The notes below the pieces were generated by a model. It searched no databases. It was not told the DNA's origin and saw nothing but the letters and a program-made list of their open reading frames with translations. From assembly GCF_002009425.1 (NCBI RefSeq), contig NZ_CP019936.1, positions 3,893,297 to 3,957,296 of the forward strand: a stretch of DNA of 64,000 nucleotides, in the 5' to 3' direction. A program made the translations under genes and the position numbers. Positions 1-64,000 of the stretch are shown piece after piece (position 1 is the first letter of the stretch; every line of letters starts with the position of its first letter). The stretch is from Thiosocius teredinicola (GTDB taxonomy: Bacteria; Pseudomonadota; Gammaproteobacteria; Chromatiales; Chromatiaceae).

Positions 1-489
1 CCGGATACCGCGCAGGTCGAGCGCAGCATTGTGATCAATGCACCGGCCGACAAGATCTTCCCCCACCTGAACAGCATGCGGGCGTTTCACGCCTGGTCGC
101 CGTGGACACAGGTCGATCCGGACACCAGCTACACCTTCGAAGGCCCCGAACAGGGTGTCGGATCGCGCATGACCTGGAGCAGCGGCGATGAGCGTGTCGG
201 CCAGGGAAGCCAGGAGATCACCGCCAGCGCCCCCAACCAGAGCGTCGATACCCACCTGGTGTTCGGCGACGAGGGCGAAGGCGATGCACGCTTCGTGCTC
301 GAACCCGAGGGACAGGGCACCCGTATCCGCTGGGAGTTCGAAACCGAGTTTGGCTGGGACCTGTTCGGCCGCTACGTGGGCCTGATGCTCGATACGATGA
401 TCGGCACCTCGTACGATCGCGGTCTGAAAGAGCTCAAGTCACGCATCGAACAGCCCGAAGCTCCTGCCGAGCCCGACAGCAACGCCTGA
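1..489 (+). CDS. SRPBCC/START-like (polyketide cyclase family) protein, 5' end outside window
   Basis: The reading frame is open from base 1 and ends at TGA 487-489, so the start lies upstream. The first visible residues (VERSIVINAPADKIF) are the usual opening strand and helix of SRPBCC/START proteins, followed by alternating strands and a long C-terminal helix (YDRGLKELKSRIEQ). Members form a helix-grip fold with a hydrophobic ligand cavity. Most bacterial stand-alone members have no assigned reaction, so I give no substrate. A GTG at 31 would be a poor start because the conserved first strand lies before it. Confidence 0.8.
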   Translation, partial: PDTAQVERSIVINAPADKIFPHLNSMRAFHAWSPWTQVDPDTSYTFEGPEQGVGSRMTWSSGDERVGQGSQEITASAPNQSVDTHLVFGDEGEGDARFVLEPEGQGTRIRWEFETEFGWDLFGRYVGLMLDTMIGTSYDRGLKELKSRIEQPEAPAEPDSNA

Positions 490-676
490 ATATGTCGTCG
501 CACGTCGCCGCTACGATTTTCACCATTTAGCTTTCCAAGGCTTGGGCTTGATCCACGCCTTAGGTTCGGCTCGCGCCAACTGTTAAGGTGGATAGATAGC
601 GCGACGGTCGCAGGCGCATCTCCGCCGCGACCGCCATGCGTCGTTCCACATACCTTGATCGCATCGGGGCAGGCAC

Positions 677-1627
677 ATGAAACAGGCAATCGGTGAAAAC
701 AGCTATCTGATCGACACGGGGCTGTACCGCCCCAACCACGCTGCCTGCTATCTGATCGAAGACGCCGGCGAACTCGCGCTGATCGATACCGGTACCCAGC
801 ACTCGCTGCCACGGGTACTGAACGCCATCGAATCGCTGGGGGCCACGCCCGAGCAGGTGCGCTACGTGATGCCGACGCATGTGCACCTCGACCACGCCGG
901 CGGCGCCGGGCAATTGATGGAGGCCTGCTCGAACGCAACGCTGGTGGTCCATCCTAAAGGTCAACAACACATGATCGATCCGTCGAAGCTGCAGGCCGGC
1001 GCGACCGAGGTCTATGGTGAAGACGCCTTCCGACGCGATTTCGGCACCCTGATGCCGACCGATGAGCAACGCACGGTGGCCGCCAACGACCTGCAGACCT
1101 TCGAGCTCGGCAACCGCCGCCTGCAGTTCCTGCACACGCCGGGTCATGCCAACCACCACGGCTGTATCTTCGATCAACAGAGCGGCTACCTGTACACCGG
1201 CGACACCTTCGGCCTCGGCTACACCGAGTTTCGAAACAACGGTGAACCGCTGCTGGTCGCCACAACCACACCCGTGGCATTCGATCCAGAGGCCTGGTTC
1301 GACAGCCTCGATCACATGATGGCCATGAATCCGCAGGCCTGTTGCCTGACCCATTTCGGCAAGATCGACAAACCCGGGGAACGCGTCGCACAGTTGCGCG
1401 CCAGCATCGAGGCACATGTGAAGATCGCGCTCGACGAAGAAGCGCTGCCCCTCGAGGGGCGTTCGGAGCGCCTGCACGGTGCCGTGTACAACGTGCTGGT
1501 CAGCGCCGGTTGCGCCCATAGCAACCTGAGCGAGGAAGAGGTCCGTTCGATTTTCGCCTCCGACATCGATCTGAACGCCCAAGGACTTGCCGTCTGGCTT
1601 GTCAGGCGGGCCAAAAAACGCGCATAG
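677..1627 (+). CDS. Metallo-beta-lactamase-fold hydrolase
   Basis: 316 residues with an intact MBL metal site: THVHLDHAGG at residues 67-76 (H68, H70, D72, H73), H157 in HTPGH, D176 in TGDTF and H226 in LTHFGK. This spacing fits the glyoxalase II-like/B3-like branch that binds two metals. The substrate is not evident. The C-terminal ~70 residues are helical and probably form a lid. There is no signal peptide, so it is cytoplasmic. ATG 677 fits the family N-terminus. The gene stands alone between an SRPBCC gene and DAHP synthase. Confidence 0.88.
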   Translation: MKQAIGENSYLIDTGLYRPNHAACYLIEDAGELALIDTGTQHSLPRVLNAIESLGATPEQVRYVMPTHVHLDHAGGAGQLMEACSNATLVVHPKGQQHMIDPSKLQAGATEVYGEDAFRRDFGTLMPTDEQRTVAANDLQTFELGNRRLQFLHTPGHANHHGCIFDQQSGYLYTGDTFGLGYTEFRNNGEPLLVATTTPVAFDPEAWFDSLDHMMAMNPQACCLTHFGKIDKPGERVAQLRASIEAHVKIALDEEALPLEGRSERLHGAVYNVLVSAGCAHSNLSEEEVRSIFASDIDLNAQGLAVWLVRRAKKRA

Positions 1628-1662
1628 TTGGGCGCTTTGCGTCGTTTCACGATGCCGAACGC

Positions 1663-1690
1663 CGGACAGAACGCCCGGCCCCGCTATAAT
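1663..1690 (+). promoter_or_regulatory. Putative sigma-70 promoter of DAHP synthase
   Basis: A perfect TATAAT lies at 1685-1690, and CGGACA (four of six matches to TTGACA) lies 16 bp upstream at 1663-1668. The start codon follows 32 bp downstream. Seen by eye only; the -35 box is weak. Confidence 0.5.
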
Positions 1691-1722
1691 TTCGTCCCAC
1701 AAGCACAAAACACCGACAAAAC

Positions 1723-2793
1723 ATGCAACAAACCGACGACCTTCGTATCGAGGCCATTCATCAGGTCGAACCACCGGCCTCAGTGCACGAACGCCACCCA
1801 TTAACGGAAGAAGCCGCGCAGACGGTGCTCAATGCGCGTAACGCCATCCACCGCATCCTATCCGGTGAAGACGACCGCTTGCTGGTGGTGATCGGCCCCT
1901 GCTCGGTGCACGATCCGGAAGCCGCGATCGAGTACGCCAATCGATTGATCCCTGTTCGCGACCGCCTCAAAGACGACCTGATCGTCGTCATGCGCGTCTA
2001 TTTCGAAAAGCCGCGCACCACCGTCGGTTGGAAAGGCCTGATCAACGACCCGGATCTGAACGAGAGCTTCCAGATCAACAAGGGCTTGAACCTGGCGCGC
2101 GAGCTGCTGCTCAAGATCAACAACATGGGATTGCCGGCCGGTACCGAGTTTCTCGACCTGATCAGCCCGCAGTACGTCGCCGACCTGATCAGTTGGGGCG
2201 CGATCGGTGCGCGCACCACGGAAAGCCAGGGCCACCGCGAGCTGGCGTCGGGCCTGTCGTGCCCGGTCGGCTTCAAGAACGGAACCGACGGCACAATGCG
2301 TATCGCGGTCGACGCCATGCGCGCCGCCGAACGGCCGCACGTGTTCCTGTCGCTGACCAAAGACGGGCGTTCGGCGATCTTCAATACGCGCGGCAACGCC
2401 GATACGCACATCATCCTGCGTGGCGGCAAGCGCCCCAATTACGATACGGAATCGGTCGCTGAAGCCGTGCAGGAGATGACCAAGGGCGGCGTAACGCCGA
2501 ACCTGATGATCGACTTCAGCCACGCCAACAGCCGCAAACAGCACGAAAAACAGATCGACGTGGGCGAAGACGTTGCCCGCCAGATCCGGCGCGGCAACCA
2601 CAACATCGTCGGCGTGATGATCGAGAGCCACCTGATCGGCGGCCGTCAGGACCTGGGCGAAGGCGATCTGACCTATGGCCAGAGCGTCACCGATGCCTGT
2701 CTGGCCTGGGAAGACAGCGTGCCGCTGTTGGAGAAGCTGGCCGAAGCCGTTCGCAAGCGTCGCGAAACGGCCAAAACCGAATCCACCGATTGA
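1723..2793 (+). CDS. aroG: 3-deoxy-7-phosphoheptulonate (DAHP) synthase, class I alpha
   Basis: Condenses phosphoenolpyruvate and erythrose 4-phosphate, the first step of the shikimate pathway. At 356 residues it matches the usual ~350 of the AroFGH type. Key motifs are present: GPCSVHD with metal-ligand C60, the GARTTESQGHRE/FKNGTDG substrate loop, and DFSHANS near residue 265. I cannot tell from sequence which aromatic amino acid inhibits it, so the aroG symbol means the family and not Phe sensitivity. It is monocistronic, with a promoter at 1663-1690 and a terminator at 2812-2835. Confidence 0.95.
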   Translation: MQQTDDLRIEAIHQVEPPASVHERHPLTEEAAQTVLNARNAIHRILSGEDDRLLVVIGPCSVHDPEAAIEYANRLIPVRDRLKDDLIVVMRVYFEKPRTTVGWKGLINDPDLNESFQINKGLNLARELLLKINNMGLPAGTEFLDLISPQYVADLISWGAIGARTTESQGHRELASGLSCPVGFKNGTDGTMRIAVDAMRAAERPHVFLSLTKDGRSAIFNTRGNADTHIILRGGKRPNYDTESVAEAVQEMTKGGVTPNLMIDFSHANSRKQHEKQIDVGEDVARQIRRGNHNIVGVMIESHLIGGRQDLGEGDLTYGQSVTDACLAWEDSVPLLEKLAEAVRKRRETAKTESTD

Positions 2794-2811
2794 GCAAGGC
2801 ACACTAGGGCG

Positions 2812-2835
2812 AAGGCGGCCGGAGCGCCGCCTTTT
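2812..2835 (+). terminator. Rho-independent terminator after DAHP synthase
   Basis: AAGGCGGC pairs with GCCGCCTT around a 6-nt loop and is followed by TTTT, about 18 nt after the DAHP synthase stop. The A-rich 5' arm means it may also serve the convergent Sel1 gene. Confidence 0.7.
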
Positions 2836-2850
2836 CCCGGCGACCGGCGA

Positions 2851-3294
2851 TCAGAAGTCGTCAAAGCCCGCCTTGCGAAACCATTCCTTGGCCTTTTCTT
2901 CGTCGCGTTCGACCCCGTTGCCTTCGCGATACATCATGCCGATCGTGGTCATGGCGCCTTGCAGACCCTGGTCGGCCGCCTTCTTGAACCACTCGAGCGC
3001 CTTCTCGCCGTTCTGCTCGACGCATTCGCCCTGCATGTACATAAAGGCAAGCCCGTGCTGCGCCAAGCCCATGCCCGATTCGGCAGCGGCTTTCATGTAG
3101 CGATAGGCCATCAGCTGGTTCTCCACCATGCCGAGTCCGTTCTGCGCCATGATCGCCATGCGGTACTGGGCTTCCGGGTTGCCTTCCTCGGCCTTCGGCG
3201 CCAGCAGGCGGGTCGCAGTACTGAAATGTTTCGATTCGAACGCAGCGATGCCGCTGCTCAAATCCATGTCCAGGCCATCATCGTTGTCAGTCAT
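2851..3294 (-). CDS. Sel1-repeat (TPR-like) protein
   Basis: 147 residues from the ATG at 3294 (MTDNDDG...). Four Sel1-like units are visible from residue ~30, for example AQHGLAFMYMQGECVEQNGEKALEWFKKAADQG and the closing AKEWFRKAGFDDF. Sel1 repeats form alpha-solenoids that mediate protein-protein contacts; no enzymatic residues are expected. The start codon overlaps the stop of the upstream thioesterase gene (ATGA at 3291-3294), so the two are probably translationally coupled. No signal peptide is present from this start. Confidence 0.82.
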   Translation of the reverse strand: MTDNDDGLDMDLSSGIAAFESKHFSTATRLLAPKAEEGNPEAQYRMAIMAQNGLGMVENQLMAYRYMKAAAESGMGLAQHGLAFMYMQGECVEQNGEKALEWFKKAADQGLQGAMTTIGMMYREGNGVERDEEKAKEWFRKAGFDDF

Positions 3295-3791
3295 TCGGCT
3301 CTTGTACTCCTCTTCAGGCCGGCGGCCGGCCGGTAATCGTGCGGTCGGATCGCGACGCGACAGTGCACCTTCACACATAGCTGCTCTTGCGCGTCGTAAA
3401 ACCCGTATTCGAAACGCGGCGTCGCCCGCCCGCGTTCGCTCAATTCAGTTCGAATCGCAGCCTCGTGCGCCGGATCGAGCACGAAACGCAGTTCCATGTC
3501 GGTTCGGCTCTCGTGCTGAAAATCCAGCGACAGGTCGCGCGTCCACAACTGGTGCCCTGGAAAATGCCGGTTGCACACCAGCGCGGCGATTGGATCCGCC
3601 AAGCAGGCCATCGACCCGCCGAACATACCACCGCCGGGGTTGCGATTTGCCGCCAGCGGCAACAACAAGCGCACCGTGCGCCAGTCATCGCTCAGGTCGA
3701 CGACCTTCACCCGCAAGGCGCGAAACGGCGGATACCATTCCAGGCGCTTGTGCGCGGGCAACAGCCGTCGAATCTTTTCCGGGATACGCAT
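3291..3791 (-). CDS. Hotdog-fold thioesterase-like protein (DUF4442/PaaI-like)
   Basis: 166 residues from the ATG at 3791 (MRIPEKIRRLLP...). The segment NPGGGMFGGSMACLADPIAALVCNRHF is the hotdog central helix with the Gly-rich turn of PaaI/DUF4442 proteins, followed by strands carrying DLSLDFQHESRTDMELRFVL. Related enzymes hydrolyse acyl-CoA thioesters, but substrate and activity are not predictable here. It is the first gene of a two-gene unit with the Sel1 gene (4-bp overlap). Confidence 0.75.
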   Translation of the reverse strand: MRIPEKIRRLLPAHKRLEWYPPFRALRVKVVDLSDDWRTVRLLLPLAANRNPGGGMFGGSMACLADPIAALVCNRHFPGHQLWTRDLSLDFQHESRTDMELRFVLDPAHEAAIRTELSERGRATPRFEYGFYDAQEQLCVKVHCRVAIRPHDYRPAAGLKRSTRAE

Positions 3792-3918
3792 AGACTTATA
3801 CCATCGCGCCCGCTCCAACCAACGTCGCAAAGCGGCGGGAAATATCGCCGCCTGGCACCGCGCAAGCGATTGCAACGCCGGTTAAACTGCCGGGCCCTAC
3901 CAACAACACCAAAGATCG

Positions 3919-5148
3919 ATGCAGACCGCGCTAGCTGATTTCATCCGCGATACCGCCGCCGGCAAGGAAGCCGACCAGATTCTGCGCGCCTGCGTGCACT
4001 GCGGTTTTTGTACAGCGACCTGTCCAACATACCAGCTTCTGGGGGACGAACTCGACGGCCCGAGAGGACGAATCTACCAGATCAAGCAAGTCCTCGAAGG
4101 TGCACCGGCCAACGAGACGACGCGTGAACATCTCGATCGCTGCCTGACCTGCCGGTCGTGCGAGACGACCTGCCCGTCCGGCGTCAACTACCACCGGCTG
4201 CTCGACATCGGCCGCGTACAGGTCGAGCGCCAGGCGCCGCGACCATTCACACAACGCCTGATGCGCCGCGTGCTGATCGAAACCCTGTCGTATCGCAGCC
4301 GTTTCACGCCACTGATCGGTCTTGGGCGCTGGCTGCGGCCGATGCTGCCGCAGAACCTGCGCGCCAAAGTGCCGGTCGCACAGACGCTCGACGCACCGTT
4401 GGTCGTACCGAAGTCGGCGGACCGACGGGTACTGATGCTCGACGGCTGTGTACAACCCGGGCTGGCGCCGGAGATCAACCAGGCGCTGGAGGCCGTGCTC
4501 GCGGCGCTCGGCATCGCCATCGAGCGCACACCGCAGGCCGGCTGTTGCGGCGCCGTGGCGCATCATCTGAGCGACGAGCAGCGTGCGCGCGAAATGGCCA
4601 AGCGCAACATCGATGCCTGGCTGCCGCCGCTCGACAAGGGCGCCGAGGCATTGATCGTGACCGCCAGCGGTTGCGGTGCGCACATCCATGACTACCCCAG
4701 CCTGCTGGCCGACGACCCGGCGTATGCCGAAAAGGCACAGCGCTTGGTGAGCGCCACACGCGATCCGCTGCAACTGCTCGCCGCCGAGCCGCTGGAAGAT
4801 CTGAAACTGCACCCGCGCAGCGAGCGCGTTGCCGTGCATACGCCCTGCACGCTGCAACACGCCTTGAAACTCGGCGGCCTGGCCGAGCAGGTGTTGACCC
4901 GCTTGGGCTACTCGCTGTGTACGGTGGCCGAGAGCCACCTATGCTGCGGTTCGGCCGGCACCTACTCGATGCTGCAACCCGAACTGTCGCAACGCTTACG
5001 GGCGCGCAAGCTGCAGGCACTCAAGATCGACCACCCGGACGTGATCGCCACGGCCAACATCGGTTGCCTGCTGCACCTCGGCGAGAGCGGCGGCGTGCCG
5101 GTGCGTCATTGGCTGACCATCGTGGCCGAGGATCTGCATCTCGACTGA
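3919..5148 (+). CDS. glcF: Glycolate oxidase iron-sulfur subunit
   Basis: 409 residues, close to the ~407 of E. coli GlcF. Two [4Fe-4S] ferredoxin motifs are clear near the N-terminus (CVHCGFCTATCP and CLTCRSCETTCP). Two CCG-type domains follow (GCVQPGL...AGCCGAVAHHLS and HTPCTLQHALKL...HLCCGSAGTYS). It passes electrons from GlcD/GlcE, which oxidise glycolate to glyoxylate, to the membrane quinone pool. glcD and glcE are not adjacent in this window, so the complex must be completed from another locus or this is a paralogous CCG-domain Fe-S subunit. Confidence 0.88.
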   Translation: MQTALADFIRDTAAGKEADQILRACVHCGFCTATCPTYQLLGDELDGPRGRIYQIKQVLEGAPANETTREHLDRCLTCRSCETTCPSGVNYHRLLDIGRVQVERQAPRPFTQRLMRRVLIETLSYRSRFTPLIGLGRWLRPMLPQNLRAKVPVAQTLDAPLVVPKSADRRVLMLDGCVQPGLAPEINQALEAVLAALGIAIERTPQAGCCGAVAHHLSDEQRAREMAKRNIDAWLPPLDKGAEALIVTASGCGAHIHDYPSLLADDPAYAEKAQRLVSATRDPLQLLAAEPLEDLKLHPRSERVAVHTPCTLQHALKLGGLAEQVLTRLGYSLCTVAESHLCCGSAGTYSMLQPELSQRLRARKLQALKIDHPDVIATANIGCLLHLGESGGVPVRHWLTIVAEDLHLD

Positions 5149-5157
5149 ACGCGGACG

Positions 5158-5973
5158 CTAGTCTTCCAGGTGCTGCGTAATCCACTCACGCCACTGCGCC
5201 AGCAAAGGCTCATGGGTTGCGGCAATCGCGATGCGCGGCGTCAACGAATCGGCCGGCAACCAATCCCCGTGATAGTCGTCGACCAGGCCGCCGGCTGCGC
5301 CGGCCTCGCGCAGAATCAGGTAACCCGCCGCGTAATCCCACAACTTTTGCCCGCCATGCAGATAGATCTGACACCGTCCCGCTGCGACCCAACACCAGTC
5401 GAGCGCGACCGAACCGAAACTGCGCTGCGAGCGATAAGGGGCGCGCCGGGCGAGTGCCGTGATCAGCGATTCCGGTAGCCGCTTGAGATCCACCATCGCC
5501 ATCGACGCCTTCAAGGTCTCGGGCATCGCCTGCGCGACCAGGGGTTCGCCGTCCAACCAGGCACCCTGGCCTTGCAGGGCACTGAAACACTCGTCGCGCG
5601 CCGGATCATAGACCACGGCGGCCAACACCTGTCCCTGGCGGATCAAGGCCAGCGAGACGCCGAAGAACGGGATGCCGGCAGCGAAGTTGCTGGTGCCGTC
5701 GAGCGGGTCGAGACACCACAGGCCCGCACCGGGATTCGCCAACAGGCGCTGGTGTTCGGCGGCGGACATCTCTTCGCCCAACAACTGAAAGTCCGGCCAT
5801 TGCGACGCCAGTTCGTCTTGCAGTCGGTGCTGCATGGCGTAGTCGGCTTCGGTAATCACCGATCCATCGGCCTTGGTCGCTGCGCTCACGTCGTTGAAAC
5901 GTGACATCAATTCGTCGATCGCCGCGGTGCGAACCATCTGCCTTATGCGCTCGAGGTCGTTTACATCCAACAT
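5158..5973 (-). CDS. Inositol monophosphatase family phosphatase
   Basis: 271 residues from ATG 5973 (MLDVNDLERI...). Family signatures are intact: EADYAMQ, GEEMS, the metal-binding WCLDPLDGTSNFAAGIPFFGVSLAL, and the distal QKLWDYAAGYLILREAGA. These Mg-dependent phosphatases include inositol-1-phosphatase/SuhB, 3'(2'),5'-bisphosphate nucleotidase and histidinol-phosphatase HisN. The sequence alone does not settle the substrate. A TTG at 5982 would add three residues. It is divergent from slt across a 150-bp AT-rich intergenic region. Confidence 0.88.
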   Translation of the reverse strand: MLDVNDLERIRQMVRTAAIDELMSRFNDVSAATKADGSVITEADYAMQHRLQDELASQWPDFQLLGEEMSAAEHQRLLANPGAGLWCLDPLDGTSNFAAGIPFFGVSLALIRQGQVLAAVVYDPARDECFSALQGQGAWLDGEPLVAQAMPETLKASMAMVDLKRLPESLITALARRAPYRSQRSFGSVALDWCWVAAGRCQIYLHGGQKLWDYAAGYLILREAGAAGGLVDDYHGDWLPADSLTPRIAIAATHEPLLAQWREWITQHLED

Positions 5974-6124
5974 CTGAACCAAATGAATCTCAAAACTTAG
6001 GTATTAACTTTATATTTTACTGCCCTTGCGCCGCATAACCCAATGAGCAAAAAGGGAAACCCCCTATTGCTATCGACTGCTGCGCGACCTACGCTGAAGA
6101 CTTCCAGTCAATCAGGAAGACGCC

Positions 6125-8104
6125 ATGGTGCTTCAGCGCCCCGTATCCGCTTTGGTATTGGCCTTTGTCTGCGTATTCGCCGGTGCAGCCACCGCCGCGA
6201 GCCTCGCAGAACAACGCGAGCTGTTCCTCGCCGCCGAACAGGCGCTCGCACGCAACGATCATCACACCTTCGCGAAGCTGGAAAAGCAACTGCGCGACTA
6301 TCCGCTGCATCCCTACCTTGAATATCGCCTGCTACGGGAGAAGCTGTCGAAGGCAAAGGCCGGCGACGTGTCGCGCTTCCTGAAGAAACACGAAGGCACC
6401 CGCCTGTCCCGCCTGCTGCGCATGCTGTGGCTCAACGAGCTCGGCAAACAGAAGCGGTGGAACGAATACCTCGCGTTCTACGAGTCATCGAGCGCCAACG
6501 AAAACCGAGAGTGTTATTACGCCAATGCGCTGATCGCGACCGGCAATACGAAAGCCGGGTTCGCGGGAGTGCCGGCATTGTGGCTGTACGGCAAGTCGCG
6601 CCCTGAATCCTGCGACCCGGTGTTCAACGCTTGGACCAAGGCCGGTAAGCGCACGCATGACATGACCTGGCAGCGCATCAAGCTCGCGATGGATGCGGGC
6701 CAGTGGCGCCTGGCTGAGTATCTGGGCAAATCGTTGCCGAAGAGTGATCAGGTCTGGGTGCAGCGTTGGTCAAAGCTGTATCAACAGCCACGCACAGTCA
6801 CGAAAGTGACCTTCAGCGAGAAACATCCATATCGCGAGGCCATGTTCCCGGCGGCAATTCGTCGCCTGGCGCGCTGGGACGGCCCCGAGGCGATGCACGC
6901 CTGGGAAACGCTGAAGGCGCGCTACGATTTCACGCCGGAACAGGTCCGCGAAACCGAGCAATACATCGTGCGCAACCTGGTCAGGGTGCCGGGCGACGAG
7001 GCGTATGAGTTCATTCACAGCGTCGACGTCGGCAAACAGGACCTTCCGGCACACGAGGCGCGCATCCGTTCCGCGCTGTTGCGTGAAGACTGGCCACAGG
7101 TAATCGAGTGGATCGCCGCTCTGCCGCAGGACGAGCGCAACCAGGAAGGTTGGTTGTACTGGCTGGCACGCGCATTGGAAGGCAAAGGTGACAACGACGT
7201 GGCCCACGCGCTGTATCAGCGGGTGGCGAAAGAGCGCAGCTATTACGGCTTCCTCGCGGCCGACCGCATCGGCGTGGCCTACCACCTGTTTCACGCGGAT
7301 ACGCCGGCATCGCCGCAACTGTTGAAGATGATCGAGGCCATGCCCGGGGTCAAACGTGCGCGCGAACTGTTTGCGCTGGAGCGCTGGAGCGATGCCCGCG
7401 CGGAATGGCAGATCGCGACCAAAGACCTCGATTCCGATCAGTTGAAGGCGGCCGCCAAACTGGCCAAGGTCAACGGCTGGCACGACCGCGCGATCTTCAC
7501 CCTGGCACGCACCGACTATTGGGATGACCTCGAGCTGCGTTTCCCGCTCGAACACACCGGCTTGGTCGACCAAAACGCCGCACGTCAGGGTATCGACAAG
7601 GCATGGATCTACGCGGTGATGCGCCAGGAAAGCGCCTTCATGAGCAATGCCCGTTCACCCGTCGGCGCCATGGGCCTGATGCAGTTGATGCCGGCGACCG
7701 CACGCACGGTATCGCGCAAGATCCTCAATCGCACGCCGCCGAGCCGCTACGAATTGCTCCAGCCGGATACCAATATCGAACTCGGCAGCGCCTATCTCAA
7801 GCACGTCAAAAGCGAGTTGGGCGACAGCGCCATGCTGGCGACGGCGGCATACAACGCCGGACCTCATCGCGTGAACCGCTGGTTGCCGCAACGTACGTTA
7901 CCTGCGGATATCTGGATCGAACTGGTGCCGTTTAGCGAAACGCGCGGCTATCTGCGCCGGGTATTGGCCTACACGGTCATCTACGAAAGTCGCATGGGCA
8001 AGAACCCGACGCGCCTGAACGACCGGCTACATCCGGTTCCGCCGTCGTTAAACCGCTTGGGATCTTCGCAGACCGCCAAACGCAACGGTGATTCAGCCGG
8101 CTGA
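6125..8104 (+). CDS. slt: Soluble lytic murein transglycosylase (Slt70 type)
   Basis: 659 residues with a Sec signal peptide (cleavage likely after ATAA, residue ~25), a long alpha-superhelical U-domain (~30-470) and a C-terminal SLT domain. Catalytic Glu502 lies in the MRQESAF motif, followed by SPVGAMGLMQLMPATA and AAYNAGPHRV. The enzyme cleaves glycan strands to 1,6-anhydromuropeptides in the periplasm. AGGA lies 8 nt upstream of the ATG. The 3' end overlaps the convergent Sel1 gene by 12 bp. Confidence 0.95.
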   Translation: MVLQRPVSALVLAFVCVFAGAATAASLAEQRELFLAAEQALARNDHHTFAKLEKQLRDYPLHPYLEYRLLREKLSKAKAGDVSRFLKKHEGTRLSRLLRMLWLNELGKQKRWNEYLAFYESSSANENRECYYANALIATGNTKAGFAGVPALWLYGKSRPESCDPVFNAWTKAGKRTHDMTWQRIKLAMDAGQWRLAEYLGKSLPKSDQVWVQRWSKLYQQPRTVTKVTFSEKHPYREAMFPAAIRRLARWDGPEAMHAWETLKARYDFTPEQVRETEQYIVRNLVRVPGDEAYEFIHSVDVGKQDLPAHEARIRSALLREDWPQVIEWIAALPQDERNQEGWLYWLARALEGKGDNDVAHALYQRVAKERSYYGFLAADRIGVAYHLFHADTPASPQLLKMIEAMPGVKRARELFALERWSDARAEWQIATKDLDSDQLKAAAKLAKVNGWHDRAIFTLARTDYWDDLELRFPLEHTGLVDQNAARQGIDKAWIYAVMRQESAFMSNARSPVGAMGLMQLMPATARTVSRKILNRTPPSRYELLQPDTNIELGSAYLKHVKSELGDSAMLATAAYNAGPHRVNRWLPQRTLPADIWIELVPFSETRGYLRRVLAYTVIYESRMGKNPTRLNDRLHPVPPSLNRLGSSQTAKRNGDSAG

Positions 8105-8728
8105 CGATCCGTCTCCGGCCGTGCCGAGCATACGATCGCGCACGGCCTTGACCTCGGCGGGGTCCATGCGTTTGATGAGGTGGGTCACGTAGTCTTCGGC
8201 GCGTTTGCTGCCGTTGATGTGGGCCAGCGTCAACCACTGCAGGGCGGTCACATCGTCCTGTGCAACGCCCTTGCCCTCCATCAGCATCTTGCCCAGCGCG
8301 AACTGCGCCGTCGGCATACCCTGATCGGCGGCCTTCATGTACCAGTCAACCGCCTTGGCGATATCTTTTTTTACGCCGAATTGCGCAAAGCGATACATGG
8401 TGCCGACCACGTATTGCGCCTTTGCCGAACCGCATTCGGCGGCTTTCAGATAGAAATCGCGGGCGCGCCCCTCGTCGGCCTCGACGCCGGTGCCGTTGGC
8501 ATACATCCAGGCCAGCGTGATCAGGGCATTTTCATGGCCCTGCACCGCCGCCTTCTCGAACCAGGCGCGCGCCTGGTCGTAGTCGAGCCCTACGCCGTCT
8601 CCGTTGCCGTACATAACACCCAAGCGAAACTGGGCCTCGGGATTGCCCGCCTTGGCCGCCTTACGGATTGCCGCCTCGGCGCGTAGCTGGTCGGGATTGA
8701 AGGTTGCGATGTGTTCTTGATCTGACAT
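8093..8728 (-). CDS. Sel1-repeat (TPR-like) protein
   Basis: 211 residues from ATG 8728 (MSDQEHIATFNPDQ...). Four or more Sel1 units are visible, for example AQFRLGVMYGNGDGVGLDYDQARAWFEKAA and AQYVVGTMYRF...AVDWYMKAADQG. The C-terminal ~45 residues are a charged helical tail. It is predicted to be a cytoplasmic scaffold with no enzymatic residues. It resembles the Sel1 gene at 2851-3294 in repeat style but is clearly longer. An in-frame ATG at 8737 is an alternative start. It is convergent with slt and overlaps it by 12 bp. Confidence 0.82.
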   Translation of the reverse strand: MSDQEHIATFNPDQLRAEAAIRKAAKAGNPEAQFRLGVMYGNGDGVGLDYDQARAWFEKAAVQGHENALITLAWMYANGTGVEADEGRARDFYLKAAECGSAKAQYVVGTMYRFAQFGVKKDIAKAVDWYMKAADQGMPTAQFALGKMLMEGKGVAQDDVTALQWLTLAHINGSKRAEDYVTHLIKRMDPAEVKAVRDRMLGTAGDGSSAG

Positions 8729-8995
8729 GCGCAACATCTTCGCATGTCGCCCACATGGGCGCGAATAGTCCACATGTTGCGCCGCTTGTCGCAGCACCTG
8801 GGCGTTTTGCCGTAACCGCGATGTGGGATTGAGGTAAAACGCCAACCCGGCCTCGACCTACAGGAGACCGCGAGGCCTTTGACACAGCAACGTATGCCGC
8901 AGACTTCGCTTTCGCCCATCTCGCCAGCCTTGAATGAAACGTCGTATAACTCAGCCCCACACCCAGCCGGCATTTCGCGCCGCCGGGTTTGCGAG

Positions 8996-11335
8996 CTAGG
9001 CCGAAGACACCTTTTTTTGCGGGGTTTTGGCGGTGCGGCGGGTGAACTGGGCGCTGATCGCATCGATCAGCTTGCGCTCGGAGACCACTTCATAGAAACG
9101 ACGTCCCTGGTCGTCGGTATCCAGCAGGCGACGCCCCATCCACAGCTTGACCAATTGCTCGCGGATGACCAGCCAATGACTGTCACCGTCGACCTCGGCG
9201 CATTGCCCAACCCATAGCGTTTCCGGCGCCTTGCTGCCCTTACGCTTCAACCGCGCCTTGTGCAGCGAGACCTCCACATGCAGTTGGGCGAACGACGCGG
9301 CATCCAACTCGATACCGTTGACGTTGTAGCGCACCACACTCTCGCCGAGGCGGTCAGCGTCCTCACCGGTGACCGGCATGGCCACGCACAGACCTCGCCC
9401 GCTCGGTGTGCGACACGCCTTGCGCAGGGGCACGTGGCACTGCGCCAGGTGCTTCGCGCGCAGGATTGCCGGCGAGATCATCACGCGATGCCCTTCGTCG
9501 AAAAGGTAGGTCGGCGGCTGATCAACGTAGGAAATACCGATGCCCAATTCGAGTGGCGACAGGCCCAGGCGGTCGTTGGTCGAATTCATCAGGTCGACCA
9601 GGTCCAGCAGTGCGCGCGCGAAACAGCAGGCACGGGCAACGGAAGGAAACGCGCCACCGCCGCCACCGTGCTCGTCGATCGAAAACAGCAGGGAATCGCT
9701 CTCGATCAGTACCTTGAGCGCGCCGAAGCGGTGGGCCAGCGTCGAAACCGGGTCGTAGTAGTGCCGGCTGAAATGCGCCGCAGGGTTGAGATTGCGCTCA
9801 CGCAGATCGCCGACCAGTCGGGACACACCGCGAACGTCGACATGGATCGTCACATGCCCGACCACGCTGCCACGCGCATCGACCGGCTCGGTCGAGGGCA
9901 CGAAGCTCTGCAGCGTATTGTTGGCGCGCGACAGGGCCTTTTCCTGCTCATCGTGCAGCAGGCGCAGCGCATCGGCCCCCACCATGAATCGCCAGGCAAG
10001 TTTCAGATCGCGGCGCAGTCTCAGAAAGTCACCGACGAAGCGCGCCAGCACCTGTTGCTTGCCGGCTGTGGCCTTGCGCCGATACTTGCGACGCAACGTT
10101 TCGATCTGGCGAATGACGGCCTGCGGGTCGGCGTTACCTTCGAGCGCAGCCAACCGGCGCAGCAGGTCGCGTCGGTTGATCGCGCCTTTGAGGAAATCGA
10201 AGACCGGTGTCTCGGCATCGCTCAGGCCGAGTGTCGGGTAGATCGCGGAAAGCTCATATGCCGCGTACACCGCGTCGATCAATCCCGCATTGGTCAGTGC
10301 CGTGCTGAGTTGTCTGTTGAGTTTGCGCTGCAGCGAATCCACCGCGCGGTGGTGCCAGCGATCCGATCGCGGCCATACCGCATCGCTGCCGCCGAGCAAA
10401 GCCACGGCATTATCCGGCAGGTCGAGCCAGTTACCCGATACGTCGCTCAGTTCGCTCGGTCCCACCAGGCAACGCACCCGATTCTCCGTTTCGACGAATC
10501 CCTTGGCCATGCCCCGATCGCGACGTACAGCGACCACCAGGCGATCGATCTGCTGGTTGGCGTTGGCCAGCTCGACGTTCTCCGGCAGCCAGGGTTCGAA
10601 CAGTTCGAGCAGGCAACGGTTGACCTTGCACATGGTCTCGGTGTCGAACAGCAGGATCGGATACACGCGATTGAAGTCGCGGATTCCGCCGACACCGTCG
10701 AGCTGCAACACCGGATTGGCCAACATCTGATCCGCAATCGGCCAGGACACGCCGAGCACCGCCTTGCGGATATTCTTCATCTCGCCGCGTTCGAGCCGCA
10801 TCAGCTCGGCGAACAGCTTGCGCGCCACCTCGAAGCGTACCGTGGACGCATGGCGTGCCAGCGTCACCGACAGCTCGTGCAGTTTCAGGCTGCGGCCGGC
10901 CGATTGGGTGACGGTATCGTTGCGCGTGTTCTCCAACTCGTCGCGCAAGGCATCCATTTCGTCATCGACCGCCTGCAGCAGCACCTTGGTGACCGCCACC
11001 TGGAACAGCTGAACGCGCTCGATGCCATGCGACTCGCGCGACTTCTTCACGACCAGCGCATGTTGATCGACGACGACTCGGTCGAACGTTTCGACGATGG
11101 CGTCGCTGAACGGGGTCTCCGGGCGCTTCCATAGGCGATTGACGCGTTCGCGCACCAAGGCCCGGGCGAACGTGGCAATCGCCTCTTCGAGCAAGGGATT
11201 GAGGGTGACATCGATGTGGAAGCCGTCGGCACCGCGCGGAAAGCGCTCAAGACGCAGGCGCCGGAATTTCGGGCGATCGAAACCGGATTTGATCTCGTCC
11301 GGTTTGGGCAGCGGTCGCGCGAAGGGCCGTATCAT
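8996..11335 (-). CDS. Large uncharacterised protein with C-terminal degenerate class III cyclase-like domain
   Basis: 779 residues with no signal peptide or membrane segment. Residues 1-480 are helical and charged, with no family I recognise. Residues ~492-640 look like a class III nucleotidyl cyclase fold: IHVDVRGVSRLVGD places Asp500 like the first metal Asp of FxDIxGFT, IESDSLLFSI places Asp547 like the second, and LGIGISYV...MISPAILRAKHL resembles the late strand and helix. The Asn/Arg transition-state pair is not apparent, so catalysis is doubtful. A further ~140-residue tail follows. Fold and function are inferences from motif reading. It lies 73 bp downstream of rsd on the same strand. 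Confidence 0.6.
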   Translation of the reverse strand: MIRPFARPLPKPDEIKSGFDRPKFRRLRLERFPRGADGFHIDVTLNPLLEEAIATFARALVRERVNRLWKRPETPFSDAIVETFDRVVVDQHALVVKKSRESHGIERVQLFQVAVTKVLLQAVDDEMDALRDELENTRNDTVTQSAGRSLKLHELSVTLARHASTVRFEVARKLFAELMRLERGEMKNIRKAVLGVSWPIADQMLANPVLQLDGVGGIRDFNRVYPILLFDTETMCKVNRCLLELFEPWLPENVELANANQQIDRLVVAVRRDRGMAKGFVETENRVRCLVGPSELSDVSGNWLDLPDNAVALLGGSDAVWPRSDRWHHRAVDSLQRKLNRQLSTALTNAGLIDAVYAAYELSAIYPTLGLSDAETPVFDFLKGAINRRDLLRRLAALEGNADPQAVIRQIETLRRKYRRKATAGKQQVLARFVGDFLRLRRDLKLAWRFMVGADALRLLHDEQEKALSRANNTLQSFVPSTEPVDARGSVVGHVTIHVDVRGVSRLVGDLRERNLNPAAHFSRHYYDPVSTLAHRFGALKVLIESDSLLFSIDEHGGGGGAFPSVARACCFARALLDLVDLMNSTNDRLGLSPLELGIGISYVDQPPTYLFDEGHRVMISPAILRAKHLAQCHVPLRKACRTPSGRGLCVAMPVTGEDADRLGESVVRYNVNGIELDAASFAQLHVEVSLHKARLKRKGSKAPETLWVGQCAEVDGDSHWLVIREQLVKLWMGRRLLDTDDQGRRFYEVVSERKLIDAISAQFTRRTAKTPQKKVSSA

Positions 11336-11408
11336 GGCGACCGCCGGCGTTCGGGGTCGCGATACGCGTCGCGGTCGGCTGAGAACATGGTTTAGGGGCC
11401 GGGCGCGA

Positions 11409-11858
11409 TCAGCGCGCGGTCAGTGCCTGGATAATCCGATCTTCCATTTCGATCCGCACGGCAATCTCTTCGCCGAGCTTGCCGAGATCCCGGTCGAGCT
11501 GATGCAGGTTCAGTTCGTGATCGGAGGCGTCGTACTTGTCGTTGAATTCCACAGCGACCTCGGAGGCCTCGGCGATGCGCGGGTAGACCTCGCGGGCGAC
11601 CTCGACCACGCGCAGCCGTCTTTCGCGGCCGGCGACGATGCGTTCGTAGATTTCAAAGTGCCCGAATGCAGAATAATCGACCAGAACCTGGCAGAACTCC
11701 TGCAAAACATTAGGGTTGGGCGTCGAATCGGAAAAAGGTTCCAGCCCCGCAACCCGACAGAACATCATCAACATTTCCTGGCGCTCATCGAGCAGCTTAC
11801 GCACCATTTCATGTGTGCCGCCACGACGATCTGATTCTTTTGGCTCACTCACGGTCAT
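11409..11858 (-). CDS. rsd: Regulator of sigma D (Rsd/AlgQ family)
   Basis: 149 residues. The body HEMVRKLLDERQEMLMMFCRVAGLEPF ... VLQEFCQVLVDYSAFGHFEIYERIV is diagnostic for Rsd/AlgQ. In enterobacteria Rsd binds sigma-70 and frees core RNA polymerase for alternative sigma factors in stationary phase; in pseudomonads AlgQ affects alginate and siderophore genes. rpoD itself lies in this window (24403-26253). ATG 11858 is the start. The cyclase-like gene follows on the same strand. Confidence 0.9.
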   Translation of the reverse strand: MTVSEPKESDRRGGTHEMVRKLLDERQEMLMMFCRVAGLEPFSDSTPNPNVLQEFCQVLVDYSAFGHFEIYERIVAGRERRLRVVEVAREVYPRIAEASEVAVEFNDKYDASDHELNLHQLDRDLGKLGEEIAVRIEMEDRIIQALTAR

Positions 11859-12002
11859 TGTTTTTGCTCGTCTTTACCCTATTCTCTCCCGCAGCCTTAG
11901 TTTACCCTGAAACGCATCGGCGTAAACCGGGCCCTGAAAGCAGTCACACCAAGCTGTGGTCGGAAGGCTTTCGATGCGGCCGCCGTACGGAATATTTTGG
12001 TT

Positions 12003-12698
12003 GTGAAAAAGCTCCTCCCGATCGTTGTTCTGGTCTCGTCGATGTCGTCGATCCAAGGCACGGCACTGGCTTACTCGGGCTACACCGAAGACAACCCCTT
12101 CGTCGAAGCCATGCTCAGAATGATGGAGGTGTTCGGCCTGATCGACCGCAGCCGGCTGCCGCTCGGCGTTCCCTACCTGCCGAGCTACGGCACGCCGATG
12201 ATGTACGGCATGAGCGGCTACGGCCCAAGCGCGTTCGGCGGTTATCCGGGCATGTCGGGTTTCCCCGGCATGACAGGGTTCCCGGGGATGACGGGAGTTC
12301 CGGGAATGACGGGGATCCCGGGAATGTCCGGTTATCCCGGCATGAGCGGTTTCCCCGGCGGGTGGCCGGGTGGCGGCTACCCGATGCCGTCCTATCCGAT
12401 GACCGGTTATGGAAATTTCGGCAGCTACGGCCAACAGGCGCCGACCGCACGCGCCTACCTCGATGGAGCCTGGGAGACCGACAAGGGTGGCGTGGTCATC
12501 ATTCGCGGCAACCTTGCGCGGCTTTACCTCGACCGCGAACAATATCAGGACTTCACGCTCGGCTATGATCGGTCGCATCTGTGGTGGAAGCCCTACCAGG
12601 GTGGCACGGCCAATACCTATCAATACGAGATGCGCGACGGGCGCATGGTGATGCGTGATGCAGACGGCAACTACCTGCTGCTGCGTCGCCGCAAATGA
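12003..12698 (+). CDS. Exported protein with PGMxG-type hexapeptide repeats
   Basis: About 231 residues from GTG 12003 (a TTG at 11997 would add two). A Sec signal peptide ends at ALA, followed by a short conserved-looking helix (NPFVEAMLRMMEVFGLID). A low-complexity block of about nine hexads of the form PGM(S/T)G(F/Y/V/I) follows (residues ~75-125), flanked by Gly/Tyr/Pro-rich sequence. The C-terminal ~80 residues form a beta-rich module (AYLDGAWETDKGGVVIIRGNLARLY...). Similar small lipocalin-like end modules occur in uncharacterised proteobacterial proteins. The repeat resembles elastin/collagen-like flexible spacers. Function unknown; no ribosome binding site stands out. Confidence 0.7.
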   Translation: MKKLLPIVVLVSSMSSIQGTALAYSGYTEDNPFVEAMLRMMEVFGLIDRSRLPLGVPYLPSYGTPMMYGMSGYGPSAFGGYPGMSGFPGMTGFPGMTGVPGMTGIPGMSGYPGMSGFPGGWPGGGYPMPSYPMTGYGNFGSYGQQAPTARAYLDGAWETDKGGVVIIRGNLARLYLDREQYQDFTLGYDRSHLWWKPYQGGTANTYQYEMRDGRMVMRDADGNYLLLRRRK

Positions 12699-12776
12699 GC
12701 TGACGGGCGCGCTTCGCCGATATTCGATACCCCAAGGCCCGAATCAGGATCAAGACGAAAGGTTGAACACGCACCC

Positions 12777-13724
12777 ATGAGGATTGAACGCATTGCCCTG
12801 ATCGGTGGCTCCGGATTCGTCGGCCGGCACCTGGTACATCACCTGCACAATCGCGGCTATCGCTGCACGGTCGTCACACGGCACGCCCACCGCCACAAAG
12901 AGCTGCAACCGGTCGCCGACCTGGTCGAAGTAAACCCTTTCGACGCAAGAGCCTTGAGCTCCGCACTGCGCGGTTGCGACGCCGTGGTCCATCTGGTGGG
13001 AATACTGAACGCCGGGCGAAAACAGGATTTCCGCCGGGTGCATGTCGAACTCGTTGAGAACGTGGTCGGCGCGTGCCAAACCGCAGGTATCAAGCGTTTT
13101 CTGCACATGAGCGCACTCAACGCCGACCAGGCAAGCGGCAGCAGCCAATACCTGCGAACCAAAGGCGAAGGCGAGAATCGTGCGCACACCCTGGGGCAAT
13201 CGCAGATGGCGGTGACCAGCTTCCGCCCCTCGGTGATCTTTGGCCCGGACGACAGCTTTTTGAATCGATTCGCGCAACTGCTGCGCATCCCTGGCCCCCT
13301 GCCCCTGGCCTGCCCCGAAGCACTTATGGCGCCGGTTTACGTCGGCGATGTCGTGCAGGCATTCGCCAATGCCCTCGAAGACCCGGCCACCTACGGCAAG
13401 CGTTACGAATTGTGCGGTCCCGAAAGCTACACGCTGAAACAGCTGGTGGCGTTCATCGCGCAGCACAGTGGTCGCCGCAAAATGATCATCGGACTCCCCG
13501 ACTGGCTGTCACGCCTGCAGGCAGCAGTCTTGCAGTTTGCGCCCGGTAAGCCATTCACCCCGGACAACTACCAGTCACTGCAAACGCCCAGCGTGTGCAC
13601 CTCCGACGGCCTTTCCGAACTGGGTATCGACGCCACATCGTTGGCGAACGCCGGCGCACGCTTTCTGCGCGGCGAGGACAAGAACCGCAGCCGAATCCAT
13701 CGGCGCATGTTCAGCGGCCGCTAG
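12777..13724 (+). CDS. NDUFA9-like atypical short-chain dehydrogenase/reductase
   Basis: 315 residues. The N-terminal Rossmann motif GGSGFVGRHL is intact, followed by the typical ALRGCDAVVHLVGIL and FLHMSALNAD segments; the catalytic Tyr-Lys of classical SDRs is replaced by the atypical SSQYLRTKGEGE. This pattern matches the complex I NDUFA9-like/atypical SDR group, which usually binds NAD(P)H. Its role in bacteria is poorly defined (quinone biosynthesis or complex I assembly has been proposed for relatives). It overlaps the convergent lipoprotein gene by 14 bp. Confidence 0.82.
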   Translation: MRIERIALIGGSGFVGRHLVHHLHNRGYRCTVVTRHAHRHKELQPVADLVEVNPFDARALSSALRGCDAVVHLVGILNAGRKQDFRRVHVELVENVVGACQTAGIKRFLHMSALNADQASGSSQYLRTKGEGENRAHTLGQSQMAVTSFRPSVIFGPDDSFLNRFAQLLRIPGPLPLACPEALMAPVYVGDVVQAFANALEDPATYGKRYELCGPESYTLKQLVAFIAQHSGRRKMIIGLPDWLSRLQAAVLQFAPGKPFTPDNYQSLQTPSVCTSDGLSELGIDATSLANAGARFLRGEDKNRSRIHRRMFSGR

Positions 13725-14823
13725 CGATCTCCAGCACCGCCGGCGAGCAGTCAAGGTCGGCATGACCGGACGAGTTCGTTGCCGCGAGCAGGCTTTGCAG
13801 GCAACGCTCACGCCTTTCCGGCGCTTCAGCCCCCAACTGTCGACTGGCGGCATGAAAACGCGCCATATCACCACTCGCGACATGCAGCAGGCGGCGAAAC
13901 GCGGGCTCCAGGCGATAATAGGTGTTCACGCTGGCCAGCCGGGCATTGTTGAGCGGTTGTGAGAACCAACGATCATAGCCGCTGTAGCCGCCCCAACGTT
14001 GTTTCAGCAGCTCGTAGTCGGAGCGCAGTTGGTCAAACGCAGCCTGCTTGTTCACCAGCAACTCACTGTTTACCTGACGTGAGGCATACAGCTCGCCAAG
14101 TTGTTCGCGCGCACCGGCGAGCAGATCGAGGAAAGCCAGGCGGCGCTGTTCGTGTTCCTGGTACTCGGCCAGTGCCGCCGCATCGTTGCGCGATGCCAAC
14201 CAGCGGCGCACGCCCTCCTTCTCGACAACTGTCGCGTACGCCTCGTTGAAGGCACTGTCGTCCATGACATATACGGCCTCGTGCGCCCACTCGTGAAACA
14301 TCAGGCCGGCGATATCCGGTAACGGCCAGTGGATCACGGTGCTGGGCAGCGGATCGTCGAACCAGCCGAGCGTCGAATAGGCAGGCACCGGTTCGACCGC
14401 GGTATCCCACCCCTCAGCTCGCATCTGCTCGGCATGCTCGGTCGCATCCAGCTTGTCGAAATAACCGCGATAGGCGGTACAGCCAACGAACGGAAAACAC
14501 CACTCGTACGGCTGCAGGTCGTCGACCGGCGCCGCCACCAGGCTCCACACCATGGCTTCGCGGTGCACATCGGCGTAGTGGCGAAAACTACCGCTCTCCG
14601 GCAGCGCCAATTGATCAATGGCGAAGCGGCGCAGCGGGCCGATCTCGGCAAGGCGCTCACGCAAGCCGGCGTCAGTTTGCGGGTCGGCGATAACGTCCGG
14701 AGTCGGACGCGAAGCGGACATCACGCCCATCTGCCCGCTTATGGTCTGGGCGTAATACGAAACGCTGCTGCAACCGCCGGTCGCGAGCAGCAGTACGATC
14801 AAGAGGCATCGTGGCCACGCCAT
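13711..14823 (-). CDS. Lipoprotein zinc peptidase (putative aminopeptidase family PF10023)
   Basis: 370 residues. The N-terminus is a lipoprotein signal with Cys18 (LLATGGC, a slightly atypical lipobox). A HExxH-type zinc motif HEWAH is at 177-181, with the third ligand probably Glu194 in AFNEAYATVVE, as in the proteobacterial putative aminopeptidase family. It would be anchored at the inner face of the outer membrane or outer face of the inner membrane. It follows another lipoprotein gene on the same strand by 1 bp, suggesting an envelope operon with 14825-15532. Confidence 0.85.
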   Translation of the reverse strand: MAWPRCLLIVLLLATGGCSSVSYYAQTISGQMGVMSASRPTPDVIADPQTDAGLRERLAEIGPLRRFAIDQLALPESGSFRHYADVHREAMVWSLVAAPVDDLQPYEWCFPFVGCTAYRGYFDKLDATEHAEQMRAEGWDTAVEPVPAYSTLGWFDDPLPSTVIHWPLPDIAGLMFHEWAHEAVYVMDDSAFNEAYATVVEKEGVRRWLASRNDAAALAEYQEHEQRRLAFLDLLAGAREQLGELYASRQVNSELLVNKQAAFDQLRSDYELLKQRWGGYSGYDRWFSQPLNNARLASVNTYYRLEPAFRRLLHVASGDMARFHAASRQLGAEAPERRERCLQSLLAATNSSGHADLDCSPAVLEIASGR

Positions 14824-14824
14824 G

Positions 14825-15532
14825 TCAGATCGGGAAGAACACCGCCGATGCGACGCTCTGGATCACGTTCTTGATCTTGCGATTACTGCTCTCGGCGACC
14901 ACCTGGGCCATGTGGTCCTGCAGGCCGATCAGCTTGCCGGCAATGCGCTCAAAACTCAGATTGCCGCTGCCTTCAAAAGAATTGCTCAGCAGGAACAGTC
15001 GGCCGTCGACGCGCCGGTCGTGGCCGAGCTTCCAGAAGGCGATCTCGAAGTTTCGAGCCAGGTAGTGCAGCTTCTGCGGGTCGAGCCTGTCCGGCAGGTA
15101 GAAACGGCTCTTGCCGCCGTAGCCGTCGAGCAACATCGTGTACATGCCGTAGGTGAAGGCGGCGACCCGGTCACCGTGAAATGTCTCGTCGAAGGCCAGG
15201 CTGATCGCATCCGACGAGCGCTTGTTCTGCAGACCGGGATAGGGATTTTTGCGCGCCGGGCCGAACAGGGTCTTGAGCGCAGCGGCGGGCGACGCATGAC
15301 CGGCGCGCCGCCATTCATTCGGATTGCGCACGTACAGCTTGCGTGCCAGCTCGCGCAGGTACTTCATGCTGTGACGCACATTGACCTCGGCGACCATGTC
15401 GACGTCGGCCTTGGCGATGTCGCTAAACTCGAAACCGCGGCCGCGCACCGGCTCATCGCGCCCCGAATACGACTGGCAGCCCGCCAACGTGAGCACCAAG
15501 ACCATCAAGCAAACCCGTTTACAAACGATCAC
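14825..15532 (-). CDS. Putative lipoprotein, family not recognised
   Basis: 235 residues from GTG 15532, which has GAGGG 8 nt upstream; an alternative ATG is at 15505. The signal ends in LTLAGC, a good lipobox with Cys at ~19. The mature part is helical and ends in a hydrophobic stretch (ASAVFFPI). I do not recognise the family or any catalytic motif. It overlaps the methyltransferase stop by 14 bp and abuts the lipoprotein peptidase, so the three genes 16721 to 13711 probably form one minus-strand transcription unit. Confidence 0.75.
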   Translation of the reverse strand: MIVCKRVCLMVLVLTLAGCQSYSGRDEPVRGRGFEFSDIAKADVDMVAEVNVRHSMKYLRELARKLYVRNPNEWRRAGHASPAAALKTLFGPARKNPYPGLQNKRSSDAISLAFDETFHGDRVAAFTYGMYTMLLDGYGGKSRFYLPDRLDPQKLHYLARNFEIAFWKLGHDRRVDGRLFLLSNSFEGSGNLSFERIAGKLIGLQDHMAQVVAESSNRKIKNVIQSVASAVFFPI

Positions 15533-16721
15533 GCAGATCCCTCGTGCGAAAACCCAGCAACTGACTATCGGTATCGCGCGCCAGCGCCATGACTTTAAAT
15601 CGTTCGCCCATCTCCGTCGGCAGCGTAAGCTTTTTGACGCCCTGCATCAGCTCCAGATGCCGCTGCAGATCGTTCGGATCAGACGCGCCGAGATGACGGT
15701 CCAGACCCGCATCGATCAAAAAGTGCGCCTGGGTCGTGTAGCCGGCGACGTCAAAGCCCGTGGCGAGCGCAGCGCGTGCCAGCGCCGTGAAATCCACGTT
15801 CGCGGTGATGTCCTGCAATCCGGGCAGCAGGTAAGGATCGGCGTAGGCGCGGTGTCGGTAGTGACAGATCAAGGTGCCCTTGTTGCGTTCCGGATGGTAA
15901 TACTCGTGCCGCGTATAACCATAGTCGATCAGCAACACATACCCGCGCTGCATGCGATGCCCGACGGCATCCAACCACGGTCGCAGACGCAGATTGATCT
16001 CCGACTCATAGCCATCGCCCGGCAGTTGCCCGTCGGGCCAGATCGACTGCAGGGCTTCGCCAAGACCGCTGCTGCGCAACGCATGCCAGTCGTCCGCAAA
16101 GCCGGCGCCATCGACCACGACCGATAACTCCTGCCATGCGTCATCCTGTCGGCGGAAACGATGCACCGGCATCGCATCGAGCAGCTCATTGCCGATGACA
16201 ACACCGTTGAAGCCGCTGGCCGGCAGCGCGTCGAGCCAATGCACGCGTGACACCAATTCAGGCACTTCGCGCTGCAGCGTCTCCTGCTGCCGCTGCTGAA
16301 GCTCGGCACTCAACTCGAGAATCAGGTAGCGATTGGGCAGGCAATCCAGATCCTGCAACGCTGCCAGCAGTCCGGCCGCCATGATGCCGGAGCCGGCGCC
16401 GAACTCCAGCACATCACCACCGTCGAGCTTGTGCAGACATTCGGCCACCTGGTTCGCCAGGCAGCGTGCAAACAGCGGCGAGGCCTCCGGCGCCGTGATG
16501 AAGTCACCCTGCTCGCCAAACTTCTGCCGCCCGTTGACGTAGTAACCGAGTCCGGGGGCATAGAGCGCAAGTTCCATGAAGCGATCGAACGGCAGGCTGC
16601 CGCTGTTTGTCTCGATCGCCGCACTCAAATGTGCGTGCATCGCCTGGAATACCGATTGTTCGTCGTCGCTCAGCGTCGGTAACTGCAAGTCGTCGGCTCT
16701 CTGAAGCAGGCGACAACTCAA
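15519..16721 (-). CDS. SAM-dependent methyltransferase, MidA/NDUFAF7 family
   Basis: About 400 residues if it starts at TTG 16721; the first in-frame ATG (16640) would trim 27 residues from the N-terminus. The body FMELALYAPGLGYYVNGRQKFGEQGDFITAPEASPLF is diagnostic of the MidA/NDUFAF7 (PF02636) family. A SAM-binding VLEFGAGSGIMAAGLL and the GNELLDAMPVHRF loop follow. Mitochondrial NDUFAF7 methylates an Arg of a complex I subunit; the bacterial substrate is not established. The frame stays open upstream across the divergent pteridine reductase gene, but that extension is only its antisense. Confidence 0.85.
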   Translation of the reverse strand: MSCRLLQRADDLQLPTLSDDEQSVFQAMHAHLSAAIETNSGSLPFDRFMELALYAPGLGYYVNGRQKFGEQGDFITAPEASPLFARCLANQVAECLHKLDGGDVLEFGAGSGIMAAGLLAALQDLDCLPNRYLILELSAELQQRQQETLQREVPELVSRVHWLDALPASGFNGVVIGNELLDAMPVHRFRRQDDAWQELSVVVDGAGFADDWHALRSSGLGEALQSIWPDGQLPGDGYESEINLRLRPWLDAVGHRMQRGYVLLIDYGYTRHEYYHPERNKGTLICHYRHRAYADPYLLPGLQDITANVDFTALARAALATGFDVAGYTTQAHFLIDAGLDRHLGASDPNDLQRHLELMQGVKKLTLPTEMGERFKVMALARDTDSQLLGFRTRDLRDRL

Positions 16722-16880
16722 CTTGTTGTCGCGATGGATACGGGTTGCGTGGCGGGATACTGCGCGCAGTTTAAGAAAAACCGCAGGAGCGCGCACGGCA
16801 CGCGGTCGAATTCCGGGCGGCGTGACGTTCCAGGCGCGATCTGGTGTAGTGTGCGCTTGGGTCCACAAGGGAGGCAGCGA

Positions 16881-17633
16881 GTGCAGGTTTCCGACAGTCT
16901 GAAGGGCAAGACGGCGTTGATTACCGGCGCAGCAGCACGCCTTGGTGCGACCACGACGCGCTACCTGCACGCGGCCGGCGCCAATGTCGTGATCCACTAT
17001 CGCAACTCGGCGGACAAGGCGGCGGCACTGCGCGACGAACTGCTCGCGGTGCGGGCCGGGTCCGCGATCGTCGCGCAGGGCGATCTCAATGAACCGCAAA
17101 GCTGGGCAAAGTTGGTTGCAGAGAGCAAGACCATCAACGGCCATCTCGACATCCTGATCAACAACGCCTCGAGTTACTACCCGACGCCGATCGGTGAAGC
17201 CACCCCCGAGCAATGGGACGACCTGGTCGGCAGCAATGCACGCGCACCGTTCTTTCTCGCCCAGGCAGCAGCCGAGGCGTTGCGCGAGCGGCGCGGCTGC
17301 ATCGTCAATATGGTCGACATCCATGCCGACCGGCCGAACGCCGACCATCCGATCTACTGCATGGCCAAAGCGGCCAATGCGATGATGGTCAAGGCACTGG
17401 CACGCGACCTTGCGCCGGACGTGCGGGTCAACGGGATTGCACCCGGCGCGGCGCTGTGGCCGGAAGGCTACCTCGCCGATGCCGACAAACAGGAAATCCT
17501 CAAACGCATCCCAATGGGCGAGCCGGCAGGCGCCGAGCAGATCGCCGAGGCGGTCATGTTCATGGTGACCGGGCCGCACTACATCACCGGCCAGATTCTC
17601 GCCGTCGACGGCGGTCGCAGCGTGCAGCAATAG
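16881..17633 (+). CDS. Pteridine reductase-type SDR (FolM-like)
   Basis: 250 residues from GTG 16881, which has GGGAGG 8 nt upstream; the frame is open further back but without support. The Rossmann motif TGAAARLG (residues 15-22) carries the Arg typical of pteridine reductases in place of the usual GxxxGxG, and VIHYRNSADKA fits an NADPH preference. The catalytic YCMAK is intact. Family members reduce dihydrobiopterin/dihydrofolate or dihydromonapterin. Nearby folK and folB on the opposite strand support a folate/pterin role. Confidence 0.82.
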   Translation: MQVSDSLKGKTALITGAAARLGATTTRYLHAAGANVVIHYRNSADKAAALRDELLAVRAGSAIVAQGDLNEPQSWAKLVAESKTINGHLDILINNASSYYPTPIGEATPEQWDDLVGSNARAPFFLAQAAAEALRERRGCIVNMVDIHADRPNADHPIYCMAKAANAMMVKALARDLAPDVRVNGIAPGAALWPEGYLADADKQEILKRIPMGEPAGAEQIAEAVMFMVTGPHYITGQILAVDGGRSVQQ

Positions 17634-17648
17634 CGGCACGCAGAGACG

Positions 17649-19100
17649 TCAGCGCTTGGTGCCGCCGAGAGGCTCGGTTGCAGCGTCCTGAGAGCCCACC
17701 CATACCCGGTTACGGCCACCGCGCTTGGCCTCGTAACAGGCGCTGTCTGCGGCATGCAGCACGTCTTCGGGCGAGCCGTGCTCGGGCGAGATAGCGACCA
17801 GCCCGACACTCACCTCGATGCGATGCAGTCCGCGTGAACCCGTGTATTCGTAGCGCTCGACCACGGTGCGTATGTTTTCGGCAATCGCGCAGGCATCCAG
17901 AAGCTGACAGTCTTCGAGGATCACCGCGAACTCGTCGCCGCCGATCCGCGCGACGGTATCCACCGCGCGCACCTCCTCGCTCAGCAACACACCGACATCG
18001 CGCAGAACGCGATCGCCGGCGCGATGGCCCTCGGCATCATTGAGATCCTTGAAACGATCGAGGTCGAGAAACAGCAGGATGCACGACGCGCGCTTCTGCT
18101 TGACGCGTGGCAGGATCTTTTCCAATCGCTCCATGAACGCATGACGGTTCACCAGCCGGGTCAACGGATCATGCCTTGCGAGCCAGGTAACGTGCTCGCG
18201 CGCGTTCATCTCCTGGCGGGCACTGCTGACGATCATGCCGGTGAAGGTCACGACCCACAGCAGGCTGATATCCAGATAGATGATACCCAGCTTGGTCTGT
18301 GCGAGGCTCTCCCGTGGCAGCCACAAGGACGACAGCAGGATCACAACCAGCGCCGCCATACCCAGGGTCAACACCGGCAACTGATCGCCGCGCTGGGCGA
18401 TCAGGACAAAAACCGGGATCAACAGAAACAGCACCAATGGGGATGTGATATCGACGACCTGCAGCAACCCCAAGGTGCTGACGATCACGACCAGGGAGAG
18501 ACCGGCCAACAGCTCGATCAATCGCCGGCCGGTCACGCGCAGCGAACGCCGCGCGACAGCCACCAGACCGAAGCCACCGACCAGCAGAATGCCGACGCTG
18601 TTGCCCAGCCACCACAACAGCCACAAACGCACCAGGTCGAGATCGCTGCCGCCGAGCAGCACGAACGCGATGCTGCCGGCGGTCGCACTGAATACCGGCC
18701 CGAGCACGGGGCCGACCGCGACGAACATCAGCGCATCGCGCAGGTGACGCAGACCAGGGTCGACGTTCACCCGCCGCATCAGGTAATTCGGCACACCGGC
18801 TTCAAGCATACTGGCCACCGCCGAGATCGCCGCAATCTCCAGTGGCACGCCCAGTTGCCAGCCGAGCAACAGCATGGCCGGCAGGATCGCCGCCAGCAGC
18901 GACCAGCCGAACCAGTACACCATCGCGAATGCGAACCCGGATGCCGGCCACACGGGGCTGATACCGGTTTGCGCCGACTGCAACTGCAAGCCGGCCATAC
19001 CGAGCAGGTAGTATCCGCCGATAAATACGATAAAAAGCCCGACCCGATTCAGGCCGGTTATCAAGACCGTTTTTCGATCCGCACCATCATCGTGGCTCAA
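17649..19100 (-). CDS. MASE1-GGDEF diguanylate cyclase
   Basis: About 483 residues. Roughly eight membrane segments with WPASGFAFAMVYWFG mark an N-terminal MASE1 sensor. The cytoplasmic GGDEF domain has the intact active site RIGGDEFAVI and an inhibitory I-site RAVD five residues upstream, so it should make cyclic-di-GMP with product inhibition. TTG 19100 is chosen because AGGAGG, overlapping the folK stop, lies 4 nt before it; ATG 19130 is the alternative without a ribosome binding site. It is downstream of folB-folK, probably co-transcribed. Confidence 0.87.
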   Translation of the reverse strand: MSHDDGADRKTVLITGLNRVGLFIVFIGGYYLLGMAGLQLQSAQTGISPVWPASGFAFAMVYWFGWSLLAAILPAMLLLGWQLGVPLEIAAISAVASMLEAGVPNYLMRRVNVDPGLRHLRDALMFVAVGPVLGPVFSATAGSIAFVLLGGSDLDLVRLWLLWWLGNSVGILLVGGFGLVAVARRSLRVTGRRLIELLAGLSLVVIVSTLGLLQVVDITSPLVLFLLIPVFVLIAQRGDQLPVLTLGMAALVVILLSSLWLPRESLAQTKLGIIYLDISLLWVVTFTGMIVSSARQEMNAREHVTWLARHDPLTRLVNRHAFMERLEKILPRVKQKRASCILLFLDLDRFKDLNDAEGHRAGDRVLRDVGVLLSEEVRAVDTVARIGGDEFAVILEDCQLLDACAIAENIRTVVERYEYTGSRGLHRIEVSVGLVAISPEHGSPEDVLHAADSACYEAKRGGRNRVWVGSQDAATEPLGGTKR

Positions 19101-19108
19101 TCCGCCTC

Positions 19109-19618
19109 CTAGCCGGTTTTGAACAGCCATGCTGGATCATCCAGCTGCTGCAAACCTTCCTTGTTTTCCATCGACATCCGCTCCCATAAGGAGCGATAAG
19201 TTTCCCTGAGTTCGGGATGCAATTCGTCACCCGCCACATCGACCAGCGGTGCCAGCACGAAGGCATAGCGCGTGATCTCGTCGCGCGGCAGCACCTTGCC
19301 GCCCTCGTTCGTCACTGCATCGCCATAGGTCAGCAGATCCAGATCCAGCGTTCGCGACGAAAACTTCGGGCTGCTGCGTTCGCGTCCGTGACGCGCCTCG
19401 ATCTCGCGCATCAGCTGATGCAGCCTGGCGGGCGGCAGCTCGGTGTCGAACCCCACTACCAGATTAAAGAACGCGTCGCCGCAAAAACCAACCGCAGGTG
19501 TCTCGTACACCGGAGACACGATCACATCACCGAAACTATGCCGCAATTCGGTCAGCGCACCACGAATGTTATTCTCACGATCGATGTTGCTGCCGATGCT
19601 GACCCACACTCTCGGCAC
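19109..19618 (-). CDS. folK: 2-amino-4-hydroxy-6-hydroxymethyldihydropteridine pyrophosphokinase
   Basis: 169 residues from GTG 19618. The opening VSIGSNIDRENNI, the VYETPAVGF segment and SRTLDLDLLTYG (the paired Asp that bind two Mg ions) are hallmarks of HPPK. It transfers pyrophosphate from ATP to 6-hydroxymethyl-7,8-dihydropterin in folate synthesis. The start overlaps the folB stop by 1 bp, so the two are translationally coupled. Confidence 0.95.
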   Translation of the reverse strand: MPRVWVSIGSNIDRENNIRGALTELRHSFGDVIVSPVYETPAVGFCGDAFFNLVVGFDTELPPARLHQLMREIEARHGRERSSPKFSSRTLDLDLLTYGDAVTNEGGKVLPRDEITRYAFVLAPLVDVAGDELHPELRETYRSLWERMSMENKEGLQQLDDPAWLFKTG

Positions 19619-19974
19619 TAGTAGCGTTCTCCACGCTCGATAATCACCCCGACGTCGGTGGCACTGCGTACCGCGCCCTTCTTGTTGAGCGTGAGGCGTA
19701 CCCAGCGCACGCCGTACTCTTCGCGGATGATCTCGGTGCAGCGTTCGGCCAATGTTTCGACCAACTGGAACTCACTCTCGCTGACGAACTGGATCAGGCG
19801 CTTGGCGACCGACTTGTAGTTCAGCGTGTCCTTGATGTCGTCGGTTTGGGCTGCCCGCGCGATATCCGCGCTCATTTCGAGATCGAAAATCAGCGTCTGG
19901 CGGGTGCGACGCTCCCAGCCATAGATGCCGATCACGGTATCTATACGCAGGTCACGCAGAAAAACGATATCCAT
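19618..19974 (-). CDS. folB: Dihydroneopterin aldolase
   Basis: 118 residues, typical length. DIVFLRDLRIDTVIGIYGWERRTRQTLIFDLEMSADIARAA and YKSVAKRLIQFVSESEFQLVETLAERCTEII match FolB, including the conserved Glu after the first helix. It converts 7,8-dihydroneopterin to 6-hydroxymethyl-7,8-dihydropterin, the FolK substrate. It is the first gene of the minus-strand folB-folK-DGC unit and divergent from plsY. Confidence 0.95.
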   Translation of the reverse strand: MDIVFLRDLRIDTVIGIYGWERRTRQTLIFDLEMSADIARAAQTDDIKDTLNYKSVAKRLIQFVSESEFQLVETLAERCTEIIREEYGVRWVRLTLNKKGAVRSATDVGVIIERGERY

Positions 19975-20087
19975 AGTGGCAGTTGCATCGGATGTAGTCT
20001 GAAGGTTGGGATGTTATCAGGTCGTTTCCTTGACCGTGACAGACAGCTGTCGCCTAATGCGCGCTCATTCGGCAAACACACGTGACC

Positions 20088-20684
20088 ATGCTCGATCCCG
20101 TCATCATCGTTGGCGCCTACCTGCTCGGCTCGATCTCGAGCGCGATCATCGTATGTCGCCTGATGGGACTGCCGGATCCGCGTACCGAGGGCTCGAACAA
20201 CCCCGGCGCGACCAACGTGCTGCGCATCGGCGGCAAAAAGGCCGCGGCGATAACGCTGCTCGGCGACAGTCTGAAAGGGGTGATTCCGATGCTCGCCTGC
20301 CACCTGTTCGATCGCAGCGAATCGGTGTTTGCGCTAACCGCAGTGGCGGCGTTTCTAGGCCATTTATACCCAGTGTTCTTCGGCTTCCGCGGTGGCAAGG
20401 GCGTTGCGACGGCACTCGGCGTGCAGTTCGGACTCTACTGGGCCTTCGGCGCCGCGGTCGGCGCCACCTGGCTGTTCATGGCCAAGGTGGCCAACGTGTC
20501 GTCGCTGGCGGCGTTGATCTCGATGGCGCTCGCCCCGGTCTACCTGTGGTTTCTGTGGCCATCCAACGAACTGCTGGCGATGCAGATCTTCGTCAGCGTG
20601 GTGCTGTTCTGGCGGCACCGCAGCAACATCCGCAAGCTGCTCGACGGCAGCGAAGGGCGCATCTCGAAACAGTCCGGCGACTAA
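20088..20684 (+). CDS. plsY: Glycerol-3-phosphate acyltransferase PlsY
   Basis: 198 residues, five predicted membrane segments. The three PlsY motifs are present: GSNNPGATNVLR, the GDSLKG loop, and GHLYPVFFGFRGGKGVAT. It transfers acyl from acyl-phosphate to glycerol-3-phosphate in phospholipid synthesis. ATG 20088 is preferred; GTG 20082 is in frame six bases earlier, and neither has a strong ribosome binding site. It is divergent from folB and convergent with tsaD, a common gammaproteobacterial order. Confidence 0.94.
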   Translation: MLDPVIIVGAYLLGSISSAIIVCRLMGLPDPRTEGSNNPGATNVLRIGGKKAAAITLLGDSLKGVIPMLACHLFDRSESVFALTAVAAFLGHLYPVFFGFRGGKGVATALGVQFGLYWAFGAAVGATWLFMAKVANVSSLAALISMALAPVYLWFLWPSNELLAMQIFVSVVLFWRHRSNIRKLLDGSEGRISKQSGD

Positions 20685-20690
20685 GCCACC

Positions 20691-21725
20691 TCACCCCCCG
20701 GCGACCAGATCCTGCATCGGCCAGCGCGGGCGGATCGCGAACTCCAGCTGCTCGTGCTGACCGGCGCGCAGACGCTGCCAGCCGGCATACGCGATCATGG
20801 CGCCGTTGTCGGTACACAGCTCGGCGCGCGGGTAATAGGCGCGGCCGCCGAGGTCCTGCATCAAACGATCGACACGATCGCGTAACCGTCGGTTGGCACT
20901 CACGCCGCCGGCCATCACCAGCGCCTTACTACCGGTCTGTTCGACGGCGCGCCGGCACTTGATCGCCAGCGTGTCGACCACGGCGTCCTCGAAGGCACGT
21001 GCGATGTCGGCATGCAATTGCCCGTGCTCGGCGGACGGGACCTCGGCCTCCTGCTGTCGCAAGGTCGTCAGGGCGAAGGTCTTGAGTCCTGAGAAGCTGA
21101 AATCCAGCCCCGGCCGGTCGGTCATCGGCCGTGGGAACGAAAATCGTGCCGGATCACCCTGCTCGGCCAGCGCGGCAAGCGCAGGGCCACCCGGATAACC
21201 CAGGCCCAACAGTTTGGCGGTTTTGTCGAAGGCCTCGCCGGCGGCGTCATCCACCGACTCGCCCAACAGCTCGTATTCGCCGACCGCGGCAACCCGCACC
21301 AGCTGGGTATGCCCGCCAGACACCAGCAGCGCAACGAACGGGAACTGCGGCACATCCTGCTCGAGCATCGGCGCCAGCAGGTGCCCTTCCATATGGTGAA
21401 CACCGACCGCCGGTACCTGCCAGGCCCAGGCCAGACTGCGCGCAAACGCCGCGCCGACCAGCAGCGCGCCAGCCAGGCCGGGGCCGGCCGTATAGGCGAC
21501 GCCGCCGAAATCCTGCGCCGACAGGCCCAGGTCGGCGAGCAGCTCGCGCACCATCGGCGCCAGCTTGCGCACGTGGTCGCGCGAGGCCAGCTCCGGCACC
21601 ACGCCGCCGTAGTCGGCATGCAGCGCGATCTGGCTGTAGACCGCGTGGTCGAGCAGGCCCTGATCGGTGCTGTAGACCGCCACACCGGTCTCGTCGCACG
21701 AGGTTTCGATACCCAGCACATTCAT
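20691..21725 (-). CDS. tsaD: tRNA N6-threonylcarbamoyladenosine transferase TsaD
   Basis: 344 residues. [15 protein letters not shown] opens the ASKHA fold; HMEGH (111-115) is the metal-binding Hx[14 protein letters not shown] and the C-terminal [12 protein letters not shown] are present. With TsaBCE it makes the t6A37 modification of ANN-decoding tRNAs. It is divergent from rpsU, the conserved arrangement in gammaproteobacteria. Confidence 0.96.
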
Positions 21726-21738
21726 CTCATTGAAACCT

Positions 21739-21767
21739 TTGCATTTGTGATGAGGACGCTTTAAAAT
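21739..21767 (+). promoter_or_regulatory. Putative sigma-70 promoter of the rpsU-yqeY-dnaG operon
   Basis: TTGCAT at 21739-21744 and TAAAAT at 21762-21767 are separated by 17 bp, ahead of rpsU at 21849. The -10 matches five of six consensus bases and the -35 three of six. No experimental support. Confidence 0.4.
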
Positions 21768-21848
21768 TCCGCGCCTTTGTGGGCTCCGGCTTGATTTTTC
21801 CGTGTCCGCGAAAAGCCCATTTTAACTGTTTGTCGATTCGAGGAAGCA

Positions 21849-22064
21849 ATGCCGCACGTCCGCGTCAAAGAAAACGAACCCTTCGAAGTAGCCATGCGCC
21901 GCTTCAAACGCTCCTGCGAGAAAGCCGGTGTTCTGGCCGAAGTCCGTCGCCGCGAGTTCTACGAAAAGCCCACCTGGGAGCGCAAGCGCAAGGCCGCTGC
22001 CGCTGTTAAGCGCTGGCAGAAGAAGGTTGGCCGCGACAGCCGCCGCTTCGAACGCCTTTACTGA
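21849..22064 (+). CDS. rpsU: 30S ribosomal protein bS21
   Basis: 71 residues, the exact usual length. [47 protein letters not shown] is characteristic. It is a late-assembling 30S protein needed for initiation. GAGGAAG precedes the ATG. It opens the macromolecular synthesis operon rpsU-(yqeY)-dnaG-rpoD. Confidence 0.97.
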
Positions 22065-22081
22065 TCGCAGGCATTTCCCCT

Positions 22082-22522
22082 GTGCTGAAGCAACAGCTTA
22101 CCGACGCGATGAAGGCGGCCATGAAAGGTGGCGACAAGCCACGCTTGGCCGTCATCCGGTTGATGCTGGCCGCAGTAAAACAGCGCGAGGTCGATGAGCG
22201 CATCGAGCTCGACGACGCACAGGTGCTGGCGGTGCTCGACAAAATGGTCAAGCAACGCCGCGACTCGATTCAGCAATACACCGACGCCGGCCGTACCGAG
22301 CTGGCCGACCAGGAAGCCGCTGAGATCGACGTCATCCAGGACTTCATGCCCGAAGCCCTGTCCGAGGCGGAAATCGCCTCGATCATCGATGCCGCTATCG
22401 CCGAGACCGGCGCCGAATCCATGCGCGACATGGGCAAGGTCATGGGCATCGTCAAACCCCAGGTGCAGGGCCGCGCCGATGTCGGCCAGGTCAGCGCGCT
22501 GGTCAAGCAGAAGCTCGGCTGA
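22082..22522 (+). CDS. yqeY: GatB/YqeY domain protein
   Basis: 146 residues from GTG 22082. The full-length YqeY pattern is present: LTDAMKAAMKGGDKPRLAVIRLMLAAVKQREVDERIELDDAQVLAVLDKMVKQRRDSI and the C-terminal DMGKVMGIVKPQVQGRADVGQVSALVKQKL, the same helical module as the GatB tail that grips tRNA. Its cellular role is not established. It sits 17 bp after rpsU and 33 bp before dnaG, in the operon position common in this class. Confidence 0.92.
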   Translation: MLKQQLTDAMKAAMKGGDKPRLAVIRLMLAAVKQREVDERIELDDAQVLAVLDKMVKQRRDSIQQYTDAGRTELADQEAAEIDVIQDFMPEALSEAEIASIIDAAIAETGAESMRDMGKVMGIVKPQVQGRADVGQVSALVKQKLG

Positions 22523-22555
22523 TTCTCCCCGAACGCCGCGTGCTAGGCTTGCACC

Positions 22556-24280
22556 ATGCCCGGTGCCATCCCCCAGCATTTCATCGATGAATTGTTATCG
22601 CGCGCCGATATCGTCGAGATCATCGGCCGCCGCGTACCACTGAAAAAGGCCGGGCGCGAGTTTCAGGCCTGTTGTCCGTTCCATACCGAAAAAACCCCTT
22701 CGTTCACCGTCAGCCCGACCAAGCAGTTCTACCATTGCTTCGGCTGTGGAGCGCACGGCACTGCCATCGGCTTCCTGATGGAATACGACCGCCTGAGCTT
22801 CCCCGAGGCGATCGAGGAACTGGCGACCTCGATGGGGCTGGAAGTACCGCGCGAAGTCGGCTTCGAACAGGGTCCTGACAACCGCCCGCTGTACGACATG
22901 CTCGAACGCGCGGCCCAGCTGTTCGCCAACAATCTGCGCCAGCACCCGGACGCCCCCACGGCGATCGACTACCTGCGCGGCCGTGGCGTCAGCGGCGAGG
23001 TCGCCGCCCGCTTCCGCATGGGCTATGCCCCACCCGGCTGGGATAATCTGCTGCAGGCACTGGGCACAGACGACAAACACATCGGCTGGCTGCGCGACGC
23101 CGGCCTGATCACCGAGCAGGACAACAAGCGCTACGACCGGCTGCGCGAGCGCATCATCTTCCCAATCCGCGACACCCGTGGGCGGGTTGTCGGCTTCGGC
23201 GGCCGCCTGCTCGGCGACGGCAAACCCAAGTACCTGAACTCCCCCGAAACCCCGGTTTTCCACAAAGGGCGCGAGCTGTATGGCCTATACGAGGCACGCC
23301 AGGCCGACGCCAACCCCGCGCGCCTGCTGGTCGTCGAGGGCTATATGGACGTCGTCGCCCTGGCGCAATACGGCATCGACAACGCCGTCGCCACGCTCGG
23401 CACCGCAACCACCAGCGATCATCTCGAAAAGCTGTATCGCGCAACCCCCGAAGTGGTTTTCTGTTTCGACGGCGACCGCGCCGGACGTGATGCCGCATGG
23501 AAGGCGCTGCAGACCGCGCTGCCCCTGATGCGTGACGGCCGCCAGGCCAGATTCTTGTTCCTGCCGGACGGTGAAGACCCCGATTCGCTGGTGCGCAGCA
23601 TCGGCCGCGAGGCATTTCTGGAACGAATCGCCCAAGCACAGCCATTGTCGGAGTTTTTATTTGAAAAAATCGGCACCCAGACCGATATGGGTACTCTAGA
23701 TGGTCGCGCACGCCTCGGCGAGCTCGCCAAACCCTTACTCGAACGGCTGCCGGCGGGCCTCTATCGCGACATGATGTTTCAAGCGCTCAATGAACGTATC
23801 GGACTGCAGGCAGCTCCGGTGCAGGCGGCTGCAGCCCCCAAACCGGCCCGGCGCGCTCCGATTCGCCGGCCGCAGGGCAGTGTTCCGCCGGTTCGACGCG
23901 CTGTGGCCCTGCTGATTCAGAACCCGGAACTCGCCCAGCTCGACCTGCCGGAAGGTTGGCAGAGCTTCGAATCGCCGGGCATCGCGCTGCTGGCCGAGCT
24001 GCTGAGCACCCTGCGCACCAGCCCGCAGATGTCTACCGGCGCGCTGGTGGAACGGGCCGACGACGCGCAGACCCGACAGACTCTGGCAAAACTGGCCGTA
24101 TTGGAGCTCGGCATTCTCGACGACGCCGCCGAACAGTTCCTCGGCACGCTGCGCATGCTGGGGGCCGAGAAAACCCGCGCAGAACGCGAAGCGCTGCTCA
24201 CGAAGAGTCGTGCCTCCGAGCTCACGGAAGAGGAAAAACAACGACTTAGGGAACTCTATCGTGCGCCGGGTGCCCAATAG
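22556..24280 (+). CDS. dnaG: DNA primase DnaG
   Basis: 574 residues. The N-terminal CHC2 zinc finger (C40, H43, C61, C64), the RNA polymerase domain with ERIIFPIRDTRGRVVGFGGR, the TOPRIM segment VVEGYMDVVAL (~259-269) and the FCFDGDRAGRDAA metal site are intact, followed by a DnaB-binding C-terminal domain. It makes RNA primers for replication. ATG 22556 fits the family start. Confidence 0.96.
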   Translation: MPGAIPQHFIDELLSRADIVEIIGRRVPLKKAGREFQACCPFHTEKTPSFTVSPTKQFYHCFGCGAHGTAIGFLMEYDRLSFPEAIEELATSMGLEVPREVGFEQGPDNRPLYDMLERAAQLFANNLRQHPDAPTAIDYLRGRGVSGEVAARFRMGYAPPGWDNLLQALGTDDKHIGWLRDAGLITEQDNKRYDRLRERIIFPIRDTRGRVVGFGGRLLGDGKPKYLNSPETPVFHKGRELYGLYEARQADANPARLLVVEGYMDVVALAQYGIDNAVATLGTATTSDHLEKLYRATPEVVFCFDGDRAGRDAAWKALQTALPLMRDGRQARFLFLPDGEDPDSLVRSIGREAFLERIAQAQPLSEFLFEKIGTQTDMGTLDGRARLGELAKPLLERLPAGLYRDMMFQALNERIGLQAAPVQAAAAPKPARRAPIRRPQGSVPPVRRAVALLIQNPELAQLDLPEGWQSFESPGIALLAELLSTLRTSPQMSTGALVERADDAQTRQTLAKLAVLELGILDDAAEQFLGTLRMLGAEKTRAEREALLTKSRASELTEEEKQRLRELYRAPGAQ

Positions 24281-24402
24281 GGCAACCATGTTCAGCTAGC
24301 ATCAAATGACAATCACTGCTATTATGCCCGATTCAATTTTTCTTCCCTTCACCCGCCACGCGGCTGGGTGCAGGGATTTCTGTGTCGAACACTGAGGATC
24401 AG

Positions 24403-26253
<1,851 letters not shown>

Positions 26254-26261
26254 GCCGAACG

Positions 26262-26288
26262 AAAAAGGCCGGCATTGCCGGCCTTTTT
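26262..26288 (+). terminator. Rho-independent terminator of the macromolecular synthesis operon
   Basis: A 13-bp stem (AAAAAGGCCGGCA / TGCCGGCCTTTTT) with a 1-nt apparent loop that will open to 3-5 nt and a T5 tail, 8 nt after the rpoD stop. The A-tract makes it bidirectional in form. Confidence 0.85.
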
Positions 26289-26334
26289 GCTATTATCCGT
26301 CTCCGCTGTTTTGCGGGTATACGTCGTATTCAAC

Positions 26335-26357
26335 GTTTGGGCCTATAGCTCAGTTGG
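26335..26357 (+). pseudogene. Orphan 5' fragment of tRNA-Ile2 (direct repeat of 26468-26490)
   Basis: 23 bp are identical to the first 19 bases of the tRNA-Ile2 gene plus 4 bases of its 5' flank, 133 bp upstream of the intact gene. The copy covers the 5' acceptor strand and part of the D-arm, then diverges, and no downstream pairing partner restores a cloverleaf. It is therefore a remnant or target-site-like duplication, not a second tRNA. Confidence 0.75.
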
Positions 26358-26467
26358 GTGAGGCCCGACCGTTATGCCAGTGGCATAACGCAGCGGGCCG
26401 AACGCGAGGTCAGGACGACCGAGCTGGTCCTCGACCCCATGGATGGGTTGAATGCGACGTAAACACA
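26358..26467 (+). other. Hairpin-rich spacer between tRNA fragment and intact tRNA
   Basis: Three inverted repeats lie in 110 bp. The first nests a 9-bp stem CGTTATGCC/GGCATAACG inside GGCCCG/CGGGCC (26362-26399). The second pairs CGAGG/CCTCG (26405-26433) around GACC-GAGCT-GGTC. The third is the near-perfect palindrome CCCATGGATGGG (26436-26447). No protein is encoded. It could be a MITE-like remnant or a transcribed leader processed from the tRNA transcript; I cannot decide. Confidence 0.5.
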
Positions 26468-26471
26468 GTTT

Positions 26472-26548
<77 letters not shown>

Positions 26549-26670
26549 ATTTCCGACCTCGCGCCTATACGCACGAGCAGGCAAGTTTCTCGCGCCAGTT
26601 GAAACGGAACCTTCCGGCAGCCGACCGCATACCCCCTGCTTTTCGACCGGCACCTGCGACACCCGCGCTT

Positions 26671-27234
26671 TCAATAACCAAATGTCGGCGAGCGCGTGCG
26701 GTTCCACGGCATGCGACAGAACCACTTCGCCAACCACTGGCTACGATCAACACCCGCAACGACAAGCCCGACGCCGAGAACACCAATCAACAAGGCGAAC
26801 CAAGGGGTGAGCAGTGCGGCCTTTGCCAACACGATCAGCAGCACGGCACCAACTGCTATCCATACCTGACGCTCTATCGACGGTATACGCTCAACCCGGC
26901 GATGCGGCAGCCCTTCCGCTCGCCATCGGGCAAATCCTCCCTCCACGGGCATTGCGTTCAGCAAGCCCTGGCGATGCAAACGATAGGCGACCTGTTCGGC
27001 ACGCACGCCGCTCTCGCTGAGCAGATAGATCGGCCTGTCGCAACCGGCCTCGCGATCCAATAGCCGAGCAATGCCGTCTGCATCGACGGTATGAGCGGGC
27101 ATGGATAGCGCACCTACGGCATGAGCCGCAGCGAATTCTTCTCGATCGCGCACATCGATCAGACAAGCCCTCTCTCCGGCTCGCGTCCAATTGAATAAAG
27201 CGCGCGGTTCAACGGTGGAAATAAAGGCAAACAT
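26671..27234 (-). CDS. Rhodanese-like domain + DUF2892 membrane protein lacking the catalytic Cys
   Basis: 187 residues from ATG 27234, preceded by AGGAGG at 6 nt. Residues 1-105 are a rhodanese fold (CLIDVRDREEFAAAHAVGALSMP), but the active loop reads S73-E-S-G-V-R where active enzymes have Cys, so persulfide transfer is not expected. Residues ~125-165 form two membrane helices followed by LAKWFCRMPWNR, typical of DUF2892. The layout matches E. coli YgaP. It may act as a sensor or binding protein; function unproven. It lies divergent from the baeRF gene. Confidence 0.82.
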   Translation of the reverse strand: MFAFISTVEPRALFNWTRAGERACLIDVRDREEFAAAHAVGALSMPAHTVDADGIARLLDREAGCDRPIYLLSESGVRAEQVAYRLHRQGLLNAMPVEGGFARWRAEGLPHRRVERIPSIERQVWIAVGAVLLIVLAKAALLTPWFALLIGVLGVGLVVAGVDRSQWLAKWFCRMPWNRTRSPTFGY

Positions 27235-27367
27235 GGCGACCTCCTCTGATCCGACTTGATTCATAGCCGACACCATTGTGGCAAGCAACATTCGCTGCGG
27301 ACAGCCCGGGTCATTCGGATTTCGGCAACGAACACCTCGATTTATCCGAACCCAGCAAACACCGCTC

Positions 27368-27412
27368 TTCGAAAAAACCGAACATCCCGTCGGCGTTATC
27401 CGAATGGTCCGC
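27368..27412 (+). promoter_or_regulatory. Candidate regulatory element shared with the antiporter operon (copy A)
   Basis: Starts CTTCGAAAAAACCGA and aligns without gaps to 29119-29163; by eye about three quarters of the bases are identical, including CATnnCGTC and TTATnCGAAT further on. The core TCG-N7-CGA is a T-N11-A dyad, the form bound by LysR-type regulators. It ends about 50 bp before the baeRF start. Function inferred. Confidence 0.5.
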
Positions 27413-27461
27413 TTCCGCAAGATCGACCACGATAACGTCATGCACACGTAGGAGCGTTGAC

Positions 27462-28571
27462 ATGCAAGCGAACCTCTCTTCAGACTCGATGACAACCCAA
27501 GGCCTCAACGACGCGATCGACCTACTGTCGACCATCGAAGACAACGGCCAGGTGTTGATCAGTTTCTTCGTCGACCTCAGCGCCGGAGAATCCGCCTGCG
27601 AAGCATTTCTGCAATCGAGTGCGGAAAAGGCCAGGTTGGGGCTCAGCCCCACGGCAAGGTTCGAGTTCGATCATGCACTGCGTACGATACGCTGCCAGTT
27701 ACGCATAGCCGACACGGCACGGGTGAAAGGTCTGGCCGTATATGCGCGGGGCTTTGGCGCCGACAGATTTACTCTGTGCTTACCCACCACAGTGCCATTC
27801 GAAAATCGTCTGACTGCATATCGGGTGCCCGACACACTTCCGCTTCTCAACATGTTGCAGCACGAAGTCACCTACATGCTGTTGCATGCCACTGAACAGG
27901 GCATCGATATCAGCGAGCACAACCTTGGTCATGCGAAGCACCACGCATGGATCAAGCGCGCTGACCTGACATCAGCAGCTCCGTTTGGTCGAGCCGACGA
28001 TTCACGAGCGGTGGTGAGGCTGAACCAGTGGGAACGCCTGATCCGCAAGGTGGTGATGGGGTCCAACGTACCGCTGGCCCTCGTCGGCAACCCCGACTCG
28101 CTCACTGCACTGCATGAAGCGCTGCCACAACGAGCCCTGTGCCGTATTGCACAGACCCTGCCGATTCCTTTCGCGGTAACCCATCATGCAGCGGCCGGGT
28201 ATGCACGCGCGGCGCTGATCGCCAATGTCAGGCTCGACGCCGCCAAAATGGCCTCGCGCGCCCTGGGCGCAGGCCATGCCCATCTGAACGCACTGATCGG
28301 CGAAGCACCGACGCTGGTTGCCTTGCACCGCTCGATGGTCGACACGCTGATCATCGCGCAGGATAAACCGCTCGATGATCAGGCATTGTGGAACCCCAAG
28401 ATCGAGCTCAGCCGGATCGCACGCCGTCAGGGCGTACGCATCGTGCAGGCCGACAGTGCCGCTTTGAACGACTGCGGCGGGATAGCTTGCCTGCTGCATC
28501 AGCAGGTTGAAAGCGTGCAGAATCCTTCTCTGCCGATCCCCCGATACGGCCAGTTGGACCTGGTCGCCTGA
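27462..28571 (+). CDS. Bacterial eRF1-like protein (baeRF family)
   Basis: 369 residues from ATG 27462, with AGGAG 7 nt upstream. The order of an N-terminal alpha/beta domain (VLISFFVDLSAGE...GLAVYARGFGADRFTLCLPTTVPFENRL), a middle domain and a C-terminal L7Ae/pelota-like domain (VPLALVGNPDSLTALHEALP ... IVQADSAALNDCGGIACLLHQ) matches the bacterial archaeo-eukaryotic release factor family. No GGQ motif is visible, so peptide release is not expected. A role in ribosome rescue or stalling during stress is inferred from the HPF-like gene 17 bp downstream. Confidence 0.68.
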   Translation: MQANLSSDSMTTQGLNDAIDLLSTIEDNGQVLISFFVDLSAGESACEAFLQSSAEKARLGLSPTARFEFDHALRTIRCQLRIADTARVKGLAVYARGFGADRFTLCLPTTVPFENRLTAYRVPDTLPLLNMLQHEVTYMLLHATEQGIDISEHNLGHAKHHAWIKRADLTSAAPFGRADDSRAVVRLNQWERLIRKVVMGSNVPLALVGNPDSLTALHEALPQRALCRIAQTLPIPFAVTHHAAAGYARAALIANVRLDAAKMASRALGAGHAHLNALIGEAPTLVALHRSMVDTLIIAQDKPLDDQALWNPKIELSRIARRQGVRIVQADSAALNDCGGIACLLHQQVESVQNPSLPIPRYGQLDLVA

Positions 28572-28588
28572 ACATAGCGTTCGCCGTT

Positions 28589-28894
28589 ATGCAGACCCTC
28601 GTCGTCAGCGATCAAGCTGAACTTCGCGAGCAGACGGACAGGTTGCTGAGCTACTACCTCGGCGACCTGGAACGCAATGTCGCAACCTTGACGATCAGCG
28701 TAGACAGCGTGCGCGACAGCCTCGACAACGATTTGTACCGATGTCGCGCCGAGGTGCTCTGCACGGATGGTGAAACCATCGTTGTCGACGAGATCCAGGC
28801 CGATCTCACGCTGGTCGTCACCCGGCTTCTCGACCGTACGGTACGCACCGTGCACCGCCGTTCCCATTGGGCGGCACGACAACGTCTGCGTTGA
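28589..28894 (+). CDS. HPF/RaiA-like ribosome-associated protein
   Basis: 101 residues. The beta-alpha-beta-beta-beta-alpha outline (LERNVATLTISVDSVRDSLDNDLYRCRAEVLCTDGETIVVDEIQADLTLVVTRLLDRTVRTVHRR) resembles short hibernation-promoting factor-like proteins, with a basic C-terminal helix. Such proteins bind the 30S decoding centre and protect idle ribosomes. Similarity is moderate and based on pattern only. It is 17 bp downstream of the baeRF gene without its own strong ribosome binding site, so the two are probably co-translated. Confidence 0.6.
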   Translation: MQTLVVSDQAELREQTDRLLSYYLGDLERNVATLTISVDSVRDSLDNDLYRCRAEVLCTDGETIVVDEIQADLTLVVTRLLDRTVRTVHRRSHWAARQRLR

Positions 28895-29227
28895 TTCCCT
28901 TTGCGTAAGCGGTAGCGTCACAGGTTGAGCGATCACGCCTGTCATTCGCGACGCCGCCCTGCGCCTACACCGCACCAATCGATCCCGCTTTGTGCGATTC
29001 GCCTCCCAGGCCTTCAACACTCTCTGAATGAATTCTCACCTGTCGCCATCCGGAAACAGGTGTGCAGCATCGTATTCAACGCCTGACAAGCGTAGCGACT
29101 TGCGAGTCGCCGGCGATGCTTCGAAAAAACCGAGCATTGCGTCTTCTTTATTCGAATTTTGTTTTGCCGATGGCACCCCGACAATCTGTTGCTAACGACG
29201 CAACGAACGCATCACCCGGAGGGAACG
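28895..29227. other. 333-bp intergenic region upstream of the antiporter operon
   Basis: No convincing gene is present. It holds the conserved element at 29119-29163, about 65 bp before a small leader reading frame. The rest shows no repeat or RNA structure that I can support. Confidence 0.5.
29119..29163 (+). promoter_or_regulatory. Candidate regulatory element shared with the baeRF-HPF pair (copy B)
   Basis: Begins CTTCGAAAAAACCGA, identical to copy A at 27369 for 15 bp, then CATTGCGTC and TTATTCGAAT. It carries the T-N11-A dyad TCGAAAAAACCGA and a second palindrome ATTCGAAT. Distance to the first start codon of the operon leader (29228) is similar to that of copy A to its gene. NhaR, encoded at the end of the operon, is the obvious candidate ligand (inference). 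Confidence 0.5.
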
Positions 29228-29350
29228 ATGTTCAACCCTAAAGAAGCACTGGCGCTATCGACAGCATTCAGCCCTAACAATCATCGGCTTTTAAGCCACA
29301 GCACGCGTTGCGTTTATCTACGCAATGTGCGTTGCCGTCGTGCGCACTGA
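29228..29350 (+). CDS. Possible 40-residue leader peptide of the antiporter operon
   Basis: ATG 29228 has an excellent ribosome binding site (GGAGGG 4 nt upstream), better than that of the antiporter gene behind it. It encodes MFNPKEALALSTAFSPNNHR... to TGA 29350, overlapping the start region of the MrpE gene (29325) in another frame. It ends in a basic Cys-containing tail. It may couple translation to mrpE or attenuate it; no known family. Confidence 0.4.
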   Translation: MFNPKEALALSTAFSPNNHRLLSHSTRCVYLRNVRCRRAH

Positions 29351-29834
29351 ATCTGCCAACAGCTACGTAAGCCCGATGCTGTTGTTGCTGGCACTGGCGA
29401 TTGGCTGGGGAGTGCTGACCGACGACATGATGGCATCCTGGTTGATCGGCATACCCACCGTACTGGCAGCATATTGGGCCGCAAGACGTCTCGGCTCCGA
29501 CGGACCGACCACTTTGGTGTGGTCCAGGCTACCGCGTTTTGCGTTCTTCTTTGCCTGGGAATCGATGCGTGGCGGTATCGACGTCGCACGTCGCGTGCTG
29601 CTGCCGCAACTACGCGTAGCGCCCGGCTTCACGCATTACCGTATTCGGCTGCAACAACCGGCCGCGCGCCTGTTGTTCGCCAATAGCGTCAGCCTGTTGC
29701 CGGGCACGCTTGCGGTCGACATGGTCGGCGACCGGTTGGACATACACGCGCTCGACACAAACCAGGGTTGTGACGACGAGTTGCGGCACCTGGAGTCGGC
29801 GGTTGCCCGCCTGTTCGACGAGGAGCAGCCGTGA
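29325..29834 (+). CDS. mnhE: Mrp-type Na+/H+ antiporter subunit E
   Basis: 169 residues with two membrane segments near the N-terminus followed by the MrpE cytoplasmic domain (RVAPGFTHYRIRLQQPAARLLFANSVSLLPGTLAVDMVGDRLDIHALD). The start is uncertain: ATG 29325 is used, ATG 29376 is possible. Neither has a strong ribosome binding site, consistent with coupling to the leader frame. MrpE is an accessory subunit of the multisubunit cation/proton antiporter. Its stop overlaps mnhF (GTGA). Confidence 0.88.
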   Translation: MCVAVVRTESANSYVSPMLLLLALAIGWGVLTDDMMASWLIGIPTVLAAYWAARRLGSDGPTTLVWSRLPRFAFFFAWESMRGGIDVARRVLLPQLRVAPGFTHYRIRLQQPAARLLFANSVSLLPGTLAVDMVGDRLDIHALDTNQGCDDELRHLESAVARLFDEEQP

Positions 29835-30115
29835 GCGAGCTATTGCCGACCGTCACCCACGACATGCTGTTGCTCGGCTGCCTGCTGGTGCTGGTAGCGA
29901 GTGTGCTGCTCGGCCTGCTGCGCGCTATGCGCGGGCCGAGTGTCGAAGACCGCCTGATGTCGGTGCTGTTGCTGGGCACCGGCGGGGTTGCCACGATGCT
30001 GCTGCTTGGGCAATTGCTGGCAAACCGTGCGTTATATGACGTCGCCCTTGTGTTCGCCCTGCTTGCCGCAGTACTCGCCGCAGCAATGACACGCCGCGAG
30101 GTAAAACATGATTGA
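29831..30115 (+). CDS. mnhF: Mrp-type antiporter subunit F
   Basis: 94 residues from GTG 29831, three membrane segments. LLRAMRGPSVEDRLMSVLLLGTGGVATMLLLGQ and ALYDVALVFALLAAVLAAAM are the MrpF signature. It overlaps both neighbours by 4-8 bp. Confidence 0.92.
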   Translation: MSELLPTVTHDMLLLGCLLVLVASVLLGLLRAMRGPSVEDRLMSVLLLGTGGVATMLLLGQLLANRALYDVALVFALLAAVLAAAMTRREVKHD

Positions 30116-30392
30116 TGCCGTCGCGATCGCGCTGATCATGCTGGGGCTCGTGTTCTTCATCGCCGGCAGCGTCGGCTTGCTGCGGCTGCCTGATCTGCAT
30201 TCGCGTCTGCATGCACTCACCAAGGCCGACAACCTAGGTCTCGGCCTGCTCGTCGCCGGCGTGGCGCTGCTCGAACGCAGCGTGGTGGAGGCCTTGCAGT
30301 TGCTGTTGGTCTGGTTGCTGGTACTGGCGGCCAGTGCGGCATCGGCGCACCTGATCGCACAGCACGCGCGGCCACGCGGGGAAAGCGAATGA
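30108..30392 (+). CDS. mnhG: Mrp-type antiporter subunit G
   Basis: 94 residues, three membrane segments. FFIAGSVGLLRLPDLHSRLHALTKADNLGLGLL is the conserved MrpG block. It overlaps mnhF by 8 bp and the next gene by 4 bp, so the operon is translated as a chain. Confidence 0.92.
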   Translation: MIDAVAIALIMLGLVFFIAGSVGLLRLPDLHSRLHALTKADNLGLGLLVAGVALLERSVVEALQLLLVWLLVLAASAASAHLIAQHARPRGESE

Positions 30393-31357
30393 ACACGCTG
30401 TGGCTACTGGTCGATCTAACCCTCGCCAGCCTGCTGCTCGGCCTCGCCGCGGCAGCAACGCTGACCCGCGACCTCAAACGCGGCGTGGTGCTGTTTATTG
30501 CCTTCGGCCTGCTGCTGGCCGTGGTATGGGCACGCCTGCGGGCGCCCGATCTGGCATTGGCCGAGGCCGCGATTGGTGCCGGCGTGGCCGGCGCGCTGCT
30601 GCTGGCGGCGCTGCGCAACGAGGTTGCCATCGAGCAGCCGCGACCGTCGCCGGTAGCTGTGCCGCCACGCGCGCTGGATATGCTGATCCTGGTATTGGGC
30701 GCGACCATGGCATGGGCGCTACTTGAATCCTTCCGCGCTGCCGACCCGGCACGTCTCGCATCCCAGGCCTATGCAGCTTTGGATACCAGCGGTGTCAGCA
30801 ACCCGGTTACCGCTGTACTGCTCAACTACCGCGCCTACGATACCTTGCTCGAGCTGGCGGTGATCCTTGCCGCGGTGCTCGGCGTGTTGTCGCTGGCACC
30901 GGCACAAGCCGCATTCCGCCCCGCCGGCCCCGTGTTGTCCAGCCTGGTCCGCTGGCTGGTACCGCTGCTTATCGTTACCTCGGGCTACCTGTTGTGGGTC
31001 GGCGGGCATGCGCCCGGCGGCGCGTTTCAGGCCGGCGCCACACTCGCCGCAGCGGCAGTGTTGCTGCGCCTTGGCGGCATGTCGCGCGCCGGTCTGCCGG
31101 GCAACGCGATGTTGCGTGGCGTACTCGGCCTTGGCATTGCGGTGTTCTGCGCAGTCGGCCTGCTGGTCGTATTGGCCGGCCATAACGTGTTGCAGTATCC
31201 GCCGGCCTGGGCGGGTGGCTTGATCCTGCTCATCGAAACCGCGGCCACCTTGTCGATCGCCGCGGCGCTCGCCCTCGCCTATCTCGGCGGTCGCCCGCAA
31301 GGCTGGGACCAAACCACAGCGCAGATGCCTTCAACCTCGCGCGGGGATACAGCGTGA
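30389..31357 (+). CDS. mnhB: Fused DUF4040/MbhD-MbhE-like and MnhB subunit of an Mrp-type antiporter
   Basis: 322 residues. Residues ~1-90 match the DUF4040/MbhD module (LKRGVVLFIAFGLLLAVVWARLRAPDLALAEAAIGAGVAGALLLAAL), ~95-180 an MbhE-like linker with ALDTSGVSNPVTAVLLNYRAYDTLLELAVILAAVLGV, and ~185-310 the MnhB domain (YLLWVGGHAPGGAFQAG). In classical Mrp operons the first two modules are the C-terminal end of MrpA; here they are fused to MnhB and no MrpA gene exists. Confidence 0.85.
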   Translation: MNTLWLLVDLTLASLLLGLAAAATLTRDLKRGVVLFIAFGLLLAVVWARLRAPDLALAEAAIGAGVAGALLLAALRNEVAIEQPRPSPVAVPPRALDMLILVLGATMAWALLESFRAADPARLASQAYAALDTSGVSNPVTAVLLNYRAYDTLLELAVILAAVLGVLSLAPAQAAFRPAGPVLSSLVRWLVPLLIVTSGYLLWVGGHAPGGAFQAGATLAAAAVLLRLGGMSRAGLPGNAMLRGVLGLGIAVFCAVGLLVVLAGHNVLQYPPAWAGGLILLIETAATLSIAAALALAYLGGRPQGWDQTTAQMPSTSRGDTA

Positions 31358-31641
31358 TCTCGACCGAGCTCATCTTTGCATTGACCGGTGTCGGCCTGTT
31401 CGCCTTGGGGCTGCGCGGCACGCTGCTGCACACCACCTTGCTGGCGCGCATCCTGGCACTCAACGTCTGCGGCGCCGGCGTGTTCCTGATGTTCGTCGCG
31501 ACCGCTTACCAGGGACGCAACGAACCGACCGACCCGGTGCCGCATGCCCTGGTATTGACCGGCATCGTCGTCGCGATCAGCGCAACCGCCCTGGCACTCG
31601 CGCTGGCGCGTCGCCTGCGAGAGAGCAACGACGATGAATGA
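31354..31641 (+). CDS. mnhC: Mrp-type antiporter subunit C (NuoK-like)
   Basis: 95 residues from GTG 31354, three membrane segments. ILALNVCGAGVFLMFVATAY and DPVPHALVLTGIVVAISATALALAL are the MrpC/NuoK signature. It overlaps both neighbours. Confidence 0.92.
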   Translation: MISTELIFALTGVGLFALGLRGTLLHTTLLARILALNVCGAGVFLMFVATAYQGRNEPTDPVPHALVLTGIVVAISATALALALARRLRESNDDE

Positions 31642-33094
31642 CGTGCTCTTGATCATGCCGGTAGCCCTGCCCCTGCTCGGCAGCATCATCGCGCTGGCCC
31701 TTCCGCGACGCGCCGAACACATCGGCCTGTTGGCCACGGCAGGCGGCGTGGTGGCGACCCTGGCGATCGGATGGCAGGTGCTGCATGGCGGGCAACTGCA
31801 GCTCGCGCTCGGCGGCTGGCAGCCGGGGCTCGGCATCGCGCTGCGCGCAGATGCGCTGTCGACCCTGCTGCTGATCATGAGCGCCTTGGTGATGTTGGCC
31901 GCCAGTCTGTATGCAACTTCATACTTCGCCGAACCGCAGATCAAGACGCACTTCTGGCCGCTGTGGTTGCTGATGGGTGCGGCTGTCCAGGCGCTGTTGC
32001 TGTCCGGCGATGTATTCAACCTGTACGTCACCCTCGAACTGCTCGGCTTGAGCGCCGTGGCGCTGGCATCGCTCGGCGGCAAGCGTGCAGCGGTCGAGGC
32101 CGCATTGCGTTACCTCACGGTCGGCCTGCTCGGCTCGATGTCTTATCTGGCCGGCGTTGCATTGCTGTACGCCGCCTATGGAACACTCGATATTCCGACA
32201 CTGGCGACGCGTCTCGACCAGCAGCCGGCCGCCTGGGTTGCTCTGTCTTTGATGACGGCCGGCGTGCTGGTCAAGGCCGCCCTGTTCCCGTTGCACTTCT
32301 GGCTGCCGGCAGCGCACGCCAATGCGCCGGCACCGGTTAGCGCGGCGTTGTCTGCGCTGGTGGTCAAGGTCGCGGTATACCTGATCGTACGCCTGTGGCT
32401 TGACCTGTTCGCGCCGGTACTCACACCGGCGCACGCCGGCGTGCTTGGCGTACTCGGTGCCATTGCCGTGGTTTGGGGTTCTTGGCTAGCGCTGCGTGCG
32501 ACCCGTCTGAAACTGATGGCCGCGTATTCAACGGTCGCCCAACTCGGTTACCTGTTCGTTTTCCTCCCGCTGCTTTTGGCGACGCCGGCTGGGCTACAAC
32601 GCGACATCGTGTTCGGCGCGCTGGTCGTGCTCGCGCTGACCCACGGCTTCGCCAAGAGCGCGTTTTTCCTCGCCGCCGGTATCATCCAGCAACGCGCCGG
32701 ACACGACAGGATCACCGACCTGGGCGGTACCGCACGCGCCCTGCCGGTGACCACCTTCGTGTTGGCGCTGGCCGGTGTCGCGTTGATCGGCCTGCCGCCG
32801 AGCGGCACGTTTCTGGCCAAGTGGCAGTTGCTGGCGGCCGCGGTGAGCAGCGGCCAATGGCTCTGGATTCCGGTGGTCGGCGTCGGCAGTCTGCTCGCGG
32901 CCGCCTATGTGTTTCGCGTACTCGGCCATGCCTTCGGACCCGGCGAGCGCCTCGGTCCGACCTTGCGATGGGGACGCCAGGAAGTACCGGCCCTGCTGCT
33001 CGCGCTGGTCTCCACGCTGGGATTGGGATTGGCCGGCAACGGCGTGTGGACCTTCCTCGGTCGTACCGGGCCAATGGTCTGGGGTGCGACATGA
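31634..33094 (+). CDS. mnhD: MrpD/NuoN-like proton-translocating subunit (first of three)
   Basis: 486 residues, ~14 membrane segments. The antiporter-like core is intact: the Glu in LYVTLELLGLSAVALASLG, the Lys in LVKAALFPLHFWLPAAHANAPAPVSAALSALVVKVAVYLIVR and the late Lys of TLALTHGFAKSAFFLAAG. It is homologous to MrpD and complex I NuoLMN and carries a proton half-channel. It is followed with 4-bp overlap by a second homologue. Confidence 0.92.
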   Translation: MNDVLLIMPVALPLLGSIIALALPRRAEHIGLLATAGGVVATLAIGWQVLHGGQLQLALGGWQPGLGIALRADALSTLLLIMSALVMLAASLYATSYFAEPQIKTHFWPLWLLMGAAVQALLLSGDVFNLYVTLELLGLSAVALASLGGKRAAVEAALRYLTVGLLGSMSYLAGVALLYAAYGTLDIPTLATRLDQQPAAWVALSLMTAGVLVKAALFPLHFWLPAAHANAPAPVSAALSALVVKVAVYLIVRLWLDLFAPVLTPAHAGVLGVLGAIAVVWGSWLALRATRLKLMAAYSTVAQLGYLFVFLPLLLATPAGLQRDIVFGALVVLALTHGFAKSAFFLAAGIIQQRAGHDRITDLGGTARALPVTTFVLALAGVALIGLPPSGTFLAKWQLLAAAVSSGQWLWIPVVGVGSLLAAAYVFRVLGHAFGPGERLGPTLRWGRQEVPALLLALVSTLGLGLAGNGVWTFLGRTGPMVWGAT

Positions 33095-34590
33095 ACGCAT
33101 CCAACAGTCTGTTGCTGCTGATCCTTGCCAGTTCATTGTTGCCCGGCCTGGTGATCTTTCTGCTGCATGAACAAAGCCATCGACTGCGTACCGCGTTGAA
33201 CCTGTTCGGCGCCGTGCTCAAACTGGTGCTGGTCACGGTGCTGATCTGGGGCGTGTTCCACGAGCGGGTTTTCGAGACGCGCTGGACGCTGATGCCCGGG
33301 CTCGATCTGGTGCTGCACGCCGATGCCCTGTCGGTGTTGTTCGTCTCGCTATCGACGCTGCTGTGGCTGGTGACGACCATCTACGCGATCGGCTACCTGG
33401 AGGACTCACCGCACCGCAGCCGTTTCTTCGGCTTTTTCAGCCTGTGTGTGACGGCAACGGTCGGCCTTGCCCTGGCCGGCAACCTGTTCACCTTCGTGAT
33501 CTTCTACGAACTGCTGACACTCGCGACCTATCCGCTGGTCGCCCACAAGGGCACGCCGCAGGCGGTGCGCGGTGCACGCATCTATCTTGCGTACACACTG
33601 GGTGGCGGCGTGTTGTTGCTGATCGGTGCGGTATGGCTGCGCACGTTGGCCGGCCCGCTGGAGTTCGTGCAGGGCGGCATCCTTTCCGAGTTGCCACAGC
33701 TCGACCCGTGGGCGCTGCGCAGCATCTTCATCCTGCTGATCATCGGCCTCGGCGTCAAAGCCGCACTGGTACCACTGCATGGCTGGCTGCCGCAGGCGAT
33801 GGTGGCGCCGGCACCGGTGAGCGCCTTGCTGCATGCTGTCGCCGTCGTCAAGGCTGGCGCCTTCGGCATCGTACGCGTGGTATACGACGTGTTCGGCATC
33901 GAGTTCACCGCATCGCTCGGTCTGCTGCCGCTGCTCGGTGGGCTGGCGGCGATCACGATCGTGTACGGCTCAATGAAGGCACTGACCCAGGATCATCTGA
34001 AGAAGCGCCTCGCCTACTCGACGGTCAGCCAGGTGTCATACATCGCGCTCGGCGCCGCTATCCTCGGACCGCTGGCAACCATCGGCGGCGTCGTCCACCT
34101 GGTTCACCAGGGCATCATGAAGATCACGCTATTCTTTGCCGCCGGTAACTACGCCGAGACACTCGGTATTCACCGGGTCAGCCAGATGAACGGCGTAGGC
34201 AAACGCATGCCGGGCACCACGCTGGCCTTCACGATCGGCGCCCTCGGCATGATCGGCATACCGCCGGTGGCCGGCTTCGTCAGCAAGTGGTATCTCGGCC
34301 AGGGTGCGGTCGAGGCCGGTGTCGCGGCCTGGGTGCTGCCGGTACTGATCGCCAGCAGCCTGCTCAACGCCGCCTATTTTCTACCGATCCTATACCGCGC
34401 CTGGTTCCGACCGGCGCCGGCGGCATGGCCTGAAGAACACCCGCATAAGGGTCGTTGGGAGATGCCGGCGGCCCTGCTGTGGCCACCGCTGGTAACTGCC
34501 GGTTTGGCGCTGGCTGCCGGTCTGTTCGCCGCCGCGCCATACAGCCCGCTCACCTGGGCCGAGTTGATCGCTGCGCGGGAGTATCGTTGA
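33091..34590 (+). CDS. MrpD/NuoM-like proton-translocating subunit (second of three)
   Basis: 499 residues from ATG 33091, overlapping the previous stop; the frame extends upstream only as a shadow. The key charged helix residues are present (FYELLTLATYPLVAH, GLGVKAALVPLHGWLPQAMVAPAPVSALLHAVAVVKAGAFGIVR, HQGIMKITLFFAAG). The pattern is closest to NuoM/MrpD. It is part of the same translationally coupled operon. Confidence 0.9.
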   Translation: MNASNSLLLLILASSLLPGLVIFLLHEQSHRLRTALNLFGAVLKLVLVTVLIWGVFHERVFETRWTLMPGLDLVLHADALSVLFVSLSTLLWLVTTIYAIGYLEDSPHRSRFFGFFSLCVTATVGLALAGNLFTFVIFYELLTLATYPLVAHKGTPQAVRGARIYLAYTLGGGVLLLIGAVWLRTLAGPLEFVQGGILSELPQLDPWALRSIFILLIIGLGVKAALVPLHGWLPQAMVAPAPVSALLHAVAVVKAGAFGIVRVVYDVFGIEFTASLGLLPLLGGLAAITIVYGSMKALTQDHLKKRLAYSTVSQVSYIALGAAILGPLATIGGVVHLVHQGIMKITLFFAAGNYAETLGIHRVSQMNGVGKRMPGTTLAFTIGALGMIGIPPVAGFVSKWYLGQGAVEAGVAAWVLPVLIASSLLNAAYFLPILYRAWFRPAPAAWPEEHPHKGRWEMPAALLWPPLVTAGLALAAGLFAAAPYSPLTWAELIAAREYR

Positions 34591-36206
34591 TGGACGCTGC
34601 CTGGTTGATCGCGATTGCAGGCTGGCCGTGGCTGGCGGCGGTATTGAGCACGATACGGCCGAACCACTGGTGGCTGCCGCTGGGCACCCTGCCGGCGTTG
34701 GCGGCACCATTGGTGGTCGAGACCGGCAGCACCCTGCACCTCGATTGGCTGTTGCTAGGCACCTATCTCGGCTATGACGCGACCACGTCGCTACTGCTGC
34801 CGTTCAGTGCGTTTATCTGGTTCACCGCCGGCGTGTACGCCGCCACGACAAAGTTCGCCGCGCGTTCTTACCGTCAGTTCGGTGTGTGCTTCCTGGTTGC
34901 CATGGCAGGCAACTTCCTGCTGCTGCTCGCCGCCGACATGGTGAGCTTCTACCTCGGCTTCGCGGTCATGGGTATTGCCGCCTACGGCATGTTGATCGCA
35001 CCACGCAGCCAACGTGCTCGGCATGCAGGTCGCGTCTATCTCGTGTTTACCCTGGTTGGCGAACTGGCGCTGTTCGCGGCGCTGGTCATCGTCGCCACGA
35101 GCCTGGGCTCGACCCTGTTCGCCGACCTGCATGGACATGCGCTGCCTGCAACCGCGGTCGGCCTGTTGTTGCTGGGCTTTGGCATCAAGCTCGGCCTACC
35201 CGGCCTTCACCTGTGGCTGCCGGGTGCCTATCGGTTCGCGCCGGTGGTCGCCGTCGCGGTGCTCAGCGGTCCGATGATGAAGGCGGGCCTGCTCGGCTGG
35301 CTGCGCTTTCTACCACCGGGTTCGGTCGACCCGGCTTGGGGCGACGCGTTGTTGATCATCGGCAGCGTCGGCGTCGTCTTCGGCAGCCTGCTCGGGCTTG
35401 CGCAACGCGAACCGCGCGCACTGCTCGCCTATTCCAGCATCGCCAAGATGGGACTGATGACGGCCTTGTTCGGCGCGGCGCTGGCCGGGCTGGTACCGGC
35501 TACCGCGTTGCTCACCGCCATCGTGTTGTTTGCCGTGCACCACCTGCTGGTCAAACCGGCGTTGTTCCTCGGTGTGGATCTGCGCCGGCACGGGCGCGCG
35601 CCGCCCTGGGTCGTGCTTGGCGGCACCGGCCTGTTGGCCCTGGCGTTGCTCGGTGCACCGCTGAGCGGTGGCGCAGCGGCCAAGCAAGCGCTGACAGCCG
35701 CCGCTCTGAACAACCAACTCGGCGTGTTGCTCATCGGTGCGGCATTGGGCACTGCCCTGTTGATGCTGCGCCTGATGTGGCTGCTGCATACACAGCCCAC
35801 CGCGCACGACCAGCGCAGCACGGCCGCACCTGCCGCCTGGCTGACCCTGGTCGCCATGGCCCTGTGGGCGCCTTGGCTGCCGTGGCAGATCACACCAAAA
35901 CTGTCGGAGATGCTGCCCCTGCTGGCCGCGCTGGTGATTGCGGTGTTGGCCGCCGGCATCGTCCGCAGCCTCAATCTGGCTTCGCCGTACATCGCACCGG
36001 GCGACATGTTGCCGGGTGCGGTGCGTACCGCACAGTTGTTCGTTACCCGACTACGCACCCTGCTTCGACCGGTCGCGTTCCCCGAATTTTCGCTACCGGC
36101 GCCACGTGCCACGCCGGCCAACGAGGGCAACAGCCTGTTCGTCGCCGGTCTGCGCTGGCTCGCCGTGTTCGTGGTCTTGTTGATCGCCGGCGCAGCATCC
36201 GGGTGA
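34590..36206 (+). CDS. Third antiporter-like (NuoL/M/N family) subunit
   Basis: 538 residues from ATG 34590 (overlaps the previous stop, TGATG). It has ~14 membrane segments, LGLPGLHLWLPGAYRFAPVVAVAVLSGPMMKAGLLGWLRFLP and VHHLLVKPALFLGVDLRR. It is more divergent: the usual acidic residue in the fifth helix is replaced by a neutral run (MVSFYLGFAVMGIAAYGML), so proton pumping by this subunit is uncertain. A third antiporter homologue without MrpA is unusual. Confidence 0.85.
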   Translation: MDAAWLIAIAGWPWLAAVLSTIRPNHWWLPLGTLPALAAPLVVETGSTLHLDWLLLGTYLGYDATTSLLLPFSAFIWFTAGVYAATTKFAARSYRQFGVCFLVAMAGNFLLLLAADMVSFYLGFAVMGIAAYGMLIAPRSQRARHAGRVYLVFTLVGELALFAALVIVATSLGSTLFADLHGHALPATAVGLLLLGFGIKLGLPGLHLWLPGAYRFAPVVAVAVLSGPMMKAGLLGWLRFLPPGSVDPAWGDALLIIGSVGVVFGSLLGLAQREPRALLAYSSIAKMGLMTALFGAALAGLVPATALLTAIVLFAVHHLLVKPALFLGVDLRRHGRAPPWVVLGGTGLLALALLGAPLSGGAAAKQALTAAALNNQLGVLLIGAALGTALLMLRLMWLLHTQPTAHDQRSTAAPAAWLTLVAMALWAPWLPWQITPKLSEMLPLLAALVIAVLAAGIVRSLNLASPYIAPGDMLPGAVRTAQLFVTRLRTLLRPVAFPEFSLPAPRATPANEGNSLFVAGLRWLAVFVVLLIAGAASG

Positions 36207-36223
36207 TTCCAAAGGAGGACATC

Positions 36224-37153
36224 ATGCATCGCTTCAAGAACATCGTGTTTTTCGCCGCGGGTGAAACACAACCCTCGCCCGCATTGCGGCGCGCAGTCGC
36301 CCTGGCCGAGAGCAACGACGCACGCCTGACCATCATCGACGTATTGCCGTCGATCGAAACCCCTGCACAGGTGCGCGAGCATCTGGACGTCGAACTCGAC
36401 GAAGTGTTGCGCGACCGCCGCCAAGCCGCCCTCGACCAACTGGCCGAACCGTTCCGGCGCGACGACACGCTGCTGTATACCGAGGTACTGACCGGCAACC
36501 CCTTCGTCGAAGCCATACGCGCGGTCATACGTCGTGATTACGACCTGTTGATCAAGACCGCGCAGGGCGATCTGGACGTCGGCGACCACCTGTTCGGCAG
36601 TATCGACATGCACCTGTTGCGCAAGTGTCCCTGCCCGGTATGGATAGACCATCCGCAAGCTGCATCACCCTACCGCCATGTGCTCGCCGCAGTCGATCCG
36701 CGGGCACAGGCCTGTGACGGCTGCGCCAAACAGGTGATGGACCTGGCGCACAGCCTGGCGGTACGCGAATCGGCCGAGCTGGCGATCGTGCATGCCTGGC
36801 GTCTCGACGGTGAGTCGATCTTGAGGAACGGGCGCTTCCGACTGCCGCAGGTTGAACTCGACAACCTGTTGGAAACCACGCAACAGCAGCACGACGACGC
36901 GCTGACCGGGTTGTTGCAGCATTATCAGCTCGCGTCCGGCGATCCTTGCATCCATCTGGTGAAAGGCGCGGCTGCACCGGCCATATTGGATGTCGCAACA
37001 CAGATCGATGCGGACGTGATCGTCATGGGCACGGTCGGGCGCACGGGTATCCCCGGACTTTTCATAGGAAACACCGCCGAGGAGGTGCTACAAAAGACTC
37101 ATGCGTCGGTGCTTGCAGTGAAACCGGCAGGATTCGTATCGCCGGTCGAGTGA
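36224..37153 (+). CDS. Tandem universal stress protein (UspE-like)
   Basis: 309 residues from ATG 36224 with the best ribosome binding site in this region (AAAGGAGG, 5 nt spacing). Two Usp domains are present (1-145 and ~150-309). The second ends in GTVGRTGIPGLFIGNTAEEVL, the G-2x-G-9x-G(N/S)T ATP-binding motif; the first lacks it. Its position 17 bp behind the antiporter operon suggests induction with it, linking ion stress to a general stress protein. Confidence 0.9.
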   Translation: MHRFKNIVFFAAGETQPSPALRRAVALAESNDARLTIIDVLPSIETPAQVREHLDVELDEVLRDRRQAALDQLAEPFRRDDTLLYTEVLTGNPFVEAIRAVIRRDYDLLIKTAQGDLDVGDHLFGSIDMHLLRKCPCPVWIDHPQAASPYRHVLAAVDPRAQACDGCAKQVMDLAHSLAVRESAELAIVHAWRLDGESILRNGRFRLPQVELDNLLETTQQQHDDALTGLLQHYQLASGDPCIHLVKGAAAPAILDVATQIDADVIVMGTVGRTGIPGLFIGNTAEEVLQKTHASVLAVKPAGFVSPVE

Positions 37154-37196
37154 CCGACCGACGATTGGGCGATAAACAACAAGAACACCAGGCAAT

Positions 37197-38105
37197 ATGC
37201 AGAACTTCAAACTCAACCTGAAACACCTGCGCTATTTCTGGACGGTAGCCAGCCACGGCACCATCGCACGCGCCGCCGAGGCCCTGTACGTCACGCCACA
37301 GACGATCAGCGGTCAACTACACGAACTCGAACAACAACTCGGCGCCAAGCTGTTCTCGCGTGACGGTCGTCAGTTGGTGCTGACCGACACCGGCCGGCTG
37401 GTGTTCTCGTATACCGACGAGATGTTTCGCCTCGGTCTTGAACTGCAAGATACGCTGGATGGTAACACCGCAGGCGCTTCGATCACGGTACGCGTCGGCG
37501 TAGCGATGGTGGTGCCGAAGCTGCTCGCCTATCGCGTGTTGGAGCCTGTTTTGCAGATGGCTGAACCGGTAACGCTGATCTGCCAGGAGGCACCGCTGGT
37601 CGATCTGCTTGCCGATCTGTCAGTGCACAAGCTCGATGCCGTGTTGGCCGATGTGCCGGTCAGTCCGACGCTCAACATCCGCGCTTACAATCACTCGCTG
37701 GGCGATTCCGGTATCAGTTTCTTCGGCACGCCCGAGAAAGCCGCGGCGTTGCGCGAAGGTTTTCCGCAAAGCCTCGATAACGAGCGCATGTTGATGCCGA
37801 CCGGCGGTAGCAGTCTGCGCCGCAATCTGGAGTCCTGGTTCGAACACCAGGGTATCAAACCGATGGTGGTTGCCGAGTTCGACGATCGCGCGCTGATGAA
37901 GGCGTTCGGTGAACGCGGCACCGGCATCTTTACCTCGCCCACCGCGGTCGATCAGGATGTAATGGATAAGTACGGCGTCGACGTCATCGGTCGAACGACC
38001 GAGATCAAAGAACAGTTTTTCATTATTTCGCCGGAACGCCGCATCAAGAATCCAGCGGTCACCGTGGTGACCGAAGCAGCGCGCAAACAATTGTTCGTGA
38101 CCTGA
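37197..38105 (+). CDS. nhaR: LysR-type regulator, NhaR-like
   Basis: 302 residues. The N-terminal helix-turn-helix LKHLRYFWTVASHGTIARAAEALYVTPQTISGQLHELEQQLGAKLF is very close to NhaR, and FEHQGIKPMVVAEFDDRALMKAFGERGTGIFTSPT matches its effector domain. NhaR activates the Na+/H+ antiporter gene nhaA in E. coli in response to Na+. Here it stands 43 bp after the Usp gene at the end of the antiporter operon, so control of that operon is a strong inference. Confidence 0.85.
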   Translation: MQNFKLNLKHLRYFWTVASHGTIARAAEALYVTPQTISGQLHELEQQLGAKLFSRDGRQLVLTDTGRLVFSYTDEMFRLGLELQDTLDGNTAGASITVRVGVAMVVPKLLAYRVLEPVLQMAEPVTLICQEAPLVDLLADLSVHKLDAVLADVPVSPTLNIRAYNHSLGDSGISFFGTPEKAAALREGFPQSLDNERMLMPTGGSSLRRNLESWFEHQGIKPMVVAEFDDRALMKAFGERGTGIFTSPTAVDQDVMDKYGVDVIGRTTEIKEQFFIISPERRIKNPAVTVVTEAARKQLFVT

Positions 38106-38404
38106 GCCGGATCAGCTTGAGACTCACGCGAAATACTCGACGCAAGTCACGTATGCTCTGGCATCACGCAATGCATTGCACTTGCACTCACCCATTCAGT
38201 CTCGCCCGCGAGTGTCATTGACGGCACTTCTTGTCCAACGACGCATCACGAAGCGACAAGCTATGTGGGTTGGCAAAAGCCGAACTGCGCGTCTTCGACA
38301 TATCCCGCGGTTTATCCGGGTTTACCGCCGCACAAGCCGGATCGACAAACCTTGATCGAAGCGGCAGGTGTGGCCCAAGGACAACGTCTGGCCGCTATCG
38401 ATGA
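38106..38404. other. 299-bp intergenic region after nhaR
   Basis: Contains a third, weaker match to the T-N11-A element (TGGCAAAAGCCGA at 38271-38283, followed by CGTCTTC). A frame open from 38121 to TAA 38408 without a good start codon has a protein-like C-terminus and may be a decayed gene. Nothing else is supportable. Confidence 0.4.
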
Positions 38405-38635
38405 CTAAGTACACGCAGCGTACGGCTTATCGATCAGCGCGTACTCCTGCCTTGGCAAACCCCTGCCATAGGCCGCAGCGGGCGTAACGGCCAACGGTGT
38501 AGCATGGCACCAATCCACACCCAGGTAAGCGGCGCTGGTCTTCAGAAACCCCCATGCAGTCGGGTTACCCTCATCGACCGCAACTTTCTCGTTTCTCGAT
38601 ATGCTCTCGTCGTTTTTCACCTGTGCGTTCCCCAT
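38405..38635 (-). CDS. Small hypothetical protein
   Basis: 76 residues from ATG 38635 (MGNAQVKNDESISRNEKV...). No signal peptide, membrane segment or recognised domain; one Trp-Cys-His cluster near the middle. No ribosome binding site is visible, and it lies in a region with decayed-looking frames, so it may not be expressed. Confidence 0.3.
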   Translation of the reverse strand: MGNAQVKNDESISRNEKVAVDEGNPTAWGFLKTSAAYLGVDWCHATPLAVTPAAAYGRGLPRQEYALIDKPYAACT

Positions 38636-38741
38636 AGCGCGGAAGGTTAATCCAGGAATGCAATGCGCTGCGCTCCCTACGTAGTTGCATCAAATGCTAG
38701 CAACAAGGCGGGAGATCGAAGTTCGGGATTCAGCAGGCAAC

Positions 38742-38760
38742 GCTTCGAATTTTTCGAAGC
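38742..38760 (-). terminator. Stem-loop behind the PAS-GGDEF gene
   Basis: Perfect 8-bp stem GCTTCGAA/TTCGAAGC with a 3-nt loop, about 10 nt beyond the minus-strand stop at 38770. It lacks a U-tract, so termination may be weak. The arm shares CTTCGAA with the regulatory elements at 27369 and 29119. Confidence 0.4.
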
Positions 38761-38769
38761 ATGCTGTTG

Positions 38770-39696
38770 TCAGGCAGGTTCACAATCGTCGAGATGACGC
38801 GCGACGACGCAATTTCGACCGTCGCACTTGGCTTGGTAGAGCAAAGCATCAACCGCGCCGATGAAGGCATGTAGATCATCGTTCTTGTTGGGGCTAATCG
38901 ATGCGACCCCTACGCTAACCGTCAGTCTTCCCTCGATAGGACTGTGCTGATTGGGAATCTTCAAGTCGCAGATCCTTGCGACGGCGTTCGAGATCATTGT
39001 TTTCGACTCGTGCAGGTGCGTACCGCCGAATACCAAGGCAAATTCCTCACCGCCGTAGCGTGCACACAGGTCTGTCGGGCGTTTCGCCAGACCACCCAGT
39101 ACTCCGCCAACAGCACGCAGACTATCGTCGCCGACCTGATGACCGTAGGTATCGTTGATCAGCTTGAAGTGATCGATATCGAGGAGCGCCAACGACAATG
39201 GCATGGCAAATCGGGAACAGCGCTTCCATTCTGTTTGCACGAAATCGTCGAAACAACGCCGATTGGACACACCGGTCAATCCATCCACACGGGACAGGCG
39301 CAATGCCTCCTGCTCGGCACGTTTTCTTTCCGTAATATCATGGTGCGAAATGACGAACCGGTTCTCGTCCGATGCAACAATGCGCATCATGTACCAAAAC
39401 TCTGCCGTCGCCGTATGGCATGGGTATTCGTAGTAGAAAGAATCGAGTTCACCGCTGATCGTGCGGCGTATGCCTGCCGCGACCTCGGCACCATGCGGGT
39501 CACCGTCTGCTGCAGCGCGGTCACAGACCTCGATGTAGTTCTGTTTCGCCCAATCGGTAGGTGAGCCTTCGCCGTACGCTCTGTCGTAGTCCGACCATGC
39601 CTTGTTGGCAAAAACGATATTGCCTTGCTTATCGATTACGACGAGACGTTCGGCAATCGCATCAAGTACCTGTTTGTAGAATTTTTCAGAAACCAC
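38770..39696 (-). CDS. PAS-GGDEF diguanylate cyclase
   Basis: 308 residues from GTG 39696. Residues ~5-125 are a PAS/PAC sensor (LVVIDKQGNIVFANKAW ... VISHHDITERKRAEQEALRLSRVDGLTGVSNRR). The GGDEF domain has active site RYGGEEFALV and an I-site RPTD five residues upstream, so active synthesis with product inhibition is expected. No membrane segment. The PAS ligand is unknown. Confidence 0.88.
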   Translation of the reverse strand: MVSEKFYKQVLDAIAERLVVIDKQGNIVFANKAWSDYDRAYGEGSPTDWAKQNYIEVCDRAAADGDPHGAEVAAGIRRTISGELDSFYYEYPCHTATAEFWYMMRIVASDENRFVISHHDITERKRAEQEALRLSRVDGLTGVSNRRCFDDFVQTEWKRCSRFAMPLSLALLDIDHFKLINDTYGHQVGDDSLRAVGGVLGGLAKRPTDLCARYGGEEFALVFGGTHLHESKTMISNAVARICDLKIPNQHSPIEGRLTVSVGVASISPNKNDDLHAFIGAVDALLYQAKCDGRNCVVARHLDDCEPA

Positions 39697-39947
39697 GCCA
39701 TCATCAGCCTATGGTGGGATTCAATTATTGTTGTTGCAGCCGTTATGGTTTGTTCCTACCAAAAAAAGCACATCAGCGACGACACGTCCAGAATAATGGC
39801 GCGATATCCGCTGACTCGCGTTTTCTTTTGACAATTTTTTGAGTTTTGCCGCAACGCATGCCATCGGAAACTATCTAGCTATACGGAAACGCGCTGCATG
39901 TCGGCACACCAAACGAAACGCAATGGCTGGCTGGTTGAATCGAGCGA

Positions 39948-40865
39948 TCAATAATCCGACTTCGACAGCATTGCCAGCGTCAACTGCAACTGCCCGATGT
40001 CTTCGATCCGCATACCGGCCAGTGCCTCCATGCGTGGAATATCGGTGGCAGCGTCGGTGAAGATCTCGATGATGTCCGACCAGGGCAGACGTAACAAAGC
40101 GATCACGTCGCCTTGCTTTTCCTGCACCTCGGTCGTGCCCTGGGTCGTCCACAGGTCGGCCAGTAGTCCCGACGCCATCACGCCGGCTGCAAAGTCGGCC
40201 CCTTCATCGCTGACGGCCTTCCACCAAGCGAGATTGTTCGACAGGCGTATGGCACGCACCATCTCCGGCGGAAATCCCCAACGTTCGAGCAACCAGCCGC
40301 CCACGGCGGCGTGGTCATCGTGAATCGCGTGGCGTTCGTGTTGAATTGCGCGTTTGTGGGTAAAGCTCGAATAGTCGAGCGTGTGATAGATCGGCAGTGT
40401 CGTCTGCGCCAGCGCCAGGATACCGATATCCTGCACCAGCGCAGCGAGGCCGAGTTGCTCGATCTGGTCGGGCCACAGACGCTTGGCGATGGCGCGCGCG
40501 CAAACGCCCGCGATCAACGAGCGTCGCCAATAGGGGCGATAGCAGAAGGCGGGTTGCCCGGTGCGGGCGAGCTCCGGCACCAGGGAGGCAGACAGCGCCA
40601 GGGTGCGCGCGGGCTCAAATCCCAGATAGGTGACTGCCTGAGAAACCGTTTCAGCCTGTGCCGCACGTGCGCTCGAAGCGGCGTTCGCGCGCCGAACCAA
40701 GGCCACGCAGATCGCCGGATCGGAGGCGACGATATCGACGAGATCACGTACATCAGCAGTCGCTGAACGCGCCAATGCCACCAATTGAATGGCAACAGCC
40801 GGCAGGGTCGGCAGCTTCGCCGCCAACAATTGTTCCTCGATATCCTTGCTCAGCCGTGGATCCAC
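39948..40865 (-). CDS. HDOD domain signalling protein
   Basis: 305 residues from GTG 40865. The N-terminal LPTLPAVAIQLVALARSATADVRDLVDIVASDPAICVALVRRANAASS and VSQAVTYLGFEPARTLALSASLV are diagnostic of HDOD, a catalytically inactive HD-like fold in signalling proteins. No output domain is attached. It sits next to a diguanylate cyclase gene on the same strand but 250 bp apart. Confidence 0.85.
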   Translation of the reverse strand: MDPRLSKDIEEQLLAAKLPTLPAVAIQLVALARSATADVRDLVDIVASDPAICVALVRRANAASSARAAQAETVSQAVTYLGFEPARTLALSASLVPELARTGQPAFCYRPYWRRSLIAGVCARAIAKRLWPDQIEQLGLAALVQDIGILALAQTTLPIYHTLDYSSFTHKRAIQHERHAIHDDHAAVGGWLLERWGFPPEMVRAIRLSNNLAWWKAVSDEGADFAAGVMASGLLADLWTTQGTTEVQEKQGDVIALLRLPWSDIIEIFTDAATDIPRMEALAGMRIEDIGQLQLTLAMLSKSDY

Positions 40866-41247
40866 AGCGCTCCGTCCTTATTGCTCTACGACCTTGGGAC
40901 AACCAAAACCGGCAGGCCACGCGAAGCCGGACAATCACGCCCTCGTGGATCGACTGCCCTTGCGGCTATACAACGACAAGCGGGGAATCAGTCGCGGAAC
41001 TTCGCGGTTCCGTTTTGGCCTTGGTCGGATTCTGGACAAGCTGAACTGATAGCACAACCGTTGTCGATACAACACGCTTATCGCACACACCGTATTCGGC
41101 GACAGGCACACACGGGGAAATTTACAGGAACTAACGGCCTACGCTGTTTGCAGCAGGGCAGCCTGACGGATGCTTGGGTTGGTCAGGTAATCGGTAGTCT
41201 CAGACGCCCCGATCCGGCCGACTCGCGGCTGCTGGCGGCATAGCGGG
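40866..41247. other. 382-bp region without recognisable gene
   Basis: Frames here are short or antisense-like and lack ribosome binding sites. I see no repeat, tRNA or strong hairpin. Confidence 0.5.
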
Positions 41248-41532
41248 TTATTTACCCGGTTTGCCCGGGTTGTTGCCGGGCGAACCACTATCGCCCGCGG
41301 GTGTTCCATCGGCGGTGACATCCTTGATCGCTCTTCGGCGTTCATATCCCATACCGAACCACGTCCAGGATTCGTCCGACGATTCCCCTTCATTGTCTTC
41401 CGGATCGCCCCAAACGTCGCCATTCGGCGACGCCTGGGGTTCTGTCTGACCGGCAGGTTCGGCGACGACGGCAGCAGGCAGGCCGAGCAGACCGACACAA
41501 ACCATCGCAATCAACAAACCGAAATACCTCAC
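41248..41532 (-). CDS. Small exported protein, Pro/Gly/Asp-rich
   Basis: 94 residues from GTG 41532, with GGAGGGG 3 nt upstream. A clear Sec signal peptide (LLIAMVCVGLLGLPAAVVA) is followed by a ~70-residue mature chain rich in Asp, Glu, Gly, Pro and Ser, with WTWFGMGYERRRAIKDV in the middle and a GNNPGKPGK tail. No Cys in the mature part. Family unknown. It is the first of several small exported proteins in the electron-transfer block. Confidence 0.65.
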   Translation of the reverse strand: MRYFGLLIAMVCVGLLGLPAAVVAEPAGQTEPQASPNGDVWGDPEDNEGESSDESWTWFGMGYERRRAIKDVTADGTPAGDSGSPGNNPGKPGK

Positions 41533-41565
41533 CTGCCCCTCCGACGTTACATGCAGATGGTGGGA

Positions 41566-41940
41566 TTATCGGCGACCACCACCGCCTGAACCGCGTCCGG
41601 CCGATCCACCACCGAAACCGCCCCGGCCGCTGCTATTTGCAGAGCCGCCGCGGGATGCCCCGCCAAAACCATCGCCGCTATGCAGCCGGTTTTGGTAGCG
41701 ATTACGCTCCTGTTTACGCAGACGCTGCTGTTGCCCACCGCCGCCATAATACTCCGACGGCAGTTGCCTGTCGGTCTGGTAGCGGTATCGTGACTCTTCT
41801 TGCGTTCGCACAACACTTTGTGTCGCCGAAGACTCTATTCTAGGAGATGAAGAAGTCTCCGCGATGGTCAAGGTTGGAAAAACGACTACCGCTGCGATCA
41901 GCGAGAGAAGGGTAAAACGCATGCTGGACGAATTGGTCAT
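41566..41940 (-). CDS. Small exported protein with Gly/Arg-rich C-terminus
   Basis: 124 residues from ATG 41940 (ATG 41922 also possible). A signal peptide ends near LTIA, then a Ser/Gln/Arg-rich region and a C-terminal ~35-residue glycine-rich, Arg-ended tail (GGFGGGSAGRGSGGGGRR). No Cys in the mature part. It lies divergent from the response regulator gene, and the phased TGTTTC repeats lie between them. Confidence 0.65.
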   Translation of the reverse strand: MTNSSSMRFTLLSLIAAVVVFPTLTIAETSSSPRIESSATQSVVRTQEESRYRYQTDRQLPSEYYGGGGQQQRLRKQERNRYQNRLHSGDGFGGASRGGSANSSGRGGFGGGSAGRGSGGGGRR

Positions 41941-41987
41941 ATCACCACCGTGATGTTGAGTTGTTCAACGCAAGCATGGCCGAAACC

Positions 41988-42036
41988 TGTTTCCCCCCTG
42001 TTTCCCGCTGACCTTGAAATTGTTTCGATGTGTTTC
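41988..42036. promoter_or_regulatory. Phased TGTTTC direct repeats (OmpR-type binding site candidate)
   Basis: TGTTTC occurs at 41988, 41999, 42021 and 42031, spaced 11, 22 and 10 bp, i.e. on one face of the helix. This is the geometry used by OmpR/PhoB dimers. It lies between the divergent Gly-rich exported gene (start 41940) and the response regulator gene (start 42065), suggesting autoregulation. Confidence 0.6.
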
Positions 42037-42064
42037 TCCGGCAGATGGAGCGATTTCGACGAAC

Positions 42065-42793
42065 ATGGACAACACCGCAAAAAACATCCTTATTGTCGAC
42101 GACGACGACAAACTGCGTGACCTGGTGATCCGCTACCTCGGCGGCGAAGGCTTTAGCGTTGCCGGCGCCGGCGATGGAGAGCAGATGGACACCTACCTCG
42201 CCGATCATGACGTCGACCTGGTCGTGCTCGACCTGATGCTGCCCGGGGAAGATGGATTGTCGATCGCCCGGCGGCTGCGCGGTTCGGTCAATATACCGAT
42301 CGTTATATTGTCTGCGCGCGGCGATGAAGTCGATCGCATCGTCGGCCTGGAAGTTGGCGCCGACGACTACCTGGCGAAACCGTTCAATCCACGCGAGCTG
42401 CTGGCGCGCATTCGCGCCGTGCTGCGTCGCAGCGATATGCACGCCGCCAACCAGGAAACACTGCACGAAAGCCACCTTTACCGATTCGGTGGCTTCACGT
42501 TCGATCTGCTGGCACACAGCCTGATCCGCGAGGACACGGTGATCGAACTGACGCCGGGCGACTCGGCACTTCTGGAAGCGATGGTCACCAAGCCCAACCG
42601 GGTGCTCAGCCGCGATTCGCTGATCGAGAACCTCAAAGGCTACGAGCGTTCACCCTTCGATCGCAGCATCGACGTCCGCGTGACGCGTCTGCGCAAGAAG
42701 ATCGAACCCAACCCGGAGCATCCGCAGTTCATCCGTACCGTGTGGGGCAAGGGCTACATGTTCACGCCGCAGGGTAACCCGGCGCCGCAGTGA
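42065..42793 (+). CDS. OmpR-family response regulator
   Basis: 242 residues from ATG 42065. The receiver has acidic pocket VDDDD, phosphoacceptor Asp56 (LVVLDLMLP) and Lys105 (DDYLAKPFN). The C-terminal winged helix has NRVLSRDSLIENLKGYERSPFDRSIDVRVTRLRKKIEPNPEHPQFIRTVWGKGYMF. It is cognate to the kinase that follows with a GTGA overlap. Phased GAAAC/GTTTC repeats in its own and two neighbouring promoter regions are its likely targets. Confidence 0.93.
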   Translation: MDNTAKNILIVDDDDKLRDLVIRYLGGEGFSVAGAGDGEQMDTYLADHDVDLVVLDLMLPGEDGLSIARRLRGSVNIPIVILSARGDEVDRIVGLEVGADDYLAKPFNPRELLARIRAVLRRSDMHAANQETLHESHLYRFGGFTFDLLAHSLIREDTVIELTPGDSALLEAMVTKPNRVLSRDSLIENLKGYERSPFDRSIDVRVTRLRKKIEPNPEHPQFIRTVWGKGYMFTPQGNPAPQ

Positions 42794-44106
42794 AGATTTC
42801 GCCATTGCCCTCCACCCTGCTCGGCCGGACCGCGATGGCCCTGGCCGTCGCGTTCTTGTTGTTCGCGATCGTGGCCGTATCGCTGCTTCACTATTCACTG
42901 ATCAAACCGCATACCAAGCAGGCCGCCGACGATCTTGCATCATTCCTGGTATTGGTCGCACAGATCTGGGTGGAACTCCCACCCGACACCCGCGCCGACT
43001 ACGAGAAAGAGCTGCTCGAACGTCACTCGATCAAGGTGATCGCCAGTGAAGCACCGCATCCGACGGATTCCGATCCGAGTCCGTATCTCGAGTACCTGAC
43101 ATCCGCGTTGAGCAGACACATCGGCGAACCGGTGTTGATTCATGCCCACCCCAATCACCCCGAGTGGCTGTGGGCCGACTTTCCGATGGGTGGGCGTGTC
43201 ATGCGATTGGGCTTCAAGGCGGACCGTGTGCGCAACAGCCTGCATGTGATTTTGCCGCTCCTGGCAACCATTGCGCTGTTCATCGCCTTCGTGGTGTCGG
43301 TGGTTCTCGTTGGCCGCATCACCCGCCCCCTGGCAAAAATGGCAGAGGCAACGCATCGCATCGGTGAAGGCGACTTCACCGTCAGCCTGCCCGAGTCCGG
43401 TCCGCGAGAGATCGCCAACCTGGCGCAACGACTCAACCAGATGGAATCGCAGATCAGGCAGTTGGTCGAGAATCGCACGACGCTGCTTGCCGGCATCTCG
43501 CATGATCTGCGAACCCCTTTGGCGCGTATGCAGGTGGAACTGGAACTGTTGCACACGGCCGACGACCAGGCCCTGGTCGACGGCCTGCGTCAGGACATCG
43601 ACGAGATGGAACACCTGATCGCGCAGACCCTGCTACTGGCGCGTGGCAGCGGCGGAGAAGATCCGGTCGCAACCGACGTTGTCGCTCTGCTCAACGACGT
43701 CGCAGGCGGATACAGTCTGCGCGGGGGATCGATCACGCTCGACAGCTCGGCTGTCACCTCGTGCGTCATCACGCTGCGTGCGAACGCGCTGCGACGCGTC
43801 ATCGGCAACCTGATCGAAAACGCGATCGCCTATGGGGAAGGCAAGCCGGTAGCGATTGTCTGCACACAAGCGGGCGGCAACCTGCAGGTGCAGATACTCG
43901 ATCAGGGGCCTGGGATTCCGGCAAGTGAGCGCGATGCCATCTTTCAACCGTTTCATCGCGTCGAAGGTTCACGCAACCGCCGCACCGGAGGCAGCGGCCT
44001 GGGGCTCGCGATCGTTCAACAGTTATGCGACTCGAACGGTTGGCGGGTAACGCATCGCAACCGCGCGCAAGGCGGCAGTGAGTTCACTGTCCACCTTGCA
44101 CGGTGA
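42790..44106 (+). CDS. EnvZ-type sensor histidine kinase
   Basis: 438 residues from GTG 42790. One membrane segment at ~12-35, a periplasmic domain (~36-150), a second membrane segment (~153-177), HAMP (RITRPLAKMAEATHRIGEGDF), H-box GISHDLRTPLARM with His238, and an ATPase domain (N-box VIGNLIENAIAYG, DQGPGIP, GGSGLGLAIV). The periplasmic domain has no recognised ligand family. It is translationally coupled to the response regulator and convergent with the His-rich exported gene. Confidence 0.93.
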   Translation: MKISPLPSTLLGRTAMALAVAFLLFAIVAVSLLHYSLIKPHTKQAADDLASFLVLVAQIWVELPPDTRADYEKELLERHSIKVIASEAPHPTDSDPSPYLEYLTSALSRHIGEPVLIHAHPNHPEWLWADFPMGGRVMRLGFKADRVRNSLHVILPLLATIALFIAFVVSVVLVGRITRPLAKMAEATHRIGEGDFTVSLPESGPREIANLAQRLNQMESQIRQLVENRTTLLAGISHDLRTPLARMQVELELLHTADDQALVDGLRQDIDEMEHLIAQTLLLARGSGGEDPVATDVVALLNDVAGGYSLRGGSITLDSSAVTSCVITLRANALRRVIGNLIENAIAYGEGKPVAIVCTQAGGNLQVQILDQGPGIPASERDAIFQPFHRVEGSRNRRTGGSGLGLAIVQQLCDSNGWRVTHRNRAQGGSEFTVHLAR

Positions 44107-44135
44107 AAACAACACCGTTCGTCACGGACTCGACC

Positions 44136-44516
44136 TCATTCGTGCTCGAAGATGACCTCGACCACGGTACGACTCGGACCGCCCCGGCCCTTGCCGCTGA
44201 GCGCACGACCACCACGATCAGCCCGACCTTTGCCTTTAGCGCCCCCGGACTCGTGCCCACCGGATGCATGGTCGCCGTCGTCATGGCTATCCGTGTCGTG
44301 ATCATGGCTGTCTGAGTCATGGCCCGTGTGATCGCTACTGGTGTAATCGTGACTCGAGCCACCCCCGGCGTGTCCGCCTTTGCCGCCGGCGGCATAGGCC
44401 ACCGACGGCATATTCAAACCGGCAACGATTGGCGGCTGTGCCGGCCAAGTGCCGAATACGCACACCACCACGGCGGCAGAGACCCACAGCAGCGAACGCT
44501 TCTTGATTCGCAGCAT
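44136..44516 (-). CDS. Exported His/Asp/Gly-rich protein
   Basis: 126 residues from ATG 44516 (AGAGGAG 7 nt upstream). A signal segment runs to about residue 45 (ends SVAYA). The mature chain begins GGKGGHAGGGSSHDYTSSD and continues with a His/Asp block (about ten His in 35 residues), then a Lys/Arg/Gly region and VVEVIFEHE. The composition suggests metal or polyanion binding in the periplasm or outside the cell. No Cys in the mature part. No known family. It lies 78 bp downstream of the 425-residue exported protein, same strand. Confidence 0.7.
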   Translation of the reverse strand: MLRIKKRSLLWVSAAVVVCVFGTWPAQPPIVAGLNMPSVAYAAGGKGGHAGGGSSHDYTSSDHTGHDSDSHDHDTDSHDDGDHASGGHESGGAKGKGRADRGGRALSGKGRGGPSRTVVEVIFEHE

Positions 44517-44594
44517 CTCTTCGCTCCTCTTCGATCTGGCCGCCACGCCGCCTTCTACTGACAGCGTGGCGACCGCCTGGCTAGGACTCACCTG

Positions 44595-45872
44595 TTACTC
44601 AGGCGGTTCGTAATCGTGTACGAACTCAAGTACCTGAACCGCATCGTCTGCGGCTTGCGTGAACAGGTAGATGCCGCTCAGCGCATCCTCATATTGAACG
44701 GACTGCTCGTCGGTGTAAGCCATTACCTCCGGCTGAGACACCGTGTTCCAGATGTCGCCGGCGTACTGATCGATCAGGCTCAGCACGTCGCCCGTTGCAG
44801 TGAAGTAGGTGCCATCACCTTCCGGGTCGACCAACACCGAAACGATCTCACCATCGAACGCAGCCGCCTTGTCGTAGGTGTAAGACTCCATCAACGAAGC
44901 CAGCTCGTCGTCGACACCCAGGAAGCTGCTGATCAGCATAATCTCATCGGCCGTCAGCTCACCGGTCTTGTCGGAACTGGCCGCGATAGCGGACGCAGCG
45001 AGATCAAGCCGAACTGCGGGGTCGACATAGATCGTGTAGACCGAGTCGGCTCCGTCTTTCGACGCGGTCACGCTCAGTTCAAGCAAGGTACGATCGTCGA
45101 CGGTGACTTCCTTCGCGGTCAGCAATGCTTCGTAGATCGCCAGGTTCTCCAGCGGCGAGTCGATGGATGCATCGCCGATAACGAACCTGCCGGAGGCATC
45201 AGTGACGGCAGCAAGGTTGCTGGCGTCGATGACGACCAGACCGTCTTCATTGGCCGGCAGGGTCACCAGTTTGCTCAATGCCTCGGTCAGCGCGTGCTCA
45301 AGCACGCTGGCCGGCGAACGTGCGATGTTCATGCGACCGAACTCGACCGGTACTGCCAGATCGAGATAGGCAGAAGGCACTTCGCCGTCGACGGTTTTCA
45401 CGACAGTGCCGTCCGACAACAGGATGTAGTACTCATCACCTGCCATAACCGGGTTACCGTCGGCGTCACGCAGGACCACGAACAGGTCACCGTAGTCGCC
45501 GCCTTTCTTGCGATCGCCACCGGCGTTACCGCCGCCCGGCTTGCCGTCTCGGCCCGGCGTTCCGGCCCACTCCGGCCGGTCTGAGTCTTCTTCACCTTCG
45601 TCGGAATCCGACAACACGTCACGCATGGATTTGCCACCACGGTAACCCTGGCCACCGGCACCCCGGTCACCTTGGCCACCGCCTTTTTGGCCCATCGCGC
45701 CGTGTTTTCCGCCGCCATGACCGCCATCATCTTGCGCATAGGCAGTCGATACGAACAACGACACACCGCTCGATAAATCAACGGATTGATCGATCGACAC
45801 GATGCCACCGATTGCGACAGCCATGGCCGCAGCCAACGCTGTCTTGTTGAATAAACGCCTTGTGTTTTTCAT
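44595..45872 (-). CDS. Large exported protein of unrecognised family, Cys-free mature chain
   Basis: 425 residues from ATG 45872 (AAGGGAG 8 nt upstream). A Sec signal ends near STAYA. A Gly/Lys/His-rich linker (GGHGGGKHGAMGQKGGGQ...) runs to residue ~110, then an acidic globular part (~125-425) with GDLFVVLRDADGNPVMAGDEYYILLSDGTVVKT and a C-terminal LDQY/EFVHDYEPPE region. No CxxCH or other cofactor motif. Its promoter region holds phased GAAAC repeats, and its linker resembles the His-rich protein at 44136-44516, so the two probably act together. Function unknown. Confidence 0.75.
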   Translation of the reverse strand: MKNTRRLFNKTALAAAMAVAIGGIVSIDQSVDLSSGVSLFVSTAYAQDDGGHGGGKHGAMGQKGGGQGDRGAGGQGYRGGKSMRDVLSDSDEGEEDSDRPEWAGTPGRDGKPGGGNAGGDRKKGGDYGDLFVVLRDADGNPVMAGDEYYILLSDGTVVKTVDGEVPSAYLDLAVPVEFGRMNIARSPASVLEHALTEALSKLVTLPANEDGLVVIDASNLAAVTDASGRFVIGDASIDSPLENLAIYEALLTAKEVTVDDRTLLELSVTASKDGADSVYTIYVDPAVRLDLAASAIAASSDKTGELTADEIMLISSFLGVDDELASLMESYTYDKAAAFDGEIVSVLVDPEGDGTYFTATGDVLSLIDQYAGDIWNTVSQPEVMAYTDEQSVQYEDALSGIYLFTQAADDAVQVLEFVHDYEPPE

Positions 45873-46035
45873 GGCCGCTACTCCCTTAATTGCAACTCCC
45901 TTCAGTCGTGTTTTGACCAAGCGTCACCTCCCGGCGCCTGCAAGCGGAGGTTTCTCAACGTCCTCCTCTCACGTTCAGTGTATGGCGCGGATGACTACCG
46001 AATCGGTTCAGCATGTTGCATGTATTGCGCTCGGT

Positions 46036-46102
46036 GAAACGCTCGAAACAATTGGTTACATATCCGTTTATTGATGAAACCGTCGCGAAATCCTCGTGAA
46101 AC
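46036..46102. promoter_or_regulatory. Phased GAAAC direct repeats
   Basis: GAAAC or close variants start at 46036, 46045, 46055 (GTTACA), 46076, 46087 (GAAAT) and 46098, spaced 9, 10, 21, 11 and 11 bp. The motif GAAACAATTGG at 46045 is repeated at 49086. It is located between divergent exported-protein genes (starts 45872 and 46188). Likely response regulator sites (inference). Confidence 0.6.
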
Positions 46103-46187
46103 TCCCGATCGGTATCCTGGCCTTTCAAACGCCAATCAATTCATTCCCAAACCAATCAAAGTCAGCTATCGACCGGGAGCGCATCCG

Positions 46188-46466
46188 ATGACCTTACGAA
46201 TCGGCCTACCATTCACATTGATCGCTTCGCTGTGCGCTTCAACGGGCGCACTCGCCGACCACAACAGTGTTTGGGGCGAAGGCTGGGCCAACATGCCCAG
46301 CGACATCCACAACACACGTCTCGACACGATGGATGACAATGACGACTTCGTCGAATTCGTACGTATGGGAAGTGATGCGCGGTCTGTCAATCGCTTCGCG
46401 ATCGACAGCGATGCGCGTGTCAGCGAGACACCGACGAATGGGTCATTGCAACGCGGGCAGCGTTGA
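46188..46466 (+). CDS. Small exported protein
   Basis: 92 residues from ATG 46188 (GGGAG 9 nt upstream). A clean signal peptide ends at ALA, and the mature ~69 residues start DHNSVWGEGWANMPSDIHNTRLDTMDDNDDFVEFVRMGSDARSVNRF. No Cys. The ordered look of the mature chain (not low complexity) suggests a conserved small protein, but I recognise no family. It is divergent from the 425-residue exported protein and convergent with the decaheme gene. Confidence 0.65.
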   Translation: MTLRIGLPFTLIASLCASTGALADHNSVWGEGWANMPSDIHNTRLDTMDDNDDFVEFVRMGSDARSVNRFAIDSDARVSETPTNGSLQRGQR

Positions 46467-46490
46467 CACCACCGACAGCCCGACCGGATG

Positions 46491-46524
46491 GAAACAGGCG
46501 CAGCACGGCGCCTGTATTCGTTTC
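46491..46524. terminator. Bidirectional hairpin between convergent genes
   Basis: ACAGGCGC/GCGCCTGT (8 bp, loop AGCACG), extendable by GAAAC/GTTTC arms, lies between the stop at 46466 (+) and the stop at 46530 (-). No long T-run on either side. Confidence 0.5.
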
Positions 46525-46529
46525 AGCAC

Positions 46530-47516
46530 CTAGCGCATGAGCTTGGCGCCCGCCGGGTGATTACTGCCGTGCACCTGGTTATGACAGTTCGAGCAGGCTT
46601 CGCCCAACACAAACCGCGATATGCCGCGCGAGCCCGGCGCCGGGTCCGGTCCCTGGTCGGCTTGACCCGGTTCGCGGAAACTCAAGGCAAGGCGTGAATG
46701 CCGGGCATGCGGCCCCAAGGGATTGTTGGCCAGCGCGGTCGGCTCGTGACACGACTGGCACAGATGTGGTTCACGCCGGCTGAGCATACCTTGATGGATC
46801 GACCCGTGCGCATCGTGACACAACAGGCAATCTTCACTGGCGGGCTGATGCTCCCACAAAAACGGGCCGCGCTTCTCGGCATGGCATTCATAACACACCT
46901 CGTTCACCGAGAATGCCTTCAGGCCGGCATCTCCCGGGCCGCCGTGAGCGCCATGACAATCGGTACACGCCATCTCGCCCTCGCGTAACGGATGGCCATA
47001 GGGTTTATGACTCTTGGCACGCATCTCCGCGTGGCAGTCGAAGCACACCTGCTGCTGCGACGACCGCTCGACGACATCATCGGGCGAGTGTATGCGGTGA
47101 CATCCCACACATCCGACCTCTTCGAGATCGTGACCGCTCCCGGGCCAATGAATCATCTCACTGGTCTTGTGGCACCCCAGGCACACCGCATTCTGTTCAG
47201 CAACAGACAGGGTCGTGACCTTGCCAAAGGTCTGCGCCCCGTCCTGCCCACCCTGTTTGCCGGCCGACAGCACATGTTCTTCCAGCTCACCATGACAGGT
47301 CGAGCACTCGTGTACGCTGGCTGGCGTTCGCGGATCACCCGACATCCAATGCGGCGTATTGCGGATCGCGTCGTACTGCGCGCGGTGACACCCGAGGCAG
47401 ACCTCCAGCCGGATTCGCTGTTGTTGTTTCTCGCTCATCCCTTCGGCGCTTTGCGCCAGCGAGGGCTGAACCCACAGGCACGCCGCAATCAACACCCACC
47501 AAGCAGACCTGGTCAC
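46530..47516 (-). CDS. Decaheme c-type cytochrome, DmsE/MtrA family
   Basis: 328 residues from GTG 47516 with GAGAGGTG upstream. A Sec signal peptide (ends SLAQ) is followed by ten CxxCH motifs: CLGCH, CSTCH, CLGCH, CVGCH, CFDCH, CTDCH, CYECH, CLLCH, CQSCH and CSNCH. Length and heme count match DmsE/MtrA/PioA, the periplasmic wire that inserts into an MtrB-type porin. Electrons would pass between periplasm and cell exterior. It is 44 bp downstream of the octaheme gene, same strand, probably one operon. Confidence 0.92.
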   Translation of the reverse strand: MTRSAWWVLIAACLWVQPSLAQSAEGMSEKQQQRIRLEVCLGCHRAQYDAIRNTPHWMSGDPRTPASVHECSTCHGELEEHVLSAGKQGGQDGAQTFGKVTTLSVAEQNAVCLGCHKTSEMIHWPGSGHDLEEVGCVGCHRIHSPDDVVERSSQQQVCFDCHAEMRAKSHKPYGHPLREGEMACTDCHGAHGGPGDAGLKAFSVNEVCYECHAEKRGPFLWEHQPASEDCLLCHDAHGSIHQGMLSRREPHLCQSCHEPTALANNPLGPHARHSRLALSFREPGQADQGPDPAPGSRGISRFVLGEACSNCHNQVHGSNHPAGAKLMR

Positions 47517-47560
47517 TTGCCTTCACCTCTCGCCAACAGTTTCATGACTTGCCTCCGAGA

Positions 47561-49000
47561 TCACCGGTCCAACGGGAAACGCGCCTGTCCTGGTACGTAT
47601 AGCGGGTCTGCATCATAGCCGAGCTCTTTCCAAGGCAGACGCTTCTGCGTCGGACCGTGGCAATCCCTGCAACCCAAGGCGTTGTCGGCAGGCGCCACCA
47701 TGTGATTGATGCGGATATACATCAGGCTGTCGATAAAGCCATATTGCCCGCTGTAGTCCAAACCGCGTGCCTGCATACCGAGCCGCGATGCGGTATCCCA
47801 ATCCAGTGTGTAGACAAACCCGTCATCACCAACGAGATGCGGGTTTATGAGGTAGCGATGTACCTTATCGAAGATCTGTCTGCCTCGGTTGAGCTTGAAA
47901 GGATAGATTTTCGCCTCCGGATCCGACCTGTCGCCGACCGGCCAATTCAACACCAATTCGTCGCCTTGGGGGATATCTTCACCCCAACGATGCACGCCGG
48001 TTTTGCCATTGAACCAGCGATAGGCCGGAACAATATTTCTTTCCCATCTGAAACGCCCTTTGACCGGCACATACAGGGGCTTGCCGTCATCCCGCACCTC
48101 GGATTCAGGTTTGGTGCCGGCTGCGGACCAGTCCCAGTATGTCTTGGTCGCCTCGCCCTTGGCGAAGATCGGTATATGGCATGTCTGGCATGCCACGCTC
48201 AACGCATGCTGATCCAGCAAGGCATGCTTGTGCAGCGGTTTGCCCTGGTGGCAGTCGGTGCACGCCACCGCGTTGGTACCACCGGGCGAGACCGCCATGC
48301 TGCGACCGGGGATCTCATGCCGTTCGGTCTTATGGCATTGCTGGCAGCGAAAGTTGAGGCCGTCAGACGCCATGTGCACATCGATGGCTGCATCAGCGTC
48401 GATCAGGAGTTTCTCGAGATCGCCGTGTTTCACCGCATGCGCACCTCCACCGTAGAAGTGGCAGGCGCCGCAGTTGGCCCGACCCGGCGATCCGACATTG
48501 CGCGCGACGAATTCAAAGTCGGTCGCCGGGTCGGCCATCCCGCCATCGCCGCCGATGCGTTTGTAGGTGCCGGTCGTATCATGGCAGACGAGGCAATCGA
48601 TACGCGACGGGTCGTCGAAGTCGAACGCGTCGTCTTTCCATCCGTAGCCGATATGGCATTCAGTGCATTTACTGAGATTGGATGCCACGCCATAACAGAA
48701 ATTGTTGATTGCGTGACGCTTGCCGGCCGCGATGCTGCCCCGCCCGTAAACCTCCTGATTGACCGACCAGGTCCAGTGAGACGTCTGCATCACGTCGTGC
48801 GCAGCCTGCTCATGACAATCCAGACAGGTATCCGTCACATCCGGACCATCGGCAAAAGGACCTTCTATCTGCGCATGCTCTTCGATGATGGGTCGCGGTT
48901 GTTGTGCCGCGCCCTGCTCATCACCTGAAGCAAAACCGCTCAACGCCATCACAAGGCCCAGCAAGGCCAGTTCGTGGGTAGATGACTTTCGGCTATGCAT
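47561..49000 (-). CDS. Octaheme c-type cytochrome, tetrathionate reductase (OTR) family
   Basis: 479 residues with a signal peptide and eight CxxCH motifs (CLDCH, CTECH, CLVCH, CGACH, CQQCH, CTDCH, CQTCH, CRDCH). The sequence around NFCYGVASNLSKCTECHIGYGWKD and DCLVCHDTTGTYKR is typical of octaheme OTR proteins, which reduce tetrathionate, nitrite or hydroxylamine in vitro. The physiological substrate is usually unknown. It is periplasmic and divergent from the outer-membrane barrel gene across a 294-bp promoter region. Confidence 0.9.
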   Translation of the reverse strand: MHSRKSSTHELALLGLVMALSGFASGDEQGAAQQPRPIIEEHAQIEGPFADGPDVTDTCLDCHEQAAHDVMQTSHWTWSVNQEVYGRGSIAAGKRHAINNFCYGVASNLSKCTECHIGYGWKDDAFDFDDPSRIDCLVCHDTTGTYKRIGGDGGMADPATDFEFVARNVGSPGRANCGACHFYGGGAHAVKHGDLEKLLIDADAAIDVHMASDGLNFRCQQCHKTERHEIPGRSMAVSPGGTNAVACTDCHQGKPLHKHALLDQHALSVACQTCHIPIFAKGEATKTYWDWSAAGTKPESEVRDDGKPLYVPVKGRFRWERNIVPAYRWFNGKTGVHRWGEDIPQGDELVLNWPVGDRSDPEAKIYPFKLNRGRQIFDKVHRYLINPHLVGDDGFVYTLDWDTASRLGMQARGLDYSGQYGFIDSLMYIRINHMVAPADNALGCRDCHGPTQKRLPWKELGYDADPLYVPGQARFPLDR

Positions 49001-49085
49001 GTCGCCCTCGGCGTCATGTCGTTATGTACTTCTATTAAAACCATATGCCTGATGCACGCACTTCACAACGCCAAAAAAAACGGCT

Positions 49086-49145
49086 GAAACAATTGGAAAC
49101 ATTTGAGCGTTGGCTGCGTACGGGGCGCTATTTCCTACTGAAACA
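49086..49145. promoter_or_regulatory. Phased GAAACA direct repeats
   Basis: GAAACA starts at 49086, 49096 and 49140, spaced 10 and 44 bp. The block GAAACAATTGG-ACAT here matches 46045-46062 at nearly every position. It lies in the divergent promoter region between the octaheme (start 49000) and barrel (start 49295) genes. Likely response regulator sites (inference). Confidence 0.6.
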
Positions 49146-49294
49146 AATTGCCAACTGTTTTGACGTTGAACAAATATTGTTCGACTGGGAGGTTCACAAT
49201 CGGAGTAGACGGTAGTACGCGAGCTTGCAATGAAAGAACAATAAGAACAACCACAACCCGAAACACTGAACAACAGGTTGACGGGGCCAGCACA

Positions 49295-52200
49295 ATGAAG
49301 AAAACAGCAACGCGCTCACCAAGGCCAACCCAGCAATGGCGATCCGGCTTGTTGTCACTGATATTGCTATCTGCGCCTGCCCTCGCGACAGACACGGGAG
49401 TTGACACCCTCGTCGAAGCGGACGATGCGAATGAGGTCAGCACACAAGCAAAGAAACCCGGGTACCACACAACGAACTTCCGCTTCAGACCGTCGCTCAG
49501 CCTGACCGAAACCTATGACGACAACATCTTTGCCACCGATACCGGCGAGACGTCCGATTGGATAAGCGTGCTGTCGCCCCAGCTTCGCGTCGATTCAACC
49601 TGGCCCGAGCACTCGCTGAAATTCAATGCGGGTGCCGAGATCGGCCGCTACAAAGAATACGATGCCGAAAACTACCAGGACTACTGGGTCAACCTGGAAG
49701 GGCGATACAACGCGACCGACACGATAGAGCTATTCGGCGGGCTGGGCATGGCGTCAGACCATGAAGGACGCGACTCGCCCGAGGCAGAGATCGCTGGACA
49801 AAGCCCGACCACTTATTCGACGTTGAGCGCCCACGCCGGCGTCAAAACCGTATTCGATGCACTGACGTTACGCACGGGCGCCACGTTTGAACGCGTTGAT
49901 TTCGACAACGTGCCGGCAGCGACCGGCCTGTTGATCAATGACGACCGCGACCGCGATCTGTTCGGCTTGGGTGCTCGTCTGAGTTACGCATTGACCGAGC
50001 AGGATCAGGTCTTTCTTCAGGCGCTCTATGATCGACGCGATTACGACCTGGGTGAAGACATCGCCGGTTTCGACAGAGATTCCGACGGCTATCGCGCGGC
50101 GGTCGGTTTCATCAGCAAGTTCGGCGGCGGCAACAAGGCGGAGGCCTATGTCGGCGTACTCGAACAGAACTATGAAGACGATCGCTTCGACACAGTGCGC
50201 AAACCGGACTTCGGCGGCAAGCTGACGTTGCGCCCGACTCCTGCCACCAAGATCACCGCTAATCTTCAACGAGCACTCAACGAGACCACGCTAACCGGCA
50301 GTCCCGGTTATCTCAGCACCAGCTTGGCCGGTAAGATCGAGTACCGTGTAACGCCGCGCTTCATTCCCTACGCCTCAGTTGCCTACGAAGTTGCCGACTA
50401 CCTGCAATCGGCGCGCGACGACGATTCGTTGTCGGCCGAAGCGGGTCTCAAGTATTTCCTGACCCGCAACACCTATCTCGTGACCGGTGTGCGTCACTAT
50501 GCAAGGGATTCCAACGACGCCGATCGCGTTTCGGGTAGCAACGATTTCACCAAGAACACGCTGTTCCTGACGTTCGCCACGCAAGGCTACCCTCTGTTCG
50601 AGCCCTACATATCCAAGTACCGCACCGAAGGCGAGATCGACGTAGGCGTGCTGTCACTGAGCGACGATGCGTTGTTCTTCGGTCGCTACAACGGCCTCGG
50701 GGATGAAGGCGTTGAGCTGAACGGCGATGTGGATATCCGCAGCACCGACGGCGAGAGCGGCTATGCCCGCTTCAAGGGCGAGAACCTGGGGCTGGACAAC
50801 CGCTCGCTGGAGATCGGCTGGGGCTCGCAGGGCGCGTACGACACATCCATCAACTATCGGCAGATACCGTTCAGACAGTTTTCGGGCCGCAGCATATTCG
50901 ACGGCATCGACAGCGATCAGCTTTCGCTGCCCGACCTGTGGGTAAGCGGCGACAGCACGGCCGACATGACCAACCTGACATCGAGTCTCAAAGAGGTGGA
51001 GATCGGCACCATGCGTAAACGACTGGCGGCCGGTACCAAGGTGTACGCCAGCGACAACCGCTGGACCGCCAAACTGTCGTACCAGACCGAGAGCCAGGAG
51101 GGATTGCGTCAGACCTCAGGGATGATCGGCACCTCGCCCGGCAACGGTCGATCGGTGTTGTTGCCCGAGCCGGTCGACTACACGACCAACACGCTGGATG
51201 CCTCACTCGGCTTCAACGGCGAGCAGACGCAGATGAGCTTTGCATACCACGGCTCGTTCTTCTACGACAGCCTCGAGACGCTCAAATGGGAGAGCCCGTT
51301 CGATGCCACCGGGCCGCGCGGCACTGACGGCGCGATTGCCCTGCCGCCCGACAACCAGTTTCATCAGCTCTCCGTATCCGGTGTCCATGCGCTCTCGAAC
51401 ACCACGCATGTTACGGGCATCGCCTCGGTCGGCGTCATGTTGCAGGATGAAGATTTTCTGCCGGATACCGTCGATCCCGCACTCACCGCCCACAACTTGC
51501 CGCGCAGCTCGCTGGACGGCGAAATCTACCTGTACAACGCCAGCCTGGCGGTAACATCGCGACCGCTACGCGGCCTGGACCTGAAAGCCTCTTACCGCAT
51601 GCAGAAGCGCGACAACCAGACATCCAGCGACAGCTACACCTACTATGTCAACGACAGTTTCGGCGGATTGACCAATTCGCCGCAGACGAGCACCAATCAA
51701 CCGTACAGCTACGATAAGCGCACCGCCAAACTGCATGCCGGCTATCGGTTACACCGCAAGGCGCGTCTCAGCGGCGAAGTCAGTCGTGAAACCATGGAGC
51801 GCTCACCGTCCGAGGTCGACAAGACCACGGAAGATCAGGGAAAACTCAAGCTACGTCTGTCCGCCCTCGACAACCTGCACGTCTCGCTCAGCGGCGGCCT
51901 GTCCGCGCGCATCGGCTCGGATTACGAGCCGATCGCAGGCGAAAACCCCTTGCTGCGCAAATACAATATCTCGGACCGCGATCGCAAAACCCAGGGACTC
52001 GACATCTCGTGGCAACCCACCGATCGACTCGCGCTCAGCGCCAACCTGTCACTGTCTGACGACGACTACGACGATACCCGGGTAGGTCTGCGGGATGCAC
52101 AATCGACATCCTTGACCCTGGATGCCGCGTACAACCCTAACCAGGATCTGACCACCTACGCCTTCATCGGTCGCGAGATCTATGAATCGCGTCAGGCCGG

Positions 52201-52609
52201 CAGCCAGGTGCCCGACGAACCGGATTGGTTCGTGCGCAACGAGGATACGGTCGACTCCATCGGGCTGGGCGTGCGCTGGAAGAAGGATTACCGCACCGAG
52301 ATCGGCGCCGACTATGTACTGAGCGACTCGACCGGCAAGATCGATATCCGAAGCAACAATACGCTGCCTCCCGTCACACTATTTCCCGATCTCAAGGCCA
52401 AGCAACAAAGCCTGCGGTTGTATGCCGAACGCGAGATTCGCAAGAACACCAAGCTGCGGCTCGACTACCGCTATGAAAAGTACGACGCGGACGACTGGTC
52501 GATCGACGGTGTGAACGCCGATTCGATTCCCGAGGTACTGCTGCTCGACGAAGATAACCCGAGCTACGATCAACATATCATCGGCCTGTCGATCTCGGTC
52601 AGGTTCTGA
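49295..52609 (+). CDS. Outer-membrane double beta-barrel: BBP2-type barrel fused to MtrB/PioB-type porin
   Basis: 1104 residues from ATG 49295 (MKKTATRSPRP...), signal peptide ending at ALA near residue 32. Residues ~58-430 match the BBP2 outer-membrane barrel pattern (FRFRPSLSLTETYDDNIFATD, SDWISVLSPQLRVDSTW, amphipathic strands). Residues ~446-1104 match MtrB/PioB decaheme-associated barrels (GEIDVGVLSLSDDALFFGRYNGL, EPVDYTTNTLDASLGFNGEQTQMSFAYHGSFFYDS) and end in the expected Phe (SVRF). MtrB normally forms a ~26-strand sleeve around MtrA. No CxxC is seen near the MtrB N-terminus. The fusion of two barrel types is unusual. Confidence 0.85.
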   Translation: MKKTATRSPRPTQQWRSGLLSLILLSAPALATDTGVDTLVEADDANEVSTQAKKPGYHTTNFRFRPSLSLTETYDDNIFATDTGETSDWISVLSPQLRVDSTWPEHSLKFNAGAEIGRYKEYDAENYQDYWVNLEGRYNATDTIELFGGLGMASDHEGRDSPEAEIAGQSPTTYSTLSAHAGVKTVFDALTLRTGATFERVDFDNVPAATGLLINDDRDRDLFGLGARLSYALTEQDQVFLQALYDRRDYDLGEDIAGFDRDSDGYRAAVGFISKFGGGNKAEAYVGVLEQNYEDDRFDTVRKPDFGGKLTLRPTPATKITANLQRALNETTLTGSPGYLSTSLAGKIEYRVTPRFIPYASVAYEVADYLQSARDDDSLSAEAGLKYFLTRNTYLVTGVRHYARDSNDADRVSGSNDFTKNTLFLTFATQGYPLFEPYISKYRTEGEIDVGVLSLSDDALFFGRYNGLGDEGVELNGDVDIRSTDGESGYARFKGENLGLDNRSLEIGWGSQGAYDTSINYRQIPFRQFSGRSIFDGIDSDQLSLPDLWVSGDSTADMTNLTSSLKEVEIGTMRKRLAAGTKVYASDNRWTAKLSYQTESQEGLRQTSGMIGTSPGNGRSVLLPEPVDYTTNTLDASLGFNGEQTQMSFAYHGSFFYDSLETLKWESPFDATGPRGTDGAIALPPDNQFHQLSVSGVHALSNTTHVTGIASVGVMLQDEDFLPDTVDPALTAHNLPRSSLDGEIYLYNASLAVTSRPLRGLDLKASYRMQKRDNQTSSDSYTYYVNDSFGGLTNSPQTSTNQPYSYDKRTAKLHAGYRLHRKARLSGEVSRETMERSPSEVDKTTEDQGKLKLRLSALDNLHVSLSGGLSARIGSDYEPIAGENPLLRKYNISDRDRKTQGLDISWQPTDRLALSANLSLSDDDYDDTRVGLRDAQSTSLTLDAAYNPNQDLTTYAFIGREIYESRQAGSQVPDEPDWFVRNEDTVDSIGLGVRWKKDYRTEIGADYVLSDSTGKIDIRSNNTLPPVTLFPDLKAKQQSLRLYAEREIRKNTKLRLDYRYEKYDADDWSIDGVNADSIPEVLLLDEDNPSYDQHIIGLSISVRF

Positions 52610-52894
52610 GTGCGGCCAACGCTGCCGGGATCACCGAGGTCAGGCGACTACACGTATCGCGTCGGCCTTCCTCTTGCCGGCGACCATTGCCGCAAGCCTC
52701 CACGCCCCCGGTGGCGCTGCATGTCTCAGCGCGCCTTGTCTTCCCCGGCGTCGCTTCTACTTCGCGAAACCAGGCTTGATATTCGGCGATTCAGACACGG
52801 CCCGCCGAAGTACGCACGAAAATCTTCTTGACTGAGCCTGGCAAAACGGCTATTTCTGTAATAACAGAAATTACCGAAAGATCGAATTTAGACG
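52610..52894. other. 285-bp intergenic region after the double-barrel gene
   Basis: No gene with support. It holds the palindromic operator at 52852-52871 close to the regulator gene; the remainder shows no clear structure. Confidence 0.5.
52852..52871. promoter_or_regulatory. Inverted-repeat operator, copy 1
   Basis: ATTTCTGT-AATA-ACAGAAAT, perfect 8-bp arms, 23 bp ahead of the GbsR/MarR-type regulator gene. The same arms recur at 53435-53454. The position predicts autoregulation. Confidence 0.75.
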
Positions 52895-53410
52895 ATGAAA
52901 CTCTCGTCCACCATGGAACGCTTCGTCATGCACTGGGGTGAAATGGGCAGCCGCTGGGGCGTCAACCGCACCGTGGCGCAGATCCATGCCCTGCTGTTCC
53001 TCAGCGAGGCGCCGCTGCATGCCGAAGAGATATCGGAAACGCTCGGCGTGGCGCGGTCGAACGTCAGCACCAGCCTGCGCGAACTGCAAAGCTGGGAGCT
53101 TGTGCACATCGTGCATATGAAAGGCGACCGGCGCGACCACTTCGAGGCGCAGCACGACGTGCGCGAGATCTTCCGCACCGTCGCCGAAGGCCGTAAACGC
53201 CGCGAGATCGATCCGACGCTGACCACATTGCGCGCCTGTGTGTCGGAGGCCGGCGGCGAAACGCCCAAGGTCGCCCGCGGCCGGATGAAAGATACGCTGG
53301 ACTTCATGGAACTGATGGCCAACGTGTTTGAAGAGGTCAAGGCATTGCCGAACGCCGGATTGACGCAATGGCTGAAAACCAGTTTGAAGGCCAAAAAACT
53401 GCTGAGCTGA
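52895..53410 (+). CDS. GbsR/MarR-type winged-helix regulator
   Basis: 171 residues from ATG 52895. The helix-turn-helix QIHALLFLSEAPLHAEEISETLGVARSNVSTSLRELQSWELVHIVHMKGDRRDHFEAQHDVREIFRTVAEGRKRREI is typical of the GbsR subgroup of MarR-like regulators. Ligand unknown. Identical palindromes flank it, before its own gene and before the next operon, so it probably represses both. Confidence 0.88.
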   Translation: MKLSSTMERFVMHWGEMGSRWGVNRTVAQIHALLFLSEAPLHAEEISETLGVARSNVSTSLRELQSWELVHIVHMKGDRRDHFEAQHDVREIFRTVAEGRKRREIDPTLTTLRACVSEAGGETPKVARGRMKDTLDFMELMANVFEEVKALPNAGLTQWLKTSLKAKKLLS

Positions 53411-53434
53411 GCGCCGGCGTTTTTTTGCACTTTA

Positions 53435-53454
53435 ATTTCTGTCATTACAGAAAT
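53435..53454. promoter_or_regulatory. Inverted-repeat operator, copy 2
   Basis: ATTTCTGT-CATT-ACAGAAAT, the same 8-bp arms and 4-bp spacing as at 52852-52871. It lies 28 bp ahead of the start of the small membrane protein gene that opens the next operon. Confidence 0.75.
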
Positions 53455-53482
53455 ATTGGAAAGTAAAGAAGGAAGCAACACG

Positions 53483-53830
53483 ATGAGCGAATTGAACCTG
53501 ATGATATTCAGCATGGCAGCCAGCGTTACAGTGAGTCTGTCGATGTGGGCATGGATGAAATCCGCCTTGAACGCCCTGCTCGATCAACTGTGCGACCGGG
53601 GAGGCAGCACCGAGTTCTGGTCGCGCTACACCTTCCTGATGTTGTTGATCGCGCCGCTATCGCTTGCCGTTATCTTCAGCCCATCGTCCACCGTGGGCAT
53701 CGCCGACGCCATCCGCCAGATCGTGCTCGCCGTGTTGCTCGGCAACTTCATCGGCTTCGCGCTGATCGGCCGCAGCCTGCTCAAAGCGGTTCGACTCAAG
53801 CCGTTCAACCTGCCCAAAGAGGTGGCATGA
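53483..53830 (+). CDS. Small membrane protein, family not recognised
   Basis: 115 residues from ATG 53483 (GAAGGAAG upstream). Three predicted membrane helices (~5-28, ~50-70, ~78-100) and a short basic C-terminus. No motif known to me. It opens the operon controlled by the palindrome at 53435 and overlaps the next gene (ATGA). Confidence 0.75.
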   Translation: MSELNLMIFSMAASVTVSLSMWAWMKSALNALLDQLCDRGGSTEFWSRYTFLMLLIAPLSLAVIFSPSSTVGIADAIRQIVLAVLLGNFIGFALIGRSLLKAVRLKPFNLPKEVA

Positions 53831-55107
53831 TGCGCGTACTCGTCACCGGAGCCAGCGGATTCATCGGCAGCGCCGTGGTCGACGCCCTGGCGGCACGCGG
53901 CCATGACGTCGTCGCCTGCGTTCACCGCAAGCCGGTTGTGCCCGGTGTCGGCTCGCTCCGCCACCTTGAAGTCGATTTCATGCAGGACCAGGACGAGCAA
54001 ACCTGGTTGCCGCGGCTGTTGAACGTCGATGTCGTGATCAACGCCGTGGGCATCCTGCGCGAGACGCGCACACAATCGTTCGAGGCATTGCACTACCGTG
54101 CACCCGCAGCGCTGTTTCGTGCCTGCGACAAGGCGGGCGTGGCGCGCTGTATCCAGATCTCTGCGCTGGGGGCAGATGCCGATGCGAGCAGCGCCTACCA
54201 TCAGAGCAAACACGCGGCCGACAAAGTTTTGCAGGGATGCAGCAACGCCGGCTGGACCATCGTTCAGCCGTCGCTGGTGATGGCGCCGGAGAGCCCCAGC
54301 ACGCAGTTGTTCGCTACCCTCGCCAGCCTGCCGCTAATCCCGCTGGTCGGTCGCGGCAATCAGCAACTGCAACCGATACATCGCGACGACCTGGTCGAGA
54401 TGATCGTCGGCATGGTCGAGTCCGACCGGGCCATGCAACAGATCGTAACCGCGGTCGGCGCCGAACCGGTGACGCTGCGCACGCTGCTCATGCAGTTGCG
54501 TCGCAGCATGCGCATGCGCGACGGGCTGGTGATTCCTATACCCGTTCCGGTGATTCGCCTCGTGGCATGGGCCGGCGACATCAGCGGCATGGGGGCCTTG
54601 AGTGGCGAGACACTTGGAATGCTGCTCAAAGGCAATAGCGCCGATGCACACGATACGCGCTGCGTGCTCGGCAGACCGCCGCGCGCACTGCCGCAGTTCT
54701 TTTCGCCCGCTAACGTCGTCCGATTGCGCGAGCAAGCGGTAAGGAGTTGGACGCAGCCGGTACTGTTGCTGGCACTGGCAGCGATGTGGGTTTCGGCCGG
54801 TGTTGTGAGCTGGCTGTATGCGCAAGACAGCGGCGTGGCGCTGCTGCGCGATCTCGGCCTACCGGCCAACGCGGCGCAGCCGGCGTTCGCCGCTGCCTGC
54901 ATCACCGACGTGATGCTCGGCATGCTGACACTGCTGCGCCCCGGTCGCCGTCTGTGGCTGGCACAGATCGCCGTCATCGGCTTTTATACCGCTGCGCTGA
55001 CGATCGTCGCACCGCAGCTGTGGACCGACCCCTTCGGCAGCCTGGTGAAGAACCTGCCGATCGTCGCGATGTTGCTGTTGCTGTCGGCTTCGGCAAGCGA
55101 GGCGTGA
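53827..55107 (+). CDS. SDR-family NAD(P)-binding protein with DoxX-like membrane domain
   Basis: 426 residues from ATG 53827 (a second ATG follows directly). Residues 1-290 are an atypical SDR (VLVTGASGFIGSAVVDAL, VVINAVGILRETRTQSF, YHQSKHAADKVL). Residues ~300-426 hold four membrane helices of DoxX-like type. Such fusions are widespread and uncharacterised. The substrate is unknown. Confidence 0.85.
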   Translation: MMRVLVTGASGFIGSAVVDALAARGHDVVACVHRKPVVPGVGSLRHLEVDFMQDQDEQTWLPRLLNVDVVINAVGILRETRTQSFEALHYRAPAALFRACDKAGVARCIQISALGADADASSAYHQSKHAADKVLQGCSNAGWTIVQPSLVMAPESPSTQLFATLASLPLIPLVGRGNQQLQPIHRDDLVEMIVGMVESDRAMQQIVTAVGAEPVTLRTLLMQLRRSMRMRDGLVIPIPVPVIRLVAWAGDISGMGALSGETLGMLLKGNSADAHDTRCVLGRPPRALPQFFSPANVVRLREQAVRSWTQPVLLLALAAMWVSAGVVSWLYAQDSGVALLRDLGLPANAAQPAFAAACITDVMLGMLTLLRPGRRLWLAQIAVIGFYTAALTIVAPQLWTDPFGSLVKNLPIVAMLLLLSASASEA

Positions 55108-55108
55108 C

Positions 55109-55570
55109 ATGGACTACGCGATCATCAAGACACTGCATATCGTGTCGTCCACGCTGCTGTTCGGCACCGGCCTGGGCACGGCCTTTTTCATGTGGCAGGC
55201 CAACCGCAGCAAAGACGTCGCGGCCATCGCGCACACCGCCAAACGCGTAGTGCTGGCGGATTGGCTATTCACCTTGCCGACAGTCGTCATACAGCCGGCG
55301 AGCGGCTATGCCCTGATGATTCTTGCCGGCCTGCCACTGACCGGCTGGATTGCCTGGAGCCTCGGGCTGTTTGCCCTTGCCGGGCTATGTTGGCTACCGG
55401 TCGTCTGGCTGCAGATCCGCATGCATAAACTTGCCGCCGAGGCACAAACCACACAATCACCCCTTCCACCCATCTACTGGTCGTACGCACGCACCTGGAC
55501 GCTGCTCGGCATACCCGCATTCAGCGCCATGATCGTTGTGTTCTTCCTGATGGTGGCCAAACCCTTTTGA
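55109..55570 (+). CDS. DUF2269 membrane protein
   Basis: 153 residues, four membrane segments. IIKTLHIVSSTLLFGTGLGTAFFMW and ADWLFTLPTVVIQPASGYALMILAGLPLTGWIAWSLGLFALAGLCWLPVVWLQIRMH match DUF2269, an integral membrane family without known function. It starts 1 bp after the SDR stop and overlaps the next frame, so it is operonic. Confidence 0.85.
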   Translation: MDYAIIKTLHIVSSTLLFGTGLGTAFFMWQANRSKDVAAIAHTAKRVVLADWLFTLPTVVIQPASGYALMILAGLPLTGWIAWSLGLFALAGLCWLPVVWLQIRMHKLAAEAQTTQSPLPPIYWSYARTWTLLGIPAFSAMIVVFFLMVAKPF

Positions 55571-55581
55571 GGACAACCCCG

Positions 55582-56001
55582 ATGCCGAATCAAAAAATCA
55601 CCCTGCTTTACGACGGTAATTGCCCGATCTGCCGATGGGAGAAGAACAAGCTCGCCCATGCCGATCACAAAGGCAAACTCGCGTTCATCGACATTCAGGC
55701 GCATGGCTTCGATCCGTCGCGCTATGGCACAACGATGAAGGCCTTGATGGGTTCGCTGCATGCCGTCACCGATGACGGCCGGATGTTGATTGGATTCGAC
55801 ACCGTGCTTGCCAGCTACCGAGCAGCGGGATGGTGGTGGCTTCACCTGCCCTTGTCCGTACTGCCCAAGAGCCTGGCAGAGCTCTGCTACCAGGCATTTG
55901 CTGCTCGGCGCTACGTGATATCCAAACGGATTGGCCACTGGTTCGACGACGGCTGTGCCGACGGCCAGTGCAAAATCAATCCACCACAGCACAAGCGGTA
56001 A
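55582..56001 (+). CDS. DCC-family thiol-disulfide oxidoreductase-like protein (DUF393)
   Basis: 139 residues from ATG 55582 with GAGGACA 7 nt upstream. The thioredoxin-like motif LLYDGNCPIC (Cys14, Cys17) and RWEKNKLAHADHKGKLAFIDI are diagnostic. It is the last gene of the GbsR-linked operon. Together with a DoxX-like and a DUF2269 protein it suggests a membrane thiol/redox function (inference). Confidence 0.85.
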   Translation: MPNQKITLLYDGNCPICRWEKNKLAHADHKGKLAFIDIQAHGFDPSRYGTTMKALMGSLHAVTDDGRMLIGFDTVLASYRAAGWWWLHLPLSVLPKSLAELCYQAFAARRYVISKRIGHWFDDGCADGQCKINPPQHKR

Positions 56002-56078
56002 GGCCCGACGCGGTCATGCTGGCGTCACGTCATTGTCATAGACCCTGCTTAGCATTTGCCGACCTCTAGCATGTAGCG

Positions 56079-56103
56079 GTCGGGCGCCTTCGTGGCGCCC
56101 GAC
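56079..56103. terminator. Strong hairpin between DCC-family gene and choice-of-anchor I gene
   Basis: GTCGGGCGCC/GGCGCCCGAC, a perfect 10-bp stem with loop TTCGT, about 80 nt after the DCC-family stop. No U-tract follows, so it may be a Rho-type or attenuating structure. Confidence 0.45.
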
Positions 56104-56175
56104 GCGATGCCGAAACGCATCGCATCCGTCCACGGCATGCTGAGTAAGCAATAACAACACTTGCCGGAGTCTCTG

Positions 56176-57801
56176 ATGTCGTTTCCCCGAATCAAAACCG
56201 CAGCCGCCGCTGTGTGCGCATTGTCGCTCATGGGTTCGTCGGCGTATGCCGCACCTAAGCTCGAATTCACCTCCGTCTGGACCTATTGGTCGAGCGGCAT
56301 ACAAGGCACCGATCTCGAAGGTGGTGCCGAAATCGTCGCTGTCGACACTGCGTCGAATCGCGCCTTCGTCACCAATGCCGAGAATGACCGCGTCGACGTG
56401 CTGCAGCTGTCAGGCAGTGGACAAGGCACCTTGCTGGGATCATTCGATGTCGGAGGCTTTGGCTCACCGAACAGCGTCGCGGTGAGCAACGGCGTTGTCG
56501 CCATCGCGGTCGAGAACGGTGCGAACAAGCAGGACACCGGCGAGGTGTGGTTTTTCGATGCCAACGAAACCAACTTTGCCGCGCCCACAGTATCGCGGGT
56601 CGGCGTCGGCGCCCTGCCCGATATGCTGACGTTCACCCCGGACGGCAGCAAGGTGATCGTCGCCAATGAAGGCGAACCCGACTTCTATGGAGCCGGTAAT
56701 ACCGACCCGGTAGGTTCGGTCTCCGTCGTCGATGTCGCCTCGAAGACCGCCGCCACCGCGATCGACTTCGCGTCGGTCGCATTGCCGGGCGATGTCCGTA
56801 TCTTCGGACCGGGCGCGAGCCAGGCACAGGATATCGAGCCGGAATACATCAGTGTCTCACCCGACGGCAACACCGCTTACGTTACCTTGCAGGAAAACAA
56901 CGCCGTCGCGGTAATCGATATCGCCAGCAACAGCGTGACCCGCGTCGACGCATTGGGCTTCAAAGACCATAGTATTGCCGGCAACGGCCTGGATGCCTCC
57001 GATCGCGACAGCGACGGCGAGATCGAAACCTGGAACGGCCTGAAAGGCATGTATCAACCGGACGCCATCAGCAGCTATGCCGTCGGTGGCAAAACCTATT
57101 ACGTTACTGCCAACGAAGGTGATGCACGCGACTACGAAGACGCCGGGGCAGACGCATACAACGCCGGTAACCTCGGCGCGATCGAATACAACGAAGAATC
57201 GCGCGTGAAAGACCTCAACCTCGAGGGCGCGGTCGCGGGCACCGACGGCAATGACGACCTCGGTCGCTTGAATGCAACGACAACTTTGGGTGACGCCGAC
57301 AACAACGGCGCCTATGAAGAAATCTATGCATTCGGCGCGCGCTCTTTCTCAATCTGGGATGCAGCGACCGGCGAGCAGGTGTACGACAGTGGCGACCTGA
57401 TCGAGCGCATCATCGCCGAGCAATACCCGGAGCTATGGCAGGAAGGCCGCTCGGACAACAAAGGCCCGGAGCCCGAAGCCATCACAATCGCCGAGATCAA
57501 CGGCTGGTTCTATGCCCTGGTCGGTCTTGAGCGCACCAGCGGCCTCATGGTGTTCGACGTGACCGATCCGAACAATCCCGTGTACCAGGACTATATCTTC
57601 AATACCGACGACATCAGCCCGGAAGGCATCGCGTTTGCGTTGCTCAACCAAACCAACACGGGTGGTGCGGGATATGTGGTCGTATCCAACGAGGTCTCGG
57701 GTACCACCACGCTTTACGCGGTTTCTGCTGTGCCGTTGCCGGCAACGCTGGTGCTGCTCGCCATCGGAGCAGCGGCGATGCACAAGCACCGCAAACGCTG
57801 A
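56176..57801 (+). CDS. Choice-of-anchor I family protein with VPLPA-CTERM sorting signal
   Basis: 541 residues from ATG 56176 (GGAG 7 nt upstream). Signal peptide ends at AYA. The body is a beta-propeller-like repeat (GGAEIVAVDTASNRAFVTNAENDRVDVL, EPEYISVSPDGNTAYVTLQENNAVAVIDI, SDNKGPEPEAITIAEINGWFYALVGLERTSGLMVFDV) of choice-of-anchor I proteins. The C-terminus VPLPATLVLLAIGAAAMHKHRKR has the tripartite VPLPA motif, membrane helix and basic tail recognised by an exosortase. It should end up on the cell surface or in the exopolymer. No exosortase gene is in this window. Confidence 0.87.
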   Translation: MSFPRIKTAAAAVCALSLMGSSAYAAPKLEFTSVWTYWSSGIQGTDLEGGAEIVAVDTASNRAFVTNAENDRVDVLQLSGSGQGTLLGSFDVGGFGSPNSVAVSNGVVAIAVENGANKQDTGEVWFFDANETNFAAPTVSRVGVGALPDMLTFTPDGSKVIVANEGEPDFYGAGNTDPVGSVSVVDVASKTAATAIDFASVALPGDVRIFGPGASQAQDIEPEYISVSPDGNTAYVTLQENNAVAVIDIASNSVTRVDALGFKDHSIAGNGLDASDRDSDGEIETWNGLKGMYQPDAISSYAVGGKTYYVTANEGDARDYEDAGADAYNAGNLGAIEYNEESRVKDLNLEGAVAGTDGNDDLGRLNATTTLGDADNNGAYEEIYAFGARSFSIWDAATGEQVYDSGDLIERIIAEQYPELWQEGRSDNKGPEPEAITIAEINGWFYALVGLERTSGLMVFDVTDPNNPVYQDYIFNTDDISPEGIAFALLNQTNTGGAGYVVVSNEVSGTTTLYAVSAVPLPATLVLLAIGAAAMHKHRKR

Positions 57802-57867
57802 ACCCGACGGGGAACCCGCGACCATCGGCTGCGGTCGTAACGTGTCAGGCAATCAACGGGGAAGACG

Positions 57868-58512
57868 ATGTTTGACGCGAAACGACTACTCGACCAATTC
57901 GTAGGCAGTGGCGCAGCCGGTGGGTTCGCCGGCGGTTTGGCGGGCGGTGTCTTGGGCAACCTGCTGGCCGGCAAGAAGGCATCGAAGATGGCCGGCAATG
58001 CGTTGAAGCTCGGCGGCTTGGCGCTGGTTGGCGGCCTCGCCTACAAGGCCTGGCAGAACTACCAGGCCAACGGCAACGTGATGCCGCAGGCCGGGGTCGA
58101 TGTACCGCCGGAAGACGGCGCCTTCCTCCCAAGGCAAAACGACGCTGCCGGCGCACAGGCCCTGAGCATGTTGCTGGCGCGCTCGATGATCATGGCGGCA
58201 AAGGCCGATGGCCAGATCGATACGGCAGAGAGCCAGGCGATCATGAACCAGATCAACGGGCTCGATCTGCCGGCAGACGACAAGGCCTTCCTGTTCGAAG
58301 AATACGGCAAGCCGCTGGACATCGACGGTCTCGCAAAATCCGTCGATTCGCCGGAGCACGCAGCCGAGGTGTATGCGGCGTCGGCCCTGATGCTGGACTC
58401 ACCGACCCCGCCGGAGAAGATCTATCTGGATACGCTGGCCGGGGCACTCGGCCTGCAGCCGGGGTTGGCACAACAGATCCAGGCGACTGTCGACGCCAAT
58501 CGCACCACCTGA
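57868..58512 (+). CDS. DUF533 / TerB-like protein
   Basis: 214 residues. A Gly/Ala-rich N-terminal stretch (residues ~12-60) is followed by the TerB-like helical domain (LLARSMIMAAKADGQIDTAESQAIMNQINGLDLPADDKAFLFEEYGKPLDIDGLAKSVDSPEHAAEVYAASALMLD). The acidic KADGQID motif is that of TerB metal-binding proteins. Envelope-stress roles have been proposed for the family. It stands alone, convergent with moaA. Confidence 0.85.
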   Translation: MFDAKRLLDQFVGSGAAGGFAGGLAGGVLGNLLAGKKASKMAGNALKLGGLALVGGLAYKAWQNYQANGNVMPQAGVDVPPEDGAFLPRQNDAAGAQALSMLLARSMIMAAKADGQIDTAESQAIMNQINGLDLPADDKAFLFEEYGKPLDIDGLAKSVDSPEHAAEVYAASALMLDSPTPPEKIYLDTLAGALGLQPGLAQQIQATVDANRTT

Positions 58513-58573
58513 TCAACCACTGCGTTGCTGACGACCGATCCGGTAGCGATGCCGGGTCGATCGTCCGAACCAC

Positions 58574-59593
58574 TCACCCGCCGGTGGTACTCATGAATCG
58601 AATCACCTGCGCCCCATCCTGCAGGCGGGTTTCATCGAAATCGTGACCCTTGGGTTTGCGGGTGATCGCCTCGACGATCACGTCGCGCAGTTGATCGTCA
58701 CTCGCACCGTCACGCAACGGCTGGCGGAGATCGGTCGCATCGTCCTGGCCCAGGCACATGTACAAGGTACCGGTACACGTCAGTCGCACGCGGTTGCACG
58801 ATTCGCAGAAGTTATGGCTGTAGGGTGTGATGAAACCAACGCGCGTGCCTGTCTCGGCGACCTGCATGTAGCGCGCCGGTCCACCGGTCGTATGCTCACT
58901 GGCGGTCAGCGTCCAGTCTTTCTGCAGCACGGCGCGTGCCTCATCCAGCGACATGAAATGCGATTGGCGACAATCGCCGATCTCGCCCATCGGCATCGAT
59001 TCGATCAGCGTCAGGTCGTAACCACGTTCACCGGCCCAGCCGAGCATGGATGACAGTTCGCCGTCGTTGATCCCGCGCAGGGCCACCGCGTTGATCTTTA
59101 CCGCAAGGCCCGCGGCACTGGCCGTTTCGATCCCTGTGAGTACGGTCTGCAGATCGCCGCCACGGGTGACCTCGCCGAAAGTATAGGCATCCATCGAATC
59201 CAGCGACACATTGATGCGACGTACGCCGTTGGCATACAACTCGTGCGCATACTTCTCCAACAGGGTGCCGTTGGTCGTTAGCGTCAGTTCCTTGAGACTG
59301 CCCTCCGCAACATAGGGAGACAGACCTTCGAACAGCGACATAACATCGCGCCGTACCAGCGGTTCGCCACCGGTAATGCGCACCTTGTCGACCCCGAGCC
59401 CGATAAACACCGCTGTGATCCGCTGCAATTCTTCGAGTGTCAGCAGATCCTTGCGTGGCAGAAAGGTCATGTCTTCCGCCATGCAGTAATTGCAGCGATA
59501 GTTGCAGCGATCGGTGACCGACAGGCGCAGGTAGGTCACGCTACGTCCAAACGGATCGCGCAAGGATTTGAGGGGCACGCTGTTATTATTCAT
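58574..59593 (-). CDS. moaA: GTP 3',8-cyclase MoaA
   Basis: 339 residues. The radical-SAM cluster motif CNYRCNYC (Cys30, Cys34, Cys37), VRITGGEPL, and the C-terminal second-cluster region CESCNRVRLTCTGTLYMC are intact; it ends in the catalytically important GG. It makes the first intermediate of molybdenum cofactor. Molybdenum enzymes and Tat export (tatABC nearby) are functionally connected. Its start overlaps the stop of the DUF255 gene. Confidence 0.96.
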   Translation of the reverse strand: MNNNSVPLKSLRDPFGRSVTYLRLSVTDRCNYRCNYCMAEDMTFLPRKDLLTLEELQRITAVFIGLGVDKVRITGGEPLVRRDVMSLFEGLSPYVAEGSLKELTLTTNGTLLEKYAHELYANGVRRINVSLDSMDAYTFGEVTRGGDLQTVLTGIETASAAGLAVKINAVALRGINDGELSSMLGWAGERGYDLTLIESMPMGEIGDCRQSHFMSLDEARAVLQKDWTLTASEHTTGGPARYMQVAETGTRVGFITPYSHNFCESCNRVRLTCTGTLYMCLGQDDATDLRQPLRDGASDDQLRDVIVEAITRKPKGHDFDETRLQDGAQVIRFMSTTGG

Positions 59594-61436
59594 CGGATTT
59601 CTTCACGGCCTTTTCGGTCCGGCTTTGACGCGGCACCTGCAACAGTGCCTGAACGTGGCCAGCGTACCAGAAAGGCTCCGCCTGCACCTTGTTGCGCGCC
59701 AGCAGCGCGGATTGCGCCCCTTGGCCGCGGATATCCGCCTCGCCGCTGCGCGCAGCGATGTTGATCCAGGTCGCCGACGGAGACGGCAATGCGCCTTCCG
59801 TTACGGCGGCTTCATCCCCCATGCCCGGGATCAGTGGCTGATCGTCGAGGCGCCAGCCGGCAGGGCCGTGAAACCGTTCCCACGCCGACTGCAACAGCTG
59901 ATCGGCGAGTGATGCGGCGGTTTTGTCCTGGCGGGTACGCGCATACCATGACAGGCCGTAGGCAACATAGGCATAGTCTTCAAACGACGCCCTGCCCAGT
60001 TCCCGGCCATTGTCTGCGGCACGCAACAACCGCTGACCATCCCACAGACGTTCGCGCAGGTAATCGTTCACCCGCTGCGCGGCCTGTTCGAACAGCGGGT
60101 CGTGAGTGCGCGCAGCCGCCTGCGCCAACGCCGCCAGCATCAAGCCGTTCCATCCCGCCAACACCTTGTCGTCGATCGGCAGGTCGCGTTGATGGCGCGC
60201 CGCAAGCAGAGTCGACCGGATCTTGTCGATCCTTGCCTCGACCGAATCGACCGGCAGGTTCAGTTCGGCTGCGATATCGGCCGCCGATTCGCCACGGCGC
60301 GGCAGATGGCCATCATCGAACGCGGCGTGGCCGGACATCCGCCAATAGCGCTGTGCCAGCGCCGCATCGTCTTTTCCCAACACCTGCTGCAGTGTGTCGA
60401 CATGCCATAGATACACACCACCTTCCACGCCCTCGCCATCGACCGCGGAGAAGCTGGCCACGAAACCGCCTTGTTCGTTCTGCATCTCGCGGATGGCGAA
60501 GCGTAAGGTCTGCAAGGCGAGTTCGGCATAGTCGTCGCGTTCGAAGACGTCGGCAGCGCGCAGATAGAGTTCGCCAAGCATGGCCTGCGTGTACAGCATC
60601 TTCTCGAAATGCGGCACCTGCCACGATGGATCGACCGTGTAGCGGAAGAAACCGCCTGCGAGGTGATCGCGCAGTCCCTCGTTGGCCATCTTGTCGAGTG
60701 TCAGTGTCAGGAACTCGGCCAGGCGTGGGTCAGGATGCGAGGCCTGCTGCTCCAGCAGCACCATCAGCTGCGGCACCATCGGAAACTTGTTTTGATTGCC
60801 GAATCCGCCTTCAAGCATGTCGGCGATGGTAAACGCCTGCTCCAGCAGCGCCTGTCGCAAGGCATCTGCCGACAAAGGCTCATCTAGCGACTCGGTATCC
60901 TGCATCGAAAGCTTAAGCAGGGTGCGGCGCGCCAGGTTGCGCATGCGCCCGGGTTCTTTCTTCCAGGTGGCATCGAGCCGCTTGAGCAACTCGCTGAAAC
61001 GCTCCGGCGGCAGATAGGTTGCGCCGATCAGCGGATAACCTTCGGGAGTCAGAAAGACGTTCAGCGGCCAGCCTGCCTGCCCCTGGGTTTGTTCGACGAA
61101 GTCGATCAGGTGCGCATCGAGCGCGCCGTGCAGTTCGCGGTCGAGCTTGACCGGAATGAAGTGATCGTTGAGCAGTGCTGCAATCTCGGAATTGCGGTAG
61201 CTCTCGCGCTGCATCACGTGGCACCAATGACACGAGAAGTACCCGCTCGAGATGAACAGCAGTTTGTCCTGCTCACGTGCCAGCGCCACCGCATCGGCGT
61301 TCCAGTCCTGCCACGCCACCGGGTCTTCGCCGTGCATCGCGAGATAGGGCGACGCATGTCCGGCCAATTGATTGTGCAGTGCCGAGGCGGGCGAAAGGAT
61401 CGCCGTCAGGAGCAACAAACAGAAGAATCTGGCCAC
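59586..61436 (-). CDS. DUF255/YyaL-type thioredoxin-fold protein, exported
   Basis: 616 residues from GTG 61436. A signal peptide (ends ASA) is followed by LAGHASPYLAMHGEDPVAWQDWNADAVALAREQDKLLFISSGYFSCHWCHVM with CxxC Cys69-Cys72, and then an (alpha/alpha)6-barrel (HDPVAWQ, GGFFRYTVDPSWQVPHFEKMLY, LDDQPLIPGMGDEA). The usual YyaL is cytoplasmic; here it carries a signal. Catalytic role unknown. It precedes moaA in the same strand unit. Confidence 0.88.
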   Translation of the reverse strand: MARFFCLLLLTAILSPASALHNQLAGHASPYLAMHGEDPVAWQDWNADAVALAREQDKLLFISSGYFSCHWCHVMQRESYRNSEIAALLNDHFIPVKLDRELHGALDAHLIDFVEQTQGQAGWPLNVFLTPEGYPLIGATYLPPERFSELLKRLDATWKKEPGRMRNLARRTLLKLSMQDTESLDEPLSADALRQALLEQAFTIADMLEGGFGNQNKFPMVPQLMVLLEQQASHPDPRLAEFLTLTLDKMANEGLRDHLAGGFFRYTVDPSWQVPHFEKMLYTQAMLGELYLRAADVFERDDYAELALQTLRFAIREMQNEQGGFVASFSAVDGEGVEGGVYLWHVDTLQQVLGKDDAALAQRYWRMSGHAAFDDGHLPRRGESAADIAAELNLPVDSVEARIDKIRSTLLAARHQRDLPIDDKVLAGWNGLMLAALAQAAARTHDPLFEQAAQRVNDYLRERLWDGQRLLRAADNGRELGRASFEDYAYVAYGLSWYARTRQDKTAASLADQLLQSAWERFHGPAGWRLDDQPLIPGMGDEAAVTEGALPSPSATWINIAARSGEADIRGQGAQSALLARNKVQAEPFWYAGHVQALLQVPRQSRTEKAVKKSDE

Positions 61437-61453
61437 GGGCGTAAAACCCTGCC

Positions 61454-62758
61454 TCAGCTATCCAACTGGCCGAGGATGTTGCGCGCCACCTTCTTCTGCT
61501 GCTCGTTGCCGTCTTCGAGCACCTCGTACAGCAGGCGACGCGCCTCGCTATAGGCCTCGGTCGCATACAACGCCGCGATCTGTTCGATCTTGGCATCGAC
61601 CAGGGCTTCGGTTGCGGAACGCTGCGGGAAGGTCTCCTCTTCATCGAGCATGTTGGCCGCGTCATCATCGGCGGACGAGGTCACGAGTTCATCGACGCCG
61701 TTGACCGCTTCGTTGTCTTCCGACTCGTCATAGTCGTCTGCGTCGACGTCGGGCACACCTTCGGCCGGCGTTTCGTTCAACGCCTCGAATTCGGCCTCGA
61801 TCCGGTCGAACTCGTCCTCCATCTGCTGTTCGGTCATCGCCTCGCTCGACTCATCGTCCGACGACTCACCCGATGGCTCACTGGCGGCCGCCGGTGCGCC
61901 CGATGGAGACGGGTCCGATGGCGTTGCCGACGCTGCGCCCGCCGAGGCCGCACCTGCGGCAACCGGCATGGTGCCGACGAAGGGCGGGGTATCCGACGTC
62001 GATTCGGCGCCCTGCTCTCCACGCTGACGGCGCTTGCGCAGCAGCATCTTCGATAGCAGCAATCCCACTTCGAACAACAGCCACATCGGCACGGCCAGCA
62101 AGGTCTGCGAAATGATGTCCGGCGGCGTCAGCAGCATGCCGATGACAAACGAACCGACGATCACGTAGGGCCGCTTCTCCGCCAGCGATTGCGGCGTCGA
62201 GATGCCGGCCATCACCAGCAGAATGGTCGCCACCGGTACCTCGAACGCCATACCGAAGGCGAAGAAGAAACGAATGGCGATATCGAGGAAGTCGGCGATA
62301 TCGGGCATGACCATGACATCGTCCGGTGTCACGCCGACCAGGAACGGGAACAGCAGCGGCAAGACGACGAAATAGGCAAAGGTCGCGCCGACATAGAACA
62401 ACACGATACTCGACGCGAGCAATGGAAACGCCAGGCGCTTCTCGTGCTGGTAGAGGCCGGGCGCGATAAAGCTCCACAGCTGGTAGAGCAGATAAGGCAT
62501 CGCGATAAACACGGCGGCAACGAAGGCCAGCTTCAACGGCGTCAGGAACGGCGACAGCACCTTGGTGGCGACCATTGAGTTGCCTTCGGGCAAGGCATTC
62601 ATCACCGGTTGAGCGAGCACGTGGAAGATATCGTTGCCGAACGGAAACAGGATCAGCAACAGAACCACCACCGCCAACACCATGCGCAGCAGGCGGTCGC
62701 GCAGTTCGATCAGATGGCTGACAAAAGGTTGTTCGGAAAGGTTCGAGTCGTCACTCAT
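61454..62758 (-). CDS. tatC: Sec-independent protein translocase TatC with long acidic C-terminal extension
   Basis: 434 residues; E. coli TatC has ~258. Residues 1-245 are a full six-helix TatC (FVSHLIELRDRLLR, FIAPGLYQHEKRLAFPLL, FAFGMAFEVPVATILL). Residues 246-434 are cytoplasmic: a Ser/Ala/Pro-rich linker, an acidic block and a helical end (KIEQIAALYATEAYSEARRLLYEVLEDGNEQQKKVARNIL) resembling the FimV C-terminal TPR-like module. TatC binds twin-arginine signals. It overlaps tatB by 8 bp. Confidence 0.95.
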   Translation of the reverse strand: MSDDSNLSEQPFVSHLIELRDRLLRMVLAVVVLLLILFPFGNDIFHVLAQPVMNALPEGNSMVATKVLSPFLTPLKLAFVAAVFIAMPYLLYQLWSFIAPGLYQHEKRLAFPLLASSIVLFYVGATFAYFVVLPLLFPFLVGVTPDDVMVMPDIADFLDIAIRFFFAFGMAFEVPVATILLVMAGISTPQSLAEKRPYVIVGSFVIGMLLTPPDIISQTLLAVPMWLLFEVGLLLSKMLLRKRRQRGEQGAESTSDTPPFVGTMPVAAGAASAGAASATPSDPSPSGAPAAASEPSGESSDDESSEAMTEQQMEDEFDRIEAEFEALNETPAEGVPDVDADDYDESEDNEAVNGVDELVTSSADDDAANMLDEEETFPQRSATEALVDAKIEQIAALYATEAYSEARRLLYEVLEDGNEQQKKVARNILGQLDS

Positions 62759-63077
62759 GTTTGGCGTCGGAGGTCTTCGGCTTGTCGCTCACATTCACCG
62801 CCGCCTCGGTATCCGATTTGATCTGGTCGAAGGTCTTCTTGGTGTCGTCGACGATCTCATGCAGCGGATTGCTCTGCTTCTGCTTCTCCAGGATCTGGCG
62901 CAGTTCGTCGGCCTTCATTTCACGATCGATGTCGTCTTTGACTGAGTTGATGAATCGCCTGCCGCGACCCAGCCACATGCCGGCGGTGCGTGCCAGCTTG
63001 GGCAGTCTTTCCGGCCCAACGACCAACAGCGCCACGACGCCGACAAGCAACAGCTCGAGTAGACCGACATCGAACAT
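62751..63077 (-). CDS. tatB: Sec-independent protein translocase TatB
   Basis: 108 residues. The N-terminal helix FDVGLLELLLVGVVALLVVGPERLPKLARTAGMWLGRGRRFINSVKDDIDREMK is diagnostic; a charged cytoplasmic tail follows. It forms the receptor complex with TatC. It overlaps tatC. Confidence 0.95.
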   Translation of the reverse strand: MFDVGLLELLLVGVVALLVVGPERLPKLARTAGMWLGRGRRFINSVKDDIDREMKADELRQILEKQKQSNPLHEIVDDTKKTFDQIKSDTEAAVNVSDKPKTSDAKHE

Positions 63078-63100
63078 GGCTGGTTACGACCTTGTGAGCG

Positions 63101-63337
63101 TTACTGCTTTTCTTTTTCGCGCGTGGCTTCGCCGTTGATGACTTTCTCGTCGGCCTGCTCGAGTTTTTCGGGATTCTTTTCGGCGTTCTTTTCTTCGTCG
63201 CCCATGGCTTTCTTGAAGCCTTTGACTGCGTTGCCCAGATCACCGCCCAGGTTGCGCAAACGCTTGGTACCGAACAGCAACAACACGATCACCAGGATGA
63301 TTAGCAGCTGCCAGATACTGATTCCACCAATACCCAT
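63101..63337 (-). CDS. tatA: Sec-independent protein translocase TatA
   Basis: 78 residues from ATG 63337 (GGAG 7 nt upstream; the frame extends nine codons further without support). [47 protein letters not shown] is the TatA signature. It oligomerises to form the translocation pathway for folded proteins. It is the first gene of tatABC, 155 bp behind hisE. Confidence 0.95.
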
Positions 63338-63492
63338 CTCTCTCTCCGGTATTTGCCCGACCACTGGAGGGGCGGGTTAAAAATTCAAGCGGGCATGATA
63401 CCTCAAGCCCGCACGGCTGTGTTTTGCCGACATCCTGTCGACGCCCACCACGGTTAGGCAGTAAGCGCATAATTTGGTTGCAGAAAAAGGTT

Positions 63493-63810
63493 TTATTGGC
63501 CGCGCTGGGCCTTTTCTTCCAGTCCCGACAGGCCGAAACGCCGTTGCAGCTCTTTCTCGACATCGTCGGGATGCAGCCCCTGGTCGGCCAGCAGCACCAT
63601 GCAGTGAAACCATAAGTCGGCCACTTCGTACACGATCTTGTCTCGATCGCCGTCTTTCGCGGCCATTACCGTCTCAGTAGCCTCTTCACCGATCTTCTTC
63701 AGGATCGCATCGAGACCCTTGCTGTACAGTTTGGCGACATAGGACTCGCCCGGGTCTGCCTGTTTGCGTTGCTCAAGCACGTCGGCCAATTGGCTCAGGG
63801 TGTCACTCAT
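63493..63810 (-). CDS. hisE: Phosphoribosyl-ATP pyrophosphatase
   Basis: 105 residues from ATG 63810 (TTG 63825 is upstream in frame). [55 protein letters not shown]-type sequence with the conserved EEATE and EVADLWFH metal-binding helices of the MazG-like HisE fold. It catalyses the second step of histidine synthesis. It precedes tatA, the conserved gammaproteobacterial order. Confidence 0.95.
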
Positions 63811-63882
63811 GAAAGGCTCGCTCAAAGGCTGTTGAAGTAATCGACCGACTTAACATTCGGCCCGGGCGCCGGCAAACCGCGC

Positions 63883-64000
63883 TTACAGACGGACCTCGAC
63901 GCCCTGCTCGGCCATGAATTGCTTGGCCTCGCCGATCGAATACTCGGCGAAGTGAAAGATCGACGCAGCCAGCACCGCATCGGCGCCGCCGACTTTGACG
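63883..64000 (-). CDS. hisF: Imidazole glycerol phosphate synthase subunit HisF, 3' end only
   Basis: The minus strand reads ...[36 protein letters not shown] then TAA at 63885-63883, the characteristic HisF C-terminus; the start lies beyond the window. HisF cyclises PRFAR with ammonia from HisH. It is separated from hisE by 72 bp; hisI is not visible between them. Confidence 0.92.

Follow-up and report, generated by a model that had tools for sequence, protein, structure and literature searches.

A BBP2–MtrB two-barrel fusion encoded beside MtrA-type and octaheme cytochromes in Thiosocius teredinicola

To our knowledge, the known Mtr-type conduits move electrons only. Multi-barrel outer-membrane proteins are reportedly treated by Solan et al. 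2021. In the MtrAB/MtrCAB systems of Shewanella (6R2Q), a decaheme MtrA-type protein is paired with an MtrB-type barrel, and the PioAB and MtoAB conduits are electron-uptake systems of the same type that lack MtrC (PMC8805035, PMC6831781). For the octaheme tetrathionate reductase (OTR) of Shewanella, reduction of tetrathionate, nitrite and hydroxylamine is reported (PMC4484225), and two barrels in one chain are described for GfcD (PMC11494523). Full-text searches on a BBP2–MtrB fusion and on OTR together with MtrB or BBP2, covering part of the literature, returned no description of such a fusion or of an OTR–MtrAB locus.

The locus described here occupies positions 41,248 to 52,609 of the window, i.e., of the whole 64,000-nucleotide stretch of DNA that was analysed (NZ_CP019936.1, positions 3,893,297 to 3,957,296), in a genome that consists of a single contig of 4,790,451 bases. 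Scanning the ORFs of the window against Pfam and NCBIfam with the cut-offs of the models recovered the full inventory of the original prediction: a two-component system (RR and HK), a decaheme (DEC) and an octaheme (OCT) cytochrome, an MtrB/PioB barrel and five exported ORFs (Table 1). The latter were described as belonging to no known family, in agreement with the lack of any Pfam or NCBIfam match up to E 0.1; "Cys-free" is only approximate, as A, E and G contain one Cys each in the ORF as listed. The barrel gene does belong to the MtrB/PioB family, but a second barrel domain in the same chain had been overlooked. The arrangement exceeds chance, since a genome of the same genus (G005; other genomes and loci are likewise given by number) keeps HK (truncated there where the contig ends), E, F, G, DEC, OCT and the fused barrel in identical order and orientation.

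Table 1. Features of the locus, with positions in the window.
Feature	Description	Position	Strand	Remarks
A	small exported protein, no known family	41248..41532	-	homologues beside the same sensor pair in G002, G199-G201, G152, G155
B	small exported Gly/Arg-rich protein	41566..41940	-	homologue in G002 (E 2e-6), weak in G200 (E 0.007)
Box	OmpR-like tandem box GWAACA-N4-GWAACA	42021..42036	-	B/RR promoter region; equivalent place beside RR in 7 other loci
RR	OmpR-type response regulator	42065..42793	+	Response_reg and Trans_reg_C
HK	EnvZ-like sensor histidine kinase	42790..44106	+	HAMP, HisKA, HATPase_c; overlaps RR stop
E	exported His/Asp/Gly-rich protein	44136..44591	-	homologues only in G005 and G004
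F	exported Gly-rich protein, family seen beside BBP2 barrels	44595..45872	-	program-called ORF to 45920
Box	GAAACAATTGGTTACA	46045..46060	+	divergent F/G promoter region
G	small exported protein, conserved N-terminal stretch	46188..46466	+	program-called ORF from 46071; homologues beside BBP2 in six loci and in G005
DEC	decaheme cytochrome, MtrA/DmsE type	46530..47516	-	10 CXXCH; TIGR03508; 6r2q_A
OCT	octaheme cytochrome, OTR family	47561..49000	-	8 CXXCH; TIGR04315; upstream of DEC, same strand
Box	GAAACAATTGGAAACA	49086..49101	+	divergent OCT-DEC/BAR promoter region; exact in G005
BAR	two-barrel outer-membrane protein	49295..52609	+	one open frame; both Pfam barrel domains
BAR, N-terminal	BBP2_2 (EpsL-like) porin domain	49460..50575	+	PF10082, 270 bits, residues 105-476 of the 1153-residue frame
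BAR, C-terminal	MtrB/PioB barrel domain	50666..52606	+	PF11854, 538 bits; 6r2q_B by sequence and fold

BAR carries two barrel domains in one polypeptide, an architecture that is conserved across genomes. The program-called frame (49148–52609) has 1153 residues, or 1104 when counted from the ATG before a signal-peptide-like stretch (49295). In this single frame, Pfam covers PF10082 near full length and PF11854 from position 5 to 635 of 635, and the score against the MtrB/PioB model TIGR03509 is 482 bits (cut-off 240). The structure model is confident for the MtrB half, which matches 6r2q_B with a TM-score of 0.94 on the target (Foldseek); the N-terminal half is only partly modelled, with about 12 strands predicted at medium confidence and residues 310–440 unreliable (pLDDT <50). 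The fusion recurs as a single clade in four other gammaproteobacterial MAGs at 51–60% identity, which rules out an assembly artefact, and was found in four of 210 genomes of the family, one of them cut by a contig end. Three aligned fusions are collinear, collinearity is seen across four other genomes, and Pfam confirms both domains in L155, L156 and L158. A rare, lineage-specific fusion of little consequence, in which the two barrels happened to come under one promoter and were later joined in a single chain without any functional link, would agree with the small number of carriers and with G004, where only remnants of F and BAR are retained and the fusion can thus be lost. This is very unlikely, however, given that conservation of the two halves and of their junction extends down to 51–52% identity, that unfused relatives (G002 and G152) also have the porin module near MtrB, and that the strict form of the regulatory box discussed below is specific to this locus within the genome.

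DEC belongs to the DmsE family (256 bits against TIGR03508, cut-off 192) and matches 6r2q_A with E 2e-63; together with BAR, it is predicted to transfer electrons across the outer membrane. The genome contains one copy of MtrB (MtrB_PioB model) and no match to the OmcA/MtrC family (TIGR03507) at E ≤ 0.001. The absence of an MtrC-like cytochrome, noted for the block, extends to the whole genome as far as the OmcA/MtrC model reaches, and a separate complete mtrCAB as partner of the decaheme protein was not found with these two models. The data support an MtrC-less conduit of the MtrAB type that is linked to an octaheme gene of the OTR family and has its own sensor, but the composition is less novel than was claimed, because conduits without MtrC are already known (PioAB and MtoAB; PMC8805035, PMC6831781). 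Co-occurrence of the genes is conserved only in part: there are five fused loci, and OCT is next to the barrel gene in G005 as well as in G045, but is not located between DEC and BAR in G124. No NapC/CymA-type gene is present in the block, and three are found elsewhere in the genome.

OCT scores 548 bits against TIGR04315 (cut-off 375) and matches the OTR structure 1SP3. Lys153, which we take to be the ligand of the catalytic heme in OTR, is aligned and kept. By this relationship, activity on tetrathionate, nitrite or hydroxylamine is predicted. In a quick tree with flagged long branches, of which only this three-sequence clade is relied on, OCT and the G005 and G045 sequences are separated from the common OTRs of the family, and an assignment of OCT to the latter is not supported. 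The arrangement in G124 indicates that OCT is not an obligate part. The locus might encode a plain MtoAB/PioAB-like conduit for electron uptake from Fe(II), minerals or solid sulfur, with the second barrel as an anchor or positioner and OCT as a neighbouring enzyme that works independently of it. The MtoAB/PioAB layout likewise consists of an MtrAB pair lacking MtrC (PMC8805035), G124 has no OCT next to DEC and BAR, the DNA examined around each of the MtrB-only loci is devoid of an OCT homologue (75/75), and other OTR-family genes are present in the same genome. Even so, this explanation appears rather unlikely: the OCT and DEC genes are same-strand neighbours, separated by 44 bases here and overlapping by 4 bases in G005, the conduit-type OCT clade stands apart from the common OTRs, and an OTR-type gene is located near DEC and MtrB even in the unfused G002.

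The porin half has relatives of its own. A stand-alone BBP2 porin in L139–L141 is accompanied by homologues of A, G, RR and HK and by a B-like ORF, and F homologues accompany BBP2 proteins in L135–L138, L219 and L265; the fetched stretches of all these loci contain no ORF with at least two CXXCH motifs. G199–G201 have the sensor–porin set and no multiheme genes in the fetched stretch. Because related sets of sensor, porin and exported proteins lack multiheme genes nearby, gene neighbourhood assigns the sensor, along with the majority of the exported proteins, to the porin half. For the same reason, the suggestion that the exported His/Gly-rich proteins provide the outer electron component is unsupported and was set aside: homologues of A, F and G adjoin BBP2 barrels without multiheme ORFs in the fetched stretches. 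Weak F-profile matches in G158 and G417, where blast identified neither BBP2 nor F in the fetched stretches, are probably unrelated.

Going by its family name, the BBP2 half would be a solute pore. It could instead export or display the small exported proteins or a polymer, forming an outer matrix or ligand that is touched by the wire, an idea that resembles the original prediction. Homologues of F, G and A stay with BBP2 barrels across genera, and the exopolysaccharide protein EpsL is among the best-scoring named NCBIfam relatives of this half, although below the cut-off (60 vs. 275 bits). Yet the same proteins occur without nearby multiheme genes and are therefore unspecific to electron transfer, no export machinery was identified, and F yielded only a poor model (mean pLDDT 41, 3 sequences), which together make an export function quite improbable.

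RR and HK are OmpR/EnvZ-like, but not OmpR/EnvZ: their best NCBIfam models are OmpR (287 of 331 bits) and EnvZ (218 of 415 bits), both below the equivalog cut-offs. The program-called ORF of RR begins at 42014, and the first ATG ahead of the receiver domain is at 42065. OmpR sites are tandem, and an OmpR-like box, in one form or another, is present at three promoters of the locus. The strict form occurs twice in the 4.79-Mb genome, both times at promoters of this locus, and the relaxed form is found beside RR in all eight module loci (8/8), against one match in 1.21 Mb of control loci. The box is absent at OCT/BAR in G045, and G002 contains merely a 3-mismatch match to the strict box, which is at chance level. 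This RR is predicted to bind the box.

We favour, with a probability of roughly one half, an MtrAB-type conduit that is coupled to an OTR-type enzyme and that, by barrel–barrel fusion, was captured by a porin module and its EnvZ/OmpR-like regulon. DEC would be an insulated wire sheathed by the C-terminal barrel of BAR, like MtrA within MtrB. Electron exchange between OCT and DEC in the periplasm would then couple an electron donor or acceptor outside the cell to OTR-type chemistry on tetrathionate, nitrite or hydroxylamine. At the N-terminus of BAR, the BBP2 barrel may serve as a solute pore beside the wire, passing the substrate or product of OCT, and the EnvZ/OmpR-like pair of the porin module would control the B/RR, F/G and OCT-DEC/BAR promoters through the tandem box. 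Direction of electron flow, substrate and cargo of the porin are what we infer. The position of OCT in G124, the missing box at OCT/BAR of G045, the partial model of the N-terminal barrel, the lack of a NapC/CymA-type gene in the block and the long branches in the OTR tree count against this explanation.

If it is true, solute traffic and electron traffic would be tied together at a single place in the outer membrane, through the covalent bond between the conduit barrel and another pore. The sensor-and-box regulon would offer a direct handle for finding the signal, and the OTR-family gene beside the conduit suggests that a sulfur or nitrogen reaction in the periplasm could be driven, or drained, by electrons from outside the cell. 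A broader reading is tentative and on balance doubtful: BBP2-type porins, accompanied in some lineages by an EnvZ/OmpR-like pair, could be a portable module that becomes attached to other machines of the outer membrane by gene fusion, here uniting solute passage and electron transfer in one molecule under one sensor switch and connecting electrons from outside with an octaheme enzyme in the periplasm. Fusion partners of BBP2 are MtrB in this locus, a TolC-type channel in G449 and OmpA-type barrels in G569, G476, G296 and Ferruginivarius.

The likeness to MtrAB/MtrCAB of Shewanella extends to the sequences of DEC and the MtrB-type barrel and to the fold of the barrel half. In contrast to that system, the barrel is fused to a BBP2 barrel, MtrC is missing from the genome, an OTR-family gene lies beside DEC, and DEC is divergent from the barrel gene instead of in tandem with it. 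The lack of MtrC is shared with PioAB and MtoAB, from which the locus differs by its second barrel, its OTR-family gene and its porin-type regulation; those conduits take up electrons, whereas either direction may apply here. OCT has the eight CXXCH motifs and the aligned lysine of Shewanella OTR, but is encoded next to a putative conduit and falls into a separate clade with G005 and G045. The locus resembles EnvZ/OmpR porin regulation in the best-matching models and in a barrel gene and a tandem box of 10-base period adjoining the pair, although the scores are sub-equivalog and the barrel is a BBP2 protein fused to MtrB. With multi-barrel outer-membrane proteins such as GfcD, BAR shares the presence of two barrel domains in one chain; the domain families differ, and one of the barrels in BAR is the sheath of an electron conduit, as predicted from its MtrB relationship.

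The gene block of Thiosocius teredinicola is laid out as the original prediction listed it: the ORF listing gives A and B (-), the OmpR-/EnvZ-like response regulator RR and histidine kinase HK (+), E and F (-), G (+), the MtrA/DmsE-type cytochrome DEC and the octaheme cytochrome OCT (-), and the outer-membrane barrel protein BAR (+). Pfam and NCBIfam scans assign RR, HK, DEC, OCT and BAR to families and return no family name for the exported proteins A, B, E, F and G. The genome is a single contig of 4,790,451 bases with a listed completeness of 100%, and the window corresponds to its bases 3893297-3957296. BAR does contain the MtrB/PioB-type barrel that had been predicted (PF11854, residues 507-1153), but the same frame encodes a second barrel that had been missed, the BBP2_2 porin domain PF10082 (residues 105-476). 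In the AlphaFold model (alignment of 43 sequences, mean pLDDT 72), the MtrB barrel is confident, while the N-terminal part shows about 12 strands at medium confidence, with residues 310-440 unreliable. The top Foldseek match is 6r2q_B (TM 0.94 on target), and DEC matches the MtrA chain of 6r2q.

An alignment of three fused proteins, drawn from two genera, is collinear, with identities of 58% and 52% to BAR. The full fusion is present in 3 of 210 family genomes (G000, the own genome; G005, same genus; G045), and a contig-cut fusion in one more (G124); 62 further family genomes have some match, with the two halves encoded in different frames or with a single half or short fragments. Among 369 class genomes, only the own genome has a full-length match. 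A named collection yielded 127 confirmed relatives, 80 of which were kept: four span both halves (loci L155-L158; both domains Pfam-confirmed in L155, L156 and L158), 75 have the MtrB half alone and one the BBP2 half alone. L156, L157 and L158 match the contigs of G045, G124 and G005, respectively, without a difference, so the fusion is known from five genomes. In a quick tree, their MtrB halves group as a single clade (SH-aLRT 100), nested in a set of 12 rows (support 98) whose remainder are MtrB proteins of the same taxonomic family. PF10082 is also N-terminal to OmpA-type barrel domains in G569, G476, Ferruginivarius and G296, and follows a TolC-type OEP domain in a single case, G449 (Table).

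Coordinates of barrel proteins, multiheme genes and block neighbours
Feature	Location	Strand	Remarks
BAR	window 49295-52609	+	
OEP-PF10082 protein, G449	L137:6573-9176		one 867-residue frame
BBP2_2-OmpA-type fusions	L135:5651-8389, L136:5530-8208, L219:9716-12355, L265:1309-3213		adjoin F-family genes
15-CXXCH protein, G002	L030:14921-17815		964 residues, near DEC and MtrB; N-terminal part OTR-like, seven more hemes C-terminal
DEC and MtrB genes plus two 10-heme ORFs, G004	L028:9239-17620		ORFs of 836 and 744 residues
Other multiheme cluster, own genome	L153 (C1:2036000-2053000)		ORFs with 5, 8, 4, 8 CXXCH; 4-heme ORF, NapC/NirT family; last 8-CXXCH ORF, OTR family
Three consecutive PF00361 ORFs (NADH:quinone oxidoreductase/Mrp antiporter domain)	window 31634-36206	+	
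LysR regulator	window 37197-38105		after the PF00361 ORFs
GGEEF-like diguanylate cyclase motif	window 38770-39696	-	ORF adjoins block; read from translation
Choice-of-anchor I protein (PF22494)	window 56161-57801	+	few kb beyond BAR; C-terminus resembles sorting signal

The porin half belongs to a module that also occurs on its own. RR, HK, A, BBP2 and G lie together around stand-alone BBP2 homologues in G201, G200 and G199 (L139-L141), with a B-like ORF between RR and A that is weakly similar to B (best E 0.007); no ORF with at least two CXXCH motifs is found across these 15-16 kb. F homologues likewise adjoin BBP2 proteins in G569, G476, G366, G449, Ferruginivarius (L219) and G296 (L265), stretches again devoid of ORFs with at least two CXXCH; only that of G296 was located by the F search, the others via the BBP2 neighbour. 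The F search matched 5 of 210 family genomes and 8 of 369 class genomes. In the family these are the own genome and G005, together with G004, which retains a broken remnant, G124, where a piece lies at a contig end, and G158, where the match is weak; those in the class include weak matches in G336 and G417. In G002, of the same genus, about 14 kb hold A, RR and HK, a BBP2 barrel encoded separately, MtrB, DEC and an OTR-containing protein with 15 hemes; in G152, BBP2, HK, RR and A lie no more than 14 kb from an MtrB gene. In the simplest history, the porin module first came to adjoin a conduit and the two barrels were fused afterwards.

An OmpR-like tandem box, GAAACAATTGGNNACA, was first spotted by eye in the divergent promoter regions F/G and OCT/BAR. 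Allowing two mismatches, these are its only two matches in the window (0.21 expected); with at most one, they are the only two in the genome (reversed pattern, 1). G005 has an exact copy at OCT/BAR and a one-mismatch site at F/G, and in G124 single-mismatch sites lie at BAR/DEC and DEC/F; G045 has no box at OCT/BAR. Since GAAACAATTGGNNACA was derived from its own sites, independent weight rests on the relaxed box G[AT]AACA-N4-[GA]DDACA. This adjoins RR in all eight RR-holding module loci (window, L029, L030, L139, L140, L141, L145, L147), which represent three genera and so amount to far less than eight independent instances; it also lies 5' of BBP2 in L139-L142. It has 16 matches in 607,701 bases, one of them unrelated (L036; reversed pattern, 0), and a single match in the 75 MtrB-only loci (1,211,793 bases; reversed pattern, 4), at L172, which is the L036 site again. 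The relaxed box is absent from loci that lack the sensor pair (L135-L138, L143, L144, L148-L152, L219). The RR of the block may bind the box.

OCT matches octaheme tetrathionate reductase (OTR) 1SP3 and conserves the lysine at chain position 153, which we take to be the ligand of the catalytic heme. A passage of PMC4484225 gives the OTR catalytic heme as heme II. OCT lies 5' of DEC on the same strand, with a 44-base gap in the window and a 4-base overlap in G005 (mechanical starts); in G124, DEC directly adjoins BAR with no OCT between. OTR-family matches are common (171 of 210 family genomes; five in the own genome, at two places among the matches listed). The OCT proteins of the window, G005 and G045 form one clade (support 100), which groups with 1SP3 and the G002 protein (support 99, long branches flagged), separately from the 31 common OTRs in the tree. 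No OCT homologue was found in the 75 MtrB-only loci (E 1e-4; flanking DNA of varying length per locus). The genome contains dsrA and three NapC/NirT/CymA-family genes above cut-off, none of the three inside the block.

In the reading that we favour, DEC, inside the MtrB barrel of BAR, would form an electron conduit that shares electrons with OCT. This conduit would be covalently joined to a solute pore, the BBP2 half, and the porin module's sensor would control both; we infer all parts of this mechanism beyond the sequence itself.

Full-text searches covering part of the literature turned up neither a BBP2-MtrB fusion nor an OTR-MtrAB locus. MtrAB pairs that lack MtrC have already been reported, as has an octaheme gene, left unnamed, in the vicinity of some mtrCAB clusters (PMC8805035); a two-barrel protein, GfcD, is likewise on record (PMC11494523). 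G004, of the same genus, keeps RR, HK and E, with F and BAR reduced to broken ends; the DEC and MtrB genes that this genome, having lost the fused locus, carries elsewhere are arranged with two 10-heme ORFs in a layout resembling mtrCAB.
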